Positions 1 through 64,000 of a DNA stretch of 64,000 nucleotides are shown here, one piece after another. The notes under the pieces are model-generated. The model saw nothing but the letters and a program-made list of their open reading frames with translations, was not told the origin of the DNA and made no database searches. Both the position numbers and the translations under genes were made by a program. The first letter of the stretch is position 1. Each line of letters starts with the position of its first letter. Origin of the DNA: Halogranum gelatinilyticum (lineage in GTDB: Archaea; Halobacteriota; Halobacteria; Halobacteriales; Haloferacaceae); the NCBI RefSeq assembly GCF_900103715.1, contig NZ_FNHL01000004.1:1-64000 (forward strand), given 5' to 3'.

Positions 1-816
1 CAGTACGACCGCCAAACGGAGTCGTTCTACCTCCACGCACGGATGCGCCGAACCACGGACGAGCAAGAACAGTCCACAACTGATTCTCCCGACGCCAAGC
101 ACAGAACAGTCCTTGGTGTTGACCTGAACGTGGACGGCTCGCTCGCCGTGACTTCCACAGGCGCGTTCATCGGGAACGCCGACGAGATGAACCACCGACG
201 CCGAGAGTTTGAGAAGACTCGCGGGTCGATGCAACAGATAGGCACTCGGTCGGCACATCTGTCGATTCAGTCGATGAAAGACCGCGAACACCGCTGGATG
301 CAGGACGAAATCCACCGTGTCTCGAACCAGATTCTCGAAGAAGCCTCCGACCACGGATGTACACATATCGCCTTCGAGAATCTGACCGATATTCGTGACC
401 GGATGGCTGGTGCAAAGCGATTCCATGCGTGGGCGTTCCGACGGCTCTACCAGTACGTCGAATACAAAGCCGAAATGGACGGCATCGAGGTTAAGCAGGT
501 GAGTCCTGCGTACACGTCTCAGCGGTGTTCGTCATGTGGGTTTACGCATGAGTCGAATCGGCGGTCGAAACACCAGTTCGTGTGTCAGAAGTGCGAGTAC
601 GAACTGAACGCGGACTACAACGCGAGTAAGAACATCGCTCGCAAACTTCTCAAGAAACTCCGCTCGGGGCAGAAGTCTCCGAGTGGAGGCGCACCCTGTC
701 AGTGTGCGCTCGCGTCAGGGACGCTGAACCTGAATGGTGATTTCCACACCTACTCCATTACGGAGTCAGAAGGGGAGTCCACTGACAAGCCCACGACTTC
801 AGTCGTGGGTTACTGA
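1..816 (+). CDS. tnpB: IS200/IS605-family TnpB (RNA-guided nuclease), 5' end outside window
   Basis: The reading frame is open from base 1, so the N-terminus lies outside the window and 271 codons are visible. The three RuvC-like acidic residues can be seen: Asp in GVDLNVDG (codon at 121), Glu in AFENL (codon at 376) and Asp in NADYNASKN (codon at 613). The zinc ribbon CSSCG...CQKCEY lies between the second and third. TnpB proteins of IS200/IS605 and IS1341-type elements are RNA-guided DNA nucleases whose guide RNA comes from the element's right end. The visible part looks intact, and the stop codon falls just after the terminal hairpin. No TnpA transposase is seen in the window. The family call is secure. 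Activity cannot be judged without the N-terminus. Confidence 0.93.
   Translation, partial: QYDRQTESFYLHARMRRTTDEQEQSTTDSPDAKHRTVLGVDLNVDGSLAVTSTGAFIGNADEMNHRRREFEKTRGSMQQIGTRSAHLSIQSMKDREHRWMQDEIHRVSNQILEEASDHGCTHIAFENLTDIRDRMAGAKRFHAWAFRRLYQYVEYKAEMDGIEVKQVSPAYTSQRCSSCGFTHESNRRSKHQFVCQKCEYELNADYNASKNIARKLLKKLRSGQKSPSGGAPCQCALASGTLNLNGDFHTYSITESEGESTDKPTTSVVGY
786..813 (+). mobile_element. IS200/IS605-type right-end hairpin (probable guide-RNA 3' region)
   Basis: A perfect stem-loop, cccacgac / ttca / gtcgtggg, spans 790-809 and can extend by a G-U and an A-T pair. It overlaps the last codons of tnpB. IS605-type elements end in such subterminal hairpins, and in characterised TnpB systems the guide RNA runs across this end. 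The exact element boundary, and hence the guide, cannot be fixed from one copy. On the minus strand the same bases give the last residues and stop codon of the neighbouring MscS-type gene. Confidence 0.7.
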
Positions 817-1716
817 CTCCGACTTGAGTGGCTCCGTCGACTGTCGGTCCGCACCCCGGATGTCGATACTCCCCGTGAGCTGTTGGTACGGATACGGCAT
901 CTCGATGCCCGCCTGGTCGAACCGCTCTTTGACCCCTTGGATGTACTCCGAGCGCACCTTGCTCAGATCGAGCTGTGCGGGGTCGCGGACCCAAAAGCGC
1001 GCCTGCAGCGTGACGGCCGACGGGGCCAAGTCTTGGACCCGCACACTCGGCCGGGGTCGGTCGAGGATGTCCGGATGCGCCAGTGCCTCGTCGACGATAA
1101 TCCGCTTTGCCTCCTCTAGGTCGCTCTCGTAGCCGACGCCGAACTGGTAGGTCGAGCGGAGATGTTCCTTGGCGACGGGGTTCGTGACCGCGTTGGCCGT
1201 CAGCTCGGAGTTCGGTACCGAGATGAGTTCGTTGTTGAACGTGTGGACCCGCGTGACCCGGAAGCTGATGTCTTCGATGATGCCCTCCTGGCCGTTCCAC
1301 TGGATCCAGTCGCCGATGTTGAACTTCGGGTCGGCGACGATGAAGACACCGCTGACGAGGTTGTTCAGCACGTCTTTCGACGCGAAACCGATAGCGATAG
1401 TCGCACCCGCGACGACCGCCTCCGTCGCCTGGAGGAAGTCGCTGAAGTCCGAGGCGACCGCGGCGTTGAACAGCGCGAAGATCGTGATACCCGCGTGCAA
1501 CACCTTCAAGAAGGGGAGTTCGAAGGTGTCGTTCGTCCCCGCCCAGTCCATCAGCCGTCGCGCACCGGGGACGACGAGAAACCGGCCGGGGAGGTAGATG
1601 AGGAGGGCCGTCACGACGAACAGTCCCGCGCCTTCGAGAAACGGGGCGAGTCGCCCCGCCCACAGGTCGAGGAGGTCCTGCAGCCACGGCGTCTGTGGGA
1701 GCGTCTGAAACCACAT
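799..1716 (-). CDS. MscS-family mechanosensitive channel
   Basis: This 305-residue membrane protein has the MscS plan: N-terminal transmembrane helices, a conserved pore-helix/beta-domain region (SGVFIVADPKFNIGDWI, then GIIEDISFRVTRV and NNELISVPNS), and a C-terminal alpha/beta region. Such channels open under membrane tension and release osmolytes on hypo-osmotic shock. The ATG at 1716 (MWFQTLPQ) is preferred; an in-frame start at 1770 would add 18 polar residues that do not look like channel sequence. The final residues (ESVTHD) and the stop are encoded within the IS right-end hairpin, so the natural C-terminus may have been replaced by the insertion. A second MscS gene lies at 2080-2964 in the same orientation. 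Confidence 0.88.
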   Translation of the reverse strand: MWFQTLPQTPWLQDLLDLWAGRLAPFLEGAGLFVVTALLIYLPGRFLVVPGARRLMDWAGTNDTFELPFLKVLHAGITIFALFNAAVASDFSDFLQATEAVVAGATIAIGFASKDVLNNLVSGVFIVADPKFNIGDWIQWNGQEGIIEDISFRVTRVHTFNNELISVPNSELTANAVTNPVAKEHLRSTYQFGVGYESDLEEAKRIIVDEALAHPDILDRPRPSVRVQDLAPSAVTLQARFWVRDPAQLDLSKVRSEYIQGVKERFDQAGIEMPYPYQQLTGSIDIRGADRQSTEPLKSESVTHD

Positions 1717-1819
1717 GGACAGAGGCTGACGCGGGGCGGGCAAGAAGCCACGGGATAGCGATAGCCCCACGTGAGAGACGAAAGAGATAGACCGTCGGCG
1801 AGTGACACCTCCAGTACCG

Positions 1820-2038
1820 ATGTCTTTCGGCGACGACGCACCCGACCGGCTCGCGTACGACCTCGCACAGAGTGACTTCGACGCCGTCGAACGCGACGGC
1901 TACCGCGCCGAGTGGGGTGACGACGACTCGACGGTCGACGTCCTCGCGCTCGGCGGCGACGAGCGGATCGTCTACGACGCCGAAGACCTCCTCCGCGCGG
2001 AGTCGGACACCGAAGTGCGCAACGCGCGGAACGTCTGA
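1820..2038 (+). CDS. Small acidic haloarchaeal protein of unknown function
   Basis: A 72-residue, very acidic ORF starts MSFGDDAPDRLAYDLAQ and sits divergently between the two MscS-type genes. An in-frame ATG at 1802 would add six residues (MTPPVP). The composition fits a soluble, folded cytoplasmic haloarchaeal protein, with a core around VDVLALGGDERIVYDAEDLL and no membrane segment or metal motif. I do not recognise the family. Codon usage matches the neighbours and strengthens the call, but no function can be assigned. Confidence 0.7.
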   Translation: MSFGDDAPDRLAYDLAQSDFDAVERDGYRAEWGDDDSTVDVLALGGDERIVYDAEDLLRAESDTEVRNARNV

Positions 2039-2079
2039 GCGGACGCGAGCAACCGTGAGCGACTGCGAGCGACCGGCCG

Positions 2080-2964
2080 TCACTCCGACCGGTCGACGTC
2101 GACGCGACCCAGTAGCTCCCGCTTCGACGGCGGCGCGATGGTCAGGCCGGCGGCGTCGAAGCGGCTTTTCACCGAGCGGGCGAACGCCGAGCGGACGGCG
2201 AAGACGTCCCGGCGGTCGGGGTCGTCGAGCCAGTAGTGGACGCGGAGGACGACCGCGTCGCTCCCGAACTCGTCGACGTAGACGCGCGGACTCGGCGCGT
2301 CGAGGATGGTCTCCAGTTCGTCGGCGGCCGCTTGCAGCTGTCGGAGTGCCTCGCCCACGTCGTCCTCGTACGCGATGGCGACGGTGTCCACGATCTGGTA
2401 TCGGCCGTGGCCGAACGGCCGGGTGATGGACTGACTCGTCAGCACGGTGTTCGGAATCGTCACCAGTTTGCCGCTGGGTGTCTGGACGCGAGTGACCCGG
2501 AGCGTGATGGAGCGAATCGTCCCCTCGCCGTCGGCCCACTCGATGTAGTCGCCGATGTTGAACTCGGGGTCGAGCACGAGCACGATGCCGCTGACGAGCG
2601 AGCCGATGAGTGCCTGCGCCGCGACACCGATTGCGAGCGTCGCGGCCGCGATGACCAGCGCGGAGTTCGTCAGAAAGCCGCTGTAGCCAGCGACACCCGC
2701 GCCGACGGCGACGGCGACGGCGAGCATCACGAGCTGGACGTAGCGCGAGACGGCCTCCTCCAGCGTCGCATTGTTTCGGTTTCGCCGCCGGACGACGCGG
2801 GTGACGAGCGGTTCGACGAGATAGACGCCGACGAACAACGCGACGACGACGCCCGCACAGAACCACGCGAGCCGGACGAGGGTCGGCCAGTAATCGGCGA
2901 GTGCCTCGGGACCGAGAGTGACCAGTGGGGCAGAGAGCACGAGACCGTGTCCGACGAGAACCAT
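2080..2964 (-). CDS. MscS-family mechanosensitive channel (second copy)
   Basis: A 294-residue protein with three N-terminal hydrophobic segments followed by the MscS pore and beta domain (LIGSLVSGIVLVLDPEFNIG, GTIRSITLRVTRVQT, VTIPNTVL). It ends with an alpha/beta region like that of the first copy. It should be an osmotic safety valve in the cytoplasmic membrane. Start ATG at 2964. It is related to the gene at 799-1716 but not identical, so this is an old duplication or independent recruitment rather than a recent tandem copy. Confidence 0.9.
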   Translation of the reverse strand: MVLVGHGLVLSAPLVTLGPEALADYWPTLVRLAWFCAGVVVALFVGVYLVEPLVTRVVRRRNRNNATLEEAVSRYVQLVMLAVAVAVGAGVAGYSGFLTNSALVIAAATLAIGVAAQALIGSLVSGIVLVLDPEFNIGDYIEWADGEGTIRSITLRVTRVQTPSGKLVTIPNTVLTSQSITRPFGHGRYQIVDTVAIAYEDDVGEALRQLQAAADELETILDAPSPRVYVDEFGSDAVVLRVHYWLDDPDRRDVFAVRSAFARSVKSRFDAAGLTIAPPSKRELLGRVDVDRSE

Positions 2965-3015
2965 GTTCTCAGTACCCCCGCAGCGGCCAAAAGTCCGCTC
3001 GTGGGTGTCGGTGGG

Positions 3016-4602
3016 TCATCGTCGCAGCCACCACCAGCCCGCACCGAGGACGACGAGGACGACGACGATACCGAGTCCCAGCACCTCCACGTCGCTGTTG
3101 CCCGTCTCGGGTTCGACGACGCTGACGGCGACCGCGTGCGGACCCGAAGTAAAGGGGTCGTCGTCGATGGTCTCGCCGGTGACGTTGACGACGACCGCGT
3201 GGGTGTTGGCGACGGCGTCTTCCGAGACGGTGAGTTCGAAGTAGACGGTCGCCGACTCGCCGGGCGCGAGGCTCGCGACGTAGGAGGTCGGTGCGTCGCT
3301 GGTGAACGGCGCGTCCGCGAGCAGTCGGGCGTCGAGTTCCGACAGCGGCTCGTCGCCGACGTTGGTCAGCCGGACCGCGAGGCGGTTGCCCGAGTCGACG
3401 TCGAACGTCGCGTTCACCGGCTCGACCGCGAGCCGGTCGACTTCGGGACCGACGGGGCGGGTGAGCCGGAGCGGCTCGCTCGTCCGCGCGTTCCCGTCTT
3501 CGGTCTCGTGAGTGACAGTGAGGCTGACGCTCCGCGGGCCGCTCTCGGCCGTTCTCGGCACGTCGACCCTGAAGCCGACGGGCATCCGCTCGCCCGCTGC
3601 GAGCGTCCCGACCGGATACGACGGCTCGGGGAACGTCAGCGACGGCGACGACGACTCGACGTGGACGACCGCGTCGTAGACGGTTCTGTCGCCCTCGTTG
3701 ACGACGGTCACGTCGAGCGTCCCCCGTTCGCCGACCGCGAGGTCCGAGCGGACGTCGGCGAGCGCGAAGGGGACGCGTGCGAGCGGTGTGACGCCGACGG
3801 CGTCCGTCCCGGTCGACATCAGTCGGCCGTCGGCGTCGGTGAAGGTCGTCGTCACCTCGAAGCTGTAGGGCTGGGGTCGGACGCTCTCGCTCGCGGTGAC
3901 GACGTACGACACCTGCCGCGTCTCGCCGGACGCCCACGTCCCGACGTAGCGGCTGCCGGTCGGCGCGCCGTCGACGGTCAACCCGGCCGCCGTGGACGTG
4001 AGCGACACCCGCGCGTCGCGGGCCGTCTCGCGGCCGACGTTCTCCATCTCGACGGTGACGAGACCGGTGCTGCCCGGTTGGAGATCCGTCGTCGCGCCGC
4101 CGACCGCGAAGCGCGGGCGGTCCTCGATGCGGAGCGTGACGCGCGCCCGCTTCGTCCGCTGTTCCTCGTCGACGCTTCCCTCGTCGCTGACGGACTCGGC
4201 GTAGCTGTAGCGGACGACGACCGGGAGCCGGTAGGTCCCCGGCCGGGCGTCTTCGTCGACCGTGATGTCGACAGCCGCCGTCCCGACCGCGCCGTCCGGG
4301 AGCCCGCCGAGGGACTGCCGTCCGGTCTCGATGGAGACGGGCGCGTCGCCGGGACGGACCTCGACGGTGACGCCGCGGGCGGTCGTCACCTGCGCGTTCA
4401 ACGCCGGGTTCGTCGTCGACGCACGGTCGAGGTCGGCGTCGTTGGTGACGGCGATCCGCAGCGTCGTCTCGTCGCCGACGCCGACGATGTACTGCGGAAG
4501 CGTCACCTGAATGCGGGGCGAGCCTTCAACCTCGGCGACGGCAGGGACCGAAGCGACCAGCAGGCTGACGACGAGCACGACTGCGAGGAGCCGACGGCTC
4601 AT
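3016..4602 (-). CDS. Secreted, membrane-anchored COG1361-type (S-layer/CARDB-like) protein
   Basis: This 528-residue protein has an N-terminal Sec-type signal (about residues 1-23) and several beta-sandwich repeats resembling NEW3/CARDB domains (TTLRIAVTNDADLD; GLVTVEMENVGRETA; GTLDVTVVNEGDRTV; NRLAVRLTNVGDEPL). A C-terminal transmembrane helix at about 500-525 ends in Arg residues. Most of the protein should lie outside the cell, anchored by its C-terminus. The gene is followed in the same direction upstream by an ABC permease and ATPase (4691-6365), a recurrent archaeal arrangement in which a COG1361 protein accompanies an ABC exporter. Role in the complex: inference. Confidence 0.8.
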   Translation of the reverse strand: MSRRLLAVVLVVSLLVASVPAVAEVEGSPRIQVTLPQYIVGVGDETTLRIAVTNDADLDRASTTNPALNAQVTTARGVTVEVRPGDAPVSIETGRQSLGGLPDGAVGTAAVDITVDEDARPGTYRLPVVVRYSYAESVSDEGSVDEEQRTKRARVTLRIEDRPRFAVGGATTDLQPGSTGLVTVEMENVGRETARDARVSLTSTAAGLTVDGAPTGSRYVGTWASGETRQVSYVVTASESVRPQPYSFEVTTTFTDADGRLMSTGTDAVGVTPLARVPFALADVRSDLAVGERGTLDVTVVNEGDRTVYDAVVHVESSSPSLTFPEPSYPVGTLAAGERMPVGFRVDVPRTAESGPRSVSLTVTHETEDGNARTSEPLRLTRPVGPEVDRLAVEPVNATFDVDSGNRLAVRLTNVGDEPLSELDARLLADAPFTSDAPTSYVASLAPGESATVYFELTVSEDAVANTHAVVVNVTGETIDDDPFTSGPHAVAVSVVEPETGNSDVEVLGLGIVVVLVVLGAGWWWLRR

Positions 4603-4690
4603 CGCCGGACCTCCCCGTGACGCACGGTGGTGTCTGGTCGTGGTCGACGGTCGGTACGGACCGGTGGTAGGGGGTGTGAGCGGATGTGCG

Positions 4691-5485
4691 TCATATGTCT
4701 GTCTCCTGGAACAGCTTGCAGCTGACGACGACGAGGACGATGGCGGCCACGAGGAGCACGAACGCGCCGCCGACGTCGACCGTCGAGTCGACGAGTATCT
4801 CGGTCGGGTCGAAGTAGCGCGTCGGACTCAGCGTGCCGAGCCACTCGAAGTCCGTCCCCGCCGTCACCGTGTCGACGAGGAAGAGCGCGAAGACGGCGGC
4901 CAGGCTCCCGCGCTGGGCGAGGTCGGCACGCTTGATGAGCACCGAGAGCAGGACGCCGATGGCCGCACAGACGAGGAGATACGGAACCGAGAGGAGATGG
5001 ACGAGGAGGACGTCGCCGAAGTCCAAGGGTTCGTCGATGGCGACCGCGCCGGCCAGGACGAACAGCGGGACGACGAGGTTCAAGAGCGCGATCGGAACCA
5101 AGAGCGAGAGCGTCTTCTCGACGAGGACGGTCGTCCGCGAGACGGGTGTCGCGAGGACGACGTCCATCCGGCCGCTCTCGATGTCGCCCGCGACGGTGTT
5201 GCCCGCGACGTAGGCGACGTACAGCCCGAGCATCAAGAGCCAGATGAACTGGTAGATCTCCGTCGAGAGAAAGCCCTCCAAGGTACTCAAGGCGGCCCCG
5301 TCGACGCCGAACCCCTCCTGAAACGCCGGGGGGAGGTTCTCGACGTAGGCCTCGAAGTCGACGCCCGACGCCTCGATGGAGGGGAAGATGCCGACGATGA
5401 GCAGGGTGAAGACGCCGACGCCCAGCGTGAGCGCGAGCGACCCCTTCGCGCGGCGGCGCGCCTCGTAGCGGGTTATCTCAAGCAT
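4691..5485 (-). CDS. ABC-2 type exporter permease
   Basis: A 264-residue membrane protein starting MLEITRYEARRRAKGS, with six hydrophobic segments and the ABC-2/NosY-like motif VAGDIESGRMDVVLATPVS. An extracytoplasmic loop lies between the first two helices. It overlaps the upstream ATPase gene by 8 nt (5478-5485), so the two are translationally coupled and form one exporter. The substrate is unknown. The downstream secreted COG1361-type protein (3016-4602) is probably cotranscribed, since the gap is only 88 nt. Confidence 0.88.
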   Translation of the reverse strand: MLEITRYEARRRAKGSLALTLGVGVFTLLIVGIFPSIEASGVDFEAYVENLPPAFQEGFGVDGAALSTLEGFLSTEIYQFIWLLMLGLYVAYVAGNTVAGDIESGRMDVVLATPVSRTTVLVEKTLSLLVPIALLNLVVPLFVLAGAVAIDEPLDFGDVLLVHLLSVPYLLVCAAIGVLLSVLIKRADLAQRGSLAAVFALFLVDTVTAGTDFEWLGTLSPTRYFDPTEILVDSTVDVGGAFVLLVAAIVLVVVSCKLFQETDI

Positions 5486-6365
5486 CCTCTTCCTCCCCGT
5501 AGAAGTGCATGAACACGTCTTCCAGCGGCGGCTCTTCGATGTCGAGGTCGACCACGTCGTACGCGGCGAGGAGCGCGACGAGGTCGTTGTAGTCGCCGGT
5601 AAAGGTGAACCGCGCCTCGTTGCCCGCGCGTTCGAGGTCGACGACGCCGTCGAAGTCGAGGTCGGCCGCGTCGAGCGGGTCGGCGGTGTGGACGCGGACG
5701 AGCTTCCCGCCGCGTTCGAGCAGCGTCCCGACGTCTTCGAGCGCGACAAGCGTCCCGTTGCGGATGACGCCGACACGGTCGCAGACGCGGCGGACCTCCC
5801 CGAGGATGTGCGAGGAGAAGAGGACGGTCGTCCCCCGGTCGCGCTCGGCGCGCAGGAACTCGTTGAACCGCTCCTGCTTGATGGGGTCGAGTCCGGCCGT
5901 CGGTTCGTCCATGATGACGAGGTCGGGGTCGTGCATGAACGTCTGGACGATGCCGAGCATCTGCTTGTTGCCCGTCGAGTAGGTGCTGATTTTGCGGTCC
6001 AGCGGCGGGGTGAACATCGCGAGCAGTTCGTCACGCCGGTCGTCGCCTTTCAGCGAGGCGTGGAAGTCGAGATAGACCTCGCCGGTGACGTTCTCGTCGA
6101 AGCTGGGTGTCGCCGGGAGATAGCCGATTCGGGCCTTGGCCTCGCGGAGCGCGCGCTCGTCGGCGATGTCGTGGCCGAGGAGGGTCGCACCGCCAGCCGT
6201 GGGCGTCTGAAAGCCGAGCAGTGCGCGGATGGTCGTCGTCTTCCCCGCGCCGTTGGGACCGAGATAGCCGAATATCTCGCCTTCTTCGACCTCGAAGGAG
6301 AGGTCGTCGACCGCGACGACGTCGCCGTAATGTTTGCTCAGATGTGAGACCTCAATCGCGCCCAT
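5478..6365 (-). CDS. ABC exporter ATP-binding protein (CcmA/NatA-like)
   Basis: A 295-residue ATPase with Walker A GPNGAGKTTT, an unusual signature stretch YSTGNKQM in place of LSGGQ, Walker B LVIMDEPTAGLDP, and a C-terminal extension typical of ABC-2 drug/Na+ exporters. The ATG at 6365 (MGAIEVSHLSKHYGD) is chosen because homology begins there and a TATA-like element lies about 27 nt upstream. A longer in-frame reading back to 6551 crosses the promoter of the divergent gene. It pairs with the overlapping permease at 4691-5485. Confidence 0.92.
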   Translation of the reverse strand: MGAIEVSHLSKHYGDVVAVDDLSFEVEEGEIFGYLGPNGAGKTTTIRALLGFQTPTAGGATLLGHDIADERALREAKARIGYLPATPSFDENVTGEVYLDFHASLKGDDRRDELLAMFTPPLDRKISTYSTGNKQMLGIVQTFMHDPDLVIMDEPTAGLDPIKQERFNEFLRAERDRGTTVLFSSHILGEVRRVCDRVGVIRNGTLVALEDVGTLLERGGKLVRVHTADPLDAADLDFDGVVDLERAGNEARFTFTGDYNDLVALLAAYDVVDLDIEEPPLEDVFMHFYGEEEDA

Positions 6366-6386
6366 ACGAGAATGTACGCTCTCTGA

Positions 6387-6495
6387 GACGATAAGCGGTG
6401 AGCGACGTTCTCGGTCGGTGAGAAACCGACGGACATCGCTCGGAACCCGTCGCTGGCGACGAAGCCACTCTGTCACGTCGTACGAGTTATACGCC
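6387..6495. promoter_or_regulatory. Divergent promoter region for two ABC exporter operons
   Basis: Two TATA-like elements face away from each other. On the minus strand, cttatcg at 6389-6395 is about 27 nt upstream of the ATG at 6365. On the plus strand, gagttatacg at 6484-6493 is about 30 nt upstream of the ATG at 6520. Both spacings fit leaderless haloarchaeal transcripts. No operator palindrome is evident. Confidence 0.5.
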
Positions 6496-6519
6496 TCGGC
6501 CGAGACGGTTCGCGCAGAG

Positions 6520-7443
6520 ATGCCCTCCACCGATACCGACGCGCTCGCCATCGAGGCGACCGACCTCCGGAAGACCTACGGAGACGAGATCGCCCTCGAC
6601 GGCGTCTCACTGTCGATTCCGACCGGAACCGTCTACGGCTTTCTCGGCCCGAACGGGGCGGGCAAGACGACGACGATGCGTCTCCTGACCGGCCTCTCGA
6701 AACCGACGAGCGGGACGGTCCGCGTCTGTGGCACGGCCGTCGACGACCGGCGAGCGGTCGTTCCCCATCTCGGCTATCTGCCGGAGACGCCGCCGCTGTA
6801 CGAGGAGTTCAGTGCGCGCGAGCAGTTGGAGTACACCGCCGAACTCCGCGACATCCCGCGGGAGGCGGCCGAAGACCGCATCGCCGAGTTCCTCGACGAG
6901 TTCGACCTCGCCGCCGACGCCGACAAGCGAATCGGGACGTACTCGAAGGGGATGAAACAGAAGACGGCGTTCATCCAGGCCGTCCTGCACGACCCCGACG
7001 TGGTCTTCCTGGACGAGCCGACGAGCGGTCTCGACCCCCGCGCTGCACGGGGGCTTCGGGAGTCCATCGTCGGTCTCGCCGAGCGGGGGACGACCGTCTT
7101 CCTCTCGACGCACATCCTGCCCGTCGTCGAGGCCGTCGCCGACGAGGTCGGCGTCCTGTTCGAGGGCCGCGTCGTCGCCGAGGGGACACCCGCGGAGCTG
7201 ACCGCCCGCGCGGAGACGGGGTCCGGTGGCTCGCTCGAAGACGCCTTCCTCGCGGTCACGGGCGGCGAGTCGGCGGAACGTGACCGGGTCGGAGCGCGTG
7301 CGGAAAGCGAGTCCGAGCCGGGCGACGAGAGCGAGTCCAAGCCGGGCGACGAGAGCGAGTCCGAGCCGGGCGACGAGAGCGGCTCGACTGGCGTGGGCGC
7401 GGCTCGGTCGACGCCGACCGGCGACGGCGGAGCCGACGAATGA
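6520..7443 (+). CDS. ABC exporter ATP-binding protein with acidic repeat tail
   Basis: A 307-residue ATPase with Walker A GPNGAGKTTT, signature region YSKGMKQKTAFIQAVL, and Walker B VVFLDEPTSGLDP. The ATG at 6520 (MPSTDTDALAIEATDL) is the family-like start and has a suitable TATA element. After the ATPase core, from about residue 245, comes a low-complexity acidic tail built from three copies of an 8-residue unit (SESEPGDE and variants). The next gene, a permease, overlaps the stop codon by 4 nt (ATGA), so the two form one exporter. The substrate is unknown. Confidence 0.92.
   Translation: MPSTDTDALAIEATDLRKTYGDEIALDGVSLSIPTGTVYGFLGPNGAGKTTTMRLLTGLSKPTSGTVRVCGTAVDDRRAVVPHLGYLPETPPLYEEFSAREQLEYTAELRDIPREAAEDRIAEFLDEFDLAADADKRIGTYSKGMKQKTAFIQAVLHDPDVVFLDEPTSGLDPRAARGLRESIVGLAERGTTVFLSTHILPVVEAVADEVGVLFEGRVVAEGTPAELTARAETGSGGSLEDAFLAVTGGESAERDRVGARAESESEPGDESESKPGDESESEPGDESGSTGVGAARSTPTGDGGADE
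7307..7378 (+). repeat. Three tandem 24-bp units in the ATPase tail
   Basis: Three adjacent in-frame copies of a 24-bp unit lie at 7307-7330, 7331-7354 and 7355-7378. They differ by one base (a g/a change giving Glu or Lys) and encode the repeating SESEPGDE tail. Near-identity at the DNA level indicates recent slippage expansion, so copy number may vary between strains. Confidence 0.85.
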
Positions 7444-9053
7444 ACGGCCAGACCGACCTGCGGCACGGTCTCCGTATCGGCCGCGCCGAGTTCCTCCGGA
7501 GCCTCCGGAGCTACTTCGGGAGCACCCGGCGGATACTGGGCTTTTTCGTCGTCCTGTTGGTTCTCGGGGGGAACGCCCTGCTGTCGCTTCCGGCGGTGTT
7601 CCTGCTCGCCCGACAGGTCGAGTCCGTGGCGGCGATTCCGCTCTTCGGCCCGCTTGCGACGGCGCTCCCGGTCGGCTTGCTCCTGCTTGCGGCGTTGCGA
7701 ACGGTCGAGCGGATCAGCGGCGTCGACGGCGAGGAGAACCTCTTGACGACGGTGCATCCGCGCGCGCTCATCGTCGGCCTCCTCCTCGCGGAACTCGCGC
7801 GGCTGACCCTGTGGTTCGGCGTGCCGATTGTACTCACGGCGGCCGTGTTCGCGGCGGGAGTCGGCGCGCCGACGCTCGTCGTCACCACCCTCGTCGTGGT
7901 GGCTCCGCTAATCTGCTGTACGGCCGTCTGGGGCTACGCGCTCGGGATGGCCGTCCTCCGGCTGCTCCGACGGCTCCCGACCGTCCGACGGCTGGCGAAG
8001 GTCGGCGGGGTTCTCCTGTTCGTCGCCGTCATCGTCGGCTCGCAGATGGCCGGGCAGTTCGCGGCGACGACGGACGTCTCGCTGACCTCGATTCTCACCG
8101 TTCTCACCGTCGGCCCGCTGACCGAGTACGTCGCCCTCGCCTTCGTCGGCACGCCGCTGTCGCCACCGACGGGCGTCGGCGGCGTCGCGGTGCTCGTCGG
8201 CTGGGTCGCGCTGACGCCGGTCGGTCTCGTCGTCGCCGAGCGGCAGGCGACGGCACTGTGGTTCTCCGACGGGCCGGTGCGCCGCGAGCGGTCGGCGGCG
8301 GCCGACGAATCCGCCCGGCAGCCGAAACATTTCTCGCCGCCGAGACCGCTCGCCTGGCACACCGCGGGACACGTCGCCTGGGGCATCATCGTCCGGGCGA
8401 TCCGCAAGCCGCAAGAGCTGGTCCATCTCGTCGCCATCGTCTTCTTCGTCGGGCCGGTCGCCGGGACGTTGCTGCAGGACGGGGCACTCAACGTGCCGGT
8501 CCTCGCCGGTGCGGGCGTCGTCCTCGGGACGTATCTCTCGGGGGCGACGTTCGGGCTGAACCCCCTCGGCGACGACCGCCCGCAGTTCCCGCTCCTCTTG
8601 CTCACGGCGGCGAGACCGCGGACGTACGTCCACGGCCGTATCGTCGCCGGACTCGCCGTCGGCGTGCCCGTCGCGGTCGGCGTGCCGCTCGTCGCCGCCG
8701 CCCTCGGTGGAACCCCGACAGTCGCCGCCTTCGCCGGGTTCGGTCTCCTGTCGTGTCTCGGTGCCGGGCTACTCGCGCCGGGCGTGGGCTGTCTGTACCC
8801 CATCTACGAGGAGCGGGCGGTCTGGGGGACCGAGACCGTCTCGCCGTCGATGCTCGTCGTCATGGGCTTCATGTTCGCGACGATCATCGTGACGGCCCTC
8901 GGTCTCGTCGCGCTGTGGACGCTCCTTGGTGGCGGCCATCTGTCGGTCGTCGTGCTCGTGGCACTCGGGGTGTTTCTCCTCATCGTGGTGGGGCTGCCGC
9001 TCGTCGCCTACCGGTACGCTGTCCGGCGGTACCGACGGTACACCGTGGACTGA
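7440..9053 (+). CDS. ABC exporter permease, large multi-spanning
   Basis: A 537-residue polytopic membrane protein with about twelve hydrophobic segments. It starts four bases before the stop of the ATPase gene (ATGA overlap). The N-terminus is cytoplasmic with an amphipathic start (LRHGLRIGRAEFLRSLRSYF), as in ABC-2-like permeases of archaeal exporters. A polar loop around residues 275-305 separates two halves. The family resembles haloarchaeal ABC permeases that partner NatA-like ATPases. The substrate cannot be inferred. Confidence 0.8.
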   Translation: MNGQTDLRHGLRIGRAEFLRSLRSYFGSTRRILGFFVVLLVLGGNALLSLPAVFLLARQVESVAAIPLFGPLATALPVGLLLLAALRTVERISGVDGEENLLTTVHPRALIVGLLLAELARLTLWFGVPIVLTAAVFAAGVGAPTLVVTTLVVVAPLICCTAVWGYALGMAVLRLLRRLPTVRRLAKVGGVLLFVAVIVGSQMAGQFAATTDVSLTSILTVLTVGPLTEYVALAFVGTPLSPPTGVGGVAVLVGWVALTPVGLVVAERQATALWFSDGPVRRERSAAADESARQPKHFSPPRPLAWHTAGHVAWGIIVRAIRKPQELVHLVAIVFFVGPVAGTLLQDGALNVPVLAGAGVVLGTYLSGATFGLNPLGDDRPQFPLLLLTAARPRTYVHGRIVAGLAVGVPVAVGVPLVAAALGGTPTVAAFAGFGLLSCLGAGLLAPGVGCLYPIYEERAVWGTETVSPSMLVVMGFMFATIIVTALGLVALWTLLGGGHLSVVVLVALGVFLLIVVGLPLVAYRYAVRRYRRYTVD

Positions 9054-9083
9054 CCCCGCGGAGCCGTCGAACCGAGAGGAACT

Positions 9084-9518
9084 ATGTACTCCCCGAGCGA
9101 CGCGACAGACATGAGACAGTCCTCCTTCCGCTATCTGGGTCTCTTCGACCTCCTCATCGTCGCGGCCTTCACTGCCTTCTTCGGGGTCGAAGCCTTCACG
9201 AGGCTGCTCGCCATCCCTGCGATGACGCTCGCAGGCGTCTCCGCGCTCCTCGCGGGCACCGTCTCGCGCATCACGCTCGGGCCGGTGACGGTGACGTGGC
9301 GGTATCTCGCCGCGCTCACCTACGCCCTGTTTGCGGTCATCCTCCCGAGCAGTTTCGCACCGAGTGTCCTCACCGGAACGGCAGCGCGACTCGACTGGTT
9401 CATGCTCGTCGTCGGGCTGGTAGGCTCGCTGTGTATGCTCTACTTCGCCGCCGCCATCGTTCGCGACGGGGACGGCTTCGTCGTCGAGGAAGACGTCGAG
9501 ACTGTCGTCGGCTGGTGA
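9084..9518 (+). CDS. Small four-helix membrane protein, unknown function
   Basis: An ORF of 144 codons from the ATG at 9084; the ATG at 9111 (MRQSSFRYLGLFDLLIV) would give 135 residues and is equally plausible. Three to four hydrophobic segments are followed by a short acidic C-terminal tail (VVEEDVETVVGW). It lies 30 nt downstream of the exporter permease and may belong to the same transcript. I do not recognise the family. Confidence 0.7.
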   Translation: MYSPSDATDMRQSSFRYLGLFDLLIVAAFTAFFGVEAFTRLLAIPAMTLAGVSALLAGTVSRITLGPVTVTWRYLAALTYALFAVILPSSFAPSVLTGTAARLDWFMLVVGLVGSLCMLYFAAAIVRDGDGFVVEEDVETVVGW

Positions 9519-9571
9519 GGCGGTCGGTACTCGGGTGAGGTGGCAATCGCTCCGACGAGTCGCCGACGGAC

Positions 9572-9991
9572 TCAGGCACCGGCGTCGACGACGTCCACCG
9601 CACAGCTCGCACTCGCTTCGACCTGTCGGCCGACGCCACCGAGATGCTCTCTGTGCTCGCCGTGGGCACCGAGGACGATGCGGTCGGCGTCGAGGTCGGT
9701 CGCGTACTCCAGGATGCACTCGTGGGGAACCCCGTGACAGGTGGTGGCGTCGACCGAGATCCCCGCGGCGGTCGCCATCGTGACGATTCGAGAGACGTGC
9801 TCGTAGCCGTGGTCTTCGGCGTCGATGGTGGCGAGTTCGCCGGTACTGAGTGCCGGTTCGTCGAACTTCCGGCTGTCGACGACCGAGAGGACGTGCAACG
9901 AGTGGTCGCCCTCGGTGGCGAGGTCGATCGCGTGTCTGGCGGCTTCCAGGGAGTGGACACTCCCGTCGGTCGCGAGGAGGATGAGAGCCAT
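9572..9991 (-). CDS. Universal stress protein, UspA family
   Basis: A 139-residue single UspA domain starting MALILLATDGS, with the ATP-binding Gly-rich stretch near the C-terminus (VLGAHGEHREHLGGVGRQVEAS) partly diverged from the usual G-x2-G-x9-G-S/T pattern. A role in stress or nucleotide binding is typical of the family. The start at 9991 is supported by a minus-strand TATA element (ccatatg near 10013-10021) 27 nt upstream. An in-frame start at 10018 would overlap that element. Confidence 0.85.
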   Translation of the reverse strand: MALILLATDGSVHSLEAARHAIDLATEGDHSLHVLSVVDSRKFDEPALSTGELATIDAEDHGYEHVSRIVTMATAAGISVDATTCHGVPHECILEYATDLDADRIVLGAHGEHREHLGGVGRQVEASASCAVDVVDAGA

Positions 9992-10012
9992 GACTAGAGA
10001 GACGCTCGCAAA

Positions 10013-10057
10013 CGACATATGGGTTTGCGCGAGCGTGCCTCCACGATACCCTTTATG
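10013..10057. promoter_or_regulatory. Divergent promoters of uspA-like gene and coaD
   Basis: A minus-strand TATA element at 10013-10021 (cccatatgt) is 27 nt from the UspA start at 9991. A plus-strand element, ccctttatg at 10049-10057, is about 29 nt from a GTG at 10082. The latter supports a leaderless GTG start for the adenylyltransferase rather than the ATG at 10055, which would lie inside the TATA element. Confidence 0.5.
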
Positions 10058-10081
10058 AGCGTGGCTTACGACCACAGAGCC

Positions 10082-10609
10082 GTGTCTCAGTCCGAACGCA
10101 TCGCGGTGGTCGGTGGGACGTTCACCCCGATCCACAACGGCCACCGTGCACTCCTGCACACGGCGTTTCAGACCGCCAGCCACGACGACGGCGGCGACGG
10201 CCACGTCGTCGTCGGTCTCACGTCGACGGCGTTGGCGACGCGGACGCGGAGCGATCCGGCGCACGTCGAACTGCTCGGCTCCTTCGAGACGCGCCGCGAC
10301 GCCCTGGACACGGAGTTAGAGCGCGTGAGTGCCGCCTACTCGGCCTCTTACGAGATCATCGAGTTGACGGACACGCAGGGACCGGCGGCGACGCGTGCCG
10401 ACGCCGACGCGCTCGTCGTCTCACCCGAGGCGAAGGCCCAACGCCGCGCCCACGAGGTCAACCGGAAGCGGATGACCGACGGGCTTCGGCCGCTCGAAAT
10501 CCACACCGCGCCGTTCGTCATCGCCGAGGACGGGACGCGGATCAGCAGCACGCGGATTCGAGACGGCGAGATCGACGTTCATGGCCGGGTTTTGGACGAC
10601 GGCGAGTGA
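10082..10609 (+). CDS. coaD: Archaeal phosphopantetheine adenylyltransferase (CoA synthesis)
   Basis: This is a nucleotidyltransferase-fold protein with the GGTFTPIHNGH motif (HxGH class) near the N-terminus and ISSTRIR near the C-terminus, the two ATP-binding signatures. The archaeal (COG1019) enzyme transfers AMP from ATP to 4'-phosphopantetheine, giving dephospho-CoA. The GTG at 10082 (175 aa, SQSERIAVVGG) is preferred over the ATG at 10055 because a TATA-like ccctttatg covers the latter and sits 29 nt before the GTG. The gene is otherwise of standard size. Start choice is the main uncertainty. Confidence 0.88.
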   Translation: MSQSERIAVVGGTFTPIHNGHRALLHTAFQTASHDDGGDGHVVVGLTSTALATRTRSDPAHVELLGSFETRRDALDTELERVSAAYSASYEIIELTDTQGPAATRADADALVVSPEAKAQRRAHEVNRKRMTDGLRPLEIHTAPFVIAEDGTRISSTRIRDGEIDVHGRVLDDGE

Positions 10610-10653
10610 GCCGCCGAGCAGCACTGTCGCCGCACGAACTTGACCGACGGTGA

Positions 10654-11574
10654 CTATTCGACGATGACCGCGCCCTTCATCCCGAGCGACTGGTGCGGTT
10701 CACAGGCGTACAGATACACACCGGACTCTTCGAACGTGTGCTCGAACGTCGCGCCCTCCTCGGCTGTCGGCGTACCCGAAGTGACGTCGATGTCTTCGAA
10801 CGCGACGTTGTGTGGGCCGGCGCCGGTCCACTCCCACGTGATAGTGGTGTCAATCGAGACTTTCAGCACCGGCGGGTCGAACGCGAAGGTCCCTCTGTTG
10901 CCCTCGGCACCGACACGAACTGTCGCCGTCTCGGAGTCGGTCTCGTCGGCGACGCTCCCGTCGAAGTTGCCGCTGTCGACGACCCACTCGTCGACTTCCT
11001 CGTATCCCGTCGATGGTGGTTCGGCGACGACGACGGCACCTTTCATCCCGTCGCCGTAGTGGGGTTCCGAGACGAACGGATACACGCCCGGTTCGTCGAA
11101 GATGTAACTGTACGCGAGGCCCGACGAGCCGTTGGGTCGGCCGCTGTCGAACGTCCCGTCGAGAGCGACGACGTTGTGTTCGCCGTGGCCGGTCCACTCC
11201 CACGTGACGCGTGTCATCGGTGCGACCTCGACCGCCGGCGGGTAGAAGGCCAAGCCGCCGTCGGTCGGTTCGCCGACGCTGATGCTTGCGCGCCCGCCGT
11301 GGCCGACGCGAGTGATCTCGCCGGGGTAGTGGTTCGCGTCCGAGAGCCAGCCGTCGAGGTCCTCGGGCGGCGTGAGCTCGGTCGCTTCGACACCTGGTTC
11401 GTCCGGCGAACACTCCTCGGCCGGCGTGGTGTCGGCGGTGGTGGACTGCTCGGCGTCGGCGGGCGTGTCGCCGTCGCTGTCGGAGACGGCACTGGAGAGA
11501 CAGCCCGCGACCGACGTGACACTCAGGAGGGCGGCACTGTGCAAGAGTCGTCTGCGGTTGGGGGACCACGTCAT
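10654..11574 (-). CDS. Tat-exported lipoprotein with two halocyanin-type blue copper domains
   Basis: A 306-residue protein with a twin-arginine signal (NRRRLLHSAALL) and a lipobox ending in Cys at VAGC. An acidic Ser/Thr linker and two halocyanin domains at about 75-185 and 205-306 follow. Halocyanins are membrane-anchored small blue copper electron carriers. The second domain keeps the copper ligands His (GPHNV), Cys-His (ACEPHQ) and Met (LGMKG). The first keeps His (GEHNV), His (EPHYG) and Met (GMKG), but the ligand Cys is Ser (FVSEPH), so it probably does not form a type 1 site. Electron transfer would rest on the second domain. Confidence 0.9.
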   Translation of the reverse strand: MTWSPNRRRLLHSAALLSVTSVAGCLSSAVSDSDGDTPADAEQSTTADTTPAEECSPDEPGVEATELTPPEDLDGWLSDANHYPGEITRVGHGGRASISVGEPTDGGLAFYPPAVEVAPMTRVTWEWTGHGEHNVVALDGTFDSGRPNGSSGLAYSYIFDEPGVYPFVSEPHYGDGMKGAVVVAEPPSTGYEEVDEWVVDSGNFDGSVADETDSETATVRVGAEGNRGTFAFDPPVLKVSIDTTITWEWTGAGPHNVAFEDIDVTSGTPTAEEGATFEHTFEESGVYLYACEPHQSLGMKGAVIVE

Positions 11575-11798
11575 TGCACTTCGGCGATACTTACGGCTGA
11601 TAGCAAAAGAGGGGGTGCGATTCTCAGATTCTGAAAACCGTCTAACAGGTAGTGGACTGTGTCTCGGAGTGACGCGCTCACCGAGGCCACGGAGTTGTCA
11701 CGCCACGAGTGGCTCGTTGGGCGGCGAACTGCACTATCCAGGCGTATGTCGGTTGGTTGAAAACACTCTTGCCGGCGGCGGTCGACGGGGTAGTCACG

Positions 11799-12671
11799 AT
11801 GGCCCTCCACACGACCCTTTACCGGCGCGTGACCGACCCAGACCTCCGACTCGCGACGCTTCTCGGACTCCTCTCGGTTCCCATCACGGGGGCACTCTCG
11901 TGGGGAACGGTCCCCGACGAGCGAGTGGTCGCTGGCGGCACCCTCTCGGGGGCTGCGTTGGTTGTCGTTGGCCTCCTCGTCGGCTATCTCTACTACGACC
12001 GGCCGACCGACAGGCGACGCGCCGGGATTCGAGCCGGGCTCGCCGCTTCGCTCGCAGTGGTCCCGGTGTATCTGGCCACCATGGTCTCGACGGTCGAGTC
12101 GTCGTCGCCGACAATCGCCGCCGTGAGCGTGGTCGTGACGCCCATCGGCATCGCCATCGGCACAGGCTTCGTCGTCCTCGTCGTGTCCGTGACTGCCGTC
12201 GTCGGCGACCGACTCGCCGCAGTCCGGTCGTGGCGTGCGGAGGTACGGGAGCCGGGACGTGTGCGACAGCAGGAGACAGACGGGTCGAGCTGGTGGCTGT
12301 ACGTGGCCGTGTACGTCGCGCTCGTGCCAGTGGCGGCCGGCTACGTCTTCGGAATCGTCCCGAGGGACCTCGGCAGTGGTCTCGTGGGGGCACTCCTGGT
12401 GTTGCTCACGACGGTCGTTGCGGCACTCGCGCTCGTCTCCGTCTACAGGGACGCGAAACGGCTCTACGAGGACGGCTCACCGTGGGTTCCGAACGTCCTC
12501 GCGTACGTCGGTGTCCCCGTCGCCGCGTTCGTCGTCGGGTACTACGTCACGACGCTCAGCGCGTGGGAGGCCCCAGCCGCGGCGGTCGGCCAGTACAGCT
12601 TCATCGGCGTCTGCTGGGCCGTCGCGGTCGTCTATCTCGTCGACCGGAGACGCGCTACGACAGCGGCGTGA
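11799..12671 (+). CDS. Polytopic membrane protein, unknown function
   Basis: A 290-residue protein from the ATG at 11799 (MALHTTLYRRVTDPDLR), with about seven hydrophobic segments and one charged loop around residues 130-155. An in-frame start at 11709 would add 30 residues with no obvious value. The first 110 residues, with paired helices and a YDRPTDRRRAGIRAG loop, recall haloarchaeal small DUF5518-like membrane proteins, but I hold this loosely. Its stop codon abuts the truncated DtxR-like relic on the other strand, suggesting a deletion joint at its 3' end. Confidence 0.7.
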   Translation: MALHTTLYRRVTDPDLRLATLLGLLSVPITGALSWGTVPDERVVAGGTLSGAALVVVGLLVGYLYYDRPTDRRRAGIRAGLAASLAVVPVYLATMVSTVESSSPTIAAVSVVVTPIGIAIGTGFVVLVVSVTAVVGDRLAAVRSWRAEVREPGRVRQQETDGSSWWLYVAVYVALVPVAAGYVFGIVPRDLGSGLVGALLVLLTTVVAALALVSVYRDAKRLYEDGSPWVPNVLAYVGVPVAAFVVGYYVTTLSAWEAPAAAVGQYSFIGVCWAVAVVYLVDRRRATTAA

Positions 12672-12770
12672 TCGGCCGACCCTCTCGGCGACGACGCCCG
12701 GAGAGATCGGGGCCGTCCCCTGATGTTCGGCGACGTACAGGCCGAGAAGATACTGGTTGGGCTTACTCAT
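12669..12770 (-). pseudogene. N-terminal relic of a DtxR/SirR-family metal-dependent regulator
   Basis: The first 34 codons (MSKPNQYLLGLYVAEH ... ISPGVVAERVGRS) match the start of haloarchaeal DtxR/SirR-family iron- or manganese-dependent repressors, covering helix 1 and the first half of the helix-turn-helix. After Arg-Ser the homology stops at the 3' end of the convergent membrane-protein gene; beyond that point the frame reads only antisense sequence. The metal-binding and dimerisation domains are missing. It lies just downstream of an operon carrying DtxR-type boxes, so it may be the remains of the local regulator. Confidence 0.6.
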
Positions 12771-12793
12771 GGGTGGGGACCTCCACCGGCATG

Positions 12794-13699
12794 CTACACC
12801 GCCGACTCGATAGGGACGCTCGTGAGGTCACTCGGCCCGCCGTCTCGTGAGTGGACGAGCGTCAATTGCCAGTCGTCGTCGTCGATGACGCGAACCGACG
12901 AAAGCGGCCATGCAGACTCCCGTCGATAGACTCCGAGGACGAGCGGCAGCACCGGAAGCCGCCCGTCTCGGGGCGACAGGGCGTAGTCCGAGACGCGGAC
13001 GACGATCGTCCGCGTCCCCGAATCGAGGTCGACCGAGGGAGGGCCACAGCGGTACGCCGAGAGCAGGCCATTCCCCTCGAGCGTCGCCAGCGCGGCCGAA
13101 ACCGCGTCGTCGTTCGACTCGGCCGCGGGGAGGAGGGTCGCCGCCTCGGCGAGGACGTCGGCCTGCTCCGACGGCGTCAGCCGGCTATCGAGTTCAGCGG
13201 CCATGCTCTCGAGGAGACAGAGACAGAGTTCGTCGGGGTCCCGAACCGTCTCGGCTAACTCGAAGTAGGCGTCCATGACCGCCGTCTCGACGGCTCTGTG
13301 CCCTGCATCACAGAGTGCCTCGAACACGCTCGCGGCGACCTGGTGACAGAACTCGACCAGCGGCGGCTGGCCGACGGCCGCCGAGTCGGCTGACGGCTCC
13401 AGCGTCGGAGCCGCCGTCTCGTCGGTGTCGCGGTCTCGGCTGTCGGTTCCGTACACTCCCGTCTCGTGGGAGACGACGAGGGCGTAGTGGGGCAGCTGTG
13501 GGTCGTACCGTCGCAGTGCGGCGCGGTACTGTGTGGCCGCGGCGACGGCACGTTCGGCGAGCGTGCGGCTCGCGAAGCGTTTCCCGGCGACCGGGACCGG
13601 ACGCTCTCCCGTCCGGCTACAGTGGACGACGTACCGTCCGTCGGGAGCGGCGAGCGATTCGACGTGTTCGCGGATCGCGGCGAGTGTCGTTCCGACCAT
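12794..13699 (-). CDS. Haloarchaeal protein of unknown function in the iron locus
   Basis: A soluble, acidic 301-residue protein. The first ~85 residues form a compact domain (IREHVESLAAPDGRYVVHC ... ALRRYDPQLPHYALVVS) that I recall as recurrent in haloarchaea without assigned function. After a variable linker (about 90-115) comes a helical region and a C-terminal beta-rich part (TIVVRVSDYALSP). Start ATG at 13699. It lies 74 nt downstream of the second substrate-binding protein gene, same strand, and is probably the last gene of the iron-box-controlled transcript. No catalytic motif is apparent. Confidence 0.75.
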   Translation of the reverse strand: MVGTTLAAIREHVESLAAPDGRYVVHCSRTGERPVPVAGKRFASRTLAERAVAAATQYRAALRRYDPQLPHYALVVSHETGVYGTDSRDRDTDETAAPTLEPSADSAAVGQPPLVEFCHQVAASVFEALCDAGHRAVETAVMDAYFELAETVRDPDELCLCLLESMAAELDSRLTPSEQADVLAEAATLLPAAESNDDAVSAALATLEGNGLLSAYRCGPPSVDLDSGTRTIVVRVSDYALSPRDGRLPVLPLVLGVYRRESAWPLSSVRVIDDDDWQLTLVHSRDGGPSDLTSVPIESAV

Positions 13700-13773
13700 C
13701 GTGGGTTACTCCACGTTCCACCCGACCCACGTGGGCCGCGTGCAGTGTCCGTCCGTCACCACGCTTCGGTCCG

Positions 13774-14979
13774 TCATCGCGACAGCTCCCCGGTGACGAT
13801 GTCGGCGACTCGCTGTCGGTCGAACAGCTGCTCGTCGCTCGTCACGTCGCCGAAGACGTCCGGATACAGCTGTTTCGCCCCGCGCTCGGTCAGGAACAGG
13901 TTGTGGATGGGACCCTGATAGAGATAGCCGCCGCGGTAGACCCGGCCGTTCCGGACGGCGGTCAGCTCGCTGGCGACGGGATGGTCGCGCATATACGCGA
14001 GGACCGTGTCGCGGAACTCGGCCGCGGACTTGCGCTCGTGTGCGCGCAGCATGATGACGTCGGGGTCGACTTCGAGCATCGTCTCGTAGTCGATGCGGCC
14101 CCGGTCGGTCGTACTCAGCCCGTCGACGCCGGTCCCGGCGAGCGCGTCGCTGACGCCGAGGTCCCGGAACTGCTTCTTGCTCGTCCCCTTGTCGTTGAGC
14201 CGGTACGGCGAGAACTGCTCCGGCTCGTCGCTCCCCTCGTAGACGAGCAGCACGTTCGGGCGGTCGTCGGCTGGCGGCAGCTGCCGTTGGACCTCGGCGA
14301 TGAACTCGTCGTGCAGTTCCTCAAACGCACGGTAGCGTTCCTCCTCGCCGAAGACCTGCGCGACCTTCTCGAAGGCCTCGTAGAGGGTGTAGTAGCGGTA
14401 CTCGTGCCAGGCGTCCTCGCGACGGAAGACGAGGTTGCCGACGAACGGGCCGACGTTGGTCGTGATCTCCTCGACGTCCGCCTCGCTCCAGTCGAACCAG
14501 TTGCGGAGCATCCCCGGATCCATCAGATGGACGTCGTTGTCGAGTTCGTAGAACAGCTCTTTGGCCATCCCCGACGCGCCGAGGTCGTTGGCTTCGAGCG
14601 TCTCGCGGTCGACGCTGACGCCGGGCAGTTCGTCGTAGACGTACGTGTAGTAGCGGCCCGCACCGCCGATGCCGGTCATCCCGTCGCCCTTGCCGAGTGC
14701 GACGCCCATGTCGGCGTAGCCGCCGCCGTAGGCGACCCACCGCTCGGGGACGGAGTCGAACGTGACCTCGCCGACGGGTTCCATCGTCACCGAGTACGAA
14801 CTGTCTCGGGCCGTCGTCTCCGCAGTCGACGGTGCTGTCGTTGTGTCGGCTGCAGTCGGATCTGTGTCCTGGCCAGCGTTGCCAGCGCAGCCGGAGAAGA
14901 GACCGGCGGCGGCGACCGCAGTACCGTACTGCAGATAGTCTCGGCGCGTCAGTCCGTCGGGGTTGGTGTCGTCGGTCAT
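13774..14979 (-). CDS. Tat lipoprotein, ferric-siderophore/cobalamin-type ABC substrate-binding protein (paralogue B)
   Basis: A 401-residue protein with a twin-arginine signal (TRRDYLQYGTAVAAAG) and a lipobox Cys (SGC), then an acidic linker. The rest resembles the bilobed BtuF/FepB-type periplasmic-binding fold (PF01497-like), with SVPERWVAYGGGYADMGVALG near the start and VDPDVIMLRAHERKS in the second lobe. The role would be capture of ferric chelates at the cell surface. It begins two bases after the stop of the paralogue at 14982-16217, in one operon. No permease or ATPase gene follows. It is closer in sequence to paralogue C (17198-18388) than to A. Confidence 0.85.
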   Translation of the reverse strand: MTDDTNPDGLTRRDYLQYGTAVAAAGLFSGCAGNAGQDTDPTAADTTTAPSTAETTARDSSYSVTMEPVGEVTFDSVPERWVAYGGGYADMGVALGKGDGMTGIGGAGRYYTYVYDELPGVSVDRETLEANDLGASGMAKELFYELDNDVHLMDPGMLRNWFDWSEADVEEITTNVGPFVGNLVFRREDAWHEYRYYTLYEAFEKVAQVFGEEERYRAFEELHDEFIAEVQRQLPPADDRPNVLLVYEGSDEPEQFSPYRLNDKGTSKKQFRDLGVSDALAGTGVDGLSTTDRGRIDYETMLEVDPDVIMLRAHERKSAAEFRDTVLAYMRDHPVASELTAVRNGRVYRGGYLYQGPIHNLFLTERGAKQLYPDVFGDVTSDEQLFDRQRVADIVTGELSR

Positions 14980-14981
14980 TG

Positions 14982-16217
14982 TTAGATGTCTCCGTTGATG
15001 ATGTCCGCGACGCGTTGGCGGTCGAACAGCTGTTCACCCTGCGGAATCTCGGGATACGGACCGTTTTCGTAGGTCGGCCAGGCACCGAACTGGTCGGGGT
15101 AGAGCTGTTTGGCAGTCATCTCCAACTGGAAGAGGTTCAAAATCGGACCCTGATACCGCGCGCCCTGCGGATGGACGCGACCCGCCGCGACCGCCGTCAT
15201 CTCGGCCGCGACGGCGTTCGATTCGAGCGTCGCACGGATCTCGCCCATGTCCGTCGTCGGCAACATCCCGCCGAGCATCAGCATCACGTCGGGGTCGGCT
15301 TCGAGCAGGGTTTCGAGGTCGACGATGGTTCCGGACTCGACTGCGCCCTCGAAGGCGTCGACCGGATGGAGCGGCCGCGTGTGTGCGGTCAGGAAGCCGG
15401 GATTGGACAGCGTGTACGCGTAGATGTCGCCCTCGACGTCTGACGAGCCGATCATCACCGCTGTCGGCCGCTCGGACGTCGGTGGGAGGTCGGCCTCGAT
15501 GGTCGCGAGCAGCTCGTCGCGGACCTCCGCGAGCGCGTCGTACCGGTCCTGTGCGCGGAACACCTGTGCGACCCGTTCGAACTGCTCCCACAGGCCGTAA
15601 TACTCGTACTCGCCGGGCCAGTCCGTCGGCGGCGTCTGGTGACGCGCGCTGAACGAGTTGCCGAACCACGGCCCGATGTTCTCCCCGATCTCGTCGAGGT
15701 CGGCCGTGCTCCACGTACCGAGTTGGAACACCGACGCCGGGTCGGCGAGATGGACGTCGCTGTCGAGTTCGTAGAGCTTCTCCTTGCTTACCTCCCACGA
15801 GGAGTAGAGACCTGTCCAGTCCAGCGTCACGCCGGGGAGCCGTTCGACGAACTGGTTCCACAGTGCGTCGTAGTAGTCCGGCGCGTGCATCGCGTTGACC
15901 GCATCGCCGCGGCCGAGTGCGAACGCCATGTCCGCGTGGTGGGTGAGCCGCGTGAAGACCGACTCGGGCACCGACTCGAACTCGACGTCCCCAACCGGCG
16001 ACATCGACACGGTGTACGACCCGTCAGTCGGCGTCTCGGTCTCCGTCGTCGTTCCGTCCGAGCCATCGGTCGTCGACCCGTCGCTCGTTCCGTTCGTTTC
16101 GTTCCCTTCGTTCGTTCCGGTACAGCCTGCGAGCAGTCCGCCGCCGAGGACGGCACCGCCGTATTTCACGTAGTCTCTGCGCGTCGGGCGGATCCCCCGA
16201 CCGTCGTCTTCGGACAT
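14982..16217 (-). CDS. Tat lipoprotein, ferric-siderophore-type substrate-binding protein (paralogue A)
   Basis: A 411-residue Tat lipoprotein (TRRDYVKYGGAVLGGG, lipobox AGC) with a long Asn/Thr/Ser-rich linker (about 35-65), then a PF01497-like binding domain (VGDVEFESVPESVFTRL; LLEADPDVMLMLGGM). It is the first gene of a three-gene minus-strand operon. Two DtxR-type palindromes lie 5-20 and 41-56 nt upstream of its ATG, so iron repression is expected. It probably binds a different chelate from paralogues B and C, whose N-lobes match each other better. The cognate permease and ATPase are not in this window. Confidence 0.86.
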   Translation of the reverse strand: MSEDDGRGIRPTRRDYVKYGGAVLGGGLLAGCTGTNEGNETNGTSDGSTTDGSDGTTTETETPTDGSYTVSMSPVGDVEFESVPESVFTRLTHHADMAFALGRGDAVNAMHAPDYYDALWNQFVERLPGVTLDWTGLYSSWEVSKEKLYELDSDVHLADPASVFQLGTWSTADLDEIGENIGPWFGNSFSARHQTPPTDWPGEYEYYGLWEQFERVAQVFRAQDRYDALAEVRDELLATIEADLPPTSERPTAVMIGSSDVEGDIYAYTLSNPGFLTAHTRPLHPVDAFEGAVESGTIVDLETLLEADPDVMLMLGGMLPTTDMGEIRATLESNAVAAEMTAVAAGRVHPQGARYQGPILNLFQLEMTAKQLYPDQFGAWPTYENGPYPEIPQGEQLFDRQRVADIINGDI

Positions 16218-16221
16218 ATAG

Positions 16222-16273
16222 TTTAGGCTCGCCTAAAACGTGATAACTGCTTCGAATTTTAGGTCGGCCTAAA
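16222..16273 (-). promoter_or_regulatory. Paired iron-box (DtxR/Idr-type) operators, promoter of paralogue A operon
   Basis: Two 16-bp palindromes, tttaggctcgcctaaa (16222-16237) and tttaggtcggcctaaa (16258-16273), have centres exactly 36 bp apart. The first begins 5 nt upstream of the ATG at 16217. A TATA-like agttatca (16241-16248, minus strand) lies between them at about -27, so for a leaderless transcript the boxes flank the core promoter. The consensus TTTAGGCnnGCCTAAA resembles DtxR-family iron-dependent regulator sites described in haloarchaea. Confidence 0.8.
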
Positions 16274-16302
16274 AATTGGCGAGTCGAGACATCGTGGGTC
16301 GG

Positions 16303-17196
16303 TTACTCGCCCGCTTCGACGGTTTCGGACCGGATCTCGCGTGCGCGTTCGAGGACGAGGTCGTCGTCGACGTGGTCGAGCAGCCGACGGTGGCCGCGCT
16401 CGGTTCGCTGCTCGATCTCCTCGGCCGTCAGATACGTCCCGAGTCGGCGGTCGATGTCGCGCTCGCGCATCGCCTGCCACTGTTCGTCGTCGGTGTGGTT
16501 TGCGGGACGCCGCTCGTCGTACCACTCGCGCCAGCGGCCGCGGTCGGCCCACTCGTCGTCGAGCGTCGACTCCTGGCGGACCCAGTCGTAGTGGTCCGCG
16601 AGCGACGCCGGTCGACCCCGCGCTCGACGAGCGTCGCCGACGACCGCCAATCCGACGCGCGCGCCGCGGCCAGCGGCGACCACGGCCTGCCGGTCGGCCT
16701 CGCTCGACGGCGAGGCGACGTAGAGACCTCCGACCGGCGTCGTCCCGTCCGACGCGGCGTACGACCGGTCGAACCGCTCGTGCGTCTCACCGTCGTGCTC
16801 GTACGTCTCGAACATCGCCTCCTCGTCGTCGAGGCCCCGGAGATACTCCCCGTCGTACCGCGTGGCCGCGACGACACGCCGCGCCGTGACACACTCGCCC
16901 GCTTGGGTCTCGACGACGAAGCCCTCGCCCCCCTCACGGCGCGTGACCGACTCGACGAACTCCGCGACGAGCGTGCAGCCAGCCTCGGCGACGTGTTCGT
17001 GCATCAGCCCGTACAGCGTCTCGACGTCGATCCCCGCCGGGAAGCCGAGATAGTTCTCCAGATACGCACAGCGTTGAATCGAGGAGCGTCCCCGGTCGAA
17101 GACGACCGTATCAAGCCCGTAGCGGGCGGTGAAGACCGCCGCCGAACAGCCCGCAGGCCCGCCGCCGACGACGGCGACGTCGTAGTCAGTGCTCAT
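16303..17196 (-). CDS. FAD-dependent oxidoreductase, thioredoxin-reductase-like without CxxC
   Basis: A 297-residue flavoprotein starting MSTDYDVAVVGGGPAGCSAAV, with the Rossmann FAD motif at 7-12 and a second motif near GGLYVASPSSEADRQ that resembles the C-terminal FAD contact of the thioredoxin-reductase fold. The redox-active Cys pair of true thioredoxin reductases is absent. The C-terminal ~100 residues are helical and charged. It starts 1 nt after the stop of paralogue C (17198), so the two are coupled under iron-box control. A role in reducing ferric chelates or a partner carrier is an inference from context only. Confidence 0.82.
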   Translation of the reverse strand: MSTDYDVAVVGGGPAGCSAAVFTARYGLDTVVFDRGRSSIQRCAYLENYLGFPAGIDVETLYGLMHEHVAEAGCTLVAEFVESVTRREGGEGFVVETQAGECVTARRVVAATRYDGEYLRGLDDEEAMFETYEHDGETHERFDRSYAASDGTTPVGGLYVASPSSEADRQAVVAAGRGARVGLAVVGDARRARGRPASLADHYDWVRQESTLDDEWADRGRWREWYDERRPANHTDDEQWQAMRERDIDRRLGTYLTAEEIEQRTERGHRRLLDHVDDDLVLERAREIRSETVEAGE

Positions 17197-17197
17197 C

Positions 17198-18388
17198 TCA
17201 GACCTCCCCGGCGACGATGTCGGCGACGCGCTCGCGGTCGAACAGTTCCTCCTCGACGCCGTAGAGCGTCCGCGCGAGTCGTTCGGTGATGACGAGGTTC
17301 GTGATGGGGCCCTGATACAGCGGCCCGGCACGGTAGACGTCGCCGTTCTCGACGGCGGTCAGGTCGCTCGCGACGCTGTGGTTCTCCATGAACGAGACCA
17401 CGGTATCCTGAAACTCGCTCTCGGTCTTCATCTCCTGGCCGCGGACGAGCAGCACTTCGGGGTCGACCTCAAGCAACGTCTCGAAGTCGATGGCACCGCG
17501 GCTCTCGAAGAAGTTCTTCACGTCCGTCGCTGCGAGCGCGTCCCCCACCTGCAGGTCGTTGAGATGCTTGAAACTCGTCCCCTCGTCGATGACGTACGGA
17601 TAGTACTGCTCGGGGCTGTCGCCGCCGCCCCAGACAACGGCGGCCGAGGGCCGCTCGCCCTCGGCGGGGACGACGGACGCGAGGTCGGTCTGGAACTCCT
17701 CGTGGAGCGTGGCGAACGCCTCGTAGCGGTCCGTCCGCTGGAAGACCGCTGCGAGCTTCTCGAAGCCCTCGTAGAGCGTGTAGTAGCGGTAGCCCTCGTG
17801 CCACGGATAGCTCCGCGAGAAGATGCTGTTGCCGAAGAAGGGACCGACGTTCTCGGCGATCTCGTCGACGTCCGCCTGCTGCCACGTCCCGCGGTTCAAC
17901 AGGAAGTTCGGGTCGACGACGTGGACGTCCGCGTCGAGTTCGTAGAACTGCTCCTTGCCGACGCCGCCCTCTCCCCACAGCTGCCGAATCGAGTCGATAT
18001 CGACGCTGACGCCGGGAATCTCGTCGTAATACTGGGTGTGGTACCGCCCCGGAAGCCAGACGCCCATCGGTGCGTCGAGACCGAGTGCGATGCCCATATC
18101 GGCCCAGCTGCCGTTGTTAGCGACCCACGTCTCGGGGACCGACTCGAAGGTGACCTCGCCGACGGGTTCGATGGAGACGCTGTAGCCGTCGTCGGCCGTC
18201 GTTTCGGTCGTCGCAGTCGGCTCCGTCGCGGTGTCCGCAGTCTCCGCGGCGTCGGTCGTCGTCGACCCCGACCCCGTATCACCGGTACAGCCTGCGAGGA
18301 GGCCACCACCGACCACCGCACCGCCGTATCTGAGATAGGCTCGTCGGGTCGTCGACCGGTCGCCGTCTCCGCTGTGTTCTTCGCGCAT
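17198..18388 (-). CDS. Tat lipoprotein, ferric-siderophore-type substrate-binding protein (paralogue C)
   Basis: A 396-residue Tat lipoprotein (TTRRAYLRYGGAVVGGG, lipobox AGC), then a Thr/Glu-rich linker and a PF01497-like binding domain (VGEVTFESVPETWVANN; LLEVDPEVLLVRGQEM). It shares with paralogue B the stretch YRYYTLYE.FEKLA/VA and the C-terminal pattern GPLYQGPITNL...LFDRERVADIV. First gene of a two-gene operon with the flavoprotein. Its promoter has the same paired boxes, at the same distances from the start codon, as the paralogue A operon. Confidence 0.86.
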   Translation of the reverse strand: MREEHSGDGDRSTTRRAYLRYGGAVVGGGLLAGCTGDTGSGSTTTDAAETADTATEPTATTETTADDGYSVSIEPVGEVTFESVPETWVANNGSWADMGIALGLDAPMGVWLPGRYHTQYYDEIPGVSVDIDSIRQLWGEGGVGKEQFYELDADVHVVDPNFLLNRGTWQQADVDEIAENVGPFFGNSIFSRSYPWHEGYRYYTLYEGFEKLAAVFQRTDRYEAFATLHEEFQTDLASVVPAEGERPSAAVVWGGGDSPEQYYPYVIDEGTSFKHLNDLQVGDALAATDVKNFFESRGAIDFETLLEVDPEVLLVRGQEMKTESEFQDTVVSFMENHSVASDLTAVENGDVYRAGPLYQGPITNLVITERLARTLYGVEEELFDRERVADIVAGEV

Positions 18389-18392
18389 AGAT

Positions 18393-18444
18393 TTTAGGCC
18401 CGCCTAAACAGTGAAACCTCTTTCGGTTTTTAGGCCAGCCGAAA
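18393..18444 (-). promoter_or_regulatory. Paired iron-box (DtxR/Idr-type) operators, promoter of paralogue C operon
   Basis: The palindromes tttaggcccgcctaaa (18393-18408) and tttaggccagccgaaa (18429-18444, one half-site change) have centres 36 bp apart. The first begins 5 nt upstream of the ATG at 18388. Both values equal those at 16222-16273. A TATA-like aggtttca (18412-18419, minus strand) lies between. The second box ends 8 nt from the stop of the HEAT-repeat gene. Confidence 0.8.
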
Positions 18445-18451
18445 AAGAGGG

Positions 18452-19411
18452 TCAGTGAGGCTGGCCGCACCGCGGACACATCGGTGGGCCGGACTCCGCC
18501 AGCGGGAAGCCGCAGCTCGGACGCATACCGTCGGAGTCCGGCGACCGAATCTCCTCGGCCGCGTCGGCGGTCGATGCGGACACGCTCTCGATGGTTCCGA
18601 CACCGGGGGTCGGTCCGTCTGGGTCGGCGGTCCCCCCGAGAGCACTGAGTGCGAACCGTGCGCGGTCAGCGACGAACGGTTCGTCTGCGTCGCACAGGTC
18701 ACCGAGGCGTCGCTCCGCGGCACGCCCGCGGACGAACGTACTGTCGTCGCTCAGTCGGATGCGGAGGTCGTCGGCCACGTCCGCGAGCCGGTCGGGAGAC
18801 TCGGATCCGACGACGACGAGGGCCGTACAGAGATGGCACCGGACGAGTTCGTCGTCGTCAGCGAGGTGCTCAGCAAGTGTCGGCACGTGGTGTCGGAGCC
18901 GACGCGGGTCGCCGAGTGCGACGTGTTCCAGCGCCTTCGACAGCTTCTGTGTGACCTCCGGCTCGTCGAACGAGAGCCCGAGACGGAGGTCCGCGAGGAG
19001 CTCGGGTGTCGCAACCTCGTCGGGGTGTTCGAGTGCGACGTAGCCGAGTGCCTCGGCCGAGCGAGCCCGGACGTAGTAGAACTCGTCGTCGTCGGCCACG
19101 CGCGCGGCGAGCACCGGGACGAGTTCGAGGATAGCGTCGGGGGTGGTTTCAGCGACCGAGACGAGGAGCTTCGCGGTCGTGAGCCGAACGGCACGGTTGT
19201 CGGCGTCGAGTGCCGAGGAGAGTAGTGGAAGGAATGAGTTGAGTGAGACCGTGTCGTCGTCTACGAGCTGTTGGATCGACTTGAGGAGCGCCTTCTTCTT
19301 GTCGACGGAGACCGCGTCGAACTGTTCGGGAGGAATGCTCGTGTCCGGAACGTCTCCCCGTTCGAGGGAATCGAGCACACACTGGAGCCAGGGTGGGATG
19401 TCCTCGTCCAT
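18452..19411 (-). CDS. HEAT-repeat protein with C-terminal Cys-rich tail
   Basis: A 319-residue soluble protein starting MDEDIPPWLQCVLDSLERG. From about residue 40 to 235 it is a string of HEAT-like helical repeats (for example AVRLTTAKLLVSVAE, YVRARSAEALGYVAL, LVRCHLCTALVVVG, FVRGRAAERRLG). After a variable linker it ends in a partial zinc-ribbon-like tail (SCGFPL ... CPRCGQPH, three Cys plus His). HEAT proteins act as scaffolds for protein contacts; the partner is unknown. The ATG at 19411 is chosen because the in-frame upstream stretch to 19513 lacks haloarchaeal coding character. Confidence 0.78.
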   Translation of the reverse strand: MDEDIPPWLQCVLDSLERGDVPDTSIPPEQFDAVSVDKKKALLKSIQQLVDDDTVSLNSFLPLLSSALDADNRAVRLTTAKLLVSVAETTPDAILELVPVLAARVADDDEFYYVRARSAEALGYVALEHPDEVATPELLADLRLGLSFDEPEVTQKLSKALEHVALGDPRRLRHHVPTLAEHLADDDELVRCHLCTALVVVGSESPDRLADVADDLRIRLSDDSTFVRGRAAERRLGDLCDADEPFVADRARFALSALGGTADPDGPTPGVGTIESVSASTADAAEEIRSPDSDGMRPSCGFPLAESGPPMCPRCGQPH

Positions 19412-19520
19412 GTGTTGGTCGTTGGTTCTCCCGTTGGCGACCGGTGAGAAAAATCCTCGCACCGGAGGGGTCGAAGGGCACATACGAGGAGTGTGTGACC
19501 ACACGACCGGCATCCAACCG

Positions 19521-19943
19521 TCAGGCAGTCTCCCAAACTGCCCCGATTCGGGTATCGACCTCAGACAACACGTGCTTCAGGAGCGAGGTCAACTCGGTTG
19601 GGTAGTCTCGGTCGGTCGCGTCGGTAGTGCGTGCTGCTGGTGGGTGATGGAAGTGGTCCCGTTCGTTGTGTGGGTTGTCGTGGCGGTCCCACCGACACAT
19701 CCACTCATCTCCGCCCCAGTCTTCTCGGTAGGTGACGTGGAAGTCGTCGTTGACATAGGCGCGGACTTCGAGGACTGCGGTTTCAACAGTGTCGGGGTAA
19801 TACACGGTGTCAAGCGTCGCAACGACCGACTCAGGTTTTGTCCGCGGAAACACAGAGACCGAATCGACAAGCGTCAACGAACCCAGACGACGTGCAACGG
19901 CCCGTAAGAGCGCTTCGTTGAGCGTTTTTCCGTCGTCACTCAT
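19521..19943 (-). CDS. TumE-like (DUF6516-type) putative toxin
   Basis: A 140-residue protein whose middle part (FHVTYREDWGGDEW..RWDRHDNPHNERDHFHH) matches the His-rich W-D-x-x-x-x-P-H...F-P-H-H pattern that I associate with TumE/DUF6516 toxins. It is 5 nt downstream of a DNA-binding-type gene (19949-20473) on the same strand, the usual toxin-antitoxin layout with the antitoxin first. Start ATG at 19943. The toxin target is not known. The pair could instead be a non-toxic regulatory module. Confidence 0.65.
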   Translation of the reverse strand: MSDDGKTLNEALLRAVARRLGSLTLVDSVSVFPRTKPESVVATLDTVYYPDTVETAVLEVRAYVNDDFHVTYREDWGGDEWMCRWDRHDNPHNERDHFHHPPAARTTDATDRDYPTELTSLLKHVLSEVDTRIGAVWETA

Positions 19944-19948
19944 CGGGT

Positions 19949-20473
19949 TCAGGCAGAGGCCTCTGCTGTCCCATCTCGGTCACGGCGAGCTAGCTCGACT
20001 TCTCGGATGCGTCGTCGGACAGTCTGCCACTCTTGGAGAGTCATCCAGACGTCCTCGACTTCATCATAATCCGCGTGCTCGAGTGCGTCGACGTCGCCGG
20101 GAGCATCGACACCAAATCTATCGCGGTAGGATCGCTCTTGATCCGTAAGTTCCCGGAGTTCGGTTTCGAGCTCCTCAAGCGGTTTGTCACGAAGTTCTTG
20201 GACTCGCCGCCACTGAAAGTACGAGTCGTTCCGTCGATACGTTGCTGGCGACGAACTCACCTCGGTGAGAATCCCCATCTCCGCGAACCACTGGAGGTAG
20301 TCACGTGCCGTCTCGGCGGACACGTCGGCCCGATCTGCGACTGCCGAGACGCGAGTTGGGTCGTACAGTTGCAACGCTGTCTCGTACACTCGCTCTCGGG
20401 TCGACCGACCCGATAGTGACGACTCCCACTCGTCAGCCAGCTGTGGTCGGTCGGTAGGTGGTTCTCCACTCAT
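19949..20473 (-). CDS. Helix-turn-helix regulator, putative antitoxin of the TumE-like pair
   Basis: A 174-residue protein starting MSGEPPTDRPQLADEWESS. A winged-helix-like region at about 25-75 (RERVYETALQLYDPTRVSAVADRADVS, AETARDYLQWFAEMGILTE) is followed by a long charged helical segment (about 95-165) that may dimerise or contact the toxin. It is the first gene of the pair and probably autoregulates. The ATG at 20473 is supported by a strong TATA element 28 nt upstream; an earlier in-frame start at 20512 would lie upstream of that element. Confidence 0.72.
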   Translation of the reverse strand: MSGEPPTDRPQLADEWESSLSGRSTRERVYETALQLYDPTRVSAVADRADVSAETARDYLQWFAEMGILTEVSSSPATYRRNDSYFQWRRVQELRDKPLEELETELRELTDQERSYRDRFGVDAPGDVDALEHADYDEVEDVWMTLQEWQTVRRRIREVELARRDRDGTAEASA

Positions 20474-20497
20474 GACGTTATCTCTGTAGAGTAGCCC

Positions 20498-20507
20498 AAT
20501 ATATTTT
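20498..20507 (-). promoter_or_regulatory. TATA element of the TumE-like operon
   Basis: aatatatttt (20498-20507; minus strand aaaatatatt) is centred about 28 nt upstream of the ATG at 20473. This implies a leaderless mRNA and fixes the start codon. Confidence 0.65.
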
Positions 20508-20746
20508 GCCACTGCAAAGAATAGTTGCTTCTTGAAGTGCAGGTCGGACGCAGATTGCTGAAAGCGCTGTCTCCGTCACTGGGTGCGTCGAACCAGTTTG
20601 TGTGTATTCAACCGGAAGTAGCCGAATCGAAGCTCCCAACAATGTCCTCTGGGGAGAACAGTGAAACGTCATCACGAGTGTTTGCCGCCTGTTCGAGATC
20701 AGTAGAGAACCCGGACCGGCTGAAACAACAGTAGTGATGACATTCT
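20508..20746. other. Spacer between the toxin-antitoxin promoter and an IS end; no gene
   Basis: About 240 nt with no convincing coding sequence on either strand and lower GC than the flanks. It carries no repeat that I can define. It probably holds sequence upstream of the regulator and target-site sequence next to the degraded IS200/IS605 element. Confidence 0.4.
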
Positions 20747-20766
20747 CCCCGGCGTGAACGCTGGGG
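20747..20766 (-). mobile_element. IS200/IS605-type end hairpin next to truncated tnpB
   Basis: The stem-loop ccccggcg / tgaa / cgctgggg (one G-T pair) lies 24 nt beyond the stop of the truncated tnpB, as expected for the right end of an IS1341-type element. It differs from the hairpin at 790-809, so the two elements belong to different subfamilies. Confidence 0.6.
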
Positions 20767-20789
20767 TTTCCTCGCGCTGGGGGTATCGC

Positions 20790-21329
20790 TTACCGACTCA
20801 CGGAGGCAACTTTCGGGTTCGTGCGCTCCTCGTTGGAACAAGAGCGTGGTGACTCTGACCAGTCGTGGTCGTTCCACTTGAGGTGCACAGGCCGTGCCAT
20901 CGGCCGTGCTACCGTCGTCTGCCGTCTCAGGAATGTCTCGGACGCCGTGAGGTCCGCATGTCCCTCGAAGCCGCACGGGCACGTTAGCGTGTCGTGGTGG
21001 CGCGTCGTTCGTTCCGCGGACCCGCACTGTGGACACTCTTGGGAAGTCCACGCTTCCGAGCGAACCTCCACCGAGATACCGTACTCCTCGGCGGTACACG
21101 CGAGGCGGTCGATAAACTGCCGGAACGCCCAGAAATTGTGTGTCTTGGCGTTCGCTTTGGCCGACCAGTGCGCCTCCAGCACGTCGGTTAACGCGCCGAC
21201 GTACACCGTGGAGACGCCCTCGGCGTGCAACCGTTTGATGAGGTTGCGTGCCAGTGCGTCTTGGGCGTGGTCGCGGCGTCTCGTTCGGCGTCGGTACAGC
21301 GAGCGTATCCGGTGTTGATGTCCGCTCTT
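20790..21329 (-). pseudogene. tnpB: Truncated IS1341-type tnpB (C-terminal part only)
   Basis: An open frame of about 179 codons matches the C-terminal part of TnpB ([40 protein letters not shown]; zinc ribbon CPQCG ... [16 protein letters not shown] with the last RuvC-like Asp). An in-frame stop at 21330-21332 precedes it. The N-terminal half, including the first catalytic Asp, is missing, and no intact start is present. It is therefore a dead or, at most, RNA-binding remnant, and differs clearly from the tnpB at the left edge. Confidence 0.82.
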
Positions 21330-21370
21330 TCACGCTACGCGTACCAGCGAAGTCCGCTTCGCGCTACCCG

Positions 21371-22141
21371 TTACTCCTCGCCGATAGGCGCAAGGAGCGG
21401 CCGCTTGCTCTCGGGAGCCAGGTCACTCCACGAGACGGACTCCTCAGCGACAATGTTCTCAGGGTCCATCGCCGGGTCGCTCAACACGAGTCCGGCAGTG
21501 AACTCCGGTGGACGCGACTGTTCGGAGGGCGCGGGTGCCCCCCCGACCGGGTTCGCTCCGGGGCCGGTCGCCGAGCCGACGACGATGGTTCCGACCATGC
21601 CGAACAGCTCGTGGGGCGCGCACATGATGTTGTGGACACCCTCGGTCTCGAAGGTGTACAACCAGTACTCGCCCGCAGAGAGAATCGGAGAGGAGAACGG
21701 CGGGACGCCGTCGGGGACGCGCTGAGTGTAGCCGAACGCTGGGTGGTGTGCATTGACGTTGTGGTGCGGCGACGCGAGGTTGAACCGAACGGTGTCACCA
21801 ACGTCGATGGCGAGACCCGTCGGCTCGAAGTAGAACTCCGGAAGCGGCACGTCCTCTCGCGGTCGAATCTGAAGATCGATGGTGTGGTCCGGTTCGACCG
21901 GTGGCTCTTGGTCACGGGTACCGACGTACCCGAACCGCGGGTCAATTGCGTCGCCATCCGTCTGCGAGGTAGTGTTCTGTTGCATTGTAGAATTGTCAGT
22001 TGAAGAAGTGGTCGAATTGCTCGGTGCACCTGCACAGCCGGCGGCAGCAGGCATCGCTGCGGCACCGAGTGCGGTCAACAGCCGTCTCCGCGTCGGCGAA
22101 ATTCGTGATGCTGTGTTCGTCTCTTCTCGTCTGTCTGCCAT
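21371..22141 (-). CDS. Tat-exported lipoprotein with a blue-copper (cupredoxin) domain
   Basis: A 256-residue protein: twin-arginine signal (TRRRLLTALGAAAMPAAAGC, lipobox Cys), Asn/Ser/Thr linker, then a cupredoxin domain (about 75-200). Type 1 copper ligands can be seen: His in SPHHNVNAHH, Cys-His in MCAPHELFG, and Met in FGMVG. The extra His residues (HHNVNAHH) may add a second metal site. Halocyanin-like electron transfer is likely, although the longer loop FGYTQRVPDGVPPF and the C-terminal extension (200-256) separate it from classical halocyanins. The ATG at 22141 begins MADRREETNTAS. Confidence 0.85.
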   Translation of the reverse strand: MADRREETNTASRISPTRRRLLTALGAAAMPAAAGCAGAPSNSTTSSTDNSTMQQNTTSQTDGDAIDPRFGYVGTRDQEPPVEPDHTIDLQIRPREDVPLPEFYFEPTGLAIDVGDTVRFNLASPHHNVNAHHPAFGYTQRVPDGVPPFSSPILSAGEYWLYTFETEGVHNIMCAPHELFGMVGTIVVGSATGPGANPVGGAPAPSEQSRPPEFTAGLVLSDPAMDPENIVAEESVSWSDLAPESKRPLLAPIGEE

Positions 22142-22430
22142 TACACTGGAGATGGAGAATAGTTCTGCACTTTGATGTATCGGTTAATGAAACTTTCAGA
22201 TAAAGTGTCGTGAAACAGCATTCTCAGACATATCTAACGGTTATCACTATAGGTGACTCAAAGTCACCGATCTCGGTTGAGTGGACGCCGAAGACGACGA
22301 CGCCTGCAGAGAGGAGGATTTCGGGGATGGAGAGTCAGAACCACGTGTTTCGCAGGATGGACGTTATCAGAACAATCGTGTGGGGTCGCGTGGATGTATA
22401 CTGTGTGGCTCGACAGTTGACGGATCCCAC
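22142..22430. other. Intergenic stretch without a convincing gene
   Basis: 289 nt between the cupredoxin start and the PNPOx-like stop. A short minus-strand stretch near 22255-22330 reads as one hydrophobic helix (LLSAGVVVFGVHSTEIG) without a start in the same frame. It could be a degraded membrane-protein end. Nothing firmer can be said. Confidence 0.3.
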
Positions 22431-22895
22431 TCAGGCGGTCTCGTCGGCGACCTCGAGTGCTGGTGCTGTCCGACCACTCATCTCGTCGATCGTGAGTTCG
22501 TACCACTGTGGTTCGAGTTCGTCTGCTGTTTGGTCGAAGACGCTGAAGCCGACCATCGTCGCGAACTCCGCGAAGATCTCGGCGGCGTCGACCACGTCGG
22601 GTGAGCTCTCGATTGGGGAGAGGTGGCCATCGACGAGGACACTCGTCCAGTCGTCGATTCCGTCCCACTCGTAGACGGTGAGGTGGACGGCATTTGAGTC
22701 GTTGAGGTGTGACTGCTTTCTGCTCCCTTTTGTGAAGACCAACTGCAGGATACAGCGGTTCTCGAAGACGTCGTACCCGAACGAGACTGGAAGTCCATAG
22801 GGTGTCTCGCCGCCGAACGACAGGACGCCGTGGCCCTGCCGTTCCAGGAACGCACCAATCTCTGCCTCGGTCATTTCGACGCCGGGAGTGTCCAT
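22431..22895 (-). CDS. Pyridoxamine 5'-phosphate oxidase-fold (flavin-binding) protein
   Basis: A 154-residue protein starting MDTPGVEMTEAEIGAFLERQ. It has the split-barrel pattern GVLSFGGETPYGLPVSFGYD, LQLVFTKGSRKQSHL, TSVLVDGHLSPI typical of the haloarchaeal PNPOx/FMN-binding family. These small proteins usually bind FMN, F420 or haem; the ligand cannot be decided here. It is long enough for one full domain. The ATG at 22895 is preferred because homology begins at once. Confidence 0.8.
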   Translation of the reverse strand: MDTPGVEMTEAEIGAFLERQGHGVLSFGGETPYGLPVSFGYDVFENRCILQLVFTKGSRKQSHLNDSNAVHLTVYEWDGIDDWTSVLVDGHLSPIESSPDVVDAAEIFAEFATMVGFSVFDQTADELEPQWYELTIDEMSGRTAPALEVADETA

Positions 22896-22942
22896 GGCCG
22901 ATGTTGTTAGCGTACCAAAATGAATCCGACGACTGTGCTGTG

Positions 22943-23773
22943 TTACTTGTTCCGCGCCGCTCCGGGCTCGGTGAGTTCGAAGTCGTCGTAGTAGTACTGT
23001 GCGTCGACGCCGAAGTTGACGCTGTTGACGATGAACTCGAGGAACTGCGTACTGGGTGCGAACACGTTGTAGCCACGCTCGTCGACGACGAGTTTGTTGT
23101 TGATTCGCCACTTGAATGCCGCACCGTCGCTGGTCTGCTAGAGTTGCGCTTCGATGTCGACCCAGCCACCCTCTTCGGGGTCGATCTTGAGTTGCCTCGG
23201 GAGGCCGAGGTTTACCCACTCTGCGGTGACGTTCCCCTCGTCGTCAGACTCGTACACGTACGCACGGAACCCAGCCTCGCCGTCGTCGTTGGCGTCGCTG
23301 TCCTGGTAGTCGAGAATCGGGTACGCACTGATGTTTCCGTCCGCCGTGCCGAGCACGGGCCACACGCCTGTCTGATGTGGGTCGTCGTCGGACTCCCATT
23401 CAGGGTCGATGTAGAGGCGGTACGAGAAGCGCGAGCCCGCACCGGCGTTCCAGTACGCGCCGCCTGCGTCTTGGTACTTCTTCCCCTGATAGGCGTAGAA
23501 GCCAGAGGTGTCTTCAGTTTCGTCGATGTCGATACAGAGTCGGCCGTTGTCCGCCGTCCACGCCTCTGGTGCTCGCCGGTCGGTTACCCACCCTGCGCTG
23601 GACGCGGTGTTGGCTGCGGCGTCCGCAGCGATGTCGAACGGCAGGGAGAAACGGGCGTTCGGACTTCGTTTTGCAGTCGCTGTGGTTGTGGAGAGTGTGA
23701 GTGCCCCGAGTGCGATGTCACCGAGCTTGGTGAACTGTCGCCGAGTTGTCTTGTCAGAGAAATAACACTTCAT
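22943..23773 (-). pseudogene. Tat-exported protein gene interrupted by an in-frame TAG codon
   Basis: The ORF starts at the ATG at 23773 (MKCYFSDKTTRRQFTKLG, a Tat signal) and reads 211 codons to a TAG at 23138-23140 (after DIEAQL). The same frame then continues for 64 sense codons (QTSDGAAFKWRINNKLVVDE ... FELTEPGAARNK) to a TAA at 22943-22945. The downstream part reads as ordinary protein with aromatic, beta-rich character (QYYYDDFEL), so the original product was about 275 residues. The fold resembles secreted concanavalin-like/lectin or lyase proteins, but I cannot name a family. The TAG may be a nonsense mutation, a sequencing error or true readthrough. Confidence 0.75.
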
Positions 23774-23890
23774 CGGGATTGTCTTACTTAACACAATTCT
23801 AAAAATCTTGACTATTAAGACATACCCGAAACGAGGAGTGTTTCGTGGGTTCGAGAACGACTTTCGGGTGGCGAAAGAGCCGTCGACGGG

Positions 23891-25336
23891 TTAGTCGTCG
23901 CTACCGTCTCGGACGAGCTCGACCACGTCGACGCCGACGCCCCACAGTTGGCGGATGACGATCTTGACGTCGAACCAGAAGGACTGCTGGCGGATGTACG
24001 CGAGGTCGTAGCGGATCTTCTCTTCGGGTCGCGTGCTCGATGCGTCGTTGATCTGTGCCAGTCCCGTGAGACCGGGTTTGACGAACCACCGCTTTTGCCA
24101 CTCCGAGACCTCCTCTTGGATGTCCGCGTCCAACTCGGGGCGTTCGGGTCGGGGTCCGACGACGCTCATGTCCCCCACGAGAATCGACCACAGCTGCGGA
24201 ATCTCGTCCAGATGTGTCTTCCGAAGGACGCGGCCGACACTGGTGACGCGGGGGTCGACGCCGCCAGCGTCCTCTTCGCTGAGTTTCGCCCCAGTTTCCG
24301 CCTCTGCGTCGGGGATCATACTCCGGAACTTGTAGACCTCGAAGTCGCCCCCGAACTCGGCGGTCCGCTTCTGGCTGTAGAAGATCGGACCGGGGCTGGT
24401 CGCCTTGATGGCGACCGAGATGAGGACGATGACGGGCGAGAGGACGAACAGTGCGGTTCCCGCGAAAGCGACGTCGAAGAGCCGTTTGACGGCGTACTCC
24501 TGCCAGTCCCACGGCGTGAGGTCGACGTCGACGATGGTCGTGTTCTCGTCGCTGTCGAAGAGCACGCTGTCGACGTGGTTGCGGTGTGCCTTCGCACGGA
24601 CACCGTGGTCGGAGCAGACTTTGAGCGCGCCGAAGAACTCCGCCCGGTCGGAGAGCCGGAGCGCGAGATACGCAGTGTCGACGTCGTATCTGACCAGCAG
24701 GTCGTCGAGTCTCGACAGTCCGCCAAGATGCGGTACGGACTCGACGTCGACGCCGGTGCCACCGTCGGTCGAGAGAACGCGGGCTTCACCGACCTGTTCG
24801 TCGACGTCGTACGGACTCGGCGGAGAGACGTAGCCCAAGATGTTCGCGTCGGTCTCCTGCAGAATGTCCTCGATCTGTGAGTAGTCGTCGCCGATGATGA
24901 CCGCTCGCTCGTCGGCCGCGTTCGGGGCACGCCTGATCGCAACGAACCACAGCGGAAGGACGAGAAGGAGCAGACCCATACTCAAGATGAGCGTCGACCG
25001 GGGAAGCCGGTACGTGTAGTCGAAGTAGCCGATGGCTGCGAGCGCGAACCCGGCGACGACGACACGCTGCTGGACGAGGAGTGCAGTGTCCAAGAGCCGA
25101 CGTGGCCGAGGTTTGAACATCGGGGCCAGCGAGGCGAGGACGACCGCGGTCGAAACGAGTGCGGCGAGCCACAGGTTCGGGCCGGATAGCACTGTGGAAG
25201 TCAGCCGGTTAAAAATAGGAATGGCCGACGTCGTGAGGTTCTGTACCGTTGTGAGGTTACTGACGAAGACGGAGAGCGCGGTCAATACCACTACGCCGCC
25301 CGCGCTGAGAAGCCGGTAGAGAACTCCAGAGACCAC
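23891..25336 (-). CDS. Polyprenyl-phosphate sugar-1-phosphate transferase (WcaJ/PssY-like)
   Basis: A 481-residue membrane protein. Four to five N-terminal helices and a CoA-binding-like segment ([15 protein letters not shown], about 140-240) are followed by a bacterial-sugar-transferase domain (about 275-480) with [16 protein letters not shown], the catalytic-region [11 protein letters not shown], and [12 protein letters not shown]...[14 protein letters not shown]. It would start lipid-linked glycan assembly by moving a sugar-1-phosphate onto a polyprenyl phosphate. The GTG at 25336 is supported by a TATA element at 25357-25365. It lies divergent to the oligosaccharyltransferase gene at the head of the glycan locus. 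Confidence 0.92.
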
Positions 25337-25356
25337 AATCGTGTCTCGAGTTTCGC

Positions 25357-25365
25357 ATATAATAA
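25357..25365 (-). promoter_or_regulatory. TATA element of the sugar-transferase gene
   Basis: atataataa (minus strand ttattatat) is centred about 25 nt upstream of the GTG at 25336. This points to a leaderless transcript with a GTG start. Confidence 0.6.
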
Positions 25366-25445
25366 GGGTATCTTTTCAGACACCGAACGGCTCGCAGCTA
25401 CGACGAACGTTGGCTTTTTGAGACTGACAGCGCGAGTGGTAGGAA

Positions 25446-27782
25446 ATGACGGACGTCCGTGAGGCGACGACCTCACTCCTCGAATCCCATCCCTCCATGG
25501 AGTCGGCACTTCGAGAGCTCCTCGAACTCGACGACGACGGGCCCTGGACGTTTCAGGAGACGAGCCTCGACTCGGGAACGTTCGGCGAGATCGTCTCGTC
25601 GGGGATCGTCGAGAAGCACGACAGCGACTATCGCATCGCGGACCGGGATGCAGTTCGGGCGGTGCTGAACGGTGAGTCGACGAGCACCGGATCGCCGGAC
25701 GCCGATTTCGGACTCGGTAATCGGGTCAAACAAGCCTGGGCTGGAGTCGACCGGAACGCCCTGCTGCTCCTCTGCGGGGCGCTAGTGCTCGTCGCAGCCT
25801 TACGCATGGTCTCGTTTCCCGCCGTGTTCCGCGACGGGGATGTCGTCCTCCTCGGGAACGACCCATACCACTACCGGTACTGGGTCGAGCAGGCCGCCGC
25901 CGTCGCGGGAACGTTCGACTTCGCCGGGCTTGCGGAGTTACCGAGACGGGTCGAACTGGGCGAGCCGTTACTCGTGGCGACGTTGTGGTTCGTCAGCTCG
26001 GTGTTCGGCGGGGGGACAGCCGTCACCGACGTCGTCGTCGCGGTGTATCCGGTCGTCGCCGCCGTCGTCGTTGCGGTGTGCGTCTACCGAGTGGCGACGT
26101 CGGTAACGGACGACCGGCGCGTGGGGCTCGCAGCCGTCCTGATGCTCGCACTAATCCCGGCGCACGCCTACCGGAGCGGACTCGGATTTGCCGACCACCA
26201 CGCCTTCGACTATCTGTGGCTCGCGCTGACCGCGGTGGCACTCGTCGAGTTGGTCTCGGACTCCGGGCGGCCGTGGCCCTACTCGGCACTCCTCGGCGTC
26301 GGCGTCGCGGGACAGATACTCGCGTGGGACAACGGGCCGCTGCTCGTCGTCCCCATCGCGCTCGTCGTCGCCCTCCACGGAGCGGCCCTGGTGGCCCGCG
26401 GAACGTCGCCGCTCGGTCGGCTCCTCCCGATCGTCGCTGGACTCGGTCTCGCGTCCGTGCTCACCTGGGGGGCGCACACGACGCTCGGCTGGCACACGAC
26501 CGTGGTCGCGTCCGTCCCCCTCCTCTTGACACTCGGAGCACTCGTGGTGGCGGTACTCGGCGAGGCGGCTCACCGATTCGATGTACCGTTGGCGGCACTC
26601 CTCGGGACGGAAGCGGTCGGCGCGGTCGCACTGGCAGTGGCACTCCCGGCGGTCTTTCCGGAGTTCGCACAGGGAGTGAACCGCGGAATCGACACGCTGT
26701 TCGCGACTCGGAACATCGCCGAGACGACGTCGATCGTCGGCGAGGAGATGGGGTCGATCTTCGGCCCGCTATTGCTGTTCGGCTTCGTCTTCCTCCTCGG
26801 ACTCCCATATCTTGGGTGGGCGACGCTCCGTGCAGCCCGTCAGCGCGACAGCCGGTGGATGACACTGTCGGCGTACGGCTGGTGGTTCTTCGCGCTCACG
26901 CTCGTCCAACTCCGGTTCTCCGGCGAGTTCTCCGTCTTCCTCGCGATGTTTGCCGGGGTCGGGTTCCTCCACGTCGCAGCCGCCGTCGGTCTCGCCGACC
27001 CCGTCGAACTGTTCTCGGACGACGCCGACAGTTCGGGGCGGCCGTCGCATCCGAGTGACGACCGCGACGGAGAGCTCGCGCTACCGTCACGCCGTGAGGC
27101 ACTTACCTCCCTCAGCTTCGTCGGCTTCGTCGGCAGCCTCAGCCTTGTCCAGATTCCGGTGAAGTTCAGCCAGTTGACCATCAGCCGTGACGAGTATCGG
27201 GCGGCGGTGTGGATGCGTGACTACGCCGAGGAACGAGACTGGTCGTATCCCGAGAACTACGTCTTCAGCCAGTGGGGCAAAAACAGGATGTACAACTGGT
27301 TCGTGAACGGGGAAGCAGATTCGTATGGGTACGCACAACGACGGTTCACGAGCTTCCTCGAAGCCGAGAACCCTGAAGAGTGGTACAACCGGCTCAACGG
27401 CCGGGCCGGGTTCGTCGTCACGGACGTCGACGCGTCGGACGGCACTATCGCGACTCAGCTATCGAACTACGGGAGCGAGACGGAAGAGGCGGAAGCCCTC
27501 TCGCACTACCGGCTGGTGCATCGAAACGACTCGCTGCTCATCTTCACGCTCGTCGCTGGCGCGAGGCTCGTCGGCGAGAGCGAACAAGGAGCGGTGACTG
27601 CCTCGACCGAAGTGGACGTCGAGGGCGAGACGTTCGACTACGAGAACACCGTTCAGGTCGCTTCCGACGGGACGTTCTCCGTGACGGTTCCGTACCCTGG
27701 TGAGTATCATATCGGAGACGAGACGTACGTCGTCGAATCGGAGGCTGTCGTCGAGGGGTCGCAGATACGTCAGCAGAGATAA
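25446..27782 (+). CDS. STT3/AglB-like oligosaccharyltransferase with N-terminal winged-helix-like domain
   Basis: A 778-residue protein. Residues 1-75 form a soluble winged-helix-like domain; about 100-530 is a multi-spanning GT-C membrane domain with the acidic motif DPYHYRYW near 140 (the first-loop metal site of STT3 enzymes) and FADHHAFDY; a soluble C-terminal domain follows. AglB transfers lipid-linked glycans to Asn of surface proteins. The hallmark WWDYG motif expected at the start of the C-terminal domain is absent: the equivalent stretch reads VFSQWGKNRMYNWF (near residue 608). It is therefore an AglB-like paralogue that may have other chemistry or acceptors. It heads the plus-strand glycan genes. 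Confidence 0.85.
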   Translation: MTDVREATTSLLESHPSMESALRELLELDDDGPWTFQETSLDSGTFGEIVSSGIVEKHDSDYRIADRDAVRAVLNGESTSTGSPDADFGLGNRVKQAWAGVDRNALLLLCGALVLVAALRMVSFPAVFRDGDVVLLGNDPYHYRYWVEQAAAVAGTFDFAGLAELPRRVELGEPLLVATLWFVSSVFGGGTAVTDVVVAVYPVVAAVVVAVCVYRVATSVTDDRRVGLAAVLMLALIPAHAYRSGLGFADHHAFDYLWLALTAVALVELVSDSGRPWPYSALLGVGVAGQILAWDNGPLLVVPIALVVALHGAALVARGTSPLGRLLPIVAGLGLASVLTWGAHTTLGWHTTVVASVPLLLTLGALVVAVLGEAAHRFDVPLAALLGTEAVGAVALAVALPAVFPEFAQGVNRGIDTLFATRNIAETTSIVGEEMGSIFGPLLLFGFVFLLGLPYLGWATLRAARQRDSRWMTLSAYGWWFFALTLVQLRFSGEFSVFLAMFAGVGFLHVAAAVGLADPVELFSDDADSSGRPSHPSDDRDGELALPSRREALTSLSFVGFVGSLSLVQIPVKFSQLTISRDEYRAAVWMRDYAEERDWSYPENYVFSQWGKNRMYNWFVNGEADSYGYAQRRFTSFLEAENPEEWYNRLNGRAGFVVTDVDASDGTIATQLSNYGSETEEAEALSHYRLVHRNDSLLIFTLVAGARLVGESEQGAVTASTEVDVEGETFDYENTVQVASDGTFSVTVPYPGEYHIGDETYVVESEAVVEGSQIRQQR

Positions 27783-27854
27783 TCAGGTCGGTTAGGCTCC
27801 GGCGTAGTACTGTCTGCGAGTGTCTGCGAGTCTGTTCGCCGCGTGAGACCGGGA

Positions 27855-27863
27855 CTATTTATT
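27855..27863 (+). promoter_or_regulatory. TATA element of aglF
   Basis: ctatttatt is centred about 28 nt upstream of the ATG at 27888, giving a leaderless transcript and supporting the MKAVVLAAG start over an in-frame upstream start at 27843. Confidence 0.6.
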
Positions 27864-27887
27864 GGGTGGCCGGGAGTGGTCAGAAGT

Positions 27888-28622
27888 ATGAAAGCCGTCG
27901 TGCTCGCAGCAGGAGAGGGAACCCGGCTCCGACCGCTGACAGAAGACAAACCGAAAGGGATGGTCGAAGTCGACGGAAAGCCGATTCTCACGCACTGCTT
28001 CGACCAGTTGGCGGAGTTAGGTGCCAACGAGTTCGTCGTCGTCGTCGGCTACCGCAAGCAGGACATCATCAGCCACTACGGCGACGAGTATCGAGGTATC
28101 CCCATCACCTACGCCCACCAGCGAGAGCAGAGCGGACTGGCACACGCGCTCCTCACCGTCGAAGAACACATCGACGACGACTTCATGCTGATCCTCGGCG
28201 ACAACATCTTCGATGCGAACCTCGACGACGTCGTGAAGCGGCAGAAAGAGGACCGTGCGGACGCCGCCTTCTTGGTCGAGGAAGTTCCGTACGAGGAGGC
28301 GAGCCGGTACGGGGTGTGTGACACGAACGACTACGGTGAAATTACCGACGTCGTCGAGAAACCTGAAGACCCGCCGTCGAACCTCGTGATGACCGGCTTC
28401 TACACGTTTTCTCCGGCGATCTTCCACGCCTGCCATCTCGTCCAGCCGTCGAACCGTGGAGAGTACGAGATCAGTGAGGCAATCGACCTGCTGATTCGAA
28501 GCGGCCGAACCATCGACGCGATCCGGATGAATGGGTGGCGGGTCGACGTGGGATACCCCGAGGACAGGGACAAAGCTGAGCGACTGCTACGAGGCGGGGA
28601 ACCAGAAGCGTCGGCGAACTGA
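27888..28622 (+). CDS. aglF: AglF-type sugar-1-phosphate nucleotidyltransferase
   Basis: A 244-residue nucleotidyltransferase starting MKAVVLAAGEGTRLRPLT, with the nucleotide-binding G-x-G-T-R-x-R-P-x-T-x-x-x-P-K motif, the acidic LGDNIFDAN, and near-continuous similarity to Haloferax AglF (for example GEYEISEAIDLLI). AglF makes activated glucose/hexuronic-acid precursors for N-glycan assembly. It has its own promoter but sits in the oligosaccharyltransferase-epimerase series. Full length, no anomaly. Confidence 0.93.
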   Translation: MKAVVLAAGEGTRLRPLTEDKPKGMVEVDGKPILTHCFDQLAELGANEFVVVVGYRKQDIISHYGDEYRGIPITYAHQREQSGLAHALLTVEEHIDDDFMLILGDNIFDANLDDVVKRQKEDRADAAFLVEEVPYEEASRYGVCDTNDYGEITDVVEKPEDPPSNLVMTGFYTFSPAIFHACHLVQPSNRGEYEISEAIDLLIRSGRTIDAIRMNGWRVDVGYPEDRDKAERLLRGGEPEASAN

Positions 28623-28674
28623 TCACGGGTGAACTCGGTGGCTTTTTGCTGAGTGAGCGAGCGAATCTGACACA

Positions 28675-29661
28675 ATGCAGATACTCGTCACTGGTGGGGC
28701 AGGGTTCATCGGTGGACACCTCGCAGCGCGGTTTGCGGAGGATGGACACGATGTCATCGTCCTGGATAACTTCGAACCGTACTACGATCTCGGGATTAAA
28801 CAGCGGAACGTCGAACAAGGGCGGCTTGCCGCCGAAGAGAGCAGCGGGACGTACACGCTCGTCCGCGGGGATATCCGTGACGAAGAAGTAGTCTCGGAGG
28901 CTGTCGCCGACGCCGACGTCGTCTTCCACCAAGCCGCCCAGGCTGGTGTTCGGACGAGCGTCGAACAACCACAGAAGGTAAACGAGATCAACGTCGATGG
29001 GACGTTGAACGTTCTCGAGGCTGCGCGTGACTCGGAGACAGAACGTGTCGTGGTGGCGAGTTCCTCGTCAGTGTACGGAAAGCCCGAGTCTCTTCCGTAC
29101 GACGAAGAACATCCGACAACGCCAGTCAGCCCGTATGGAGGGTCGAAACTCGCAGAGGAACAGTACACGCGCATCTACAACGAGGTGTACGGATTACCGA
29201 CTGTCGCACTTCGGTACTTCACCGTCTACGGGCCGCGGATGCGACCGAACATGGCGATCAGCAACTTCGTTTCACGATGCCTGAACGACGAGCCCCCGGT
29301 TATCTACGGGGATGGTACACAGACACGGGACTTCACGTACATCGACGACGTGATTCGCGCGAACGAGACACTCCTCGACACCGCTGCTGCTGACGGTGAA
29401 GTATTGAACGTCGGAAGTACGGACAACATCGCTATCAAGACGCTCGCAGAGGAGATTCGAGACCAGCTCGCGCCGAACTTAGAGCTGCAGTACGACGAGC
29501 GTCACGACGCCGACGCCGAACACACTCACGCGGATATTTCGAAAGCGAATGAACTCATCGGATACGAGCCGACCACGACGATTCGAGAGGGCGTCGAACG
29601 CTTCACGGACTGGTACCGAGAGAACCGCGACTGGTACGAGCCGCTGGTGCGGAACTCCTGA
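28675..29661 (+). CDS. NAD-dependent nucleotide-sugar epimerase (extended SDR, GalE-like)
   Basis: A 328-residue protein with NAD-binding TGGAGFIGGHL at the start, catalytic Ser/Tyr-x3-Lys region (SSSSVYG and YGGSKLAEE), and TRDFTYIDDV. Extended SDR enzymes of this type epimerise or dehydrate UDP- or dTDP-sugars. The exact substrate is unclear; a UDP-hexuronate or UDP-Glc 4-epimerase is most likely beside aglF. It lies 52 nt after aglF. Confidence 0.92.
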   Translation: MQILVTGGAGFIGGHLAARFAEDGHDVIVLDNFEPYYDLGIKQRNVEQGRLAAEESSGTYTLVRGDIRDEEVVSEAVADADVVFHQAAQAGVRTSVEQPQKVNEINVDGTLNVLEAARDSETERVVVASSSSVYGKPESLPYDEEHPTTPVSPYGGSKLAEEQYTRIYNEVYGLPTVALRYFTVYGPRMRPNMAISNFVSRCLNDEPPVIYGDGTQTRDFTYIDDVIRANETLLDTAAADGEVLNVGSTDNIAIKTLAEEIRDQLAPNLELQYDERHDADAEHTHADISKANELIGYEPTTTIREGVERFTDWYRENRDWYEPLVRNS

Positions 29662-29802
29662 GGGAAGAGACTGGCTGCATCCAGAGGCGTCGTGGAAGCA
29701 CAGACGGGCTGCCCCCAGCTAGTGACGAGCGAGAGGCCGCGTGGAAACTGTGACGTCGCAGCGTCGACAGGGCGAGATGGGCACTTCGGCGATTCTATCG
29801 GC

Positions 29803-29812
29803 GGATTTAATT
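29803..29812 (+). promoter_or_regulatory. TATA element of the GT4 gene at 29838
   Basis: ggatttaatt is centred about 30 nt upstream of the ATG at 29838, after a 175-nt spacer with no other recognisable content. Confidence 0.5.
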
Positions 29813-29837
29813 CGCCGTACTCGGTGGTGAGAGGTGA

Positions 29838-30956
29838 ATGAAGATTCTTCGCGTCGCACAGAACCTCTATCCGGAGGTCCCCGGCGGTGGGACGTACCAC
29901 GTCCACGCGATGAGTCGCGACCAGGCGGCGATGGGCCACGACGTGACTGTCCTGACGGTCACCGACGATGACTCACTCCCACGACGAGAGGAACGTGACG
30001 GCTACACCGTGATTCGTCGGTCCCCGACGGTGGAGTTACTGGGTAACGAGATCTCGGCTGGCGTTGCCAAAGACCTAGCCTTCGCCCGTGACTACGACGT
30101 GATTCACGCACACTCTCATCTCTACTTCTCGACGAATTTGGCGGCGTTGAAGCGGCGACTGGGGAACATTCCACTGGCGATTACGAACCACGGACTCTAC
30201 TCACAGACGGCTCCGGAGTGGGTGTTTGATGCGTATCTGAAGACGGTCGGTCGGTGGACGTTCGACAGTGCGGACGTCATCTTCTGTTACACCGAAGAAG
30301 ACAAAGGTAGGATTCGAGAGTTCGGTGTCGAGGCCGATATCGAAGTCGTCGCGAATGGTATCGACCAGACGCGGTTCACGCCGGAGGGGCCGCAGAGCGA
30401 GTTGGTCGATAGCGATGGGCCGGTCGTGCTGTTCGTCGGCCGACTCGTCGAAGGGAAGCGTCCGGGAGATGCAGTCAAGGCGTTCGCGGGCGTTCGCGAG
30501 GAACATCCGGACGCAGAACTGTATCTGTGCGGGGACGGGCCGCTCCGTGAGGAGTTAGAACAGTTGGTTCGGGAAAGAGGGCTATCGGAGTCGGTGACGT
30601 TCCTCGGACACGTCGACTACGACGAGATGCCAGCCATCTATCGGTCGGCGGACGTACTCGTGTTACCGAGTCGTGCGGAAGGACTGCCACGGACGGTGTT
30701 GGAGGCATTCGCTTCGGGGACGCCCGTAGTTGCGAGTGACCTGGAGCAGGTTGCGCCGATTGTCGAGGAAGCAGGAGAGACTGTTAGAATTGGGGATGTG
30801 AAGACATATATACGGGAGATTTCTTCACTAATCAGCGAGAACAATCGGAGGAAACAACTTGGCCTGAATGGACGTGAACTCATTGATGAAAGGTATAGGT
30901 GGGAAGATACAGTGACTGCAACAACACAAAAGATTTCCAAATTTCCAATTGAATAA
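29838..30956 (+). CDS. GT4-family glycosyltransferase, composition-mosaic 3' end
   Basis: A 372-residue GT-B enzyme (MKILRVAQNLYPEVPGGG) with the nucleotide-sugar-binding lobe signature VVLFVGRLVEGKRP and the E-x7-E motif EGLPRTVLEAFASGTPVVAS. It transfers a sugar from a nucleotide donor to the growing lipid-linked glycan. The first ~310 codons are GC-rich like the upstream genes; from about 30,775 (after VRIGDVKTYI) the last 60 codons become AT-rich and lose the GC-rich third positions. This marks the left edge of the AT-rich cassette and suggests a recombination joint inside the gene. Confidence 0.92.
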   Translation: MKILRVAQNLYPEVPGGGTYHVHAMSRDQAAMGHDVTVLTVTDDDSLPRREERDGYTVIRRSPTVELLGNEISAGVAKDLAFARDYDVIHAHSHLYFSTNLAALKRRLGNIPLAITNHGLYSQTAPEWVFDAYLKTVGRWTFDSADVIFCYTEEDKGRIREFGVEADIEVVANGIDQTRFTPEGPQSELVDSDGPVVLFVGRLVEGKRPGDAVKAFAGVREEHPDAELYLCGDGPLREELEQLVRERGLSESVTFLGHVDYDEMPAIYRSADVLVLPSRAEGLPRTVLEAFASGTPVVASDLEQVAPIVEEAGETVRIGDVKTYIREISSLISENNRRKQLGLNGRELIDERYRWEDTVTATTQKISKFPIE

Positions 30957-31084
30957 ATCCATTGCAGTTCAACTTTCCCACAGAGAGCGCAAAGATAACA
31001 TTTTTTGCTGGTTTTCAGTGGAGTTGTGGAGAATAAGACTTCTAATCAGCAGTGCAAATATGATAATCTCTATTTTAGCACTAA

Positions 31085-32170
31085 CTACCTAGATATTTCC
31101 CGGTAGAGATCAGCATAGCGTTGCGCAGATGCGTACATATCGTACATACACTCAATTCGTTTTTGTGCACTCCGTCCAATCTCTTTTCGACAATCTTCGT
31201 CAAGTAGTAACTCAATACCTTTGCGGATGCTGTCGACACTTTGCGGATCAACTCGTATACATGCATCTCCCGAAACTTCGCGAAGTACATCAATATCACT
31301 CACGATACTGGGAGTTCCTGTTGCCATCGCTTCGGCATTAGCAACTCCAAAGCCCTCATATAGCGACGGAAACGCAAAAATATCGATTGCTTCGTAAAAT
31401 GCGTACACGTCAGCACGCTCGGGTAACCACCCCAGAAATGTGACAGAGTCCGTCAATCCACGTTCGCGAACTTCCCGCTCGAGTGTAGATCTAGAAGGGC
31501 CATCACCCGTAATTGCAAGGTGTAATTCTGGATAATTTTCAGATAGAGAACCCACAGCACGAATCAGCCGTTTTAGATTCTTTTGGGGTACCAAACGCCC
31601 ACCAGTACCGATAACTACGCCATTAGGGAGGTCAACCGAACGACGTATACTGACTTGCTCCCTGATATTTCGGATGTCTGCTCCGTAATGAATCACTTGG
31701 TGTTCGGTTCCCGAAGCGAGAAGGAGTAGTTGTTCCCAGGTTTTGAAACTACGCTTAGTAGCGTACGAGTTGCTAACTATCGTATCGGAGAGTGCGTTTG
31801 ATATTCCGTTCACCAAGTTCTTAATTGAGCTATACTCAGCGTGAGTATTGTGTTGAGTAGCGACGACAGGTATATCCACTTTTCTGGCGAGTAGTGTTGC
31901 CACCGAGCCAATGGCAATTGGATGAACGTGCAAAACATCATAATCGCGATCTGCAAGTATTCGAAAGAGCTTCAGATAGGCGCGTAAATCAATCTTTGAT
32001 TTCGCTTCCAGACTCTCAACCTCGACACCAAGTGTATGTTCAGAAGCGTTTCCCCACGCAAATATATCCACTGAGACTGAGGGGTTGTCAATGAGGCTTG
32101 CGGCTTCAAGTGGTGTAGAGCCCTCGTCAGCCCCGCTCAAAAGTATAGCTACATCCGTGGTTTCAGTCAT
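31085..32170 (-). CDS. GT4-family glycosyltransferase
   Basis: A 361-residue GT-B enzyme (MTETTDVAILLSGADEG). It has the DVLHVHPIAIG region, the UDP-sugar lobe LHLAITGDGPSRSTLE and the E-x7-E motif EGFGVANAEAMATGTPSI. Typical length. It is convergent with the preceding GT4 gene and begins the AT-rich cassette. The sugar and linkage are unknown. Confidence 0.9.
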   Translation of the reverse strand: MTETTDVAILLSGADEGSTPLEAASLIDNPSVSVDIFAWGNASEHTLGVEVESLEAKSKIDLRAYLKLFRILADRDYDVLHVHPIAIGSVATLLARKVDIPVVATQHNTHAEYSSIKNLVNGISNALSDTIVSNSYATKRSFKTWEQLLLLASGTEHQVIHYGADIRNIREQVSIRRSVDLPNGVVIGTGGRLVPQKNLKRLIRAVGSLSENYPELHLAITGDGPSRSTLEREVRERGLTDSVTFLGWLPERADVYAFYEAIDIFAFPSLYEGFGVANAEAMATGTPSIVSDIDVLREVSGDACIRVDPQSVDSIRKGIELLLDEDCRKEIGRSAQKRIECMYDMYASAQRYADLYREISR

Positions 32171-32313
32171 CTGTATTGGTCGCGTGTTCGTGAGACTATT
32201 GAGTGTGTCGAAGGAATGTTATCCTTGTCTGTTAAGAAGATACAGATTGTTGTAGTCTCTCAGAACAACACAAGAGGGAAATTATTTCCAATGAGAATTA
32301 GTATCCTTATTTG

Positions 32314-33543
32314 ATGGTTCAGGATGTCTCTAATATTGAACGAGGATTATTACTATTCACAGTATTTCTCTCGCCATTGTTCTTTGTCCAAATTGCCGGT
32401 AAGAATCTCGCACCATGGGATTTCATTTTCATAATTACAGTGCTTCTTTATGCTTTGAGAACTGGTAGCGTAGCTATTGGGCCGACAAAACGGTACGTTC
32501 TAGGGGTGGTTATCTTCGTGACCGCAAGTGTTCTCTCTCTCTTGAATAGTCCTTTTCCGGCGAATTCATTTCTTGATTCAGGTCAGTACTATCTAATCCT
32601 GTTTGCCGTCGTTCCAGCATCATTGACTGTATTTAGCGATCGTAACTCACGATGGTTGGGTTACCTTACTGTGGCTGCAATTTTAAATATTATCTCTGTC
32701 TTGTGCATAATATATAGCGTGGCAACTGGCAGTTTCACTGTTGAAATTGTATACGCGAACCACAATATTATTCCAGTACTTACAGCGGGTGCAGCAATTA
32801 CTGCAGCAGGACTTGCTCTATGCGGAAACAAACCCACATATTTTCGGGTGATCGGTGCCGTATTGATGTCGGTGAATACACTCGCTGTGTTTCTTGGACC
32901 ATCAGTTGGTGCGTATATAATGGTAAGTGTTGCTATTTGGTTGTTTGTCTGGTGGAGGGCTGTTCGGCATCCAGGTATAGAAAAAATATTTTGGACGGTC
33001 TCTTTCGTTGGGGGAGTTGTCGGACTCTTGGTTCTTCTCGGCAAGTGGCAAGTAGTTTATCAAATCGGATTTGAACACCGATGGCCAATGTATCGTGAAG
33101 CCTTCTTTGATGGATTTCAAGCGTTCCCATTAGGAGGAGGAATGTCTTCGGCAGACATCTACCTTGCAGACATTCCAACTGACATTTCAAGAGAAGTACA
33201 CAACATATGGTTGTCGCATTGGCTGGAGTTCGGGGTTCTTGGGATCATAGGAACCGTGTTGATTTTCTCCGACTGGCCTGTTGCCCTCTACCAGACGGTC
33301 TCTTCAGATGAGCAAAGAATTCCGGCATGGGAGTATTCTCTTGTCGCCCTTTTTGGTGCGTGGTTTATACAAGTCCAGTTCCAGCCGGCACCTGTAACTC
33401 GATTTTGGTGGGTGATATTCGGATTATCGTGGACAGTATTACTCGATCGCCAGCAATCCGTTCAAGTTGTGAGTACCTCCTCAGAACAACGCAGCATCCG
33501 CGAGAACCTATCGGACCAACAAGAGAGTAATTTAGTAGAATAA
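32314..33543 (+). CDS. O-antigen ligase/polymerase-like membrane protein
   Basis: A 409-residue polytopic protein with about ten hydrophobic segments and a large extracytoplasmic loop in the second half (YREAFFDGFQAFPLGGGM ... REVHNIWLSHWLEFGVLGI). That H-N-x-W-L pattern is typical of the O-antigen ligase/Wzy superfamily, which joins or polymerises lipid-linked glycans outside the membrane. The ATG at 32314 is used; a TTG just before it would be weaker. AT-rich, consistent with the cassette. Confidence 0.82.
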   Translation: MVQDVSNIERGLLLFTVFLSPLFFVQIAGKNLAPWDFIFIITVLLYALRTGSVAIGPTKRYVLGVVIFVTASVLSLLNSPFPANSFLDSGQYYLILFAVVPASLTVFSDRNSRWLGYLTVAAILNIISVLCIIYSVATGSFTVEIVYANHNIIPVLTAGAAITAAGLALCGNKPTYFRVIGAVLMSVNTLAVFLGPSVGAYIMVSVAIWLFVWWRAVRHPGIEKIFWTVSFVGGVVGLLVLLGKWQVVYQIGFEHRWPMYREAFFDGFQAFPLGGGMSSADIYLADIPTDISREVHNIWLSHWLEFGVLGIIGTVLIFSDWPVALYQTVSSDEQRIPAWEYSLVALFGAWFIQVQFQPAPVTRFWWVIFGLSWTVLLDRQQSVQVVSTSSEQRSIRENLSDQQESNLVE

Positions 33544-33672
33544 TATCAAACAGGATCCGGATGTGGCACTCAATAGCCATTCGTTTATAATTGTGCAGAA
33601 TTAGAAATCCTCTTGCGAATAGTATTGCTTATAAAAGTCTTGACGTTCCTCAATTAGCTATATTAAATTCTG

Positions 33673-33988
33673 TGGGTGCATCGGTTAATCGACAGCGTTA
33701 CCGGCCCGCCGAAGGCGCAACCAAGGTTGATCACCGTCGACGAAATCACTGTCAACACCAATAAGGTGTATTTTAGAATTTGCCGCAATAAACCCGAATC
33801 TAAAAGAGGTTCTTCACGCTGCGATGCTCAAGAATCGGAGGATTGATCCGACAATTACGTTTCTTCACAGAACTTGTGGGAAGCTCAACCGCTTAGCGAC
33901 TGTGTCTCTAGCCAATGCATTTGGCTATCAGGCTGCCTTCTCTCGAGTGAGGTTAAATGGTCAAATCACTATACATATCGAAGCCTGA
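33673..33988 (+). pseudogene. Decayed IS6-family-like transposase fragment
   Basis: The first frame reads WVHRLIDSVTGPPKAQPR and LITVDEITVNTN, like the catalytic-core start of IS6-family DDE transposases. A second frame from about 33,797 reads IDPTITFLH and LANAFGYQAAFSRVRLNG, like the later core. Stops and frameshifts separate them and no inverted repeats are visible. The rest of the 33544-34129 gap is AT-rich and empty. This is an old relic. Confidence 0.65.
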
Positions 33989-34129
33989 TCAAAAGTGCTT
34001 GGTGCGTTCAATATAGGGTGGACCGTTTCCACAACTAACGGATGGGCAGTCAACTCGGCGTGAAGCACCAGCTCGTGATAAAATAAACTCATCTGTCAAA
34101 TGTGGGTGAGAATAAAGTGATAATACGAT

Positions 34130-34978
34130 TCAGTTCTGTTTCCGGAAAATTCCGCAGTTGTAGAATGTTGCGTATTTCCCTTCTCTTGTGGCTGAAACTT
34201 CTTGGAAAACATCGGTGTGTAATATATCATCTGATAATAAAACACCGCCAGGTACCAAAGAATCGATGATCTTGTTGTATGCGTATCTCATTTCACTAGG
34301 GTCTTTACTTGCATCATAAATCCCAAAATCAAGTCCATCGATCTCTTCAAGCACTGGCTCCAGTATCTTTGTGAAGTCTCCAATTTGTATCTGGTAATTG
34401 TGTCGCATTCGAAGGCTCTTGGGTGCAATCCAACCGACTTCTTTCTCATCGGGAATGTAGCCACCCGCATTCTTAAGGGCAATTTTTCCCCGACGTTCAC
34501 GAATCTGGTTCTCAAACTGAGGTCGGTCAATACCATATACCACAGAATTGTCTACTGAAGTTTGGTCTAATGCGGTCAACAAGTAGAAAGTAGACATACC
34601 ATTTGCGACACCAACTTCCAACACAGTTGACGGATCTAGTAGTCGTGAGATTATGTAAGCGGTTTCACCATTGAAATCCATTCCACCAGGGCTATATGAC
34701 TTATTAGCAAATTCGTTCTCCACCTCCGCTAATCTATTAGGAATCGGACTTCTCATTATCTCAGAGTAGTACGAATCGATTTTTGACTCTTCGCAATTGA
34801 AGAGTCGCGCCAGTTCGCGACGTCTTTCAGAGGCTGCGCGTTGGCTATCCAGTTGCTCCTTATTAGGAGTGGCATTCAACGAATTTTTAACCACACGAAG
34901 TGCCTTACTTGGATTTTCAAGAGCACGCCGTGCGTCACTTGGATTGAGGAACTGAAGCAGGTTTCGGAGATCAGACAT
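34130..34978 (-). CDS. Class I SAM-dependent methyltransferase-like protein
   Basis: A 282-residue protein (MSDLRNLLQFLNPSDARR). The SAM-binding motif VLEVGVANGMSTFYLL is near residue 118, followed by VVYGIDRPQFE and, later, LDFGIYDASKDPSEM and PGGVLLSDDIL. The pattern resembles the cephalosporin-hydroxylase/Methyltransf_24 group often found in glycan loci, where members methylate sugars. It is alone in a 2-kb stretch flanked by two transposase relics, in opposite orientation to its left neighbour. Confidence 0.82.
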   Translation of the reverse strand: MSDLRNLLQFLNPSDARRALENPSKALRVVKNSLNATPNKEQLDSQRAASERRRELARLFNCEESKIDSYYSEIMRSPIPNRLAEVENEFANKSYSPGGMDFNGETAYIISRLLDPSTVLEVGVANGMSTFYLLTALDQTSVDNSVVYGIDRPQFENQIRERRGKIALKNAGGYIPDEKEVGWIAPKSLRMRHNYQIQIGDFTKILEPVLEEIDGLDFGIYDASKDPSEMRYAYNKIIDSLVPGGVLLSDDILHTDVFQEVSATREGKYATFYNCGIFRKQN

Positions 34979-35244
34979 AACAAAGAACTCACTCTATAGG
35001 GAAAAAAAGATACGCTTTTACCGAGGCTTGAACCTAGATTTGCTATTCCATTCTATAATCAAAATATGCTGACATAGCCTGCTTGCGACTACAGTACAGA
35101 AACAACGAGAAAGAGTGAGTGATCAATGAAAGGTTTCTCGCAGAGGCTGGTAAGAAGCATCACAGTAGCCACTTTTGCTCTTGTCAGGGACTTATTAATA
35201 GAGGTAGAAGTACCCTGCATCTCCCAGCGTAGAACGCTCCCTCA

Positions 35245-35500
35245 AGTGATTTCCAGTGAGTGAATGGGTTAGCTGATGGGGCTATAGACCCGCCGAGGGT
35301 GCAGCTGAGAGGAATCAGTGTCTAGAGGAGTATTGCTAACCATAACGACAATACATTTTAGATGAATACATTATGCAAACATCGAGATAACGGTGATTCC
35401 TCACCCCACATTGTTCGACACAGGACTGATCCAGCGGGTACGTTTCTCCACTATGTTTGGGAGATATACGATTGCTCAGAGCTTATGTTTTAGCCGAGCA
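35245..35500 (+). pseudogene. Second decayed IS6-family-like transposase fragment
   Basis: Short stretches in the same order as in the relic at 33673 can be read: NGLADGAIDPPRVQLRGISV near 35,260-35,330, and RTDPAGTFLHYVWEIYDCSE near 35,420-35,480, separated by stops. They match the same transposase region as the first relic, but the two are not copies of one event (sequence differs widely). The remaining parts of 34979-35583 show no gene. Confidence 0.5.
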
Positions 35501-35583
35501 CTCAACAGTCGAGCTATCTCAGAGGTTAACTAGACAGTGCTCAGTGAGAGTTAACATTAAATTTGTTTGATATATAGTTATTG

Positions 35584-37023
35584 TTATCGGTGTTCTTGAA
35601 TCAATTTCTTCATTTTGAATCGGATTTCAGAATCAAGAATAAGCAGCAGAGAGAAATAAATCAGGCCACCAAATAATATCAGAATTGTAGTATTATATAA
35701 TTTCCCATAAACCAGTTGGAGAGATAAAAAGGGTAAGAATAAAAACATTATGGCCGCAGAGATAATTTGCATGACAATCATTGGCTCAAACGGGAATCCC
35801 AGATCTTTTCTTAGGATATAGACATAAGCCCCAAGTCGTAAAATTTCAGTGGATACCGTAGCAACTAGAATACCAATAAGTCCGTGTGTCAAAGTAAGTG
35901 CAGTTGCTGTAGGTAAAAATATTATCACAATACCCACATTCACTCGAAAGTTAATTTCTGGTTGATTAAGACCGTCAACAACGTTCGTGTATTGAAGTCT
36001 ATAAGTATATATTAGTTGAAACAGTGCCAACCCAACCAATGCAGGCCAAGCGCGAACATACTCAGGAGTATAGAGAACCGCGAGAAGGTCTTGGCCGAGC
36101 ACTATCGAGCCTGCTAGCAGTGGAAACCCAAATAAGCCAGCAAATCGGGTACCTTGTTGAAGCTCCCGCTCAACTCCCTCCTTGGCTCGCGACGCAAGAC
36201 CACTAGTTTTGACACTAAGAGTTCGTGCTAAGACTACAGCCGCAGTTACAGAGGGGATGGTCAAACGAAGTGCAGCCTCGTAGAATCCAGCCGCTGCATT
36301 ACCAGCAAGGGCACTCAACAATAATATGTCCGCTCTAGAGTACAATCGCTGCAAAAACTTGTTTGGGACACTATATCGAGCGAAAGAGAGGGTTCTGTAG
36401 GCAGTTTCTCTAGAAGGCAGCGTGGGGTGAATATCGAGAAGGAACAAAATAAGCAGAAAGGCAAGGAAGTTTGCACACGCAACAGCCCAAATCAGCATTG
36501 GAACCATAGTTGTTAAAGATAGAATACCAACTACTGCAAGTAGACGAATAAGAGATCGGCCCGCATTTGCTATTGTAGCGGCACCCGGGTTACCAGTTCC
36601 AGTATAAGTGTCGAAAGCTATTGAGAACAGTCCGAGCGTTAGAGTAGTCACAATAACACCGAAGCTATCGGAAACTGTGAGTCCGAACAGAGGACCACTC
36701 GTACACCAGTAAACTAGTCCGACTATGGCACCAAGTAAGAGCGAGTAAGTGATTGCGAATAAAATGCCCGCACCAAGATATTCACTTGAAGAGGAACCAA
36801 TCTCACTGACCCGTTTTCGGATTGCTACACCAGTACCGTCAATGACTTGGCATAGAATCTCTGCAGCAGAGAGAAGTACGTAGAACGAACCAACTGTTGA
36901 TGGGTTGAGGAATCTAGTAAGTACAAGGACTTCAATGAACCCACTTATCAGCAACAACACTCGCCCCACCATACCGATTACAGTCTCTCGACCAAGGCTG
37001 AGAGAGCTAGTATCCTTTGCCAT
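35584..37023 (-). CDS. Polysaccharide/lipid-linked glycan flippase (MATE/MOP superfamily)
   Basis: A 479-residue protein with about twelve to fourteen helices. The N-terminal pattern GRETVIGMVGRVLLLISGFIEVLVLTRFLN.. is typical of Wzx-like flippases (RfbX/PST family), which move lipid-linked glycans across the membrane. The start ATG at 37023 overlaps the stop of the upstream GT4 gene by one base (TGATG), indicating coupled translation. AT-rich like its neighbours. Confidence 0.88.
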   Translation of the reverse strand: MAKDTSSLSLGRETVIGMVGRVLLLISGFIEVLVLTRFLNPSTVGSFYVLLSAAEILCQVIDGTGVAIRKRVSEIGSSSSEYLGAGILFAITYSLLLGAIVGLVYWCTSGPLFGLTVSDSFGVIVTTLTLGLFSIAFDTYTGTGNPGAATIANAGRSLIRLLAVVGILSLTTMVPMLIWAVACANFLAFLLILFLLDIHPTLPSRETAYRTLSFARYSVPNKFLQRLYSRADILLLSALAGNAAAGFYEAALRLTIPSVTAAVVLARTLSVKTSGLASRAKEGVERELQQGTRFAGLFGFPLLAGSIVLGQDLLAVLYTPEYVRAWPALVGLALFQLIYTYRLQYTNVVDGLNQPEINFRVNVGIVIIFLPTATALTLTHGLIGILVATVSTEILRLGAYVYILRKDLGFPFEPMIVMQIISAAIMFLFLPFLSLQLVYGKLYNTTILILFGGLIYFSLLLILDSEIRFKMKKLIQEHR

Positions 37024-38105
37024 CAATCAGCTTTGATTTTTGTTTTCTCATAAGCTCTCTGAGCGATTTCAGAGATTTCAGCCTGAAATCGCTCCACGCT
37101 GTACTGTCTTGCTTCTTCGATGATTTCTTCTCGCGACCAACCAATTTTCTCCGGCTCAAACCTCTTAATAACGTCACGCAACTCCGGGATTCCTCGATCA
37201 TACAAAATCCCATTTTTTCCATGGTTTATCTGATATTGAGTGTACCCCTCGCGGACTCCAATTACAGGAGTTCCAGAAGCAAACGACTCAATTGGAACAA
37301 TACCAAAGTCCTCAGCATGAGCGTTGAAAATGAATGCTTGAGCTTCGCCTAACCGCCTGCGTTTCTCCTGTTCGTCAAGGTAGCCAACGAATTCCACGTT
37401 ATCTGGGGCAATCTCTTCAAGTCTGTGCTTTTCCGGTCCATCTCCGCCCACAACCAACTGTTTATTAAGACCGTCAAACGCACGCACAATCTCGTCAATT
37501 CGTTTTTCTGCGCGAAGGTGTGAAAATGTGAGATAATAGTCCTCTTGTTCGCGAGGTTCATATGAGTCAACGTCAACCGGTGGGTAAACGACTTCGACAT
37601 CGTCAACGCCCCAGTATCGCTGTACCCGCCTGGCTACCAATTCACTATTTGCTACCCAAATGTCTGGGAACGGTATCGTCTGTGCATAGAGGGTGCGCAG
37701 TGCTGTTCCATACAGTTTCCCGACAAGTGTATTGCCAGTTTGCAAGAAGCGATGGTATGCAGCATAGGGTGTGCTGTGTACGTACCGCACAACAGCTTGG
37801 GTGTCCCGCGGAACATACCATCCTGGATTGTTTCCACTCTCAAAAACGACGTCCGCGTCATGAAGTTCTGGAACATGCTGCCAAGCTACTGCAAAGTAAA
37901 GGTCTCGAGCAGTAGTTGATTCAGAACTGACACGGCGCGCAATTGAAGAGTCAAATAACTCGGTCGTGCCAACATCATCCGCGACTACACCTGCTAGTTC
38001 AAAGCCGAGATGAAGATTACAACTAAATATCCGAGCCAGTTCTTCGGCTACAAATAGGGCACCGCCTCGATCAAGTGCTTCAGAATGTGCAACTCTAATA
38101 TCCAT
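37023..38105 (-). CDS. GT4-family glycosyltransferase coupled to the flippase
   Basis: A 360-residue GT-B enzyme (MDIRVAHSEALDRGGALFVAEELAR). It has YYLTFSHLRAEKRIDEIV, LVVGGDGPEKHRLE and the E-x7-E motif EDFGIVPIESFASGTPVI. It probably adds one of the last sugars before flipping, since its gene overlaps the flippase start. Divergent from the sulfatase-like gene at 38220. Confidence 0.9.
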   Translation of the reverse strand: MDIRVAHSEALDRGGALFVAEELARIFSCNLHLGFELAGVVADDVGTTELFDSSIARRVSSESTTARDLYFAVAWQHVPELHDADVVFESGNNPGWYVPRDTQAVVRYVHSTPYAAYHRFLQTGNTLVGKLYGTALRTLYAQTIPFPDIWVANSELVARRVQRYWGVDDVEVVYPPVDVDSYEPREQEDYYLTFSHLRAEKRIDEIVRAFDGLNKQLVVGGDGPEKHRLEEIAPDNVEFVGYLDEQEKRRRLGEAQAFIFNAHAEDFGIVPIESFASGTPVIGVREGYTQYQINHGKNGILYDRGIPELRDVIKRFEPEKIGWSREEIIEEARQYSVERFQAEISEIAQRAYEKTKIKAD

Positions 38106-38219
38106 TCTACCGGTCCAAGGTAATATAGCGTCGACTCGGGAGGTTTTAATCCCTTTTGTCTGAGGTCAAGGAACACTTGGACCGATTCTTTTATCGGACC
38201 CATTGAATTGTGTAACAGC

Positions 38220-39578
38220 ATGAACGTCCTCTACATTACTATCGATGCACTTCGTGCCGATCATGTGCAAGAGGACTCGATGCCTTCGATGCGGTCATTT
38301 GCTGACGGTGCCATCGAGTTCACAGAATGTGTCGCTAATGGGCCAGGAACACCTTGGTCATTTCCTGCCTTGTTAGCCAGCCGATACGCTGGTTCAACGG
38401 ACGGGTTTGGGATACCGGAACCGGGAGACGCTCATCCAACCTTGGCCGAAGTTCTCTCAGAAGCAGGAATGGCAACTTCTGGGTTCACAGATAACAGATT
38501 TGCGTCCAGTTCATACAATTATGACCGGGGAATGGACGAGATGCATGATAAGGGAGCGACCTCTCCACTAAAGGGTGCAAAGCAGTTCTTACGCGAGAAG
38601 CTCGACCACGACGGAGTTGTCTTTCAGTCACTTCTTCGAGGATATCACTTGCTGGACAATGTATTTGTCACCGCCAGTGATCGTGACAGCCGATTTGTTA
38701 GAGCAGAAGTTTTCGTTGATGAATTGATAGAATGGACAGAAGAACAAAACAAAGATTGGTTCGCCTGGCTTCACCCGATGGACGTTCATGCCCCTTACGA
38801 GGCCCCACCTGAGTACCAACGTAAATATTTGGACGAACCAGTTAGTCGGGTCAAGTCTCAGAAGCTAGCCCGTACTGCTGTTCACCATCCCGATGAGTTA
38901 AGCGATGAGGAGTGGTCTCTACAACAAGATCTTTACAAAGCCGAATGTCGGTACCTTGACGACCAACTTTCAAGGCTAATGGACACTCTTGAGCATCGGG
39001 GAGAGTTAGACGATACTGTTGTTGTCCTCACTGCCGATCACGGTGATATGCACGGAGAGCATCAGAGAGGTGGACATCCGCAGGAATTTTGGGAAGAGGT
39101 TATTCGAGTCCCCTTAGCACTTCGACTTCCTGAGTCAAACCCGGCAACTATTAATGGACAGGCTGCCCTCATCGACGTTCCTCCGACAATTCTTGATGCG
39201 CTTAATCTCAAAATTCCGAGTTCGTGGGATGGTCAATCGCTACTGTCCCGAATTAACGGTGACTCAACAGCACGGAAGCACGCATTTGTTGACGTTGGTG
39301 CAACGTTGAACCGGCAGCACGCAGCTCTTCGTCGCTCTGATGGGTGGAAGTTGTTGCGGCACGAGAAAAAAGAATATTTGTTCAACCTGTCAGAGAACCC
39401 CAACGAAGATGAAGAGAAAAACAAGGCTCAGAGTGCTACCAAAGAGTATGACGATCTGTCTGCAACTCTCGACAAACACTTAGACAACATGGAGCGCAGG
39501 AGAGAACTAGGAGAGGCAGGTATTGAAGATGAAGAAATGATTGAAGACCATCTGAAGGAGCTCGGCTACTTGGAGTAA
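38220..39578 (+). CDS. Alkaline-phosphatase-superfamily (sulfatase-like) protein, active-site Cys absent
   Basis: A 452-residue protein starting MNVLYITIDALRADHV, with metal-binding Asp at the start, LTADHGDMHGEH and later RGGHPQEFWEEVIRVPL, all typical of the sulfatase/LtaS fold. The Cys or Ser of C/S-x-P-S-R that becomes formylglycine in sulfatases is missing: the loop reads GPGTPWSFPALLASR, with Thr at the likely nucleophile position, as in phosphotransferases such as LtaS. It may therefore transfer or cleave phosphodiester groups on the glycan rather than sulfate. No signal peptide is seen. An amidotransferase follows 7 nt later. Confidence 0.82.
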   Translation: MNVLYITIDALRADHVQEDSMPSMRSFADGAIEFTECVANGPGTPWSFPALLASRYAGSTDGFGIPEPGDAHPTLAEVLSEAGMATSGFTDNRFASSSYNYDRGMDEMHDKGATSPLKGAKQFLREKLDHDGVVFQSLLRGYHLLDNVFVTASDRDSRFVRAEVFVDELIEWTEEQNKDWFAWLHPMDVHAPYEAPPEYQRKYLDEPVSRVKSQKLARTAVHHPDELSDEEWSLQQDLYKAECRYLDDQLSRLMDTLEHRGELDDTVVVLTADHGDMHGEHQRGGHPQEFWEEVIRVPLALRLPESNPATINGQAALIDVPPTILDALNLKIPSSWDGQSLLSRINGDSTARKHAFVDVGATLNRQHAALRRSDGWKLLRHEKKEYLFNLSENPNEDEEKNKAQSATKEYDDLSATLDKHLDNMERRRELGEAGIEDEEMIEDHLKELGYLE

Positions 39579-39585
39579 TCTTATA

Positions 39586-41472
39586 ATGTGTGGAATTGCC
39601 GGCCAGTTTGTGGAAAGCGGGAATCCAGATGGGGAAGAGCTCGAATCAATGAGCTCATGCCTGACTCATCGTGGCCCCGACGACTCTGGAGTTTACCTTG
39701 ATGGTTCTGTAGGTCTTGCGCATCGCCGACTCAGTATTATAGATCTAAATACTGGCCGACAACCAATCTTCAACGAAGATGAATCCGTTGCAGTGATATT
39801 CAATGGTGAAATTTACAATTACCGCCAACTTAAAAAATCGCTCATTTCTGATGGCCACCGGTTCACGACTGAGACAGATACCGAAGTTATAGTACACCTA
39901 TACGAAGAGAACGGACTGTCTTTCGTAGAACAACTCCAAGGAATGTTTGCCTTTGCTCTTTGGGATTCAGATAGGGAACGGCTAGTTCTCGCACGAGATC
40001 AGATAGGAATCAAACCACTACTGTTCTCACATGACGGTGATACTACCGCATTCGCATCTGAACTCCCCGCACTATTGAGAACTGAAATAGATCACGGAGG
40101 ACTTGATGAGTCAGCGCTTGCACGATATTTCGCCTTCGGATTTATCCCATCTCCTGACACCGCGTTTTCAAATATATCAAAGCTACAGCCAGGGGAGATG
40201 GCTGTTGTTTCCGAAAACGGCCTCAACATAGAGTCGTACCACACTCTATCTGTTTCCCCCATATCACTGGGAATGGAGGCCGCTAGCTCAGTATTACGTA
40301 CTCAACTTGAGAGTGCTGTAGAGCGACGGCTTCAAAGCGACGTCTCGCTGGGGGCATTTTTGAGTGGTGGAATTGACTCAAGTATCGTTGTTGGCCTTCT
40401 ATCTCAGCTACTCGACCAGCAAGTGAAGACATTCACTGTTGGGTTTGAAGAGGATCGATTTAATGAATCGCGAGCTGCTCGCAAAGTAGCCAACTACCAC
40501 GAGACAGACCACACTGAATTTACGATCACTGCAGCCGATGTGCGTAATAAGATTCCCGAAGTGATTGAACGCTTAGGTGAACCATTCGCCGACCAATCAC
40601 TGATACCAACATATGTAGTTGCCCGTGAGACAGGCCAAAATGTGAAAGTTGCTCTCTCAGGGGACGGTGCTGACGAGTTATTTAGCGGGTACGACCGTTA
40701 TCGTGGCGAGTTTCTCTCGCGGTATTATCGAACACTACCGTCGTCAATTCGACAACAGATTATCGAGCCAGCAGTTTCCTGTCTGCCAGCTTCACGCTCA
40801 TCTACAACTGGTGAACTTGGCCGTTTGGCACAGAAATTTGTCCGTGGTGGTGTAGAAGATATCAGTGCTCGTCATTTTGAGTGGATGCGTATCCCCAATG
40901 AAAATGCCGCCCAAGCAGTTATTCCAGACGTGGCCTCTCAGGGAAAGCAGAGATTAGCTGAGGAGCATAATATGCTGGGAACGTGGCTTCCGGATGACCG
41001 TCAAGACGACCTCTCTGCAATGCAAGCAGTTGACGTTCAATATACGCTGCCAAATCAGATGCTCAACAAGGTTGACACTGCAAGTATGTACAATTCCCTT
41101 GAAGTGCGTGTTCCATTTCTTGACACTAGTGTGGTTGAGTATGCTCTTGGACTACCGATAAACCATAAGATGACAACTCGAACTCGTAAGCGTGTGCTTA
41201 AAAATGCATTTGACGATATCTTGCCAAAAGAGGTCTTACAACGAAACAAGCAGGGCTTCGATATGCCTGTTGGGGAGTGGTTCAAAGAAGAACTTCAAGA
41301 CGATTTCCGTACTACGGTAAGTACACTTGAAACGGATATGCTTGATATCAATGAAGTAATGGACATATATCAAGCACACGTCAAAGACGAAGCGGAGCAT
41401 GGAAAGTTCCTCTGGACAGTATACGTGTTCGCAATATGGCTTCGCCGAATGCGCAGGAACAACGTTCTTTGA
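39586..41472 (+). CDS. asnB: Glutamine-dependent asparagine synthase-like amidotransferase (AsnB)
   Basis: A 628-residue enzyme with N-terminal Ntn glutaminase (MCGIAGQF, Cys2 nucleophile) and a C-terminal ATP-pyrophosphatase domain with FLSGGIDSS and ALSGDGADELFSGYDRY. AsnB transfers ammonia from glutamine to an acid, with ATP. In glycan loci such enzymes (WbpS/AsnB-type) often amidate hexuronic acids; the position after a sulfatase-like gene suggests such modification here rather than asparagine supply. Start ATG 39586. Full length. Confidence 0.9.
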   Translation: MCGIAGQFVESGNPDGEELESMSSCLTHRGPDDSGVYLDGSVGLAHRRLSIIDLNTGRQPIFNEDESVAVIFNGEIYNYRQLKKSLISDGHRFTTETDTEVIVHLYEENGLSFVEQLQGMFAFALWDSDRERLVLARDQIGIKPLLFSHDGDTTAFASELPALLRTEIDHGGLDESALARYFAFGFIPSPDTAFSNISKLQPGEMAVVSENGLNIESYHTLSVSPISLGMEAASSVLRTQLESAVERRLQSDVSLGAFLSGGIDSSIVVGLLSQLLDQQVKTFTVGFEEDRFNESRAARKVANYHETDHTEFTITAADVRNKIPEVIERLGEPFADQSLIPTYVVARETGQNVKVALSGDGADELFSGYDRYRGEFLSRYYRTLPSSIRQQIIEPAVSCLPASRSSTTGELGRLAQKFVRGGVEDISARHFEWMRIPNENAAQAVIPDVASQGKQRLAEEHNMLGTWLPDDRQDDLSAMQAVDVQYTLPNQMLNKVDTASMYNSLEVRVPFLDTSVVEYALGLPINHKMTTRTRKRVLKNAFDDILPKEVLQRNKQGFDMPVGEWFKEELQDDFRTTVSTLETDMLDINEVMDIYQAHVKDEAEHGKFLWTVYVFAIWLRRMRRNNVL

Positions 41473-42067
41473 AAATGGCAACGCAGGTCCTGATAGATTA
41501 GTTGTTGATTCGGTTGGTCAGTTTACCCCTCACAAACAACTCCAGCCAGTCATGGGTCACATTTGGTTTTGCTTCAACTCCTCCTGCCTTCCTAAATGCG
41601 TCCCTCTCTAATCAACTCCCCCCTGCTCACAACTCACCGTATACGCAGCTTCCAATCTCTCCCCACATCTTCCCGAATTACTCCGGCCAACTTCTGAATT
41701 CTTCCATAGTCTCAGTTCTGACGTAGTGCACTTTACTGACGTGTCCCGTCGTCGGTACTCTCAAATCTGCTTACAAAATAGTGTCCCCAAAAGCCCTCAA
41801 AAAGAAGGTGTCAACCATACTTTAGTCGCTTGATTAGACTGTGTTACAGCCTCGTGATTTGTAGATTATTTGACACAAATAAATAAATTTTGAGGCACAA
41901 TAATTTCATCACCTTAGGTAGTTTATAGAAGTTTGTGTACCGGCCCAAGAAATCCGACTCCACCTCGTTTGTTGAAAATATCAGTGTTTAGAGGCTCAGG
42001 CATAGTTTAGTGAAGTATGTAGCGACTACTCTTGCTTTGGTAGTGACCTTTACACAGAACGAAAACT
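41473..42067. other. AT-rich intergenic region; possible coding debris on the minus strand
   Basis: About 600 nt without a gene. On the minus strand, 41,510-41,745 reads as short coding-like pieces (for example ERDAFRKAGGVEAKPNVTH, DWLELFVRGKLTN) interrupted by three stops, so it may be a decayed gene of unknown type. From about 41,745 on, only AT-rich sequence is seen; the GC content returns to that of the chromosome near 42,070. Confidence 0.35.
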
Positions 42068-42076
42068 GGTTTATCA
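42068..42076 (+). promoter_or_regulatory. TATA element of the DUF4330-type gene
   Basis: ggtttatca is centred about 27 nt upstream of the ATG at 42098, as expected for a leaderless transcript. Confidence 0.5.
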
Positions 42077-42097
42077 GACGAGCAAACATCCTCTTCC

Positions 42098-43192
42098 ATG
42101 AACATCATCGACGAAGAGGGTCGCCTCTTCGGCTACGCCAACGTCGTCGACGCCCTCGTCGTGCTGGTCGTCGTTGCCGTCGTTGCGGCGGGCACTGCGT
42201 TCGTCCTCGCTCCCGAACCCGAGCAGCCCGAACCCACCACCGCGACCACCAACGCGACGCTCGACCTCGGGACGCAACCGGACTACATCGCCAGCAGCAT
42301 CGAAGCAGGTGACTCCTTCGCACCGGCCGCCGACAACGAGCTCACTGTCACCGACGTCCATCTCGCACCGGGCGGAGACGGCACCAGAGTCGTCCTCGGT
42401 GTCGAACTCCAGGGCACCGTAGCGGGCGACACGATCAAATACAACGGCGCGCCACCCCGACTGGGCCGCAGCCTCACGATACAGACGGACTCGTATCAAG
42501 CGTCCGGGACTATCCGCGCCGTCGGCGACACGGAGACGTTCGATACCACGTCGACAGAGCTCCTGACGCGGACGACGCTCTCGGCCGAAGACGCCCGGAA
42601 CCTCACTGCTGGACAGGAGATCCGCGTCGCAGGGCGGACAGTTGGGACCGTCGAGTCCGTCACCACGTACGGAACAACCAGCCCCGACCGCAAGCAGGTC
42701 TACGTCGGTCTCTCACTGGATACCGTGACACTCGAGCGGCAGCCCCGCTTCGGCGGGACGGTCGTCCGAGAGGGAGCGACCGTTCCGGTACAGACCAACG
42801 TTCAGAGCTTCACCGGCGAGATCCAGCGCGTCGGGACGACGAGCCAACCCGGTGAACAGGCGGCCCGGACCGTCACGCTTCGGATGCGGAACGTGCCGCC
42901 GGAGGTCGCAGAGAGCGTCCAGGCAGGAATGGAGGAGTCCAACGCTGAAGGAACCGTTGCCCGGCTCACCGACGTGGAGCGATCGGAGTCGACGGTCGTC
43001 CTCACGAGCGACGACGGAAACATCTACGAGCGCGTCCACCCCGTCAATCAGGACGTCCGACTCACTGCCGAACTGTCCGTCCGTGAGACGGCGACCGGAG
43101 CGACGTTCAAGGGACAGACGTTACAACAGGGACGGACGGTTGTCCTCGATCTCGGCACCGTGACCGTCGAAGCAACCGTCGTCACCGCTTGA
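42098..43192 (+). CDS. DUF4330-family membrane-anchored protein
   Basis: A 364-residue protein with one N-terminal transmembrane helix (about 17-37, VDALVVLVVVAVVAAG) and a large extracytoplasmic beta-rich part with repeated halves (LTAGQEIRVAGRTVGTVESV and similar). The N-terminal ID.EGRLFGYANVVD pattern is the DUF4330 signature; the family is of unknown function and often found near glycan or envelope genes. The gene restores normal GC after the AT-rich cassette. A second gene follows after 3 nt. Confidence 0.8.
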   Translation: MNIIDEEGRLFGYANVVDALVVLVVVAVVAAGTAFVLAPEPEQPEPTTATTNATLDLGTQPDYIASSIEAGDSFAPAADNELTVTDVHLAPGGDGTRVVLGVELQGTVAGDTIKYNGAPPRLGRSLTIQTDSYQASGTIRAVGDTETFDTTSTELLTRTTLSAEDARNLTAGQEIRVAGRTVGTVESVTTYGTTSPDRKQVYVGLSLDTVTLERQPRFGGTVVREGATVPVQTNVQSFTGEIQRVGTTSQPGEQAARTVTLRMRNVPPEVAESVQAGMEESNAEGTVARLTDVERSESTVVLTSDDGNIYERVHPVNQDVRLTAELSVRETATGATFKGQTLQQGRTVVLDLGTVTVEATVVTA

Positions 43193-43195
43193 ACG

Positions 43196-43642
43196 ATGAC
43201 TGACATCGAACGCGAGAACGACCACGGGCGAGTCGCCACCAGCGAGCGAATCGCAGCCGCCTTCGAGACGTCGAGCGTCCTGGGCGTGGCCCGCCGTGCA
43301 TTCGGGGAGCACTCGCGGAGCAACGCTGTGGGCCGATGGATGCTGCGGGCGGTCGAACAGTCGTTCGTGTACCGCTGGCTCACAAAGGAACCCAACCCGG
43401 AGGTGATTGTCATCGACCTCAGAGAGACGTACACTGTCGGGCCGTTCGTCCGGCTCGTCGACTCGATTGTCGACGCCGCGACGCCGTACTGGCATGGGTC
43501 GGGGCTGAAGCGCGCCCTCGACCGTACCGAACACGTCTTCAAGCGTGCCGCGGAGACCCGCGTCGGGCGTCAGCTGGCAGCCCTCTTTGCACCCCCGGAA
43601 CCGAGAGGGGAACGAGACGGAGACGAAGACGACGGCCGCTGA
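43196..43642 (+). CDS. Haloarchaeal protein of unknown function, coupled to DUF4330 gene
   Basis: A 148-residue soluble, mixed-charge protein (MTDIERENDHGRVATSER). Its middle part (SFVYRWLTKEPNPEVIVIDLRETYTVGPFVRLVD) suggests a compact alpha/beta domain, with a charged C-terminal tail. It starts 4 nt after the DUF4330 gene's stop and is certainly cotranscribed. The family is not recognised. Confidence 0.72.
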   Translation: MTDIERENDHGRVATSERIAAAFETSSVLGVARRAFGEHSRSNAVGRWMLRAVEQSFVYRWLTKEPNPEVIVIDLRETYTVGPFVRLVDSIVDAATPYWHGSGLKRALDRTEHVFKRAAETRVGRQLAALFAPPEPRGERDGDEDDGR

Positions 43643-43704
43643 GACAGCCGAAAGCTGAACGGAGAAAGACGGTCGAGAAACGAGGGCGTCGGCGACGTGC
43701 GGTT

Positions 43705-45507
43705 CTATTCGACGGTCACGCTCTTCGCGAGGTTCCGCGGCTTGTCGATGGACCGACCCATTCGCTTCGCCATGTGGTAGGCGACCAACTGTAGCTGGAC
43801 GTTCGCGAGCAACGGTGCCATCCGGCCGTTCGTCTCCGGAATCTCGATGACAGCATCCGCATACCGCTCGGCGTCCGACTGGCCGTCGGTCACCACCACG
43901 ACCGGCGCGTCCCGTGCTTCGACCTCTTTGACGTTGCCGATGGTCTTGCGAGCACGCTCGTCGTCGCCCGTCACCACCGCGAACACCGGCGTCTCGGCAG
44001 TCACGAGTGCGAGCGGTCCGTGTTTCAACTCGCCCGCGGCGAAGCCCTCGGCGTGTTCATAGGTGATCTCTTTGAACTTGAGCGCGCCTTCTAGGGCGAC
44101 CGGGAAGTGCAGTCCGCGGCCGATGAAGAAGAACGACGAGCAGTCGCCGTACTCCTCGACGATTTCGGCCGCATTCGACTCGTCGAGCACCGTCTGAATC
44201 TGCCCTGGAAGGTTGCGGAGGGCCGCGACCAGCTCTCTGGTGCCGCCGCCGGACTGCCCGACCAGTCGCTCGACGAGGAGATTTACGCCCACGAGCTGTG
44301 AGGTGAACGTCTTCGTCGCGGCGACGCCGATCTCCGGTCCGGCGCGGATGTAGAGCACGTGGTCACATTCGCGCGACGCCGTACTACCGACGACGTTCGT
44401 CAGCGCGAGCGTTTCCGCGCCTCGACTGCGTGCTGCCCGAAGCGCGCTGAGGGTGTCGGCCGTCTCGCCGCTCTGGGTGATGCCGACCACGAGCGTTCCG
44501 TCCGGAATCGGCGGCGTCGACGTCGCGTACTCGCTGGCCAGGTAGGCGTTCGCCGGAATCCCGGCGTCGCGCAACAGCGAGGCCGCGTAGAGCGACGCAT
44601 GATACGAGGTCCCGCAGGCGACGAGCTGGACCGTCTCGGGCGTCTGAATGTCGTCGAGTTCCTCGACCGTGACCGACCCCGAGAGTTCGTCGACGCGGCC
44701 GCTCAGACACTGTCGGAGCGCGGTCGGCTGCTCGTGAATCTCCTTGAGCATGAAGTGGTCGTAGCCGCTCTTACCGGTCTGTTCGGCACTCCACTCGACC
44801 GTCGTGACTGACGGGTCGGCCACAGAGCCGTCTCGCTCGGTCACGGTCCACCCGTCCGGGCGGAGCGTCGCGAACTGTCCGTCTTCGAGGTAGACGACGT
44901 CTCGGGTGTGCTCCAGAAACGCGGGGACGTCGCTCGCGAGGTAGTAGCCGTCGTCGCCGATACCCAAGACGAGCGGCGAGTCGTTGCGGACCGCGAAGAT
45001 GGCGTCCTCGTCCGCGACGACGCAGGCGAGCGCGTAACTACCCTCCAGGCGGTCGACTGCGCGGCGGAACGCGGTCTCGGCGTCGTCGCCCTCGGCGAGA
45101 TAGGCGGCGACGAGATGTGGGACGACTTCCGAGTCGGTCTCACTCGTGAAGCTGACGCCGTCGGCTTCGAGTTCGTCGCGGAGCGTCTGGTAGTTCTCGA
45201 TGATGCCGTTGTGGACGACGGCGACCGTCTCGTCCTCGTCGGTGTGCGGGTGGGAGTTGCGGTCCGACGGCGGCCCGTGGGTGCTCCATCGGGTGTGACC
45301 GATACCGGCGGTGCCGTCGAAGGTACGTTCGGAGACTGCATTCTCTAACGCAGACAGTTCGCCCTCCTTCTTTGCGACCTGGAGCGTCCCGTTCGCGACG
45401 GCGATGCCGGCCGAGTCGTAGCCGCGGTATTCGAGCGTCGAGAGCCCCGAGAGGAGCACGTCATCAGGCCGTTGGTTCCGACCGACGTAGCCAACGATGC
45501 CGCACAT
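43705..45507 (-). CDS. glmS: Glutamine:fructose-6-phosphate aminotransferase (GlmS)
   Basis: A 600-residue enzyme: Ntn glutaminase domain from MCGIVGYVG (Cys2 nucleophile; about 2-215) and two SIS sugar-isomerase domains (about 280-420 and 450-590; VVGITQSGETADTLSALR and a C-terminal lysine-containing NLAKSVTVE). It makes glucosamine-6-phosphate, the first step to UDP-GlcNAc. The start ATG overlaps the stop of the glmU-like gene by one base (TGATG), so the two are coupled. Confidence 0.96.
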   Translation of the reverse strand: MCGIVGYVGRNQRPDDVLLSGLSTLEYRGYDSAGIAVANGTLQVAKKEGELSALENAVSERTFDGTAGIGHTRWSTHGPPSDRNSHPHTDEDETVAVVHNGIIENYQTLRDELEADGVSFTSETDSEVVPHLVAAYLAEGDDAETAFRRAVDRLEGSYALACVVADEDAIFAVRNDSPLVLGIGDDGYYLASDVPAFLEHTRDVVYLEDGQFATLRPDGWTVTERDGSVADPSVTTVEWSAEQTGKSGYDHFMLKEIHEQPTALRQCLSGRVDELSGSVTVEELDDIQTPETVQLVACGTSYHASLYAASLLRDAGIPANAYLASEYATSTPPIPDGTLVVGITQSGETADTLSALRAARSRGAETLALTNVVGSTASRECDHVLYIRAGPEIGVAATKTFTSQLVGVNLLVERLVGQSGGGTRELVAALRNLPGQIQTVLDESNAAEIVEEYGDCSSFFFIGRGLHFPVALEGALKFKEITYEHAEGFAAGELKHGPLALVTAETPVFAVVTGDDERARKTIGNVKEVEARDAPVVVVTDGQSDAERYADAVIEIPETNGRMAPLLANVQLQLVAYHMAKRMGRSIDKPRNLAKSVTVE

Positions 45508-46703
45508 CAGCGAGACACCTCAGCATTCTCATCGATGTTCCGAGTGACACTACAGCCAGAATGAATCCGTGCACTCGCTCCAACGAGTACACCTGGCTCG
45601 ACAGTAACTCCGCCACCAAGGATAGCTCTATCAGCGAAGACACCACCGAGCCGCGTCTCCGTATGGACTGTCGTCCCAATCGTCACGTCACCCTTCCCAC
45701 CGGTGACTGTCGTTCCTGGGCCAATCTGGACGCTCTGACCCGTGACAGTATCGATGACTGTTGCATTTGCCCTGATTCGTGTGTCTCCATCGATGACGGA
45801 ATCGTGGACAACCGCTCCGGCATTGACGGTCACGTTCTGACCGAGAGCTGTGTTCGGACCGATTACCGCTTGCGGACCGATTACCGAATCCGGACCGATG
45901 ATTGCTGGGCCCTGAACGGTCGCATCAGAATGTACCGATGCCGTCGGATCAATATATACGCCGGATTCGATTTCCGGCTCGTTAACGAGGTTCTCTGCTT
46001 GGAGAATCTCTCGTGAGAGAGAAAGGAGGTCCCACGGATACGTCGCGTCTTGCCACGTCCCATCCGTCTTGACACCACGAACCGCGCCTTCGATTCCAGT
46101 CAACCGCCCAATTGTATCGGGGAGTGAGAGCTCGCCGTGTTGGCGTGGTGTCGACTCAATTTCGGCGAAGAAGGAAGGTGCAAACGCATAGATTCCAGCG
46201 TTAAGCAAGCGGTAGCTCTCGTCACCAGGGCGTTCGATGAGTTCTGTGATGCGGTCTCCGTCCAAACGGACGGCACCGTATTCGGATGCCTCTTCACTTT
46301 CAATGACCGCAAGCGTCGCCAAATCTTCAACAGTGTGGGCATCCCGGACAGCTTCGATAATCTCGTGATCGATTAGCTGGTCACCGTTGACGACCATGAA
46401 GTCTGAATCGAGCGCGTTGGACGCTTGGAGGAGTGCATGGCCACTCCCCAATTGCTTTGCTTGGTGGTGATACGTGATATTCCGGTTGCGGTACGTGGTT
46501 CCGAAGTGGTTCTGGACGCGATCTGCTTTGTAGCCAACCACGAGATGGAGGTCATCAATCCCCGCATCAATGAGCGCGTCAAGAACGTATTCGAGGATTG
46601 GGCGATTTGCCGCCGGGAGCATCGGCTTCGGTCGATGCTTCGTCAGTGGCCGGAGTCGTCGTCCTTCACCAGCAGCGAGGACAACAGCCGAAGAGAGGTT
46701 CAT
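45507..46703 (-). CDS. glmU: Bifunctional GlmU-like sugar-1-phosphate nucleotidyltransferase/acetyltransferase
   Basis: A 398-residue protein with an N-terminal nucleotidyltransferase domain (AVVLAAGEGRRLRPLTKHRP; VVNGDQLID; about 1-225) and a C-terminal left-handed beta-helix of hexapeptide repeats (about 245-390; AIIGPDSVIGPQAVIGPN). In archaea such enzymes (MJ1101/ST0452-like) make UDP-GlcNAc from GlcN-1-P. Followed by glmS in one operon, it would supply amino sugars to the glycan locus nearby. A phosphoglucosamine mutase is not present in the window. A minus-strand TATA element near 46729-46738 supports the start. Confidence 0.88.
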   Translation of the reverse strand: MNLSSAVVLAAGEGRRLRPLTKHRPKPMLPAANRPILEYVLDALIDAGIDDLHLVVGYKADRVQNHFGTTYRNRNITYHHQAKQLGSGHALLQASNALDSDFMVVNGDQLIDHEIIEAVRDAHTVEDLATLAVIESEEASEYGAVRLDGDRITELIERPGDESYRLLNAGIYAFAPSFFAEIESTPRQHGELSLPDTIGRLTGIEGAVRGVKTDGTWQDATYPWDLLSLSREILQAENLVNEPEIESGVYIDPTASVHSDATVQGPAIIGPDSVIGPQAVIGPNTALGQNVTVNAGAVVHDSVIDGDTRIRANATVIDTVTGQSVQIGPGTTVTGGKGDVTIGTTVHTETRLGGVFADRAILGGGVTVEPGVLVGASARIHSGCSVTRNIDENAEVSR

Positions 46704-46860
46704 TACCTGCAGACAGTTCAGCGAGTGGCAAATACCTTGTTGTCGGATGCTTGTAAATATCTCAGCGCGCCTGTGGGTTATCCAGGCTCAGCGTCCAGGG
46801 AGGGACTGATTACATCGGAACTCCGGTACATTAGTAAGGACACCTGACACACTCTCGCCC

Positions 46861-47136
46861 ATGGTTACGGCGCGTCGAGAGCGGTTTATCAGAGCACAGG
46901 TTGCCTGGATGGCAGCGTCGCTTCTCGTGCTCACACTGCTCGACGCGTTGACGCTCGAGTTGTTTTTCGTGGTCTGTTTGATTGGCTTTCTCGTCGTCGT
47001 CGAACTCACCGCACCGTTCAGTGTCACACCTGCGTGGCGTAGTCGGCTGAAATGGCTCATCGCACTGGGCCTTGCAGTCTTCGGCTACATCGTCGTCCGC
47101 CGGATTCTGGAAATCCTGCCAGCAGGGGTGATTTGA
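46861..47136 (+). CDS. Small two-to-three-helix membrane protein at the head of the MoxR unit
   Basis: A 91-residue protein (MVTARRERFIRAQVAWMAASLL) with hydrophobic segments at about 13-30, 34-50 and 62-80. It is 1 nt from the next gene (47138) and is probably the first gene of the MoxR unit. A TATA-like acattagtaag lies about 27 nt upstream of the ATG. The family is not recognised, although I recall similar small proteins beside haloarchaeal moxR genes. Confidence 0.75.
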   Translation: MVTARRERFIRAQVAWMAASLLVLTLLDALTLELFFVVCLIGFLVVVELTAPFSVTPAWRSRLKWLIALGLAVFGYIVVRRILEILPAGVI

Positions 47137-47137
47137 C

Positions 47138-48220
47138 GTGGAGTGGTCCTCTCTCCGCGGTGACTATCCACGAATGCTGCTTGTGGCACTCCTTGGTGTC
47201 GTAGTGATTGCGTTCGTCATCGCCGCTAGTACGTCGACGACAGCGTTCGGCGTGTACAACAATGCATGGGACGGTGCATCCGAGTTACAGAATCAAGCTG
47301 AAGCGAGCGGTGTTGAGGGCGAGATTATCCTCAACACGAGCCAGTACCCCACTGTGCAGGCAAACACGACCGTTGCGTTCGTCCTCTCACCGGGACAGGC
47401 ATACAGTCCGAGAGAGACCGAACAGGTCAGTCAATTCGTCCGCGAGGGAGGAACGCTCGTCGTTGCTGAGGACTTCGGACCCCACAGCAACAGCCTGTTA
47501 TCGGCGGTTGGTGCGAACGCATCCGTCGACGGTCGACCGCTGCGTGACGAGCAGAACCTGTACCGTTCCCCTGCAATGCCGGTTGCAACGAACGTTACGA
47601 ATACGTCGCTCACCCGTGACGTCGAGCAGCTCACTATCAACCACGGGACTGTCGTCGAGCCGAACGGCACACAGGTGCTCGTGCGGTCCTCGGAGTTCTC
47701 GTATCTCGACACTAACGGTAATGAGGAACTCGACGAGAACGAGTCGCTACAGGAACACCCGGTCGTAACGGTCGAGTCAGTCGGTGAGGGCCGGGTCGTC
47801 GTCGTCAGTGACCCCAGTCTGTTCATCAACACGATGTTGGAGCAACCAGGAAACCAGCAGTTTGCCGAGAACGTGTTGACGGCCCACGATAGAGTCCTGC
47901 TCGATTACTCACACGCCGGCCAACAACCACCACTTGCTGTGGCATTGTTGTCCCTTCGGAGTACGCCACTACTGCAAGTGGTCTTCGGGAGTGTCGGCAT
48001 CGGAGCGATTGCCCTCTGGCTACAGCCGCCAACGGCACTCAAGCGTGTGCTCGGTAGAGAAGAGTCCCGTCCAGCAGAGTCAGTTGTAGACGGCCCAGCG
48101 GGAGAGGCTGCGTTACTCACGTATCTTCGCCGTCACCATCCGGAGTGGGAAGAAAGTCGAACCCAGCGAGTAATAACAGGTATTTTAGACCATCAGCAGG
48201 ACGATAGCGATAATGACTGA
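47138..48220 (+). CDS. DUF4350-type membrane protein
   Basis: A 360-residue protein (GTG start, MEWSSLRGDYPRMLLVALLG) with an N-terminal helix (about 12-33), a large extracytoplasmic region with a Rossmann-like GATase-type pattern (QVSQFVREGGTLVVAEDFGPHSN, VVVVSDPSLFINTML), and one C-terminal helix (about 270-290). The last ~60 residues are cytoplasmic and end as a DUF4129-like tail might. DUF4350 proteins recur with MoxR and DUF58. It overlaps the MoxR start by 8 nt. Confidence 0.82.
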   Translation: MEWSSLRGDYPRMLLVALLGVVVIAFVIAASTSTTAFGVYNNAWDGASELQNQAEASGVEGEIILNTSQYPTVQANTTVAFVLSPGQAYSPRETEQVSQFVREGGTLVVAEDFGPHSNSLLSAVGANASVDGRPLRDEQNLYRSPAMPVATNVTNTSLTRDVEQLTINHGTVVEPNGTQVLVRSSEFSYLDTNGNEELDENESLQEHPVVTVESVGEGRVVVVSDPSLFINTMLEQPGNQQFAENVLTAHDRVLLDYSHAGQQPPLAVALLSLRSTPLLQVVFGSVGIGAIALWLQPPTALKRVLGREESRPAESVVDGPAGEAALLTYLRRHHPEWEESRTQRVITGILDHQQDDSDND

Positions 48221-49193
48221 TCCCGAGGCAATCGTCGATGCCGTCCGTGAGGAGGTCGGGACCGTCCTCATCGGCAACGAAGACGTCGTCGAAGGGCTTG
48301 CGATTTCCATGTTGACTGGCGGTCACGTCCTTCTCGAGGGCGTGCCAGGAGTTGCGAAGACGACAATTGCGAACCTCTTCGCACGGACCACTGGACTGGA
48401 CTACCAGCGGATTCAGATGACTCCGGACGTTCTGCCGGCAGACATCACTGGGACGCACATCTACCGGGAGAACGTTGGTGAATTCGAACTCCAGAGAGGC
48501 CCGATCTTCGCGAACATCGTCGTCGCTGACGAGATCAACCGTGCGACGCCGAAAACACAGAGTGCCCTGTTGGAAGCGATGCAAGAGCAGACAGTAACTA
48601 TCGAGGGAGATACCCTTGAGTTGCCACGGCCGTTCATGGTCATCGCCACGCAGAACCCGATCGAACAGGAGGGGACGTTCGAACTGCCCGAGGCACAGCG
48701 TGACCGCTTCCAGCTGAAGTACATCGTCGACCTACCGCCGCGGGCAGAAGAGACGGAACTCCTCCGACGTTTCGACTCGAATCCCGGACTCGGACCGGAC
48801 TCTGTCGAACAGACGGTAAGTGGCGACGAGTTGCTCGATGCTCGTGAGACAGTCAGCAAGATACACGTCGACGAGAAAATCCACGAGTATATTCTGGATA
48901 TTGTGGCCGAGACGCGTGAAACGTCCGTTACTGCACACGGTGCCTCACCCCGTGCATCACTCGCCTTCCTCAACGCGGGCAAGGCGCGTGCGGCCATTCA
49001 CGGTCGTGAGTACGTTATCCCCGACGACATCAAGTCGCTCGCACCCAACGTCCTGATTCATCGGTTGATTCTCGGTACTGAAGCTGAACTGAGCGGGCGG
49101 TCCAGAAGGGAAGTGGTCGAAGAGATCCTCGAATCGGTAACGCCCCCTCGAAACGTTGAGAGTGAAAGCACTGTCGCGGACACCTCGGAGTGA
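48213..49193 (+). CDS. moxR: MoxR-family AAA+ ATPase
   Basis: A 326-residue AAA+ protein (MTDPEAIVDAVREEVG) with Walker A GVPGVAKTT, Walker B VVADEINRA, the ATQNPIEQEGTFELPEAQRDRF sensor region (known MoxR signature; abridged), and a helical C-terminal lid. MoxR ATPases act as chaperones that help mature or insert metal into partner protein complexes and usually work with a VWA/DUF58 protein. The partner is at 50812-52266 on the opposite strand. Start ATG 48213, within the end of the DUF4350 gene. Confidence 0.94.
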   Translation: MTDPEAIVDAVREEVGTVLIGNEDVVEGLAISMLTGGHVLLEGVPGVAKTTIANLFARTTGLDYQRIQMTPDVLPADITGTHIYRENVGEFELQRGPIFANIVVADEINRATPKTQSALLEAMQEQTVTIEGDTLELPRPFMVIATQNPIEQEGTFELPEAQRDRFQLKYIVDLPPRAEETELLRRFDSNPGLGPDSVEQTVSGDELLDARETVSKIHVDEKIHEYILDIVAETRETSVTAHGASPRASLAFLNAGKARAAIHGREYVIPDDIKSLAPNVLIHRLILGTEAELSGRSRREVVEEILESVTPPRNVESESTVADTSE

Positions 49194-49334
49194 ACGCTGA
49201 GAGATTCGAATCGCTGTTGAAGGGCTGCTTCTGAGAGACTGACTTAGCCAAGAAAGACTGCCGAAAACAACATCGTCGCAATCACAAGTGAAAGGAATCC
49301 AAGTACACAAACTCTCGGCCCGGGCAAATTCATT

Positions 49335-49405
49335 GAAATCGTTTTTGCGGACCTGTCTATTAAATGAATGGATTGCGGACAGTCTCTAAAAATTTCATTT
49401 TTGTT
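49335..49405 (+). terminator. T-rich probable terminator after moxR
   Basis: T-runs (atcgtttttgcgg near 49338 and tttcatttttgttttg at 49388-49403) lie in the 250-nt spacer between the convergent moxR and 49446 genes. Oligo-T stretches act as terminators in archaea. The spacer itself holds no gene. Confidence 0.4.
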
Positions 49406-49445
49406 TTGACGTCACTTCCCCCAGAGCGTGAACACACAGGAGAAG

Positions 49446-50333
49446 TCAGTCGCGTGGCGATGTCGAATTGTCTCTCTCCCAGCGGCATGTGACCCGGAAG
49501 TCAACATCGTCGGAGTTCCCCGGCTCGGTAGTCACCGTCGTCTGGATAGGTGTCCCGAGTCCGGTGGCTAATCCGACAGCGACGAACGATGCGACGGGGT
49601 GGTCGACGTCATCATCAAACGTGTACGCACTATCAGTTACAGCGACGGTTAGTCGCCCGTCTTCTGCATCAAGATCCGTGGTCGTCGCTTCGACGACTTC
49701 GAACACATTAACGAGCGCGTCGGTTAGTTGGTCACGCAGCTCATGTGGTGTCGTCCCGAGTGGACCGGAGAGAGTCTGTTCGAACTCTTCGAACAGGTTT
49801 CGCCCTGTCGGCCGCAGTGCTAAGCCACGTTCTCGTTCATTCTCAGTGACGACGAATGTCGACTCGAGATCACCCTCACTCGGCACATCGAACTGGGAAT
49901 GTTGGGGGACGAACAGCCGAGCAGTCTGACGCTCGTGGGGAATATAGACGCGAGTATCACTCAATCCGAGTTCACGGACGATTGCGGTTTCGTTCGTCAT
50001 CAACGCTGCGTAGATTCGTTCGCCCACGTCGGCCGCGATGAACCGCTCTGGAGTGAGATAGTAGGTGAGTACACCAGCGAAGAGCCCGATCCCTGCAAGT
50101 GCGAAGAGCACGGTCTGCGCAGCCGGGAATAATAGTGCGCCGATGGCGGACACGACGCCGATCGAAACAAGTCCGAGAGCACTCTGTCGGTAGCTGGTGC
50201 GTCGGGCGCGGACGTACTGTCCACGGAGCCGCTGGTTCTCCTCTCGGAGCAATTCGAGTTCAGCACGGAGATCTGAATCGGTAGCCGAACGGTCCGTCTG
50301 TGTGTCCTCCGGGGAAGGTTGTTGTTGGCTCAT
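49446..50333 (-). CDS. Membrane protein with coiled-coil N-terminus, DUF58-unit partner
   Basis: A 295-residue protein. An acidic N-terminus and a short coiled coil (about 20-42; LRAELELLREENQRLRGQY) precede two hydrophobic segments (about 52-90, a hairpin), then a soluble, acidic alpha/beta domain (about 100-295). The family is unnamed by me. Its start overlaps the stop of the preceding gene by 4 nt (ATGA), so it is the third gene of the DUF58 operon. It is probably bound to the same membrane complex. Confidence 0.75.
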   Translation of the reverse strand: MSQQQPSPEDTQTDRSATDSDLRAELELLREENQRLRGQYVRARRTSYRQSALGLVSIGVVSAIGALLFPAAQTVLFALAGIGLFAGVLTYYLTPERFIAADVGERIYAALMTNETAIVRELGLSDTRVYIPHERQTARLFVPQHSQFDVPSEGDLESTFVVTENERERGLALRPTGRNLFEEFEQTLSGPLGTTPHELRDQLTDALVNVFEVVEATTTDLDAEDGRLTVAVTDSAYTFDDDVDHPVASFVAVGLATGLGTPIQTTVTTEPGNSDDVDFRVTCRWERDNSTSPRD

Positions 50334-50815
50334 GAGTCGTCTGTAATGAGTTCAAGTTGAACGAGTTCGAATCGGTGGAGTCCGTACCCAACAAATGCCC
50401 ACAGTCCGATGCCTACGATGGCGATTATCCAGAGTTGGACGTCAGCGAGTACTGCTGCATAGCCTATACTAACCACAAGGGTGATGACAAGCACTGTCTC
50501 AAGCCAGAATCGGTACTGCCGAGGTGTGGAGGCAAATCCACTCAGGAGAAGAACGACGAGACCAGCTTCTGCGACAACAGCCTCAAGGAATGCTGCCTCG
50601 GGAAGAACACCCAAGAGAAGCACTTGGCCAACAGCGAATGCGAACGGTGGAGTGAGCGCGATTACCGCGACTACGAGTCCGATACCGAAGGCGAGTCCGA
50701 GTGGACCACCGAGGACGCCCCATGCGACGACAGTGAGGAACAGTCCGATGCCTTCGAGGCCAGTTGGAAGCGACCAGGAGCGGTGGTCCACGTCGTTCTC
50801 GACAGTGCCGCTCAT
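50330..50815 (-). CDS. Five-to-six-helix membrane protein, DUF58-unit partner
   Basis: A 161-residue hydrophobic protein (MSGTVENDVDHRSWSLPTGLEG) with about six helices and no catalytic residues. It overlaps both neighbours by 4 nt. The function is unknown; it is likely to be a membrane subunit or assembly factor of the MoxR/DUF58 module. Confidence 0.75.
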   Translation of the reverse strand: MSGTVENDVDHRSWSLPTGLEGIGLFLTVVAWGVLGGPLGLAFGIGLVVAVIALTPPFAFAVGQVLLLGVLPEAAFLEAVVAEAGLVVLLLSGFASTPRQYRFWLETVLVITLVVSIGYAAVLADVQLWIIAIVGIGLWAFVGYGLHRFELVQLELITDDS

Positions 50816-52266
50816 CGGACTCCCTCCGGAGCGGCCGACTCACTGTGTGAGCGCTGTAGAACTGTGTCAAGATGGTCGCCTGGACCAACCTCGAATGCCG
50901 TCACGCGCGGGAGTTGGTGAAGTTCGCGTCTGAACTCCTCGAAATCAACGTACCGCTGGTAAATCTCGTCCATGTCGGAGAGCCCACTACTCTCGAACAG
51001 TGCTGTTGGGGTCAAGAAGACGAGTACGTTGTTCCCACTCTCCGATGCGAGACGAACCGTCTCGCGGATGCTGTTTCGCTCGGTGTCGTCAGTGAGGAGA
51101 ATCGTCCACGTCTGGCCGGACTGCCTGAGGCGGGTACGGCGCACCGTCTCAAAGAGTGGGTCACCTTCGATACGCTCGACGTAGACATCGCTGGCAGTAA
51201 AGAACGGACGAAGACGCTCAGCGAAGGCTGATGTGTCGGCATCGAGGTTTCGAGCTGCTTGGCGTGCCGTTGTGGGGCGTGCAGTATCGGTCGTGTGGCG
51301 TGTAGTGTCACTTGAAGGACGCGTCGGCTGGATTGTATTGAGGTCGTTCCGAATCGAACCGTAGTTCGACGTCGCCGCGCCCGGCGGTCTATTGACAGTG
51401 AGTCCCGAATCGCCGACTGCGTAGAATCCGAGTGAGTCTCCATACGACTCCGCCGAGCCGACGAATCCGAGCGCGACTTCACGTGCAAAATCTAGCATCG
51501 TCTGTCCGTCAGGGCCGACGTCCATCGCTGCTCGGTGGTCGAAGACGAGCACAGTTGTTCGATCAGTCTCTAGCTCGAACTCGCGAACGTGCGGGTAGCC
51601 CTGCCGTGCAGTCGCTTTCCAATCGATTCGGTTCAGCGTATCGCCGGGGACGTACTGGCGGAGGCCTGCAGGTGTGAGACCGGACCCGGTCTGGTTAGTT
51701 GGATGTTCGCCGTAGGCAGCGAGCATCTGTTCGCCACCTTGCCCGACGTGGATGTTTCGTGGTGCTCTCGGTTCGGCAGTGAGTGTCGCCGTCGGGCCCC
51801 GCTGGTAACTCTCGGTGAACAGCCCGTGTTCGTCGGTGAATTCGATGCGAGGGGCAGCGAGTGTAAACCGTCCAGCGAGGGGAACGGTTAGACTAAACGA
51901 AACTGTGGCACTGTCGGTTCCTGGGGGGAGCCGAACCTGCCGTTCCGACTCGGCAACTGAATCCGCTGCAGCCGGTAAGCGAGCGGTAACCGTCACGGTA
52001 GACTCGGTCTGGGCGGTCCGTGTTGCAGTCATCGTCACGAAGACCGTGTCGTCGACGGAAACATACGACTGACTCAGTGAGTAGTCCGTGGTAAGTGCTG
52101 TGTCAGTCTCGACGAAATCTCGACCCGCTCGACGCTGTGCAACGAGGAGCACCGCACCGAGCGTCACCGTGCCCCCGAAGGCAAGTGGTCGGTCGGCGAC
52201 AAGCGCGACGAGCGTGCACAACGCGCCAAGTCCGAGGAGTGCCCAGTAGTGGCGCGTCGGCTCCAT
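50812..52266 (-). CDS. DUF58 (VWA-like) membrane-anchored protein
   Basis: A 484-residue protein with two N-terminal helices (about 5-45), a beta-rich region (about 50-165), then the DUF58 core LRQYVPGDTLNRIDWKATAR and VREFELETDRTTVLVFD, the start of a VWA-like domain with a D-x-R-A-A-M variant in place of a full MIDAS motif. DUF58 proteins are the usual partners of MoxR ATPases. It is the first gene of a three-gene, 4-nt-overlapping minus-strand operon, and divergent from the DUF4129 gene. Confidence 0.9.
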   Translation of the reverse strand: MEPTRHYWALLGLGALCTLVALVADRPLAFGGTVTLGAVLLVAQRRAGRDFVETDTALTTDYSLSQSYVSVDDTVFVTMTATRTAQTESTVTVTARLPAAADSVAESERQVRLPPGTDSATVSFSLTVPLAGRFTLAAPRIEFTDEHGLFTESYQRGPTATLTAEPRAPRNIHVGQGGEQMLAAYGEHPTNQTGSGLTPAGLRQYVPGDTLNRIDWKATARQGYPHVREFELETDRTTVLVFDHRAAMDVGPDGQTMLDFAREVALGFVGSAESYGDSLGFYAVGDSGLTVNRPPGAATSNYGSIRNDLNTIQPTRPSSDTTRHTTDTARPTTARQAARNLDADTSAFAERLRPFFTASDVYVERIEGDPLFETVRRTRLRQSGQTWTILLTDDTERNSIRETVRLASESGNNVLVFLTPTALFESSGLSDMDEIYQRYVDFEEFRRELHQLPRVTAFEVGPGDHLDTVLQRSHSESAAPEGVR

Positions 52267-52597
52267 CGTCAGTCAAAATCCGAGGAACCCAATTGAAACT
52301 TGCGCAATTTCTCTGTAACGACATTTCATTCGGTGTGACTACTGTTCGCTGGCAGGCCGAGCACCGACAGAAGATGGACTAAACCGCAAATGATGCCAAA
52401 ATAACAACAGTAGAGTCATCGACAGTACGAGTCAGACGTGCAGCATGCCGGACGGTTCTTACCCGAGCGGCAGTCAGCGCGCTGTCTGAGGCATCCATCC
52501 CCTCAACGCAACCTGACATGGGTGCCCTTTCCGATCAGGAATAGAAGGGTCAACTCAGACGAAAGTATATTTATCCGTTCATCTACACCAGACTACT
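52267..52597. other. Divergent promoter region, DUF58 and DUF4129 units
   Basis: A 331-nt region with the plus-strand TATA element (52565-52575) and a minus-strand TATA-like stretch near 52290. A 46-codon minus-strand ORF (52379-52519, MSGCVEGMDASDSALTAA) is open and coding-like, but its support is weak, so I do not call it a gene. No other content. Confidence 0.4.
52565..52575 (+). promoter_or_regulatory. TATA element of the DUF4129-type gene
   Basis: gtatatttatc is centred about 28 nt upstream of the GTG at 52598, supporting that GTG as the leaderless start. Confidence 0.6.
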
Positions 52598-54715
52598 GTG
52601 ACCCCGGTGGCTCCCACTCATTTGCGAGTACTCGGCCTGGTAGCCATACTCCTCTGTTCAGTAGTCGTCGTACCCGCTGGAGCAACCGGACAAACATCAT
52701 CCTCCCAAGAAGTAGACGTACGGGAATCAGTCGACAGCGACGCCACTGTACCGTTCTTCCAACAGCAAAACAACACTACTGTCAGGCACGAAGACCCCGA
52801 TTCGACAAACGAGAACGGAGACCTCGACGGTGTCGAGTCGCATCTCGCTGGTGTCCTCGCTGAACGGTTGGGAGAGAGTACGGTCCAATTGAGTCAAGGG
52901 GAGTACGACAGGGCACGGGATCTTGTAGGCGACGACTATTCGAGTCCACTAGAGAAATACGTCGATGTCGCTGGGGAGACTGGAAACGAAGCGACTGCCG
53001 AGGAGTTCGAAGACGCCCAAGAAGCTCAACAGGAGTTAACGAATACGGTTCAGGAGTTCCGTGAGACACGCGAAGAATACCGCGAGGCGAAGCAGAACGG
53101 AAACGAACGGCGTGCACGGGAGCTAGCTCGCGAACTCTCGCGACTCTCACAACAGTCAGAGCAGAATTCCCAGCGTCTGACTCAATCGTTCGCGAACGTT
53201 TCGAATCAGACAGGCATTGACGTTAGCGACTCGACGCAAACAGTCGACGACATTCAGCGGAACGTCTCTGCACAAGAACAGGACGTGATAGCAGCGGAGT
53301 TCACACAAACTGATCTCACAATCGATGTCAGCCGCTCGGAGATCTCGTTCCAGAGCCCACTCTTGGTTAGTGGACGACTCGTCGCTGAAAACGGAAGCAC
53401 GCTCACACAGCGGCGAATCTCACTCGAAGCAGGTTCCCAAACCATTACCACAACGACGGACAGTGAGGGACGCTTCTCGTTCAACTACCGACCGGTTACT
53501 CTCCCACTCTCAACAGAAAGCGTCACGATTCGGTACATCCCGAACAACACCTCCGTCTATCTCGGGTCGAACGCAACGGCGACCGTCTCAGTCACCCAGA
53601 CCAATGCGTCACTTGCAATCACGTCGGCATCGTCTTCCGTTGCATATAGAGAGGAAATGACGGTGACGGGAGTCGTGAGTGTGAACGGGACATCTGTTGA
53701 GGGAATGCCGGTCCTGGTGTCGCTCGGAAACACGCCACTCGAGACAGTCCAGACGAACACCGACGGACGGTTCCAACTGGAGACCGCGCTTCCCGCAACG
53801 GTCTCAGCGGGGACACAACAACTCAGCGTCAAAGTCGAGAGAGACGACCGTGCAGTGACTGCGTCACCGGCTCGGCAAGCAGTTGAAGTCGAACAGACGG
53901 TGACGACGCTCTCGGTCACAGCCGAAGAGGACTCCACTCGCTCGGTTCGTCTCTCGGGAGAGTTCAAGACTGCAGATGGCAGCACGATTTCGAACCAACA
54001 AATCAAGTTCCTCGTCAACGGCTCACTGCTTGGAACCTCGACCACTGGTCCTGAGGGTGGCTATCAATCACGGATACAGATTCCCGAAAGCGTGGTCTCT
54101 GGTGTGTCGGAGGAAGTGACTGTGAGGGCAGTGTTCACTGGAGGTGGGACGAATCTCGAATCTGCTCGAGCAACGGTCTCCGTTCCAATTACTTCCGATA
54201 ACGGATCCGGCGAGGAAGACAGCTCGCTATTCGCGGCTCTCGGCTCGCTCCCCACACTGATTAGTGGAGCCGTCGTTCTGACGCTGGTTGTCGCATCAGG
54301 AGTCGCCTACTCTCGCCGCTCAGAAGACGATGAAACGGCGACTGTACCAACCACCGGCGGGCCAGCGAGTCAACCAACTGAACCGACAGAGACTGCAGGA
54401 CGGTCGCTACTCACACTTGCGCGCGACCACGTCGACCGAGGTAAGACCGAGACAGCAATCGAGGCAGCATACGAGGCACTCCGTCGACGATTCGAAGGGA
54501 GACTCGAACTCGCTCCTTCGGCGACACACTGGGAGTTCTATCAACAGTATCACACAGAGATCGGTGATCAGAGCACTGAGCTTCGCGAGCTAACCGAGCG
54601 ATACGAACAGGCAGCCTACGGTCCTCATGACCCGTCGGCAAGTGACGCATCTGCGGCAATCGCGCTTTCAGAGCGATTCTTCAATCCCAACGGGCAGCCG
54701 TCCGATGACGACTGA
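52598..54715 (+). CDS. Large secreted-domain protein with C-terminal DUF4129-type tail
   Basis: A 705-residue protein. Signal peptide (about 1-30), an acidic helical region with a coiled coil (about 140-205; EAQQELTNTVQEFRETREEY and following), several beta-sandwich carboxypeptidase-regulatory or Ig-like repeats (about 225-535; LVSGRLVAENGSTLTQRRISL, MTVTGVVSVNGTSVEGMPVL), one transmembrane helix (about 545-567), and a cytoplasmic DUF4129-like end (ALRRRFEGRLELAPSATHWE). The extracellular part could sense or bind envelope material. It is cotranscribed with the DUF1616 gene. Confidence 0.85.
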   Translation: MTPVAPTHLRVLGLVAILLCSVVVVPAGATGQTSSSQEVDVRESVDSDATVPFFQQQNNTTVRHEDPDSTNENGDLDGVESHLAGVLAERLGESTVQLSQGEYDRARDLVGDDYSSPLEKYVDVAGETGNEATAEEFEDAQEAQQELTNTVQEFRETREEYREAKQNGNERRARELARELSRLSQQSEQNSQRLTQSFANVSNQTGIDVSDSTQTVDDIQRNVSAQEQDVIAAEFTQTDLTIDVSRSEISFQSPLLVSGRLVAENGSTLTQRRISLEAGSQTITTTTDSEGRFSFNYRPVTLPLSTESVTIRYIPNNTSVYLGSNATATVSVTQTNASLAITSASSSVAYREEMTVTGVVSVNGTSVEGMPVLVSLGNTPLETVQTNTDGRFQLETALPATVSAGTQQLSVKVERDDRAVTASPARQAVEVEQTVTTLSVTAEEDSTRSVRLSGEFKTADGSTISNQQIKFLVNGSLLGTSTTGPEGGYQSRIQIPESVVSGVSEEVTVRAVFTGGGTNLESARATVSVPITSDNGSGEEDSSLFAALGSLPTLISGAVVLTLVVASGVAYSRRSEDDETATVPTTGGPASQPTEPTETAGRSLLTLARDHVDRGKTETAIEAAYEALRRRFEGRLELAPSATHWEFYQQYHTEIGDQSTELRELTERYEQAAYGPHDPSASDASAAIALSERFFNPNGQPSDDD

Positions 54716-54792
54716 ATCGATCAGTGGACTGGCCGTGGTTTCGGATACTCTCAACCGACTGGTTTTTTACTGGTGACTCGTTTGACGTTCGT

Positions 54793-55848
54793 ATGACCGG
54801 CCGCGAAACGTGGCGACTGTTGTTGCCACCCGCGATTCGGACGCTGCCAGCCGACCTCGCGGTCGTTATCGCATTCGTCTTCCTCACTGTCGGTGCCGTG
54901 TTCGTCCCTGGTGTCAACGACACCCCACTCCGAGTCGTCGTCGGGCTGCCGTTCGTGCTCTTCATTCCAGGATACGCATTCATTGCGGCACTGTTCCCGG
55001 AGCGTGGTGACCCCGTTGATGATAAGACGCCAGAGTTTGCCGTCGGTGACGATGTTCCCGATGACGTCACGGAGAGTCGGGGGGGAATCGACGGCCTCGA
55101 GCGTGTTGCACTCTCGTTTGGGACGAGTATCGCTATCGTCCCACTAATCGGTCTCGTACTCAACTTCACTCCGTGGGGGATTCGGACGCTTCCGATTGTT
55201 CTCTCCGTCGGTGGCTTCACCGTCGTTGCGGCAGCAGTCGCGTCGTCTCGTCGTCGTTCGTTACCTGCCGAGGAACGGTTCCGCGTTCCCTACGAGGCAT
55301 GGATTGCCGCTGGACGGACAGAACTATTTGAACCGGACTCACGAGGTGACGCCGTACTCAACGTCGTGCTCGTGTTGAGTGTCCTGCTGGCTGCCGGGAG
55401 TGTCGGGTATGCAGTTGCTGAGCCCAAAGAAGGAGAAGCGTTCACCGAGTTGTACTTGCTCACCGAGTCCGAAGACGGTGAGCTCGTCGCCGACGGCTAT
55501 CCTGAAGAGTTCGTGCGAGGTGAGAGCAAAGAACTCTACGTCGGCATCGGGAACCACGAACACGAGCCGGTCAACTACTCGCTCGTCGTCGAACTCCAAC
55601 GCGTGCAGGTACAAAACAACTCAACGCAGGTCCTCGAAGAACAGGAGCTCAGGCGGTTCGAAACGAGAGTACAGGACAATGAAACTTGGCAACGCCAACA
55701 TAACATCACGCCGCAGTTGACTGGCGAGCGGATGCGTGTCGCCTACCTCCTGTACAAGGGCCAGCCACCTGCAGAGCCAACCGTGAACAACTCGTACCGT
55801 GAAGTCCATCTGTGGGTGAACGTGACTGCGCGTGGGGCACAGACCTAA
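54793..55848 (+). CDS. DUF1616-family membrane protein
   Basis: A 351-residue protein (MTGRETWRLLLPPAIRTLPAD) with four helices in the first half (DUF1616 pattern PFVLFIPGYAFIAALFP with a Pro-Gly pair; helices near 18-40, 48-66, 110-135 and 140-160), a fifth helix (about 207-228) and an extracytoplasmic beta domain (about 240-351; KELYVGIGNHEHEPVNYSLVVE). The ATG at 54793 has a TATA-like tttttta about 27 nt upstream; the in-frame ATG at 54724 would add 23 residues. DUF1616 proteins are linked with envelope or glycosylation genes; function unknown. Confidence 0.82.
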   Translation: MTGRETWRLLLPPAIRTLPADLAVVIAFVFLTVGAVFVPGVNDTPLRVVVGLPFVLFIPGYAFIAALFPERGDPVDDKTPEFAVGDDVPDDVTESRGGIDGLERVALSFGTSIAIVPLIGLVLNFTPWGIRTLPIVLSVGGFTVVAAAVASSRRRSLPAEERFRVPYEAWIAAGRTELFEPDSRGDAVLNVVLVLSVLLAAGSVGYAVAEPKEGEAFTELYLLTESEDGELVADGYPEEFVRGESKELYVGIGNHEHEPVNYSLVVELQRVQVQNNSTQVLEEQELRRFETRVQDNETWQRQHNITPQLTGERMRVAYLLYKGQPPAEPTVNNSYREVHLWVNVTARGAQT

Positions 55849-55861
55849 GCAAGATCCAACG

Positions 55862-56326
55862 CTACGGACGCCATTTCGTTTCGACGATTGCAACTGTCCG
55901 GTACGAGCGTAGCGCGCTTTCGAACGCACAGGTGCCGAGTGCAAGCCCACACTGTGCGTCAAGGTTCCCGAGAACGTGGACGACGCACTAGGTCTGGTGG
56001 AACGGGGGGACCGAATACGCCGGGGTCTCAAAGTGGAACAGCCACACCAGAGATATCATCGCGAAGTGTTGACCGCGAAAGAGCGCGACGCCGAAATCCG
56101 TGAACATGTGAGAGAGCCACCCGATGACGAACGGCACGGGTCACCAATCGCAGCGAGCGGTTTATCCATGAGATCTGGAAACTGGGTTCCGAACTCCAAC
56201 ACGAGAGTCTCCACGCCAGTCGGTGCACGACGATACCCCTACCCGTGCAGTGAGCGAGTACACAAGATTGCCAGTTACAGCGTGTCCCCACAGCAGTATC
56301 TTAAATAGCACGTCCGCGGGCGTCAC
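55862..56326 (-). pseudogene. Disrupted membrane-bound metal-dependent hydrolase (YdjM/DUF457-like)
   Basis: Minus-strand pieces in order: LLWGHAVTGNLVYSLTARVG (from about 56,310), then in another frame LEFGTQFPDLMDKPLAAIG (about 56,190), then in a third VPFVIGWLSHMFTDFGVALF (about 56,130). Each matches successive parts of haloarchaeal YdjM/LexA-binding-type membrane hydrolases, but two frameshifts and a deletion after AAIG break it. The motif residues of the active site (G-x-x-x-P-D-L and S-H) remain. It fills most of the 539-nt gap. Confidence 0.7.
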
Positions 56327-56387
56327 AAAGAGACGACAGTATCGGACGGCGTATGACAGGCAAGACGCGTCGGCGAGGTTTTGGGTA

Positions 56388-57467
56388 CTAGAGCTGGCGA
56401 ACTCTGTAGATTGCACCAGTAAGGACAAACGCCACGAAGAGCAGTTGGATGCCCTCAAACGGAGCCGTCGTCGTCGTGGTGCTCGGCGTCTGAGACGTGT
56501 TTGTCTCACTCACCGTCGACGTAGACTGCTGGGTCGTCGTCGGTTCCGCAGACGAGACAGTCGATGTCTGCGTGGTCGTGGCTGACGTCGTGGTTGTCGT
56601 CTTCGAAGACGTCGTAGTCGTTGTCGACTCCGAGGACGTCGTGCTCGACGGCGAGGTGCTCGTAGCTGTCGTCGTAGTCGATGAAGACGTCGTCGTGGCC
56701 GTTGTCGGTGTCGATGTGCTCCCAACATCACCACCGTCACCATTTGAACCGGAGGTCACCGAGACAGAATTGATATTACTGAGCCCGATGAGTTCGTTTT
56801 CCCCGTTGTACGTGTCTGTCCCGTGTGCAGTCGCGAAGACACGGTAGTCACCTGCCTCGTCGAAAGTAACCGTTGCTTCGTAGGTCTCCCCACCCGTCTT
56901 CGTCGCTGTCAGTCGCTCGGTGGAGCCGTCGTCACCAACAATGACCTCTACCGAGTCAAGCTGGGGCGCGTTTTGGTTTGTCTGGAGAGTAACGGTAAAC
57001 TCCGTCTCGGAGCCGGCAGTGACGGTATCTTCGGTAGAAATGCTCACGTCATAGCCCGAGACGACGATGGGCTGGATCTGGACAACGTTGCCATCACTGT
57101 CAAGGAGTGAGACGACGTACGAGCCAGGCGGCATCTCCTCGGTTGAGAAGGACGATGTCTCGGTTCCGGAGAGCGTATTTCGGTAATCCCAGAGTTCCCG
57201 CTCATTGTTCCGCAGATTGATACGGTAGAACTCGTCGGTGGATCCGGTCGTATGGACGGTAATCGGGGTTCCTGGATGGACGCGCGCCGTTTCGGAGATT
57301 TCGAACGACTGGCCTTCGACGGTGACGGTTCTATCGGGGGTATCGAGACTACCGTCGACATCCAGCGAGTACTGTGTCTGTGCAGTGCCAACACCGACGA
57401 CACAGCTCCCGACAATCAAAAGCGCAACGAGGAGGGCAAAGTGAGACAACGCTACACGGTCTGACAT
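56388..57467 (-). CDS. Secreted surface protein with Ser/Thr-rich stalk and C-terminal anchor
   Basis: A 359-residue protein: signal peptide (about 1-29), two beta-rich domains (about 30-125 and 135-230; SETEFTVTLQTNQNAPQLDS), then a Ser/Thr-rich stalk (about 240-332) typical of O-glycosylated haloarchaeal surface proteins, and a C-terminal hydrophobic helix followed by YRVRQL. The end lacks the PGF motif of archaeosortase substrates, so it is probably held by the helix itself. A minus-strand TATA element at 57490-57499 lies 27 nt upstream. Function unknown. Confidence 0.82.
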   Translation of the reverse strand: MSDRVALSHFALLVALLIVGSCVVGVGTAQTQYSLDVDGSLDTPDRTVTVEGQSFEISETARVHPGTPITVHTTGSTDEFYRINLRNNERELWDYRNTLSGTETSSFSTEEMPPGSYVVSLLDSDGNVVQIQPIVVSGYDVSISTEDTVTAGSETEFTVTLQTNQNAPQLDSVEVIVGDDGSTERLTATKTGGETYEATVTFDEAGDYRVFATAHGTDTYNGENELIGLSNINSVSVTSGSNGDGGDVGSTSTPTTATTTSSSTTTTATSTSPSSTTSSESTTTTTSSKTTTTTSATTTQTSTVSSAEPTTTQQSTSTVSETNTSQTPSTTTTTAPFEGIQLLFVAFVLTGAIYRVRQL

Positions 57468-57489
57468 GGTTGCACCACTTCAGCCACGC

Positions 57490-57557
57490 TGTATAATTCT
57501 TGTTGCTTGATTCTGCACTCGAATATACCGTATATTGAAACTCTCGATAGAATTAAC
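57490..57557. promoter_or_regulatory. Divergent promoters of the two surface-protein genes
   Basis: tgtataattc (57490-57499; minus strand gaattataca) is 27 nt from the ATG at 57467. gaattaac (57550-57557) is 28 nt from the ATG at 57582. Both fit leaderless transcription. Confidence 0.55.
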
Positions 57558-57581
57558 TGTCTTGATTGAGCAGAGGTGCTC

Positions 57582-59864
57582 ATGAAACAGCAATCAAGAA
57601 GAGGGATTGGGGTGATGCTTATCGTCATTGCCCTGCTACTTTCGACTGTTGCTCCTGTTAGTGGGAGTCTACAGTCAGTAGAAACGAACGGACAAGCACC
57701 ACAAGCACTCGACGACAGCGACTTCTTCAGCGCGTCGGACGACGTTCAGGTGTGGGACCGCAGTGCGTTCCCGCTGCGCGTTAGTACCGGTAATGCCGCC
57801 AACGCAATTACCGGCCCGTCGATCGACGTAAGTACCGACGAAATCGACGGCGCCTCGCTGAACAAGCGACGAGTCGGTGTTTATAACGCAGGTACGACAC
57901 TTCGGTTCTCGTACCAGTCCGGGAACATCGAAACTAGTGACTTCGCTAACGCCGATACCCAGCTACTCGTTGCACGGCTCGACCCCCAAGCGACGACCGG
58001 AATGGGGCTGCCGGACATGGACATGACGGACCTGAGTGAGCTCACGACTGAAGACGCGAACGACGAGGCGTCGTTTGCACTGAAGAGCAGTCCGGTCTCA
58101 CTGGACGGAGATGGTGAGAACAGTGGGTTCTCCTACACGGCGGAGGAGTCCGGACAGTACGCCTTCTTCCTGATTCAGGACGTTGACAATGACAATGGCA
58201 TCTCGATCGATAACGTGGACAGAGACGGCTTCGGCGACCTCGAAGTCAATAACGATGTCCGCGTCATCGGTATGGATGGCGCGCTCGTCCAAGAAACGTC
58301 ATCGCGTGTTCGAGTCCAAGACGCACGTCAGCGTCCCGGACAATCGTTTACGTTCAATATCCAGGCTAACTTAGCGGGTGAGAACGATGTCCGCCATAGC
58401 GTAGTGCTGTACGATGAGGGGAAACTCCAAGCACAGCGCTTCGACATCACGATCAGCGGAGAGATTGACCGGAGTATCACGTCCGATCAGGTCACGGTTG
58501 AACACACTGTCGAATCGGTCAACGGTGTTGCTAACATCCCTGCAGACCTCACTGACGTGTCGGAGTTCGACGACGGGACGTTTAGCGGGACCACGCAGGC
58601 CAGCGACGCGATTCAGTTCGCAGCCGACCAAGCCAATCGTCAGAGCCCGAACACCCAAGCGACGGACGACGTCGTGTTGGACGCATCCGTAACGGCAGTT
58701 GAGGACGATGGCTCGGTGACGGTCACCGTCGAGACGCTCAACGATTGGGACACCGGCTCGTACCGCTACATCCACATGGCCGTCGGTGACCAGACTAACG
58801 AAGTCTCGACTAATACTGGACTCGTCCGTCTCGCACGTGGTGGTGGCGGCGGTGACGACGATAATAACGACAACAACGGCAACAACGGCAACAACGACGC
58901 CGGTAGTGGTGGTGGCGGTGCTGGCCCTGTCGTTGACGTTGAGAAGCGGATCAAGAACGGCCGTCTCACCATCAGCATCACGCGTGTCAGCTCTGGTGCG
59001 ACCGTCACTGAGGTCGTTACTGGTGCAAACGTCTCGAACGGCGTCGGTCTGCAGCAGTTCTCCTTCAGTGTTAGCCAGAACGTCTCGAACGCACAGGTGA
59101 ACGTCGAGACGCTCTCAGAACGTCCCAGTAACGTTCCGGACACGGGCGTTCCGACAGCTGCCTACTACGACGTCCAACTGAGCGGCTTCAACGACACCTC
59201 AGTCTCTGGTGGGGCGTTCCAGTTCACGGTCAACGAGAGCACACTCACGCAGCTCAACGCAACGTCCGACCAAGTTCGGATGTACCGCTTCAGCGGTGGC
59301 GAGTGGCAGGAACTCGAAACCACGTACCTCGGAAACGGAACGTACGAGGCCCAGACGCCTGGCTTCTCGTACTTCGCTGTTGGTGCCGCACCGGCCCAGC
59401 AGAGCGGGCAGCCGAACTTCAACATCGAGAGTACCAGCCTTGGGACGGAGTCGGTCGCCGTCGACGAGACGGTGACTGTTGAGGCATCGGTGAGCAACAA
59501 CGGCGATGCAGCAGGCACGCAGACGGTGACGCTCACGGCGAACGGTGATGTCGTCGACGAGCAGGACGTGCAACTTGACGCTGGCGAATCGACGACGGTC
59601 ACCTTCGATGTGTCCTTCGGTGAAGCAGGCACGTACGACTTAGCTGTCAACGGTAACGGTGCTGGATCGCTCGAAGTCGTCCAGCAAGACACGGGCACCG
59701 ACGAACCAGGTGACCAGACCTCACCCAGTGAGGTCACCCCTGGTGAGGGCGACGGCGACGGTGGAAGCGGAGCACTCGTCCCGGTACTTGTCGTGTTTGT
59801 CCTGCTGGCACTTGCACTCGTCGCGTACTACTTCCGCGACGACCTGCAACAGCAACTGAAGTAA
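57582..59864 (+). CDS. Secreted surface protein with PGF-pre-PGF and CARDB domains
   Basis: A 760-residue protein (MKQQSRRGIGVMLIVIALL, signal peptide about 1-27). A long N-terminal beta-rich part (about 30-420) is followed by a Gly/Asp/Asn-rich linker (about 422-450, GGGGGDDDNNDNN and similar), a PGF-pre-PGF domain (about 455-600; TGVPTAAYYDVQLSGFN, YLGNGTYEAQTPGFSYFAVG), a CARDB domain (about 610-700), an acidic linker and a C-terminal helix ending RDDLQQQLK. The PGF-pre-PGF name comes from its usual place before archaeosortase PGF signals, but here a plain anchor is seen. It probably forms part of the cell envelope or an adhesin. Start ATG 57582, not the upstream in-frame GTG. Confidence 0.88.
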   Translation: MKQQSRRGIGVMLIVIALLLSTVAPVSGSLQSVETNGQAPQALDDSDFFSASDDVQVWDRSAFPLRVSTGNAANAITGPSIDVSTDEIDGASLNKRRVGVYNAGTTLRFSYQSGNIETSDFANADTQLLVARLDPQATTGMGLPDMDMTDLSELTTEDANDEASFALKSSPVSLDGDGENSGFSYTAEESGQYAFFLIQDVDNDNGISIDNVDRDGFGDLEVNNDVRVIGMDGALVQETSSRVRVQDARQRPGQSFTFNIQANLAGENDVRHSVVLYDEGKLQAQRFDITISGEIDRSITSDQVTVEHTVESVNGVANIPADLTDVSEFDDGTFSGTTQASDAIQFAADQANRQSPNTQATDDVVLDASVTAVEDDGSVTVTVETLNDWDTGSYRYIHMAVGDQTNEVSTNTGLVRLARGGGGGDDDNNDNNGNNGNNDAGSGGGGAGPVVDVEKRIKNGRLTISITRVSSGATVTEVVTGANVSNGVGLQQFSFSVSQNVSNAQVNVETLSERPSNVPDTGVPTAAYYDVQLSGFNDTSVSGGAFQFTVNESTLTQLNATSDQVRMYRFSGGEWQELETTYLGNGTYEAQTPGFSYFAVGAAPAQQSGQPNFNIESTSLGTESVAVDETVTVEASVSNNGDAAGTQTVTLTANGDVVDEQDVQLDAGESTTVTFDVSFGEAGTYDLAVNGNGAGSLEVVQQDTGTDEPGDQTSPSEVTPGEGDGDGGSGALVPVLVVFVLLALALVAYYFRDDLQQQLK

Positions 59865-59876
59865 GTCAACGAATCC

Positions 59877-59904
59877 CGTTTTGCGGTTTTGTTTTTGTTT
59901 TTCA
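59877..59904 (+). terminator. T-rich terminator after the PGF-pre-PGF protein gene
   Basis: cgttttgcggttttgtttttgttttt starts about 15 nt after the stop codon at 59864 and carries four T-runs. This is the strongest oligo-T terminator candidate in the window. Confidence 0.6.
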
Positions 59905-59975
59905 CGCGGCAAACGACACCACAGCGTACCCCCGACATATATGTTCCTCCCGTAGCATCCCTGAGTTAGTAACAG

Positions 59976-60737
59976 ATGCAGACGAACACCCCGTCAGATA
60001 CTGCCGTTGTCTCCTCGCCCTCCAGTTCGGCTGATTCCCCGCTAATCGACTGTTCGAACGTCACCCGAACGTACACTCGAGGGGGACGCTCGGTATTCGG
60101 CTCGAAGCGAACAGGCCAAACCGTAACCGCACTGGACAACGTCTCGCTTCAGATACACCGTGGTGAGCTCGTTGGAATCGCAGGCCCGAGCGGGAGCGGA
60201 AAATCGACCTTGCTGCATCTCCTCGCAGGGCTCGACACACCCTCGAGTGGATCGCTCTCGATCGTCGATACGGACGTCAGTAACCTCTCGTCTCGACAGC
60301 GGACCCGACTACGGTTGGAGAATATCGGCATCGTATTCCAGCATTTCTATCTCCTCCCGTCGCTGTCTGCACGAGCGAACGTTGCGATCCCACTCGTCGA
60401 GAAGGGCTGGGGAAAACGACGGCGTCGCGAGCGTGCAGCTGCCTTGTTAGACGAGGTTGGACTCGGTGACCGGACGACACACAAACCCGGCGAACTCAGT
60501 GGTGGTGAACAGCAGCGGGTAGCGATTGCACGAGCACTGGCGACAGAGCCAGATCTCTTGATTGCAGACGAGCCGACTGGTGAGTTAGACACCGCTACTG
60601 GAGAGACAATTATGGGACTGTTCGATGAGTTAGCGAATGACCGCGCCGTGGTGATGGCGTCACACGATGAGCGAGCGTTGAGTCGCACTGACCGAGTCAT
60701 TCGACTGCAAGACGGAGTTCGACTCGACGATGCCTGA
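59976..60737 (+). CDS. LolD/MacB-type ABC ATP-binding protein
   Basis: A 253-residue ATPase with Walker A GPSGSGKST, canonical signature LSGGEQQRVAIARAL, and Walker B DLLIADEPTGELD, all of the LolD/MacB/FtsE class. An N-terminal extension of about 25 Ser/Pro-rich residues precedes the core. It overlaps the first permease start by 8 nt. A TATA-like acatatatg lies at 59934-59943. Exports of lipoproteins, peptides or other envelope substrates are typical for the class; the substrate here is not known. Confidence 0.93.
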   Translation: MQTNTPSDTAVVSSPSSSADSPLIDCSNVTRTYTRGGRSVFGSKRTGQTVTALDNVSLQIHRGELVGIAGPSGSGKSTLLHLLAGLDTPSSGSLSIVDTDVSNLSSRQRTRLRLENIGIVFQHFYLLPSLSARANVAIPLVEKGWGKRRRRERAAALLDEVGLGDRTTHKPGELSGGEQQRVAIARALATEPDLLIADEPTGELDTATGETIMGLFDELANDRAVVMASHDERALSRTDRVIRLQDGVRLDDA

Positions 60738-61962
60738 GTGGCGACAACTCCTCGCTGTCATTGGACTCGGGTTTCGACGCGTCGTTGGTCGCCTGACTGG
60801 TGCTGCCTCGGGCCGCGTGTTGCTGAGTGCTGCTGGTGTCGCGATTGCAGTCATGTTGATGACAACCGTGTCCGGCGTCGCACTCGGATTAGCCTCACAG
60901 TCGACTGTCGAGAGCGATAATGTCGATTACTGGGTCCTCCCAGAAGCGAACGGGGGTACGTCGTCGACCCTGTCTGTTGGAGGCCCACAACTTGGTGACG
61001 TTCACACCACGGCAGCACGACTTAGTGCAGATGACCGAATCGACTTCGTTACGCCCGTTCAGTTGCGTGTGGTGAATATGCAAGCACAGGGGGGTAATAC
61101 CTCAGAGTATATTCTTGCAATTGGTGTGATTCCACGCGAAGAATCACCATCTGTAGGCGGGCTTCCACTGAGAGATTTACAACCTGGTGACCCTTACTAT
61201 GCGAACGGGACGTACAGCGGACCATGGACCGGAGAGATTGTATTTAGTCAGGCAGCGTCGGAGTTGCTTGGCGTATCGACGGGTGACGACATCGTTGCAC
61301 GAAGCGGGGGGACAACTCGGAACCTGAGTGTTACGAACGTTAGCCAAGCGAGTCTCTCATCGGGGGCGGGGCCACTTCCAGTTGCGGTGATGCATCTCTC
61401 TGAACTGCAGAGGCTCGCTGGGGGGACAGAGGCGGATATCGCCGACCAAATCCTCGTGAGTACAGATGACCCGAGTGTGCAAAGTGACCTGGAGGCATCA
61501 ATCGCTGGGGCGACGGTTGTCTCCGGGACAGGCGTGTCAACTCAGAGTGTATCGACGTCGAGTCTTGCACTTGCTGTCGCGCTAACGGCGTTCCTAACCG
61601 CCGTTGTCGTCGGCGTTCTGTTCGTTGCGACGATGATGGGCCTGGAGATTCTGGCTTCACGAGCAGAACTCGCCGTGTTGACGGCTGTGGGATATTCACA
61701 GCGTTCACAAGCGTTGTTGGTACTCACCGAAACAGTCGCCGTCTCGGTGGTCGGTGGCATTGGTGGCGTTGGACTCGGTGCTGGAGCAATTGTCGTGTTC
61801 AACCGGTTTGCAGCGCGGTCGTTCGGCGTTGAATCGTTGGCGACGTTTGACCCACTGTTGATTGTCTATGGAATCGCCGTTGCAGTGCTTATCGGACTGA
61901 TCGCAGCTCCCTATCCGATTTGGCTGAGTCGTCGAACCGACGTGACGGAGGTGCTTGGGTAA
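60730..61962 (+). CDS. FtsX/MacB-type ABC permease (first)
   Basis: A 410-residue permease: one N-terminal helix (about 30-55), an extracytoplasmic MacB-like domain (about 60-275), and three helices at the C-terminus (about 285-310, 330-355, 375-395). The layout is the four-helix MacB/LolC/E type. It overlaps the ATPase start by 8 nt and the next permease by one base (TAATG). Confidence 0.9.
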   Translation: MPEWRQLLAVIGLGFRRVVGRLTGAASGRVLLSAAGVAIAVMLMTTVSGVALGLASQSTVESDNVDYWVLPEANGGTSSTLSVGGPQLGDVHTTAARLSADDRIDFVTPVQLRVVNMQAQGGNTSEYILAIGVIPREESPSVGGLPLRDLQPGDPYYANGTYSGPWTGEIVFSQAASELLGVSTGDDIVARSGGTTRNLSVTNVSQASLSSGAGPLPVAVMHLSELQRLAGGTEADIADQILVSTDDPSVQSDLEASIAGATVVSGTGVSTQSVSTSSLALAVALTAFLTAVVVGVLFVATMMGLEILASRAELAVLTAVGYSQRSQALLVLTETVAVSVVGGIGGVGLGAGAIVVFNRFAARSFGVESLATFDPLLIVYGIAVAVLIGLIAAPYPIWLSRRTDVTEVLG

Positions 61963-63191
61963 TGTTTGGGCTGTCTCGGATTCGAGCGGTAATCGGAATC
62001 GCACTCGCACAGCTGCGACACGAGCGAATGCGGACGATATTAGCGGTGTTGGGGATTACGCTCGCAGTCCTCGCCAGTACGTTGCTTGCAAGTGTTGGGG
62101 CAGGTGTCGTCCAGACAGGTCAAGAGAAATTCGAGACCTCTGGGCGTGATTTGTGGGTTACTGGTGGGCCGGTTCGGCTGAGTCCGGAGACCGGTGGATT
62201 TGAGAATACCGTTGTGAATGCCCACGAGGTGTCTGATGAGATCACAGAACGTGAGGATGTTCGATCAGCTGTCCCACTCGCGTTCCAGACTGTGTATGTG
62301 AGTGCTGATGGTTCTGACTTCGAAACCATTGTCGGAACCGGCTCACCAACAGGTGGAACGGCGGTCTCAATCGAACGTGGGACTGGGCTTTCGAGTGGTG
62401 ACGTGCACTATGCAGGGGGGAACTACACAGGACCGATGACCTACGAAGTCGTCATCGATCCACAGATTGCAAACCAATTCAACGTCTCTGTTGGTGACAC
62501 GCTGTACATCGGCGGAACGCTAGCGAGTGCACGACAAAACGAGTTTACCGTCGTCGGGATTTCGCAGACCTTCACCCAGTTTTTGGGCACGCCCACAGTC
62601 GTGATGCAGTTGAGTGAGCTGCAAGAGATTACTGGAACAACGGGGTCTGACCGTGCGACGATGATTACCATTAACCTCGTTTCAGGGACAAATCCAGAAA
62701 CAGTAGCGACTGAGCTTGAAGCAGAGTATCCCGGATACGAAATCCGGACAAATCGAGAACAACTTCAAACAGTTCTGCAGAACCAAGCGGTGGTTATTGC
62801 AAGTGGGACAGTGTTAGTTCTCCTGGCAGTGCTTGCAGGGCTAGCGCTGACGGTGAATCTGTCTCTGTCTCTTGTGTATCATCAGCGAAAGGAATTGGCG
62901 GCGTTGAAAGCGACAGGGACTCGAACGACGACGTTGGTTGGGATAATGCTCGTTCAGTTGTTCGTCGTCGGTGTTATTGCGAGTAGTCTCGGTGTTGCAC
63001 TTACCTATCCCTCGGTTGCGATCCTCAACTACGTTGCAGCGCAGATCGTGGGGTTCGAAGGGCTGGTTCAAATTTCGAGACAAATCTTACTCGGTGGGGC
63101 AGTGGTTGGTGTCGTCATGAGCCTCTTTGGTGCACTGGCAGCGAGTGTCCGTCTCGCTCGGTTGAACCCACTGACGCAGTTGGCTGACTGA
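61962..63191 (+). CDS. FtsX/MacB-type ABC permease (second)
   Basis: A 409-residue permease starting MFGLSRIRAVIGIALAQLRHE, with the same plan as the first: N-terminal helix (about 25-45), outer domain (about 50-280), and three C-terminal helices (about 285-310, 330-355, 370-395; KELAALKATGTRTTTLVGIM). The two permeases probably form a LolCE-like heterodimer. The outer domains show parallel motifs (DVHYAGGNYTGPMTYEVV here, DPYYANGTYSGPWTGEIVFS in the first), so they arose by duplication. Confidence 0.9.
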   Translation: MFGLSRIRAVIGIALAQLRHERMRTILAVLGITLAVLASTLLASVGAGVVQTGQEKFETSGRDLWVTGGPVRLSPETGGFENTVVNAHEVSDEITEREDVRSAVPLAFQTVYVSADGSDFETIVGTGSPTGGTAVSIERGTGLSSGDVHYAGGNYTGPMTYEVVIDPQIANQFNVSVGDTLYIGGTLASARQNEFTVVGISQTFTQFLGTPTVVMQLSELQEITGTTGSDRATMITINLVSGTNPETVATELEAEYPGYEIRTNREQLQTVLQNQAVVIASGTVLVLLAVLAGLALTVNLSLSLVYHQRKELAALKATGTRTTTLVGIMLVQLFVVGVIASSLGVALTYPSVAILNYVAAQIVGFEGLVQISRQILLGGAVVGVVMSLFGALAASVRLARLNPLTQLAD

Positions 63192-63428
63192 GTGATGGTT
63201 CTCTCATAGTTACAGAGTCCTCTGCAAGCGGCCTTGAGCTACGAAGTAGTGCTGTTGAGCGAGCACGGTTATACTGCCTATCAGGGAGACTAATCGTCAG
63301 GAGCCCAATAACATGGATAGCTGAGCTATAACAAAACAGTCACATCCCGAATCACCTATGTATGAGGGTAGGTGGTAGGACTGGCACGAAATCAGGGGTT
63401 GTCCACCAGCAGAGACTCCCACGGAGTG

Positions 63429-64000
63429 GTGAGTAAGGTGCCAGACCGACGGACGTTCCTCAAGTGGGCCGGTTTCACACCAATCAGCGGTGCGATTCCC
63501 TACTGGATCACGCCTGAGCGGACGATTCAGGTCATGCCGGATGAACAACTCGAAGAGCCACCAACCGAATCAGAGTCCATAACAACAACCCGACGCTCAG
63601 TCTCGTGGGTACAGAAACATCTGCGTGATTACTTCGGTTCAGATTTCTACAAGGCCCCTAACCAAGGGATTTTCCACCATTATCCCGATTACACGTATGA
63701 CCTCTTCGAGCCAGATGTCTTTCGCGAACTCGCAGCAAGCTACTCTCCGAAGGTTATTCCAGGGAATTCAGAACGATATGACTGTGACGAGTATGCAACT
63801 GGATTCCGCTGGTACTTCTTGACTGGCGGGTTTGGTAAGTTCCCACCAACAAATATGGTTGGACAAGCGCACAACTTCGCAGGAAACCATGTGTACAACG
63901 TCGCCATCTGCGCAGATGGGACCATACTCGAGTGGGAACCGCAAACCGGAACACTCGCTGCAGACTCAGGAGCACCACCGAGATACTACGAGTTCACGAA
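63429..64000 (+). CDS. Tat-exported protein with papain-like Cys-His pattern (3' end outside window)
   Basis: The frame is open from a GTG at 63429 (or GTG at 63438) to the right edge, about 190 codons. A twin-arginine signal (DRRTFLKWAGFTPISGA) is followed by a Ser/Glu-rich linker and a domain from about residue 60. YDCDEYATGF, FAGNHVYNVAI and LEWEPQTG suggest Cys, His and Glu/Asn of a papain- or transglutaminase-like fold, like the MOA-lectin protease group. The family is uncertain and the protein is incomplete. I cannot tell whether the gene is cotranscribed with the exporter upstream (237-nt gap). Confidence 0.7.
   Translation, partial: MSKVPDRRTFLKWAGFTPISGAIPYWITPERTIQVMPDEQLEEPPTESESITTTRRSVSWVQKHLRDYFGSDFYKAPNQGIFHHYPDYTYDLFEPDVFRELAASYSPKVIPGNSERYDCDEYATGFRWYFLTGGFGKFPPTNMVGQAHNFAGNHVYNVAICADGTILEWEPQTGTLAADSGAPPRYYEFT

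Follow-up and report, generated by a model that had tools for sequence, protein, structure and literature searches.

A probable exchangeable AT-rich cassette with its left seam inside a glycosyltransferase gene of the AglB-linked glycan island of Halogranum gelatinilyticum

The AglB-linked island and its AT-rich middle

In Halogranum gelatinilyticum, a GT4 glycosyltransferase gene (GT4a) is written in GC-rich codons over most of its length and in AT-rich codons at its end, where a run of AT-rich glycan genes begins, which raises the question of how a compositional joint came to lie inside an intact reading frame. We analyzed the surrounding 64,000 nucleotides (positions 1 to 64,000 of contig NZ_FNHL01000004.1, hereafter the window) together with related haloarchaeal loci, and consider the region to be an AglB-linked N-glycan island of the replacement type, in which the AT-rich middle, approximately 30,770-42,100, is probably an exchangeable cassette with a seam in GT4a.

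Two independent maximum-likelihood change-point estimates delimited an AT-rich stretch of 11 kb, with the left change point at 30,775 (3-log-unit range 30,725-30,818), near codon 310 of the GT4a gene, and the right one at 42,117 (3-log-unit range 42,074-42,151), where the DUF4330 gene begins. The original prediction, which had placed the stretch between about 30,775 and about 42,070, was thus accurate to within tens of bases, and its claim of a shift in the last 60 or so codons of the GT4 gene held as well: the open reading frame at 29838-30956 is intact, and its GC3 goes from 0.71 before codon 310 to 0.34 after it (permutation p = 5e-5). Control genes had no such step, ruling out a general end-of-gene effect. 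GC3 was 0.37-0.47 for genes within the cassette vs. 0.65-0.84 for the flanking genes; exceptions among the outer genes were the GlmU-like gene (45507-46703; 0.56) and a small number of genes further to the right (0.61-0.67).

The gene for the oligosaccharyltransferase AglB, which the original prediction had not mentioned, lies 2 kb upstream of GT4a and is followed by nucleotidyltransferase, epimerase, and GT4a genes, with DUF4330, GlmS, and GlmU-like genes to the right of the cassette (Table 1). An aglB gene beside glycosyltransferase and sugar-nucleotide genes is the arrangement of AglB-dependent N-glycosylation clusters, so the stretch is identified as an AglB-linked N-glycosylation island, and the product of the cassette would be a glycan transferred by AglB. 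The late glycan functions proposed from the letters alone agreed with Pfam matches for three GT4 enzymes, the methyltransferase, the flippase, the sulfatase-like protein, and the AsnB-type amidotransferase. The ligase-like protein had no match of its own in the Pfam search, but its 53% identical Halorhabdus homologue matches Wzy_C at E = 2e-6, which does not reach the curated cut-off. Immediately outside the window, a second pair of GlmS/GlmU-like genes (81%/73% identity; L205-L206, G000:C4:68751-90000) adjoins further AT-rich glycan DNA (GC 0.39-0.50), and a second GT4 gene with a flippase gene (33% identity to the window flippase) was identified on a different contig of this genome (L005, G000:C3:206697-209198).

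Table 1. Features of the AglB-linked island, with coordinates in the window
Feature	Position	Strand	Evidence and remarks
AglB/STT3 oligosaccharyltransferase	25446..27782	+	PF02516, PF18079; GC-rich left neighbour; 61-62% identity to genus-mates
Sugar nucleotidyltransferase	27843..28622	+	PF00483; 93% in genus-mate G002
NAD-dependent epimerase	28675..29661	+	PF01370; nearest relatives Halorussus, 78-83%
GT4a body, codons 1-310	29838..30767	+	PF00534/PF13439; conserved; GC3 0.71, like that of the host; left side of putative seam
GT4a tail, last ~62 codons	30768..30956	+	GC3 0.34; probable exchangeable part
GT4b glycosyltransferase	31085..32170	-	PF00534; 48% to Halorhabdus cassette counterpart
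Polytopic Wzy/O-antigen-ligase-like protein	32311..33543	+	53% Halorhabdus cassette homologue with Wzy_C match, E = 2e-6
Decayed IS6-type transposase remnant	33673..33967	+	tblastn E 7e-12, split across two frames
Methyltransferase	34130..34978	-	PF13578; between both IS remnants
Second, shorter IS6-type transposase fragment	35416..35490	+	E 9e-4
Wzx-like flippase	35584..37026	-	PF13440; best relative 37% among 243 order genomes
GT4c glycosyltransferase	37023..38105	-	PF00534; 68% to Halorhabdus
Sulfatase/alkaline-phosphatase-fold protein	38208..39578	+	PF00884; 66% Halorhabdus, 55% G007
AsnB-type glutamine amidotransferase	39586..41472	+	PF00733, PF13537; 58-63% in Halorussus and G007, adjoining GT4a there
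AT-rich cassette right edge	42074..42151		GC change point; in Halorubrum, left seams of DUF4330 lie at -64 to -105
DUF4330/MlaD-like gene	42098..43192	+	PF14221; GC-rich right border gene
GlmS and GlmU-like genes	43705..46703	-	right flank common to genus-mate

Distribution and ancestry of the border and inner genes

At a threshold of E <= 1e-80, GT4a orthologues were identified in 87 of the 293 genomes sampled from the order and in 22 of the 171 from the window's family (f1, including Halorubrum and Haloprofundus). Of the predicted exchange at a conserved GT4 gene, the replaceable cassette with its left edge in GT4 is supported, but the conservation is not, the gene being accessory. Both genus-mates examined lacked a GT4a orthologue (best match 35%) and DUF4330, and the AglB-linked genes differ between their loci. 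In genus-mate G002, the site between AglB and GlmS holds other glycan genes, with neither GT4a nor DUF4330; the last left-side gene in common with the window is the sugar nucleotidyltransferase, and the difference starts right after it, at approximately 28.6 kb, so the exchangeable region is nested, with the AT-rich block as its inner layer. An ancestral AT-rich block would be expected to recur in related strains as the same inner genes with the same composition; the genus-mates lacked both border genes, and most of the inner genes were found in a single relative, a Halorhabdus, which belongs to another family. Separately, the AglB gene of 1 genus-mate (L171, G001:C30:21624-23960, from a genome with 11% contamination) shows GC3 rising from 0.61 to 0.84 at codon 226 and is a candidate for another mosaic gene.

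The nearest relatives of the window's GT4a belong to Halorussus, another family (63-77% identity, best 77%), and the window and G252 form a supported pair (100/96). Halorussus likewise provides the closest sequences to the tail, which rules out a conflict between the donors of body and tail in this gene and leaves room for the joint to have entered with an imported gene instead of forming in this lineage. Everything from the epimerase (approximately 28.65 kb) to DUF4330 could accordingly have come in at once, possibly from a Halorussus-like source, with a GT4 gene that was already chimeric and a joint recording an older event elsewhere. Such an import would account for genus-mates that lack GT4a and DUF4330 while G002 keeps AglB, the nucleotidyltransferase, and GlmS/GlmU, and for an epimerase and a GT4a that point to Halorussus and not to members of the family (Table 1). 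However, the GT4 tails of Halorussus at matching loci have a GC3 of 0.57-0.90 and are not AT-rich, so acquisition of the AT-rich tail postdates divergence from the sampled Halorussus sequences, unless an unsampled donor was involved, and we regard import of the complete block as rather unlikely.

Halorhabdus amylolytica H27, from a different family, encodes counterparts of the sulfatase-like protein (66%), GT4c (68%), flippase (35%), ligase-like protein (53%), and GT4b (48%), in a cassette with a GC of 0.41-0.52 vs. 0.58-0.68 for its host. Relative to AglB, this cassette is collinear with that of the window, except that the ligase-like/GT4b pair is turned, and the collinearity rules out a cassette inversion, which the position of AsnB (adjacent to GT4a in Halorussus and G007, at the opposite cassette end in the window) might have indicated. 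The flanking AglB, DUF4330, and GlmS proteins are 43%, 36%, and 68% identical, respectively; with the first 2 so low, identity alone does not prove transfer, although the sparse distribution of the inner genes favours transfer of the cassette between families. The AT-rich block of Halorhabdus ends inside AglB, where GC3 falls from 0.72 to 0.36 at codon 633 (L269-L272, G403:C24, AglB 127438-129819), and its GT4a is a frameshifted, truncated remnant beside the opposite end of the cassette. Because the Halorhabdus cassette is equally AT-rich, this composition is a property of the cassette itself and gives no indication of when it arrived.

Joints in GT4a and at DUF4330 among relatives

We aligned 69 GT4a orthologue rows to the window, with some loci representing the same genome reached twice, and found a mean identity of approximately 70% over residues 1-310 and 31% over residues 311-366. 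A tail under weak constraint could by itself produce this difference, and closely related pairs were therefore compared. Among pairs from Halorubrum plus one neighbouring genus, body identity (residues 1-300) was 85-93% and tail identity 16-36%, whereas other pairs with equal body identity had tails at least 80% identical. Breakpoints in the Halorubrum pairs fell at codons 294-306 (log-likelihood gains 25-127), and third-position identity was 0.73-0.87 for bodies but 0.23-0.39 for tails, a fall for which lack of constraint alone is insufficient. Six tail classes were found among the 8 genomes of this body cluster. One pair (L210/L212) has 80% identical DNA from 3 kb upstream through codon 300 and no similarity beyond, and 2 others (L209/L123 and L096/L158) have the GT4 gene and downstream DNA in common but not the upstream DNA. 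Across closely related pairs, which are not statistically independent, downstream DNA was in common in 15 of 15 tail-similar pairs vs. 1 of 18 tail-dissimilar pairs.

Exchange at GT4a thus occurs in Halorubrum, as it does at DUF4330. In 8 Halorubrum pairs with 85-89% identical DUF4330 genes, homology begins 64 to 105 nucleotides before the start codon, and the DNA upstream is unrelated. Among 30 DUF4330 loci, the left side was AT-richer in 10 and the right side in 2. GT4a and DUF4330 lie 8-25 kb apart in 7 genomes with differing contents, and the interior of this frame is AT-richer than both flanks in 5 of them; the interior in G082 exceeds just the left flank in AT content, and that in the low-GC host G007 barely differs from its surroundings. 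Few of the window's inner proteins could be matched to proteins of the other frames. The exchange reading of the original prediction was supported once relatives were aligned, with tails and downstream genes swapped together and a right edge at DUF4330 in Halorubrum.

These comparisons bear on a further alternative, that no exchange took place, the GT4 tail being weakly constrained, the island AT-rich by local mutation or selection, and the falls in composition and identity coinciding by chance. AT-rich glycan islands are indeed common among relatives and tails are poorly conserved over all orthologues, but weak constraint fails for the Halorubrum pairs, in which third positions diverge and downstream DNA changes along with the tail, and it does not explain a synonymous GC3 step within one reading frame; we consider this account highly improbable. 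Of 57 GT4a genes, 9 had a GC3 down-step in the final 30% of the gene and none an up-step, vs. down-steps in 3 of 154 controls (Fisher p = 5e-4). Sharp in-gene joints were detected by pair comparison only in the Halorubrum clade, and the joint in the window is recognized by composition; in Halococcus, Natronococcus, and Haloarcula, GT4a tails and bodies mostly vary jointly.

In a structure model (pLDDT 87.7), the seam lies near the strand at residues 297-300, and the exchanged tail comprises the final short strand together with the three C-terminal helices; the tail in the window retains the conserved W..TV..TT motif. GC3 steps were also observed at residues 145-185, near the inter-domain hinge, in L217, L175 (G012), L093, L107, L108, L215, and L099, a possible second seam position.

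A tblastn search with an intact DDE_Tnp_IS240 transposase of Halorussus identified 2 decayed IS6-type remnants, absent from the original prediction, on either side of the methyltransferase gene, and a 30-nt direct repeat links 33839-33868 to the second fragment (35416-35490). No counterpart of this methyltransferase was found in any relative locus retrieved for comparison, and the remnants suggest that an IS element brought the gene in. Mobile-element insertion of the whole cassette (through an integrase, an IS, or an integrative plasmid) instead of homologous recombination could draw on these remnants but has very little in its favour, since they are internal and not at the edges, the window has no tRNA gene (which rules out tRNA-associated integration), no integrase was found among the annotated cassette genes, the repeat search returned no edge-flanking repeats stronger than background pairs, and the GT4 frame is intact over the joint with its motif retained. 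An invertible switch was likewise rejected, as the sole edge-flanking inverted pair (30566-30591 / 42194-42219, 77%) was no better than random pairs.

Under the preferred explanation, homologous recombination in common flanks, the AT-rich middle would be one of many alternative cassettes swapped among haloarchaea. The left crossover would fall in the last well-conserved stretch of GT4, right after the EGLPRTVLEA motif, a position at which incoming DNA carries its own last three helices and all downstream genes, and the right crossover would fall at the DUF4330 promoter or gene start. Such a swap would leave the GT4 gene chimeric yet intact and replace the late glycan steps with new ones, and we infer that the joint in the window arose through such an exchange.

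Relation to known islands and significance

Replacement of surface-gene islands through recombination is known in haloarchaea (PMC11078007, PMC4033161, PMC4535781, PMC5867893, PMC6011602). The homeocassettes of Halorubrum ezzemoulense are likewise mutually exclusive, function-related islands at the same position, their exchange being ascribed to homologous recombination in conserved flanks, but they lie between intact core genes of one species and have at least half of their genes as divergent homologues of the alternative island (PMC11078007). The window cassette has an edge within a gene, an accessory border gene, and contents mostly non-homologous between species, and so falls outside this class. 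Closer are the replacement flexible genomic islands, including the S-layer/cell-wall island GI1 of Haloquadratum walsbyi, in which surface-structure genes are swapped at a fixed site by homologous recombination; the evidence there consists of SNP gradients in bordering genes and fosmids, and the accessible text describes no recurrent joint within a glycosyltransferase or AglB (PMC4033161, PMC4535781). As in that class, different contents occupy the same position here, both at the AglB-to-GlmS site of G002 and in the 7 frames between GT4a and DUF4330, the contents have a broad surface glycan function in common (glycosyltransferases, flippase, sulfatase-like, and AsnB-type proteins), and recombination in common flanks is seen by pair comparison at the GT4a/DUF4330 joints of Halorubrum.

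Sets of glycosyltransferases around AglB also vary between strains of Haloferax and Halorubrum lacusprofundi, and within-gene recombination has been reported in aglJ and aglD (PMC5867893, PMC6011602). Unlike those clusters, the cassette described here has a flippase, ligase-like, sulfatase-like, and AsnB genes and a defined frame between GT4a and DUF4330. Within our incomplete coverage of the literature, no recurrent joint in one glycosyltransferase gene with a tail linked to the cassette was found. For virus escape, which the original prediction named as a possible driver of the exchange, published findings point both ways: deletion of aglB in H. lacusprofundi left HRTV-DL1 unaffected but affected a membrane-containing virus (PMC10384203).

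We tentatively propose, as a possibility that falls short of the case for the cassette itself, that GT4 is the recombination hinge of glycan switching, with a conserved catalytic body and an interchangeable three-helix tail that travels with the cassette, a role that AglB would play in Halorhabdus. Each swap would then yield a chimeric enzyme matched to the new pathway. Haloarchaeal surface glycans vary as bacterial serotypes do, and the site of exchange has so far been defined mostly as islands between genes. The pair of joints in the GT4a tail and at the DUF4330 promoter, which recurs across genera and for which AglB can substitute as a joint gene, offers a simple marker to find and type such cassettes and opens a test of whether tail and cassette need to match.
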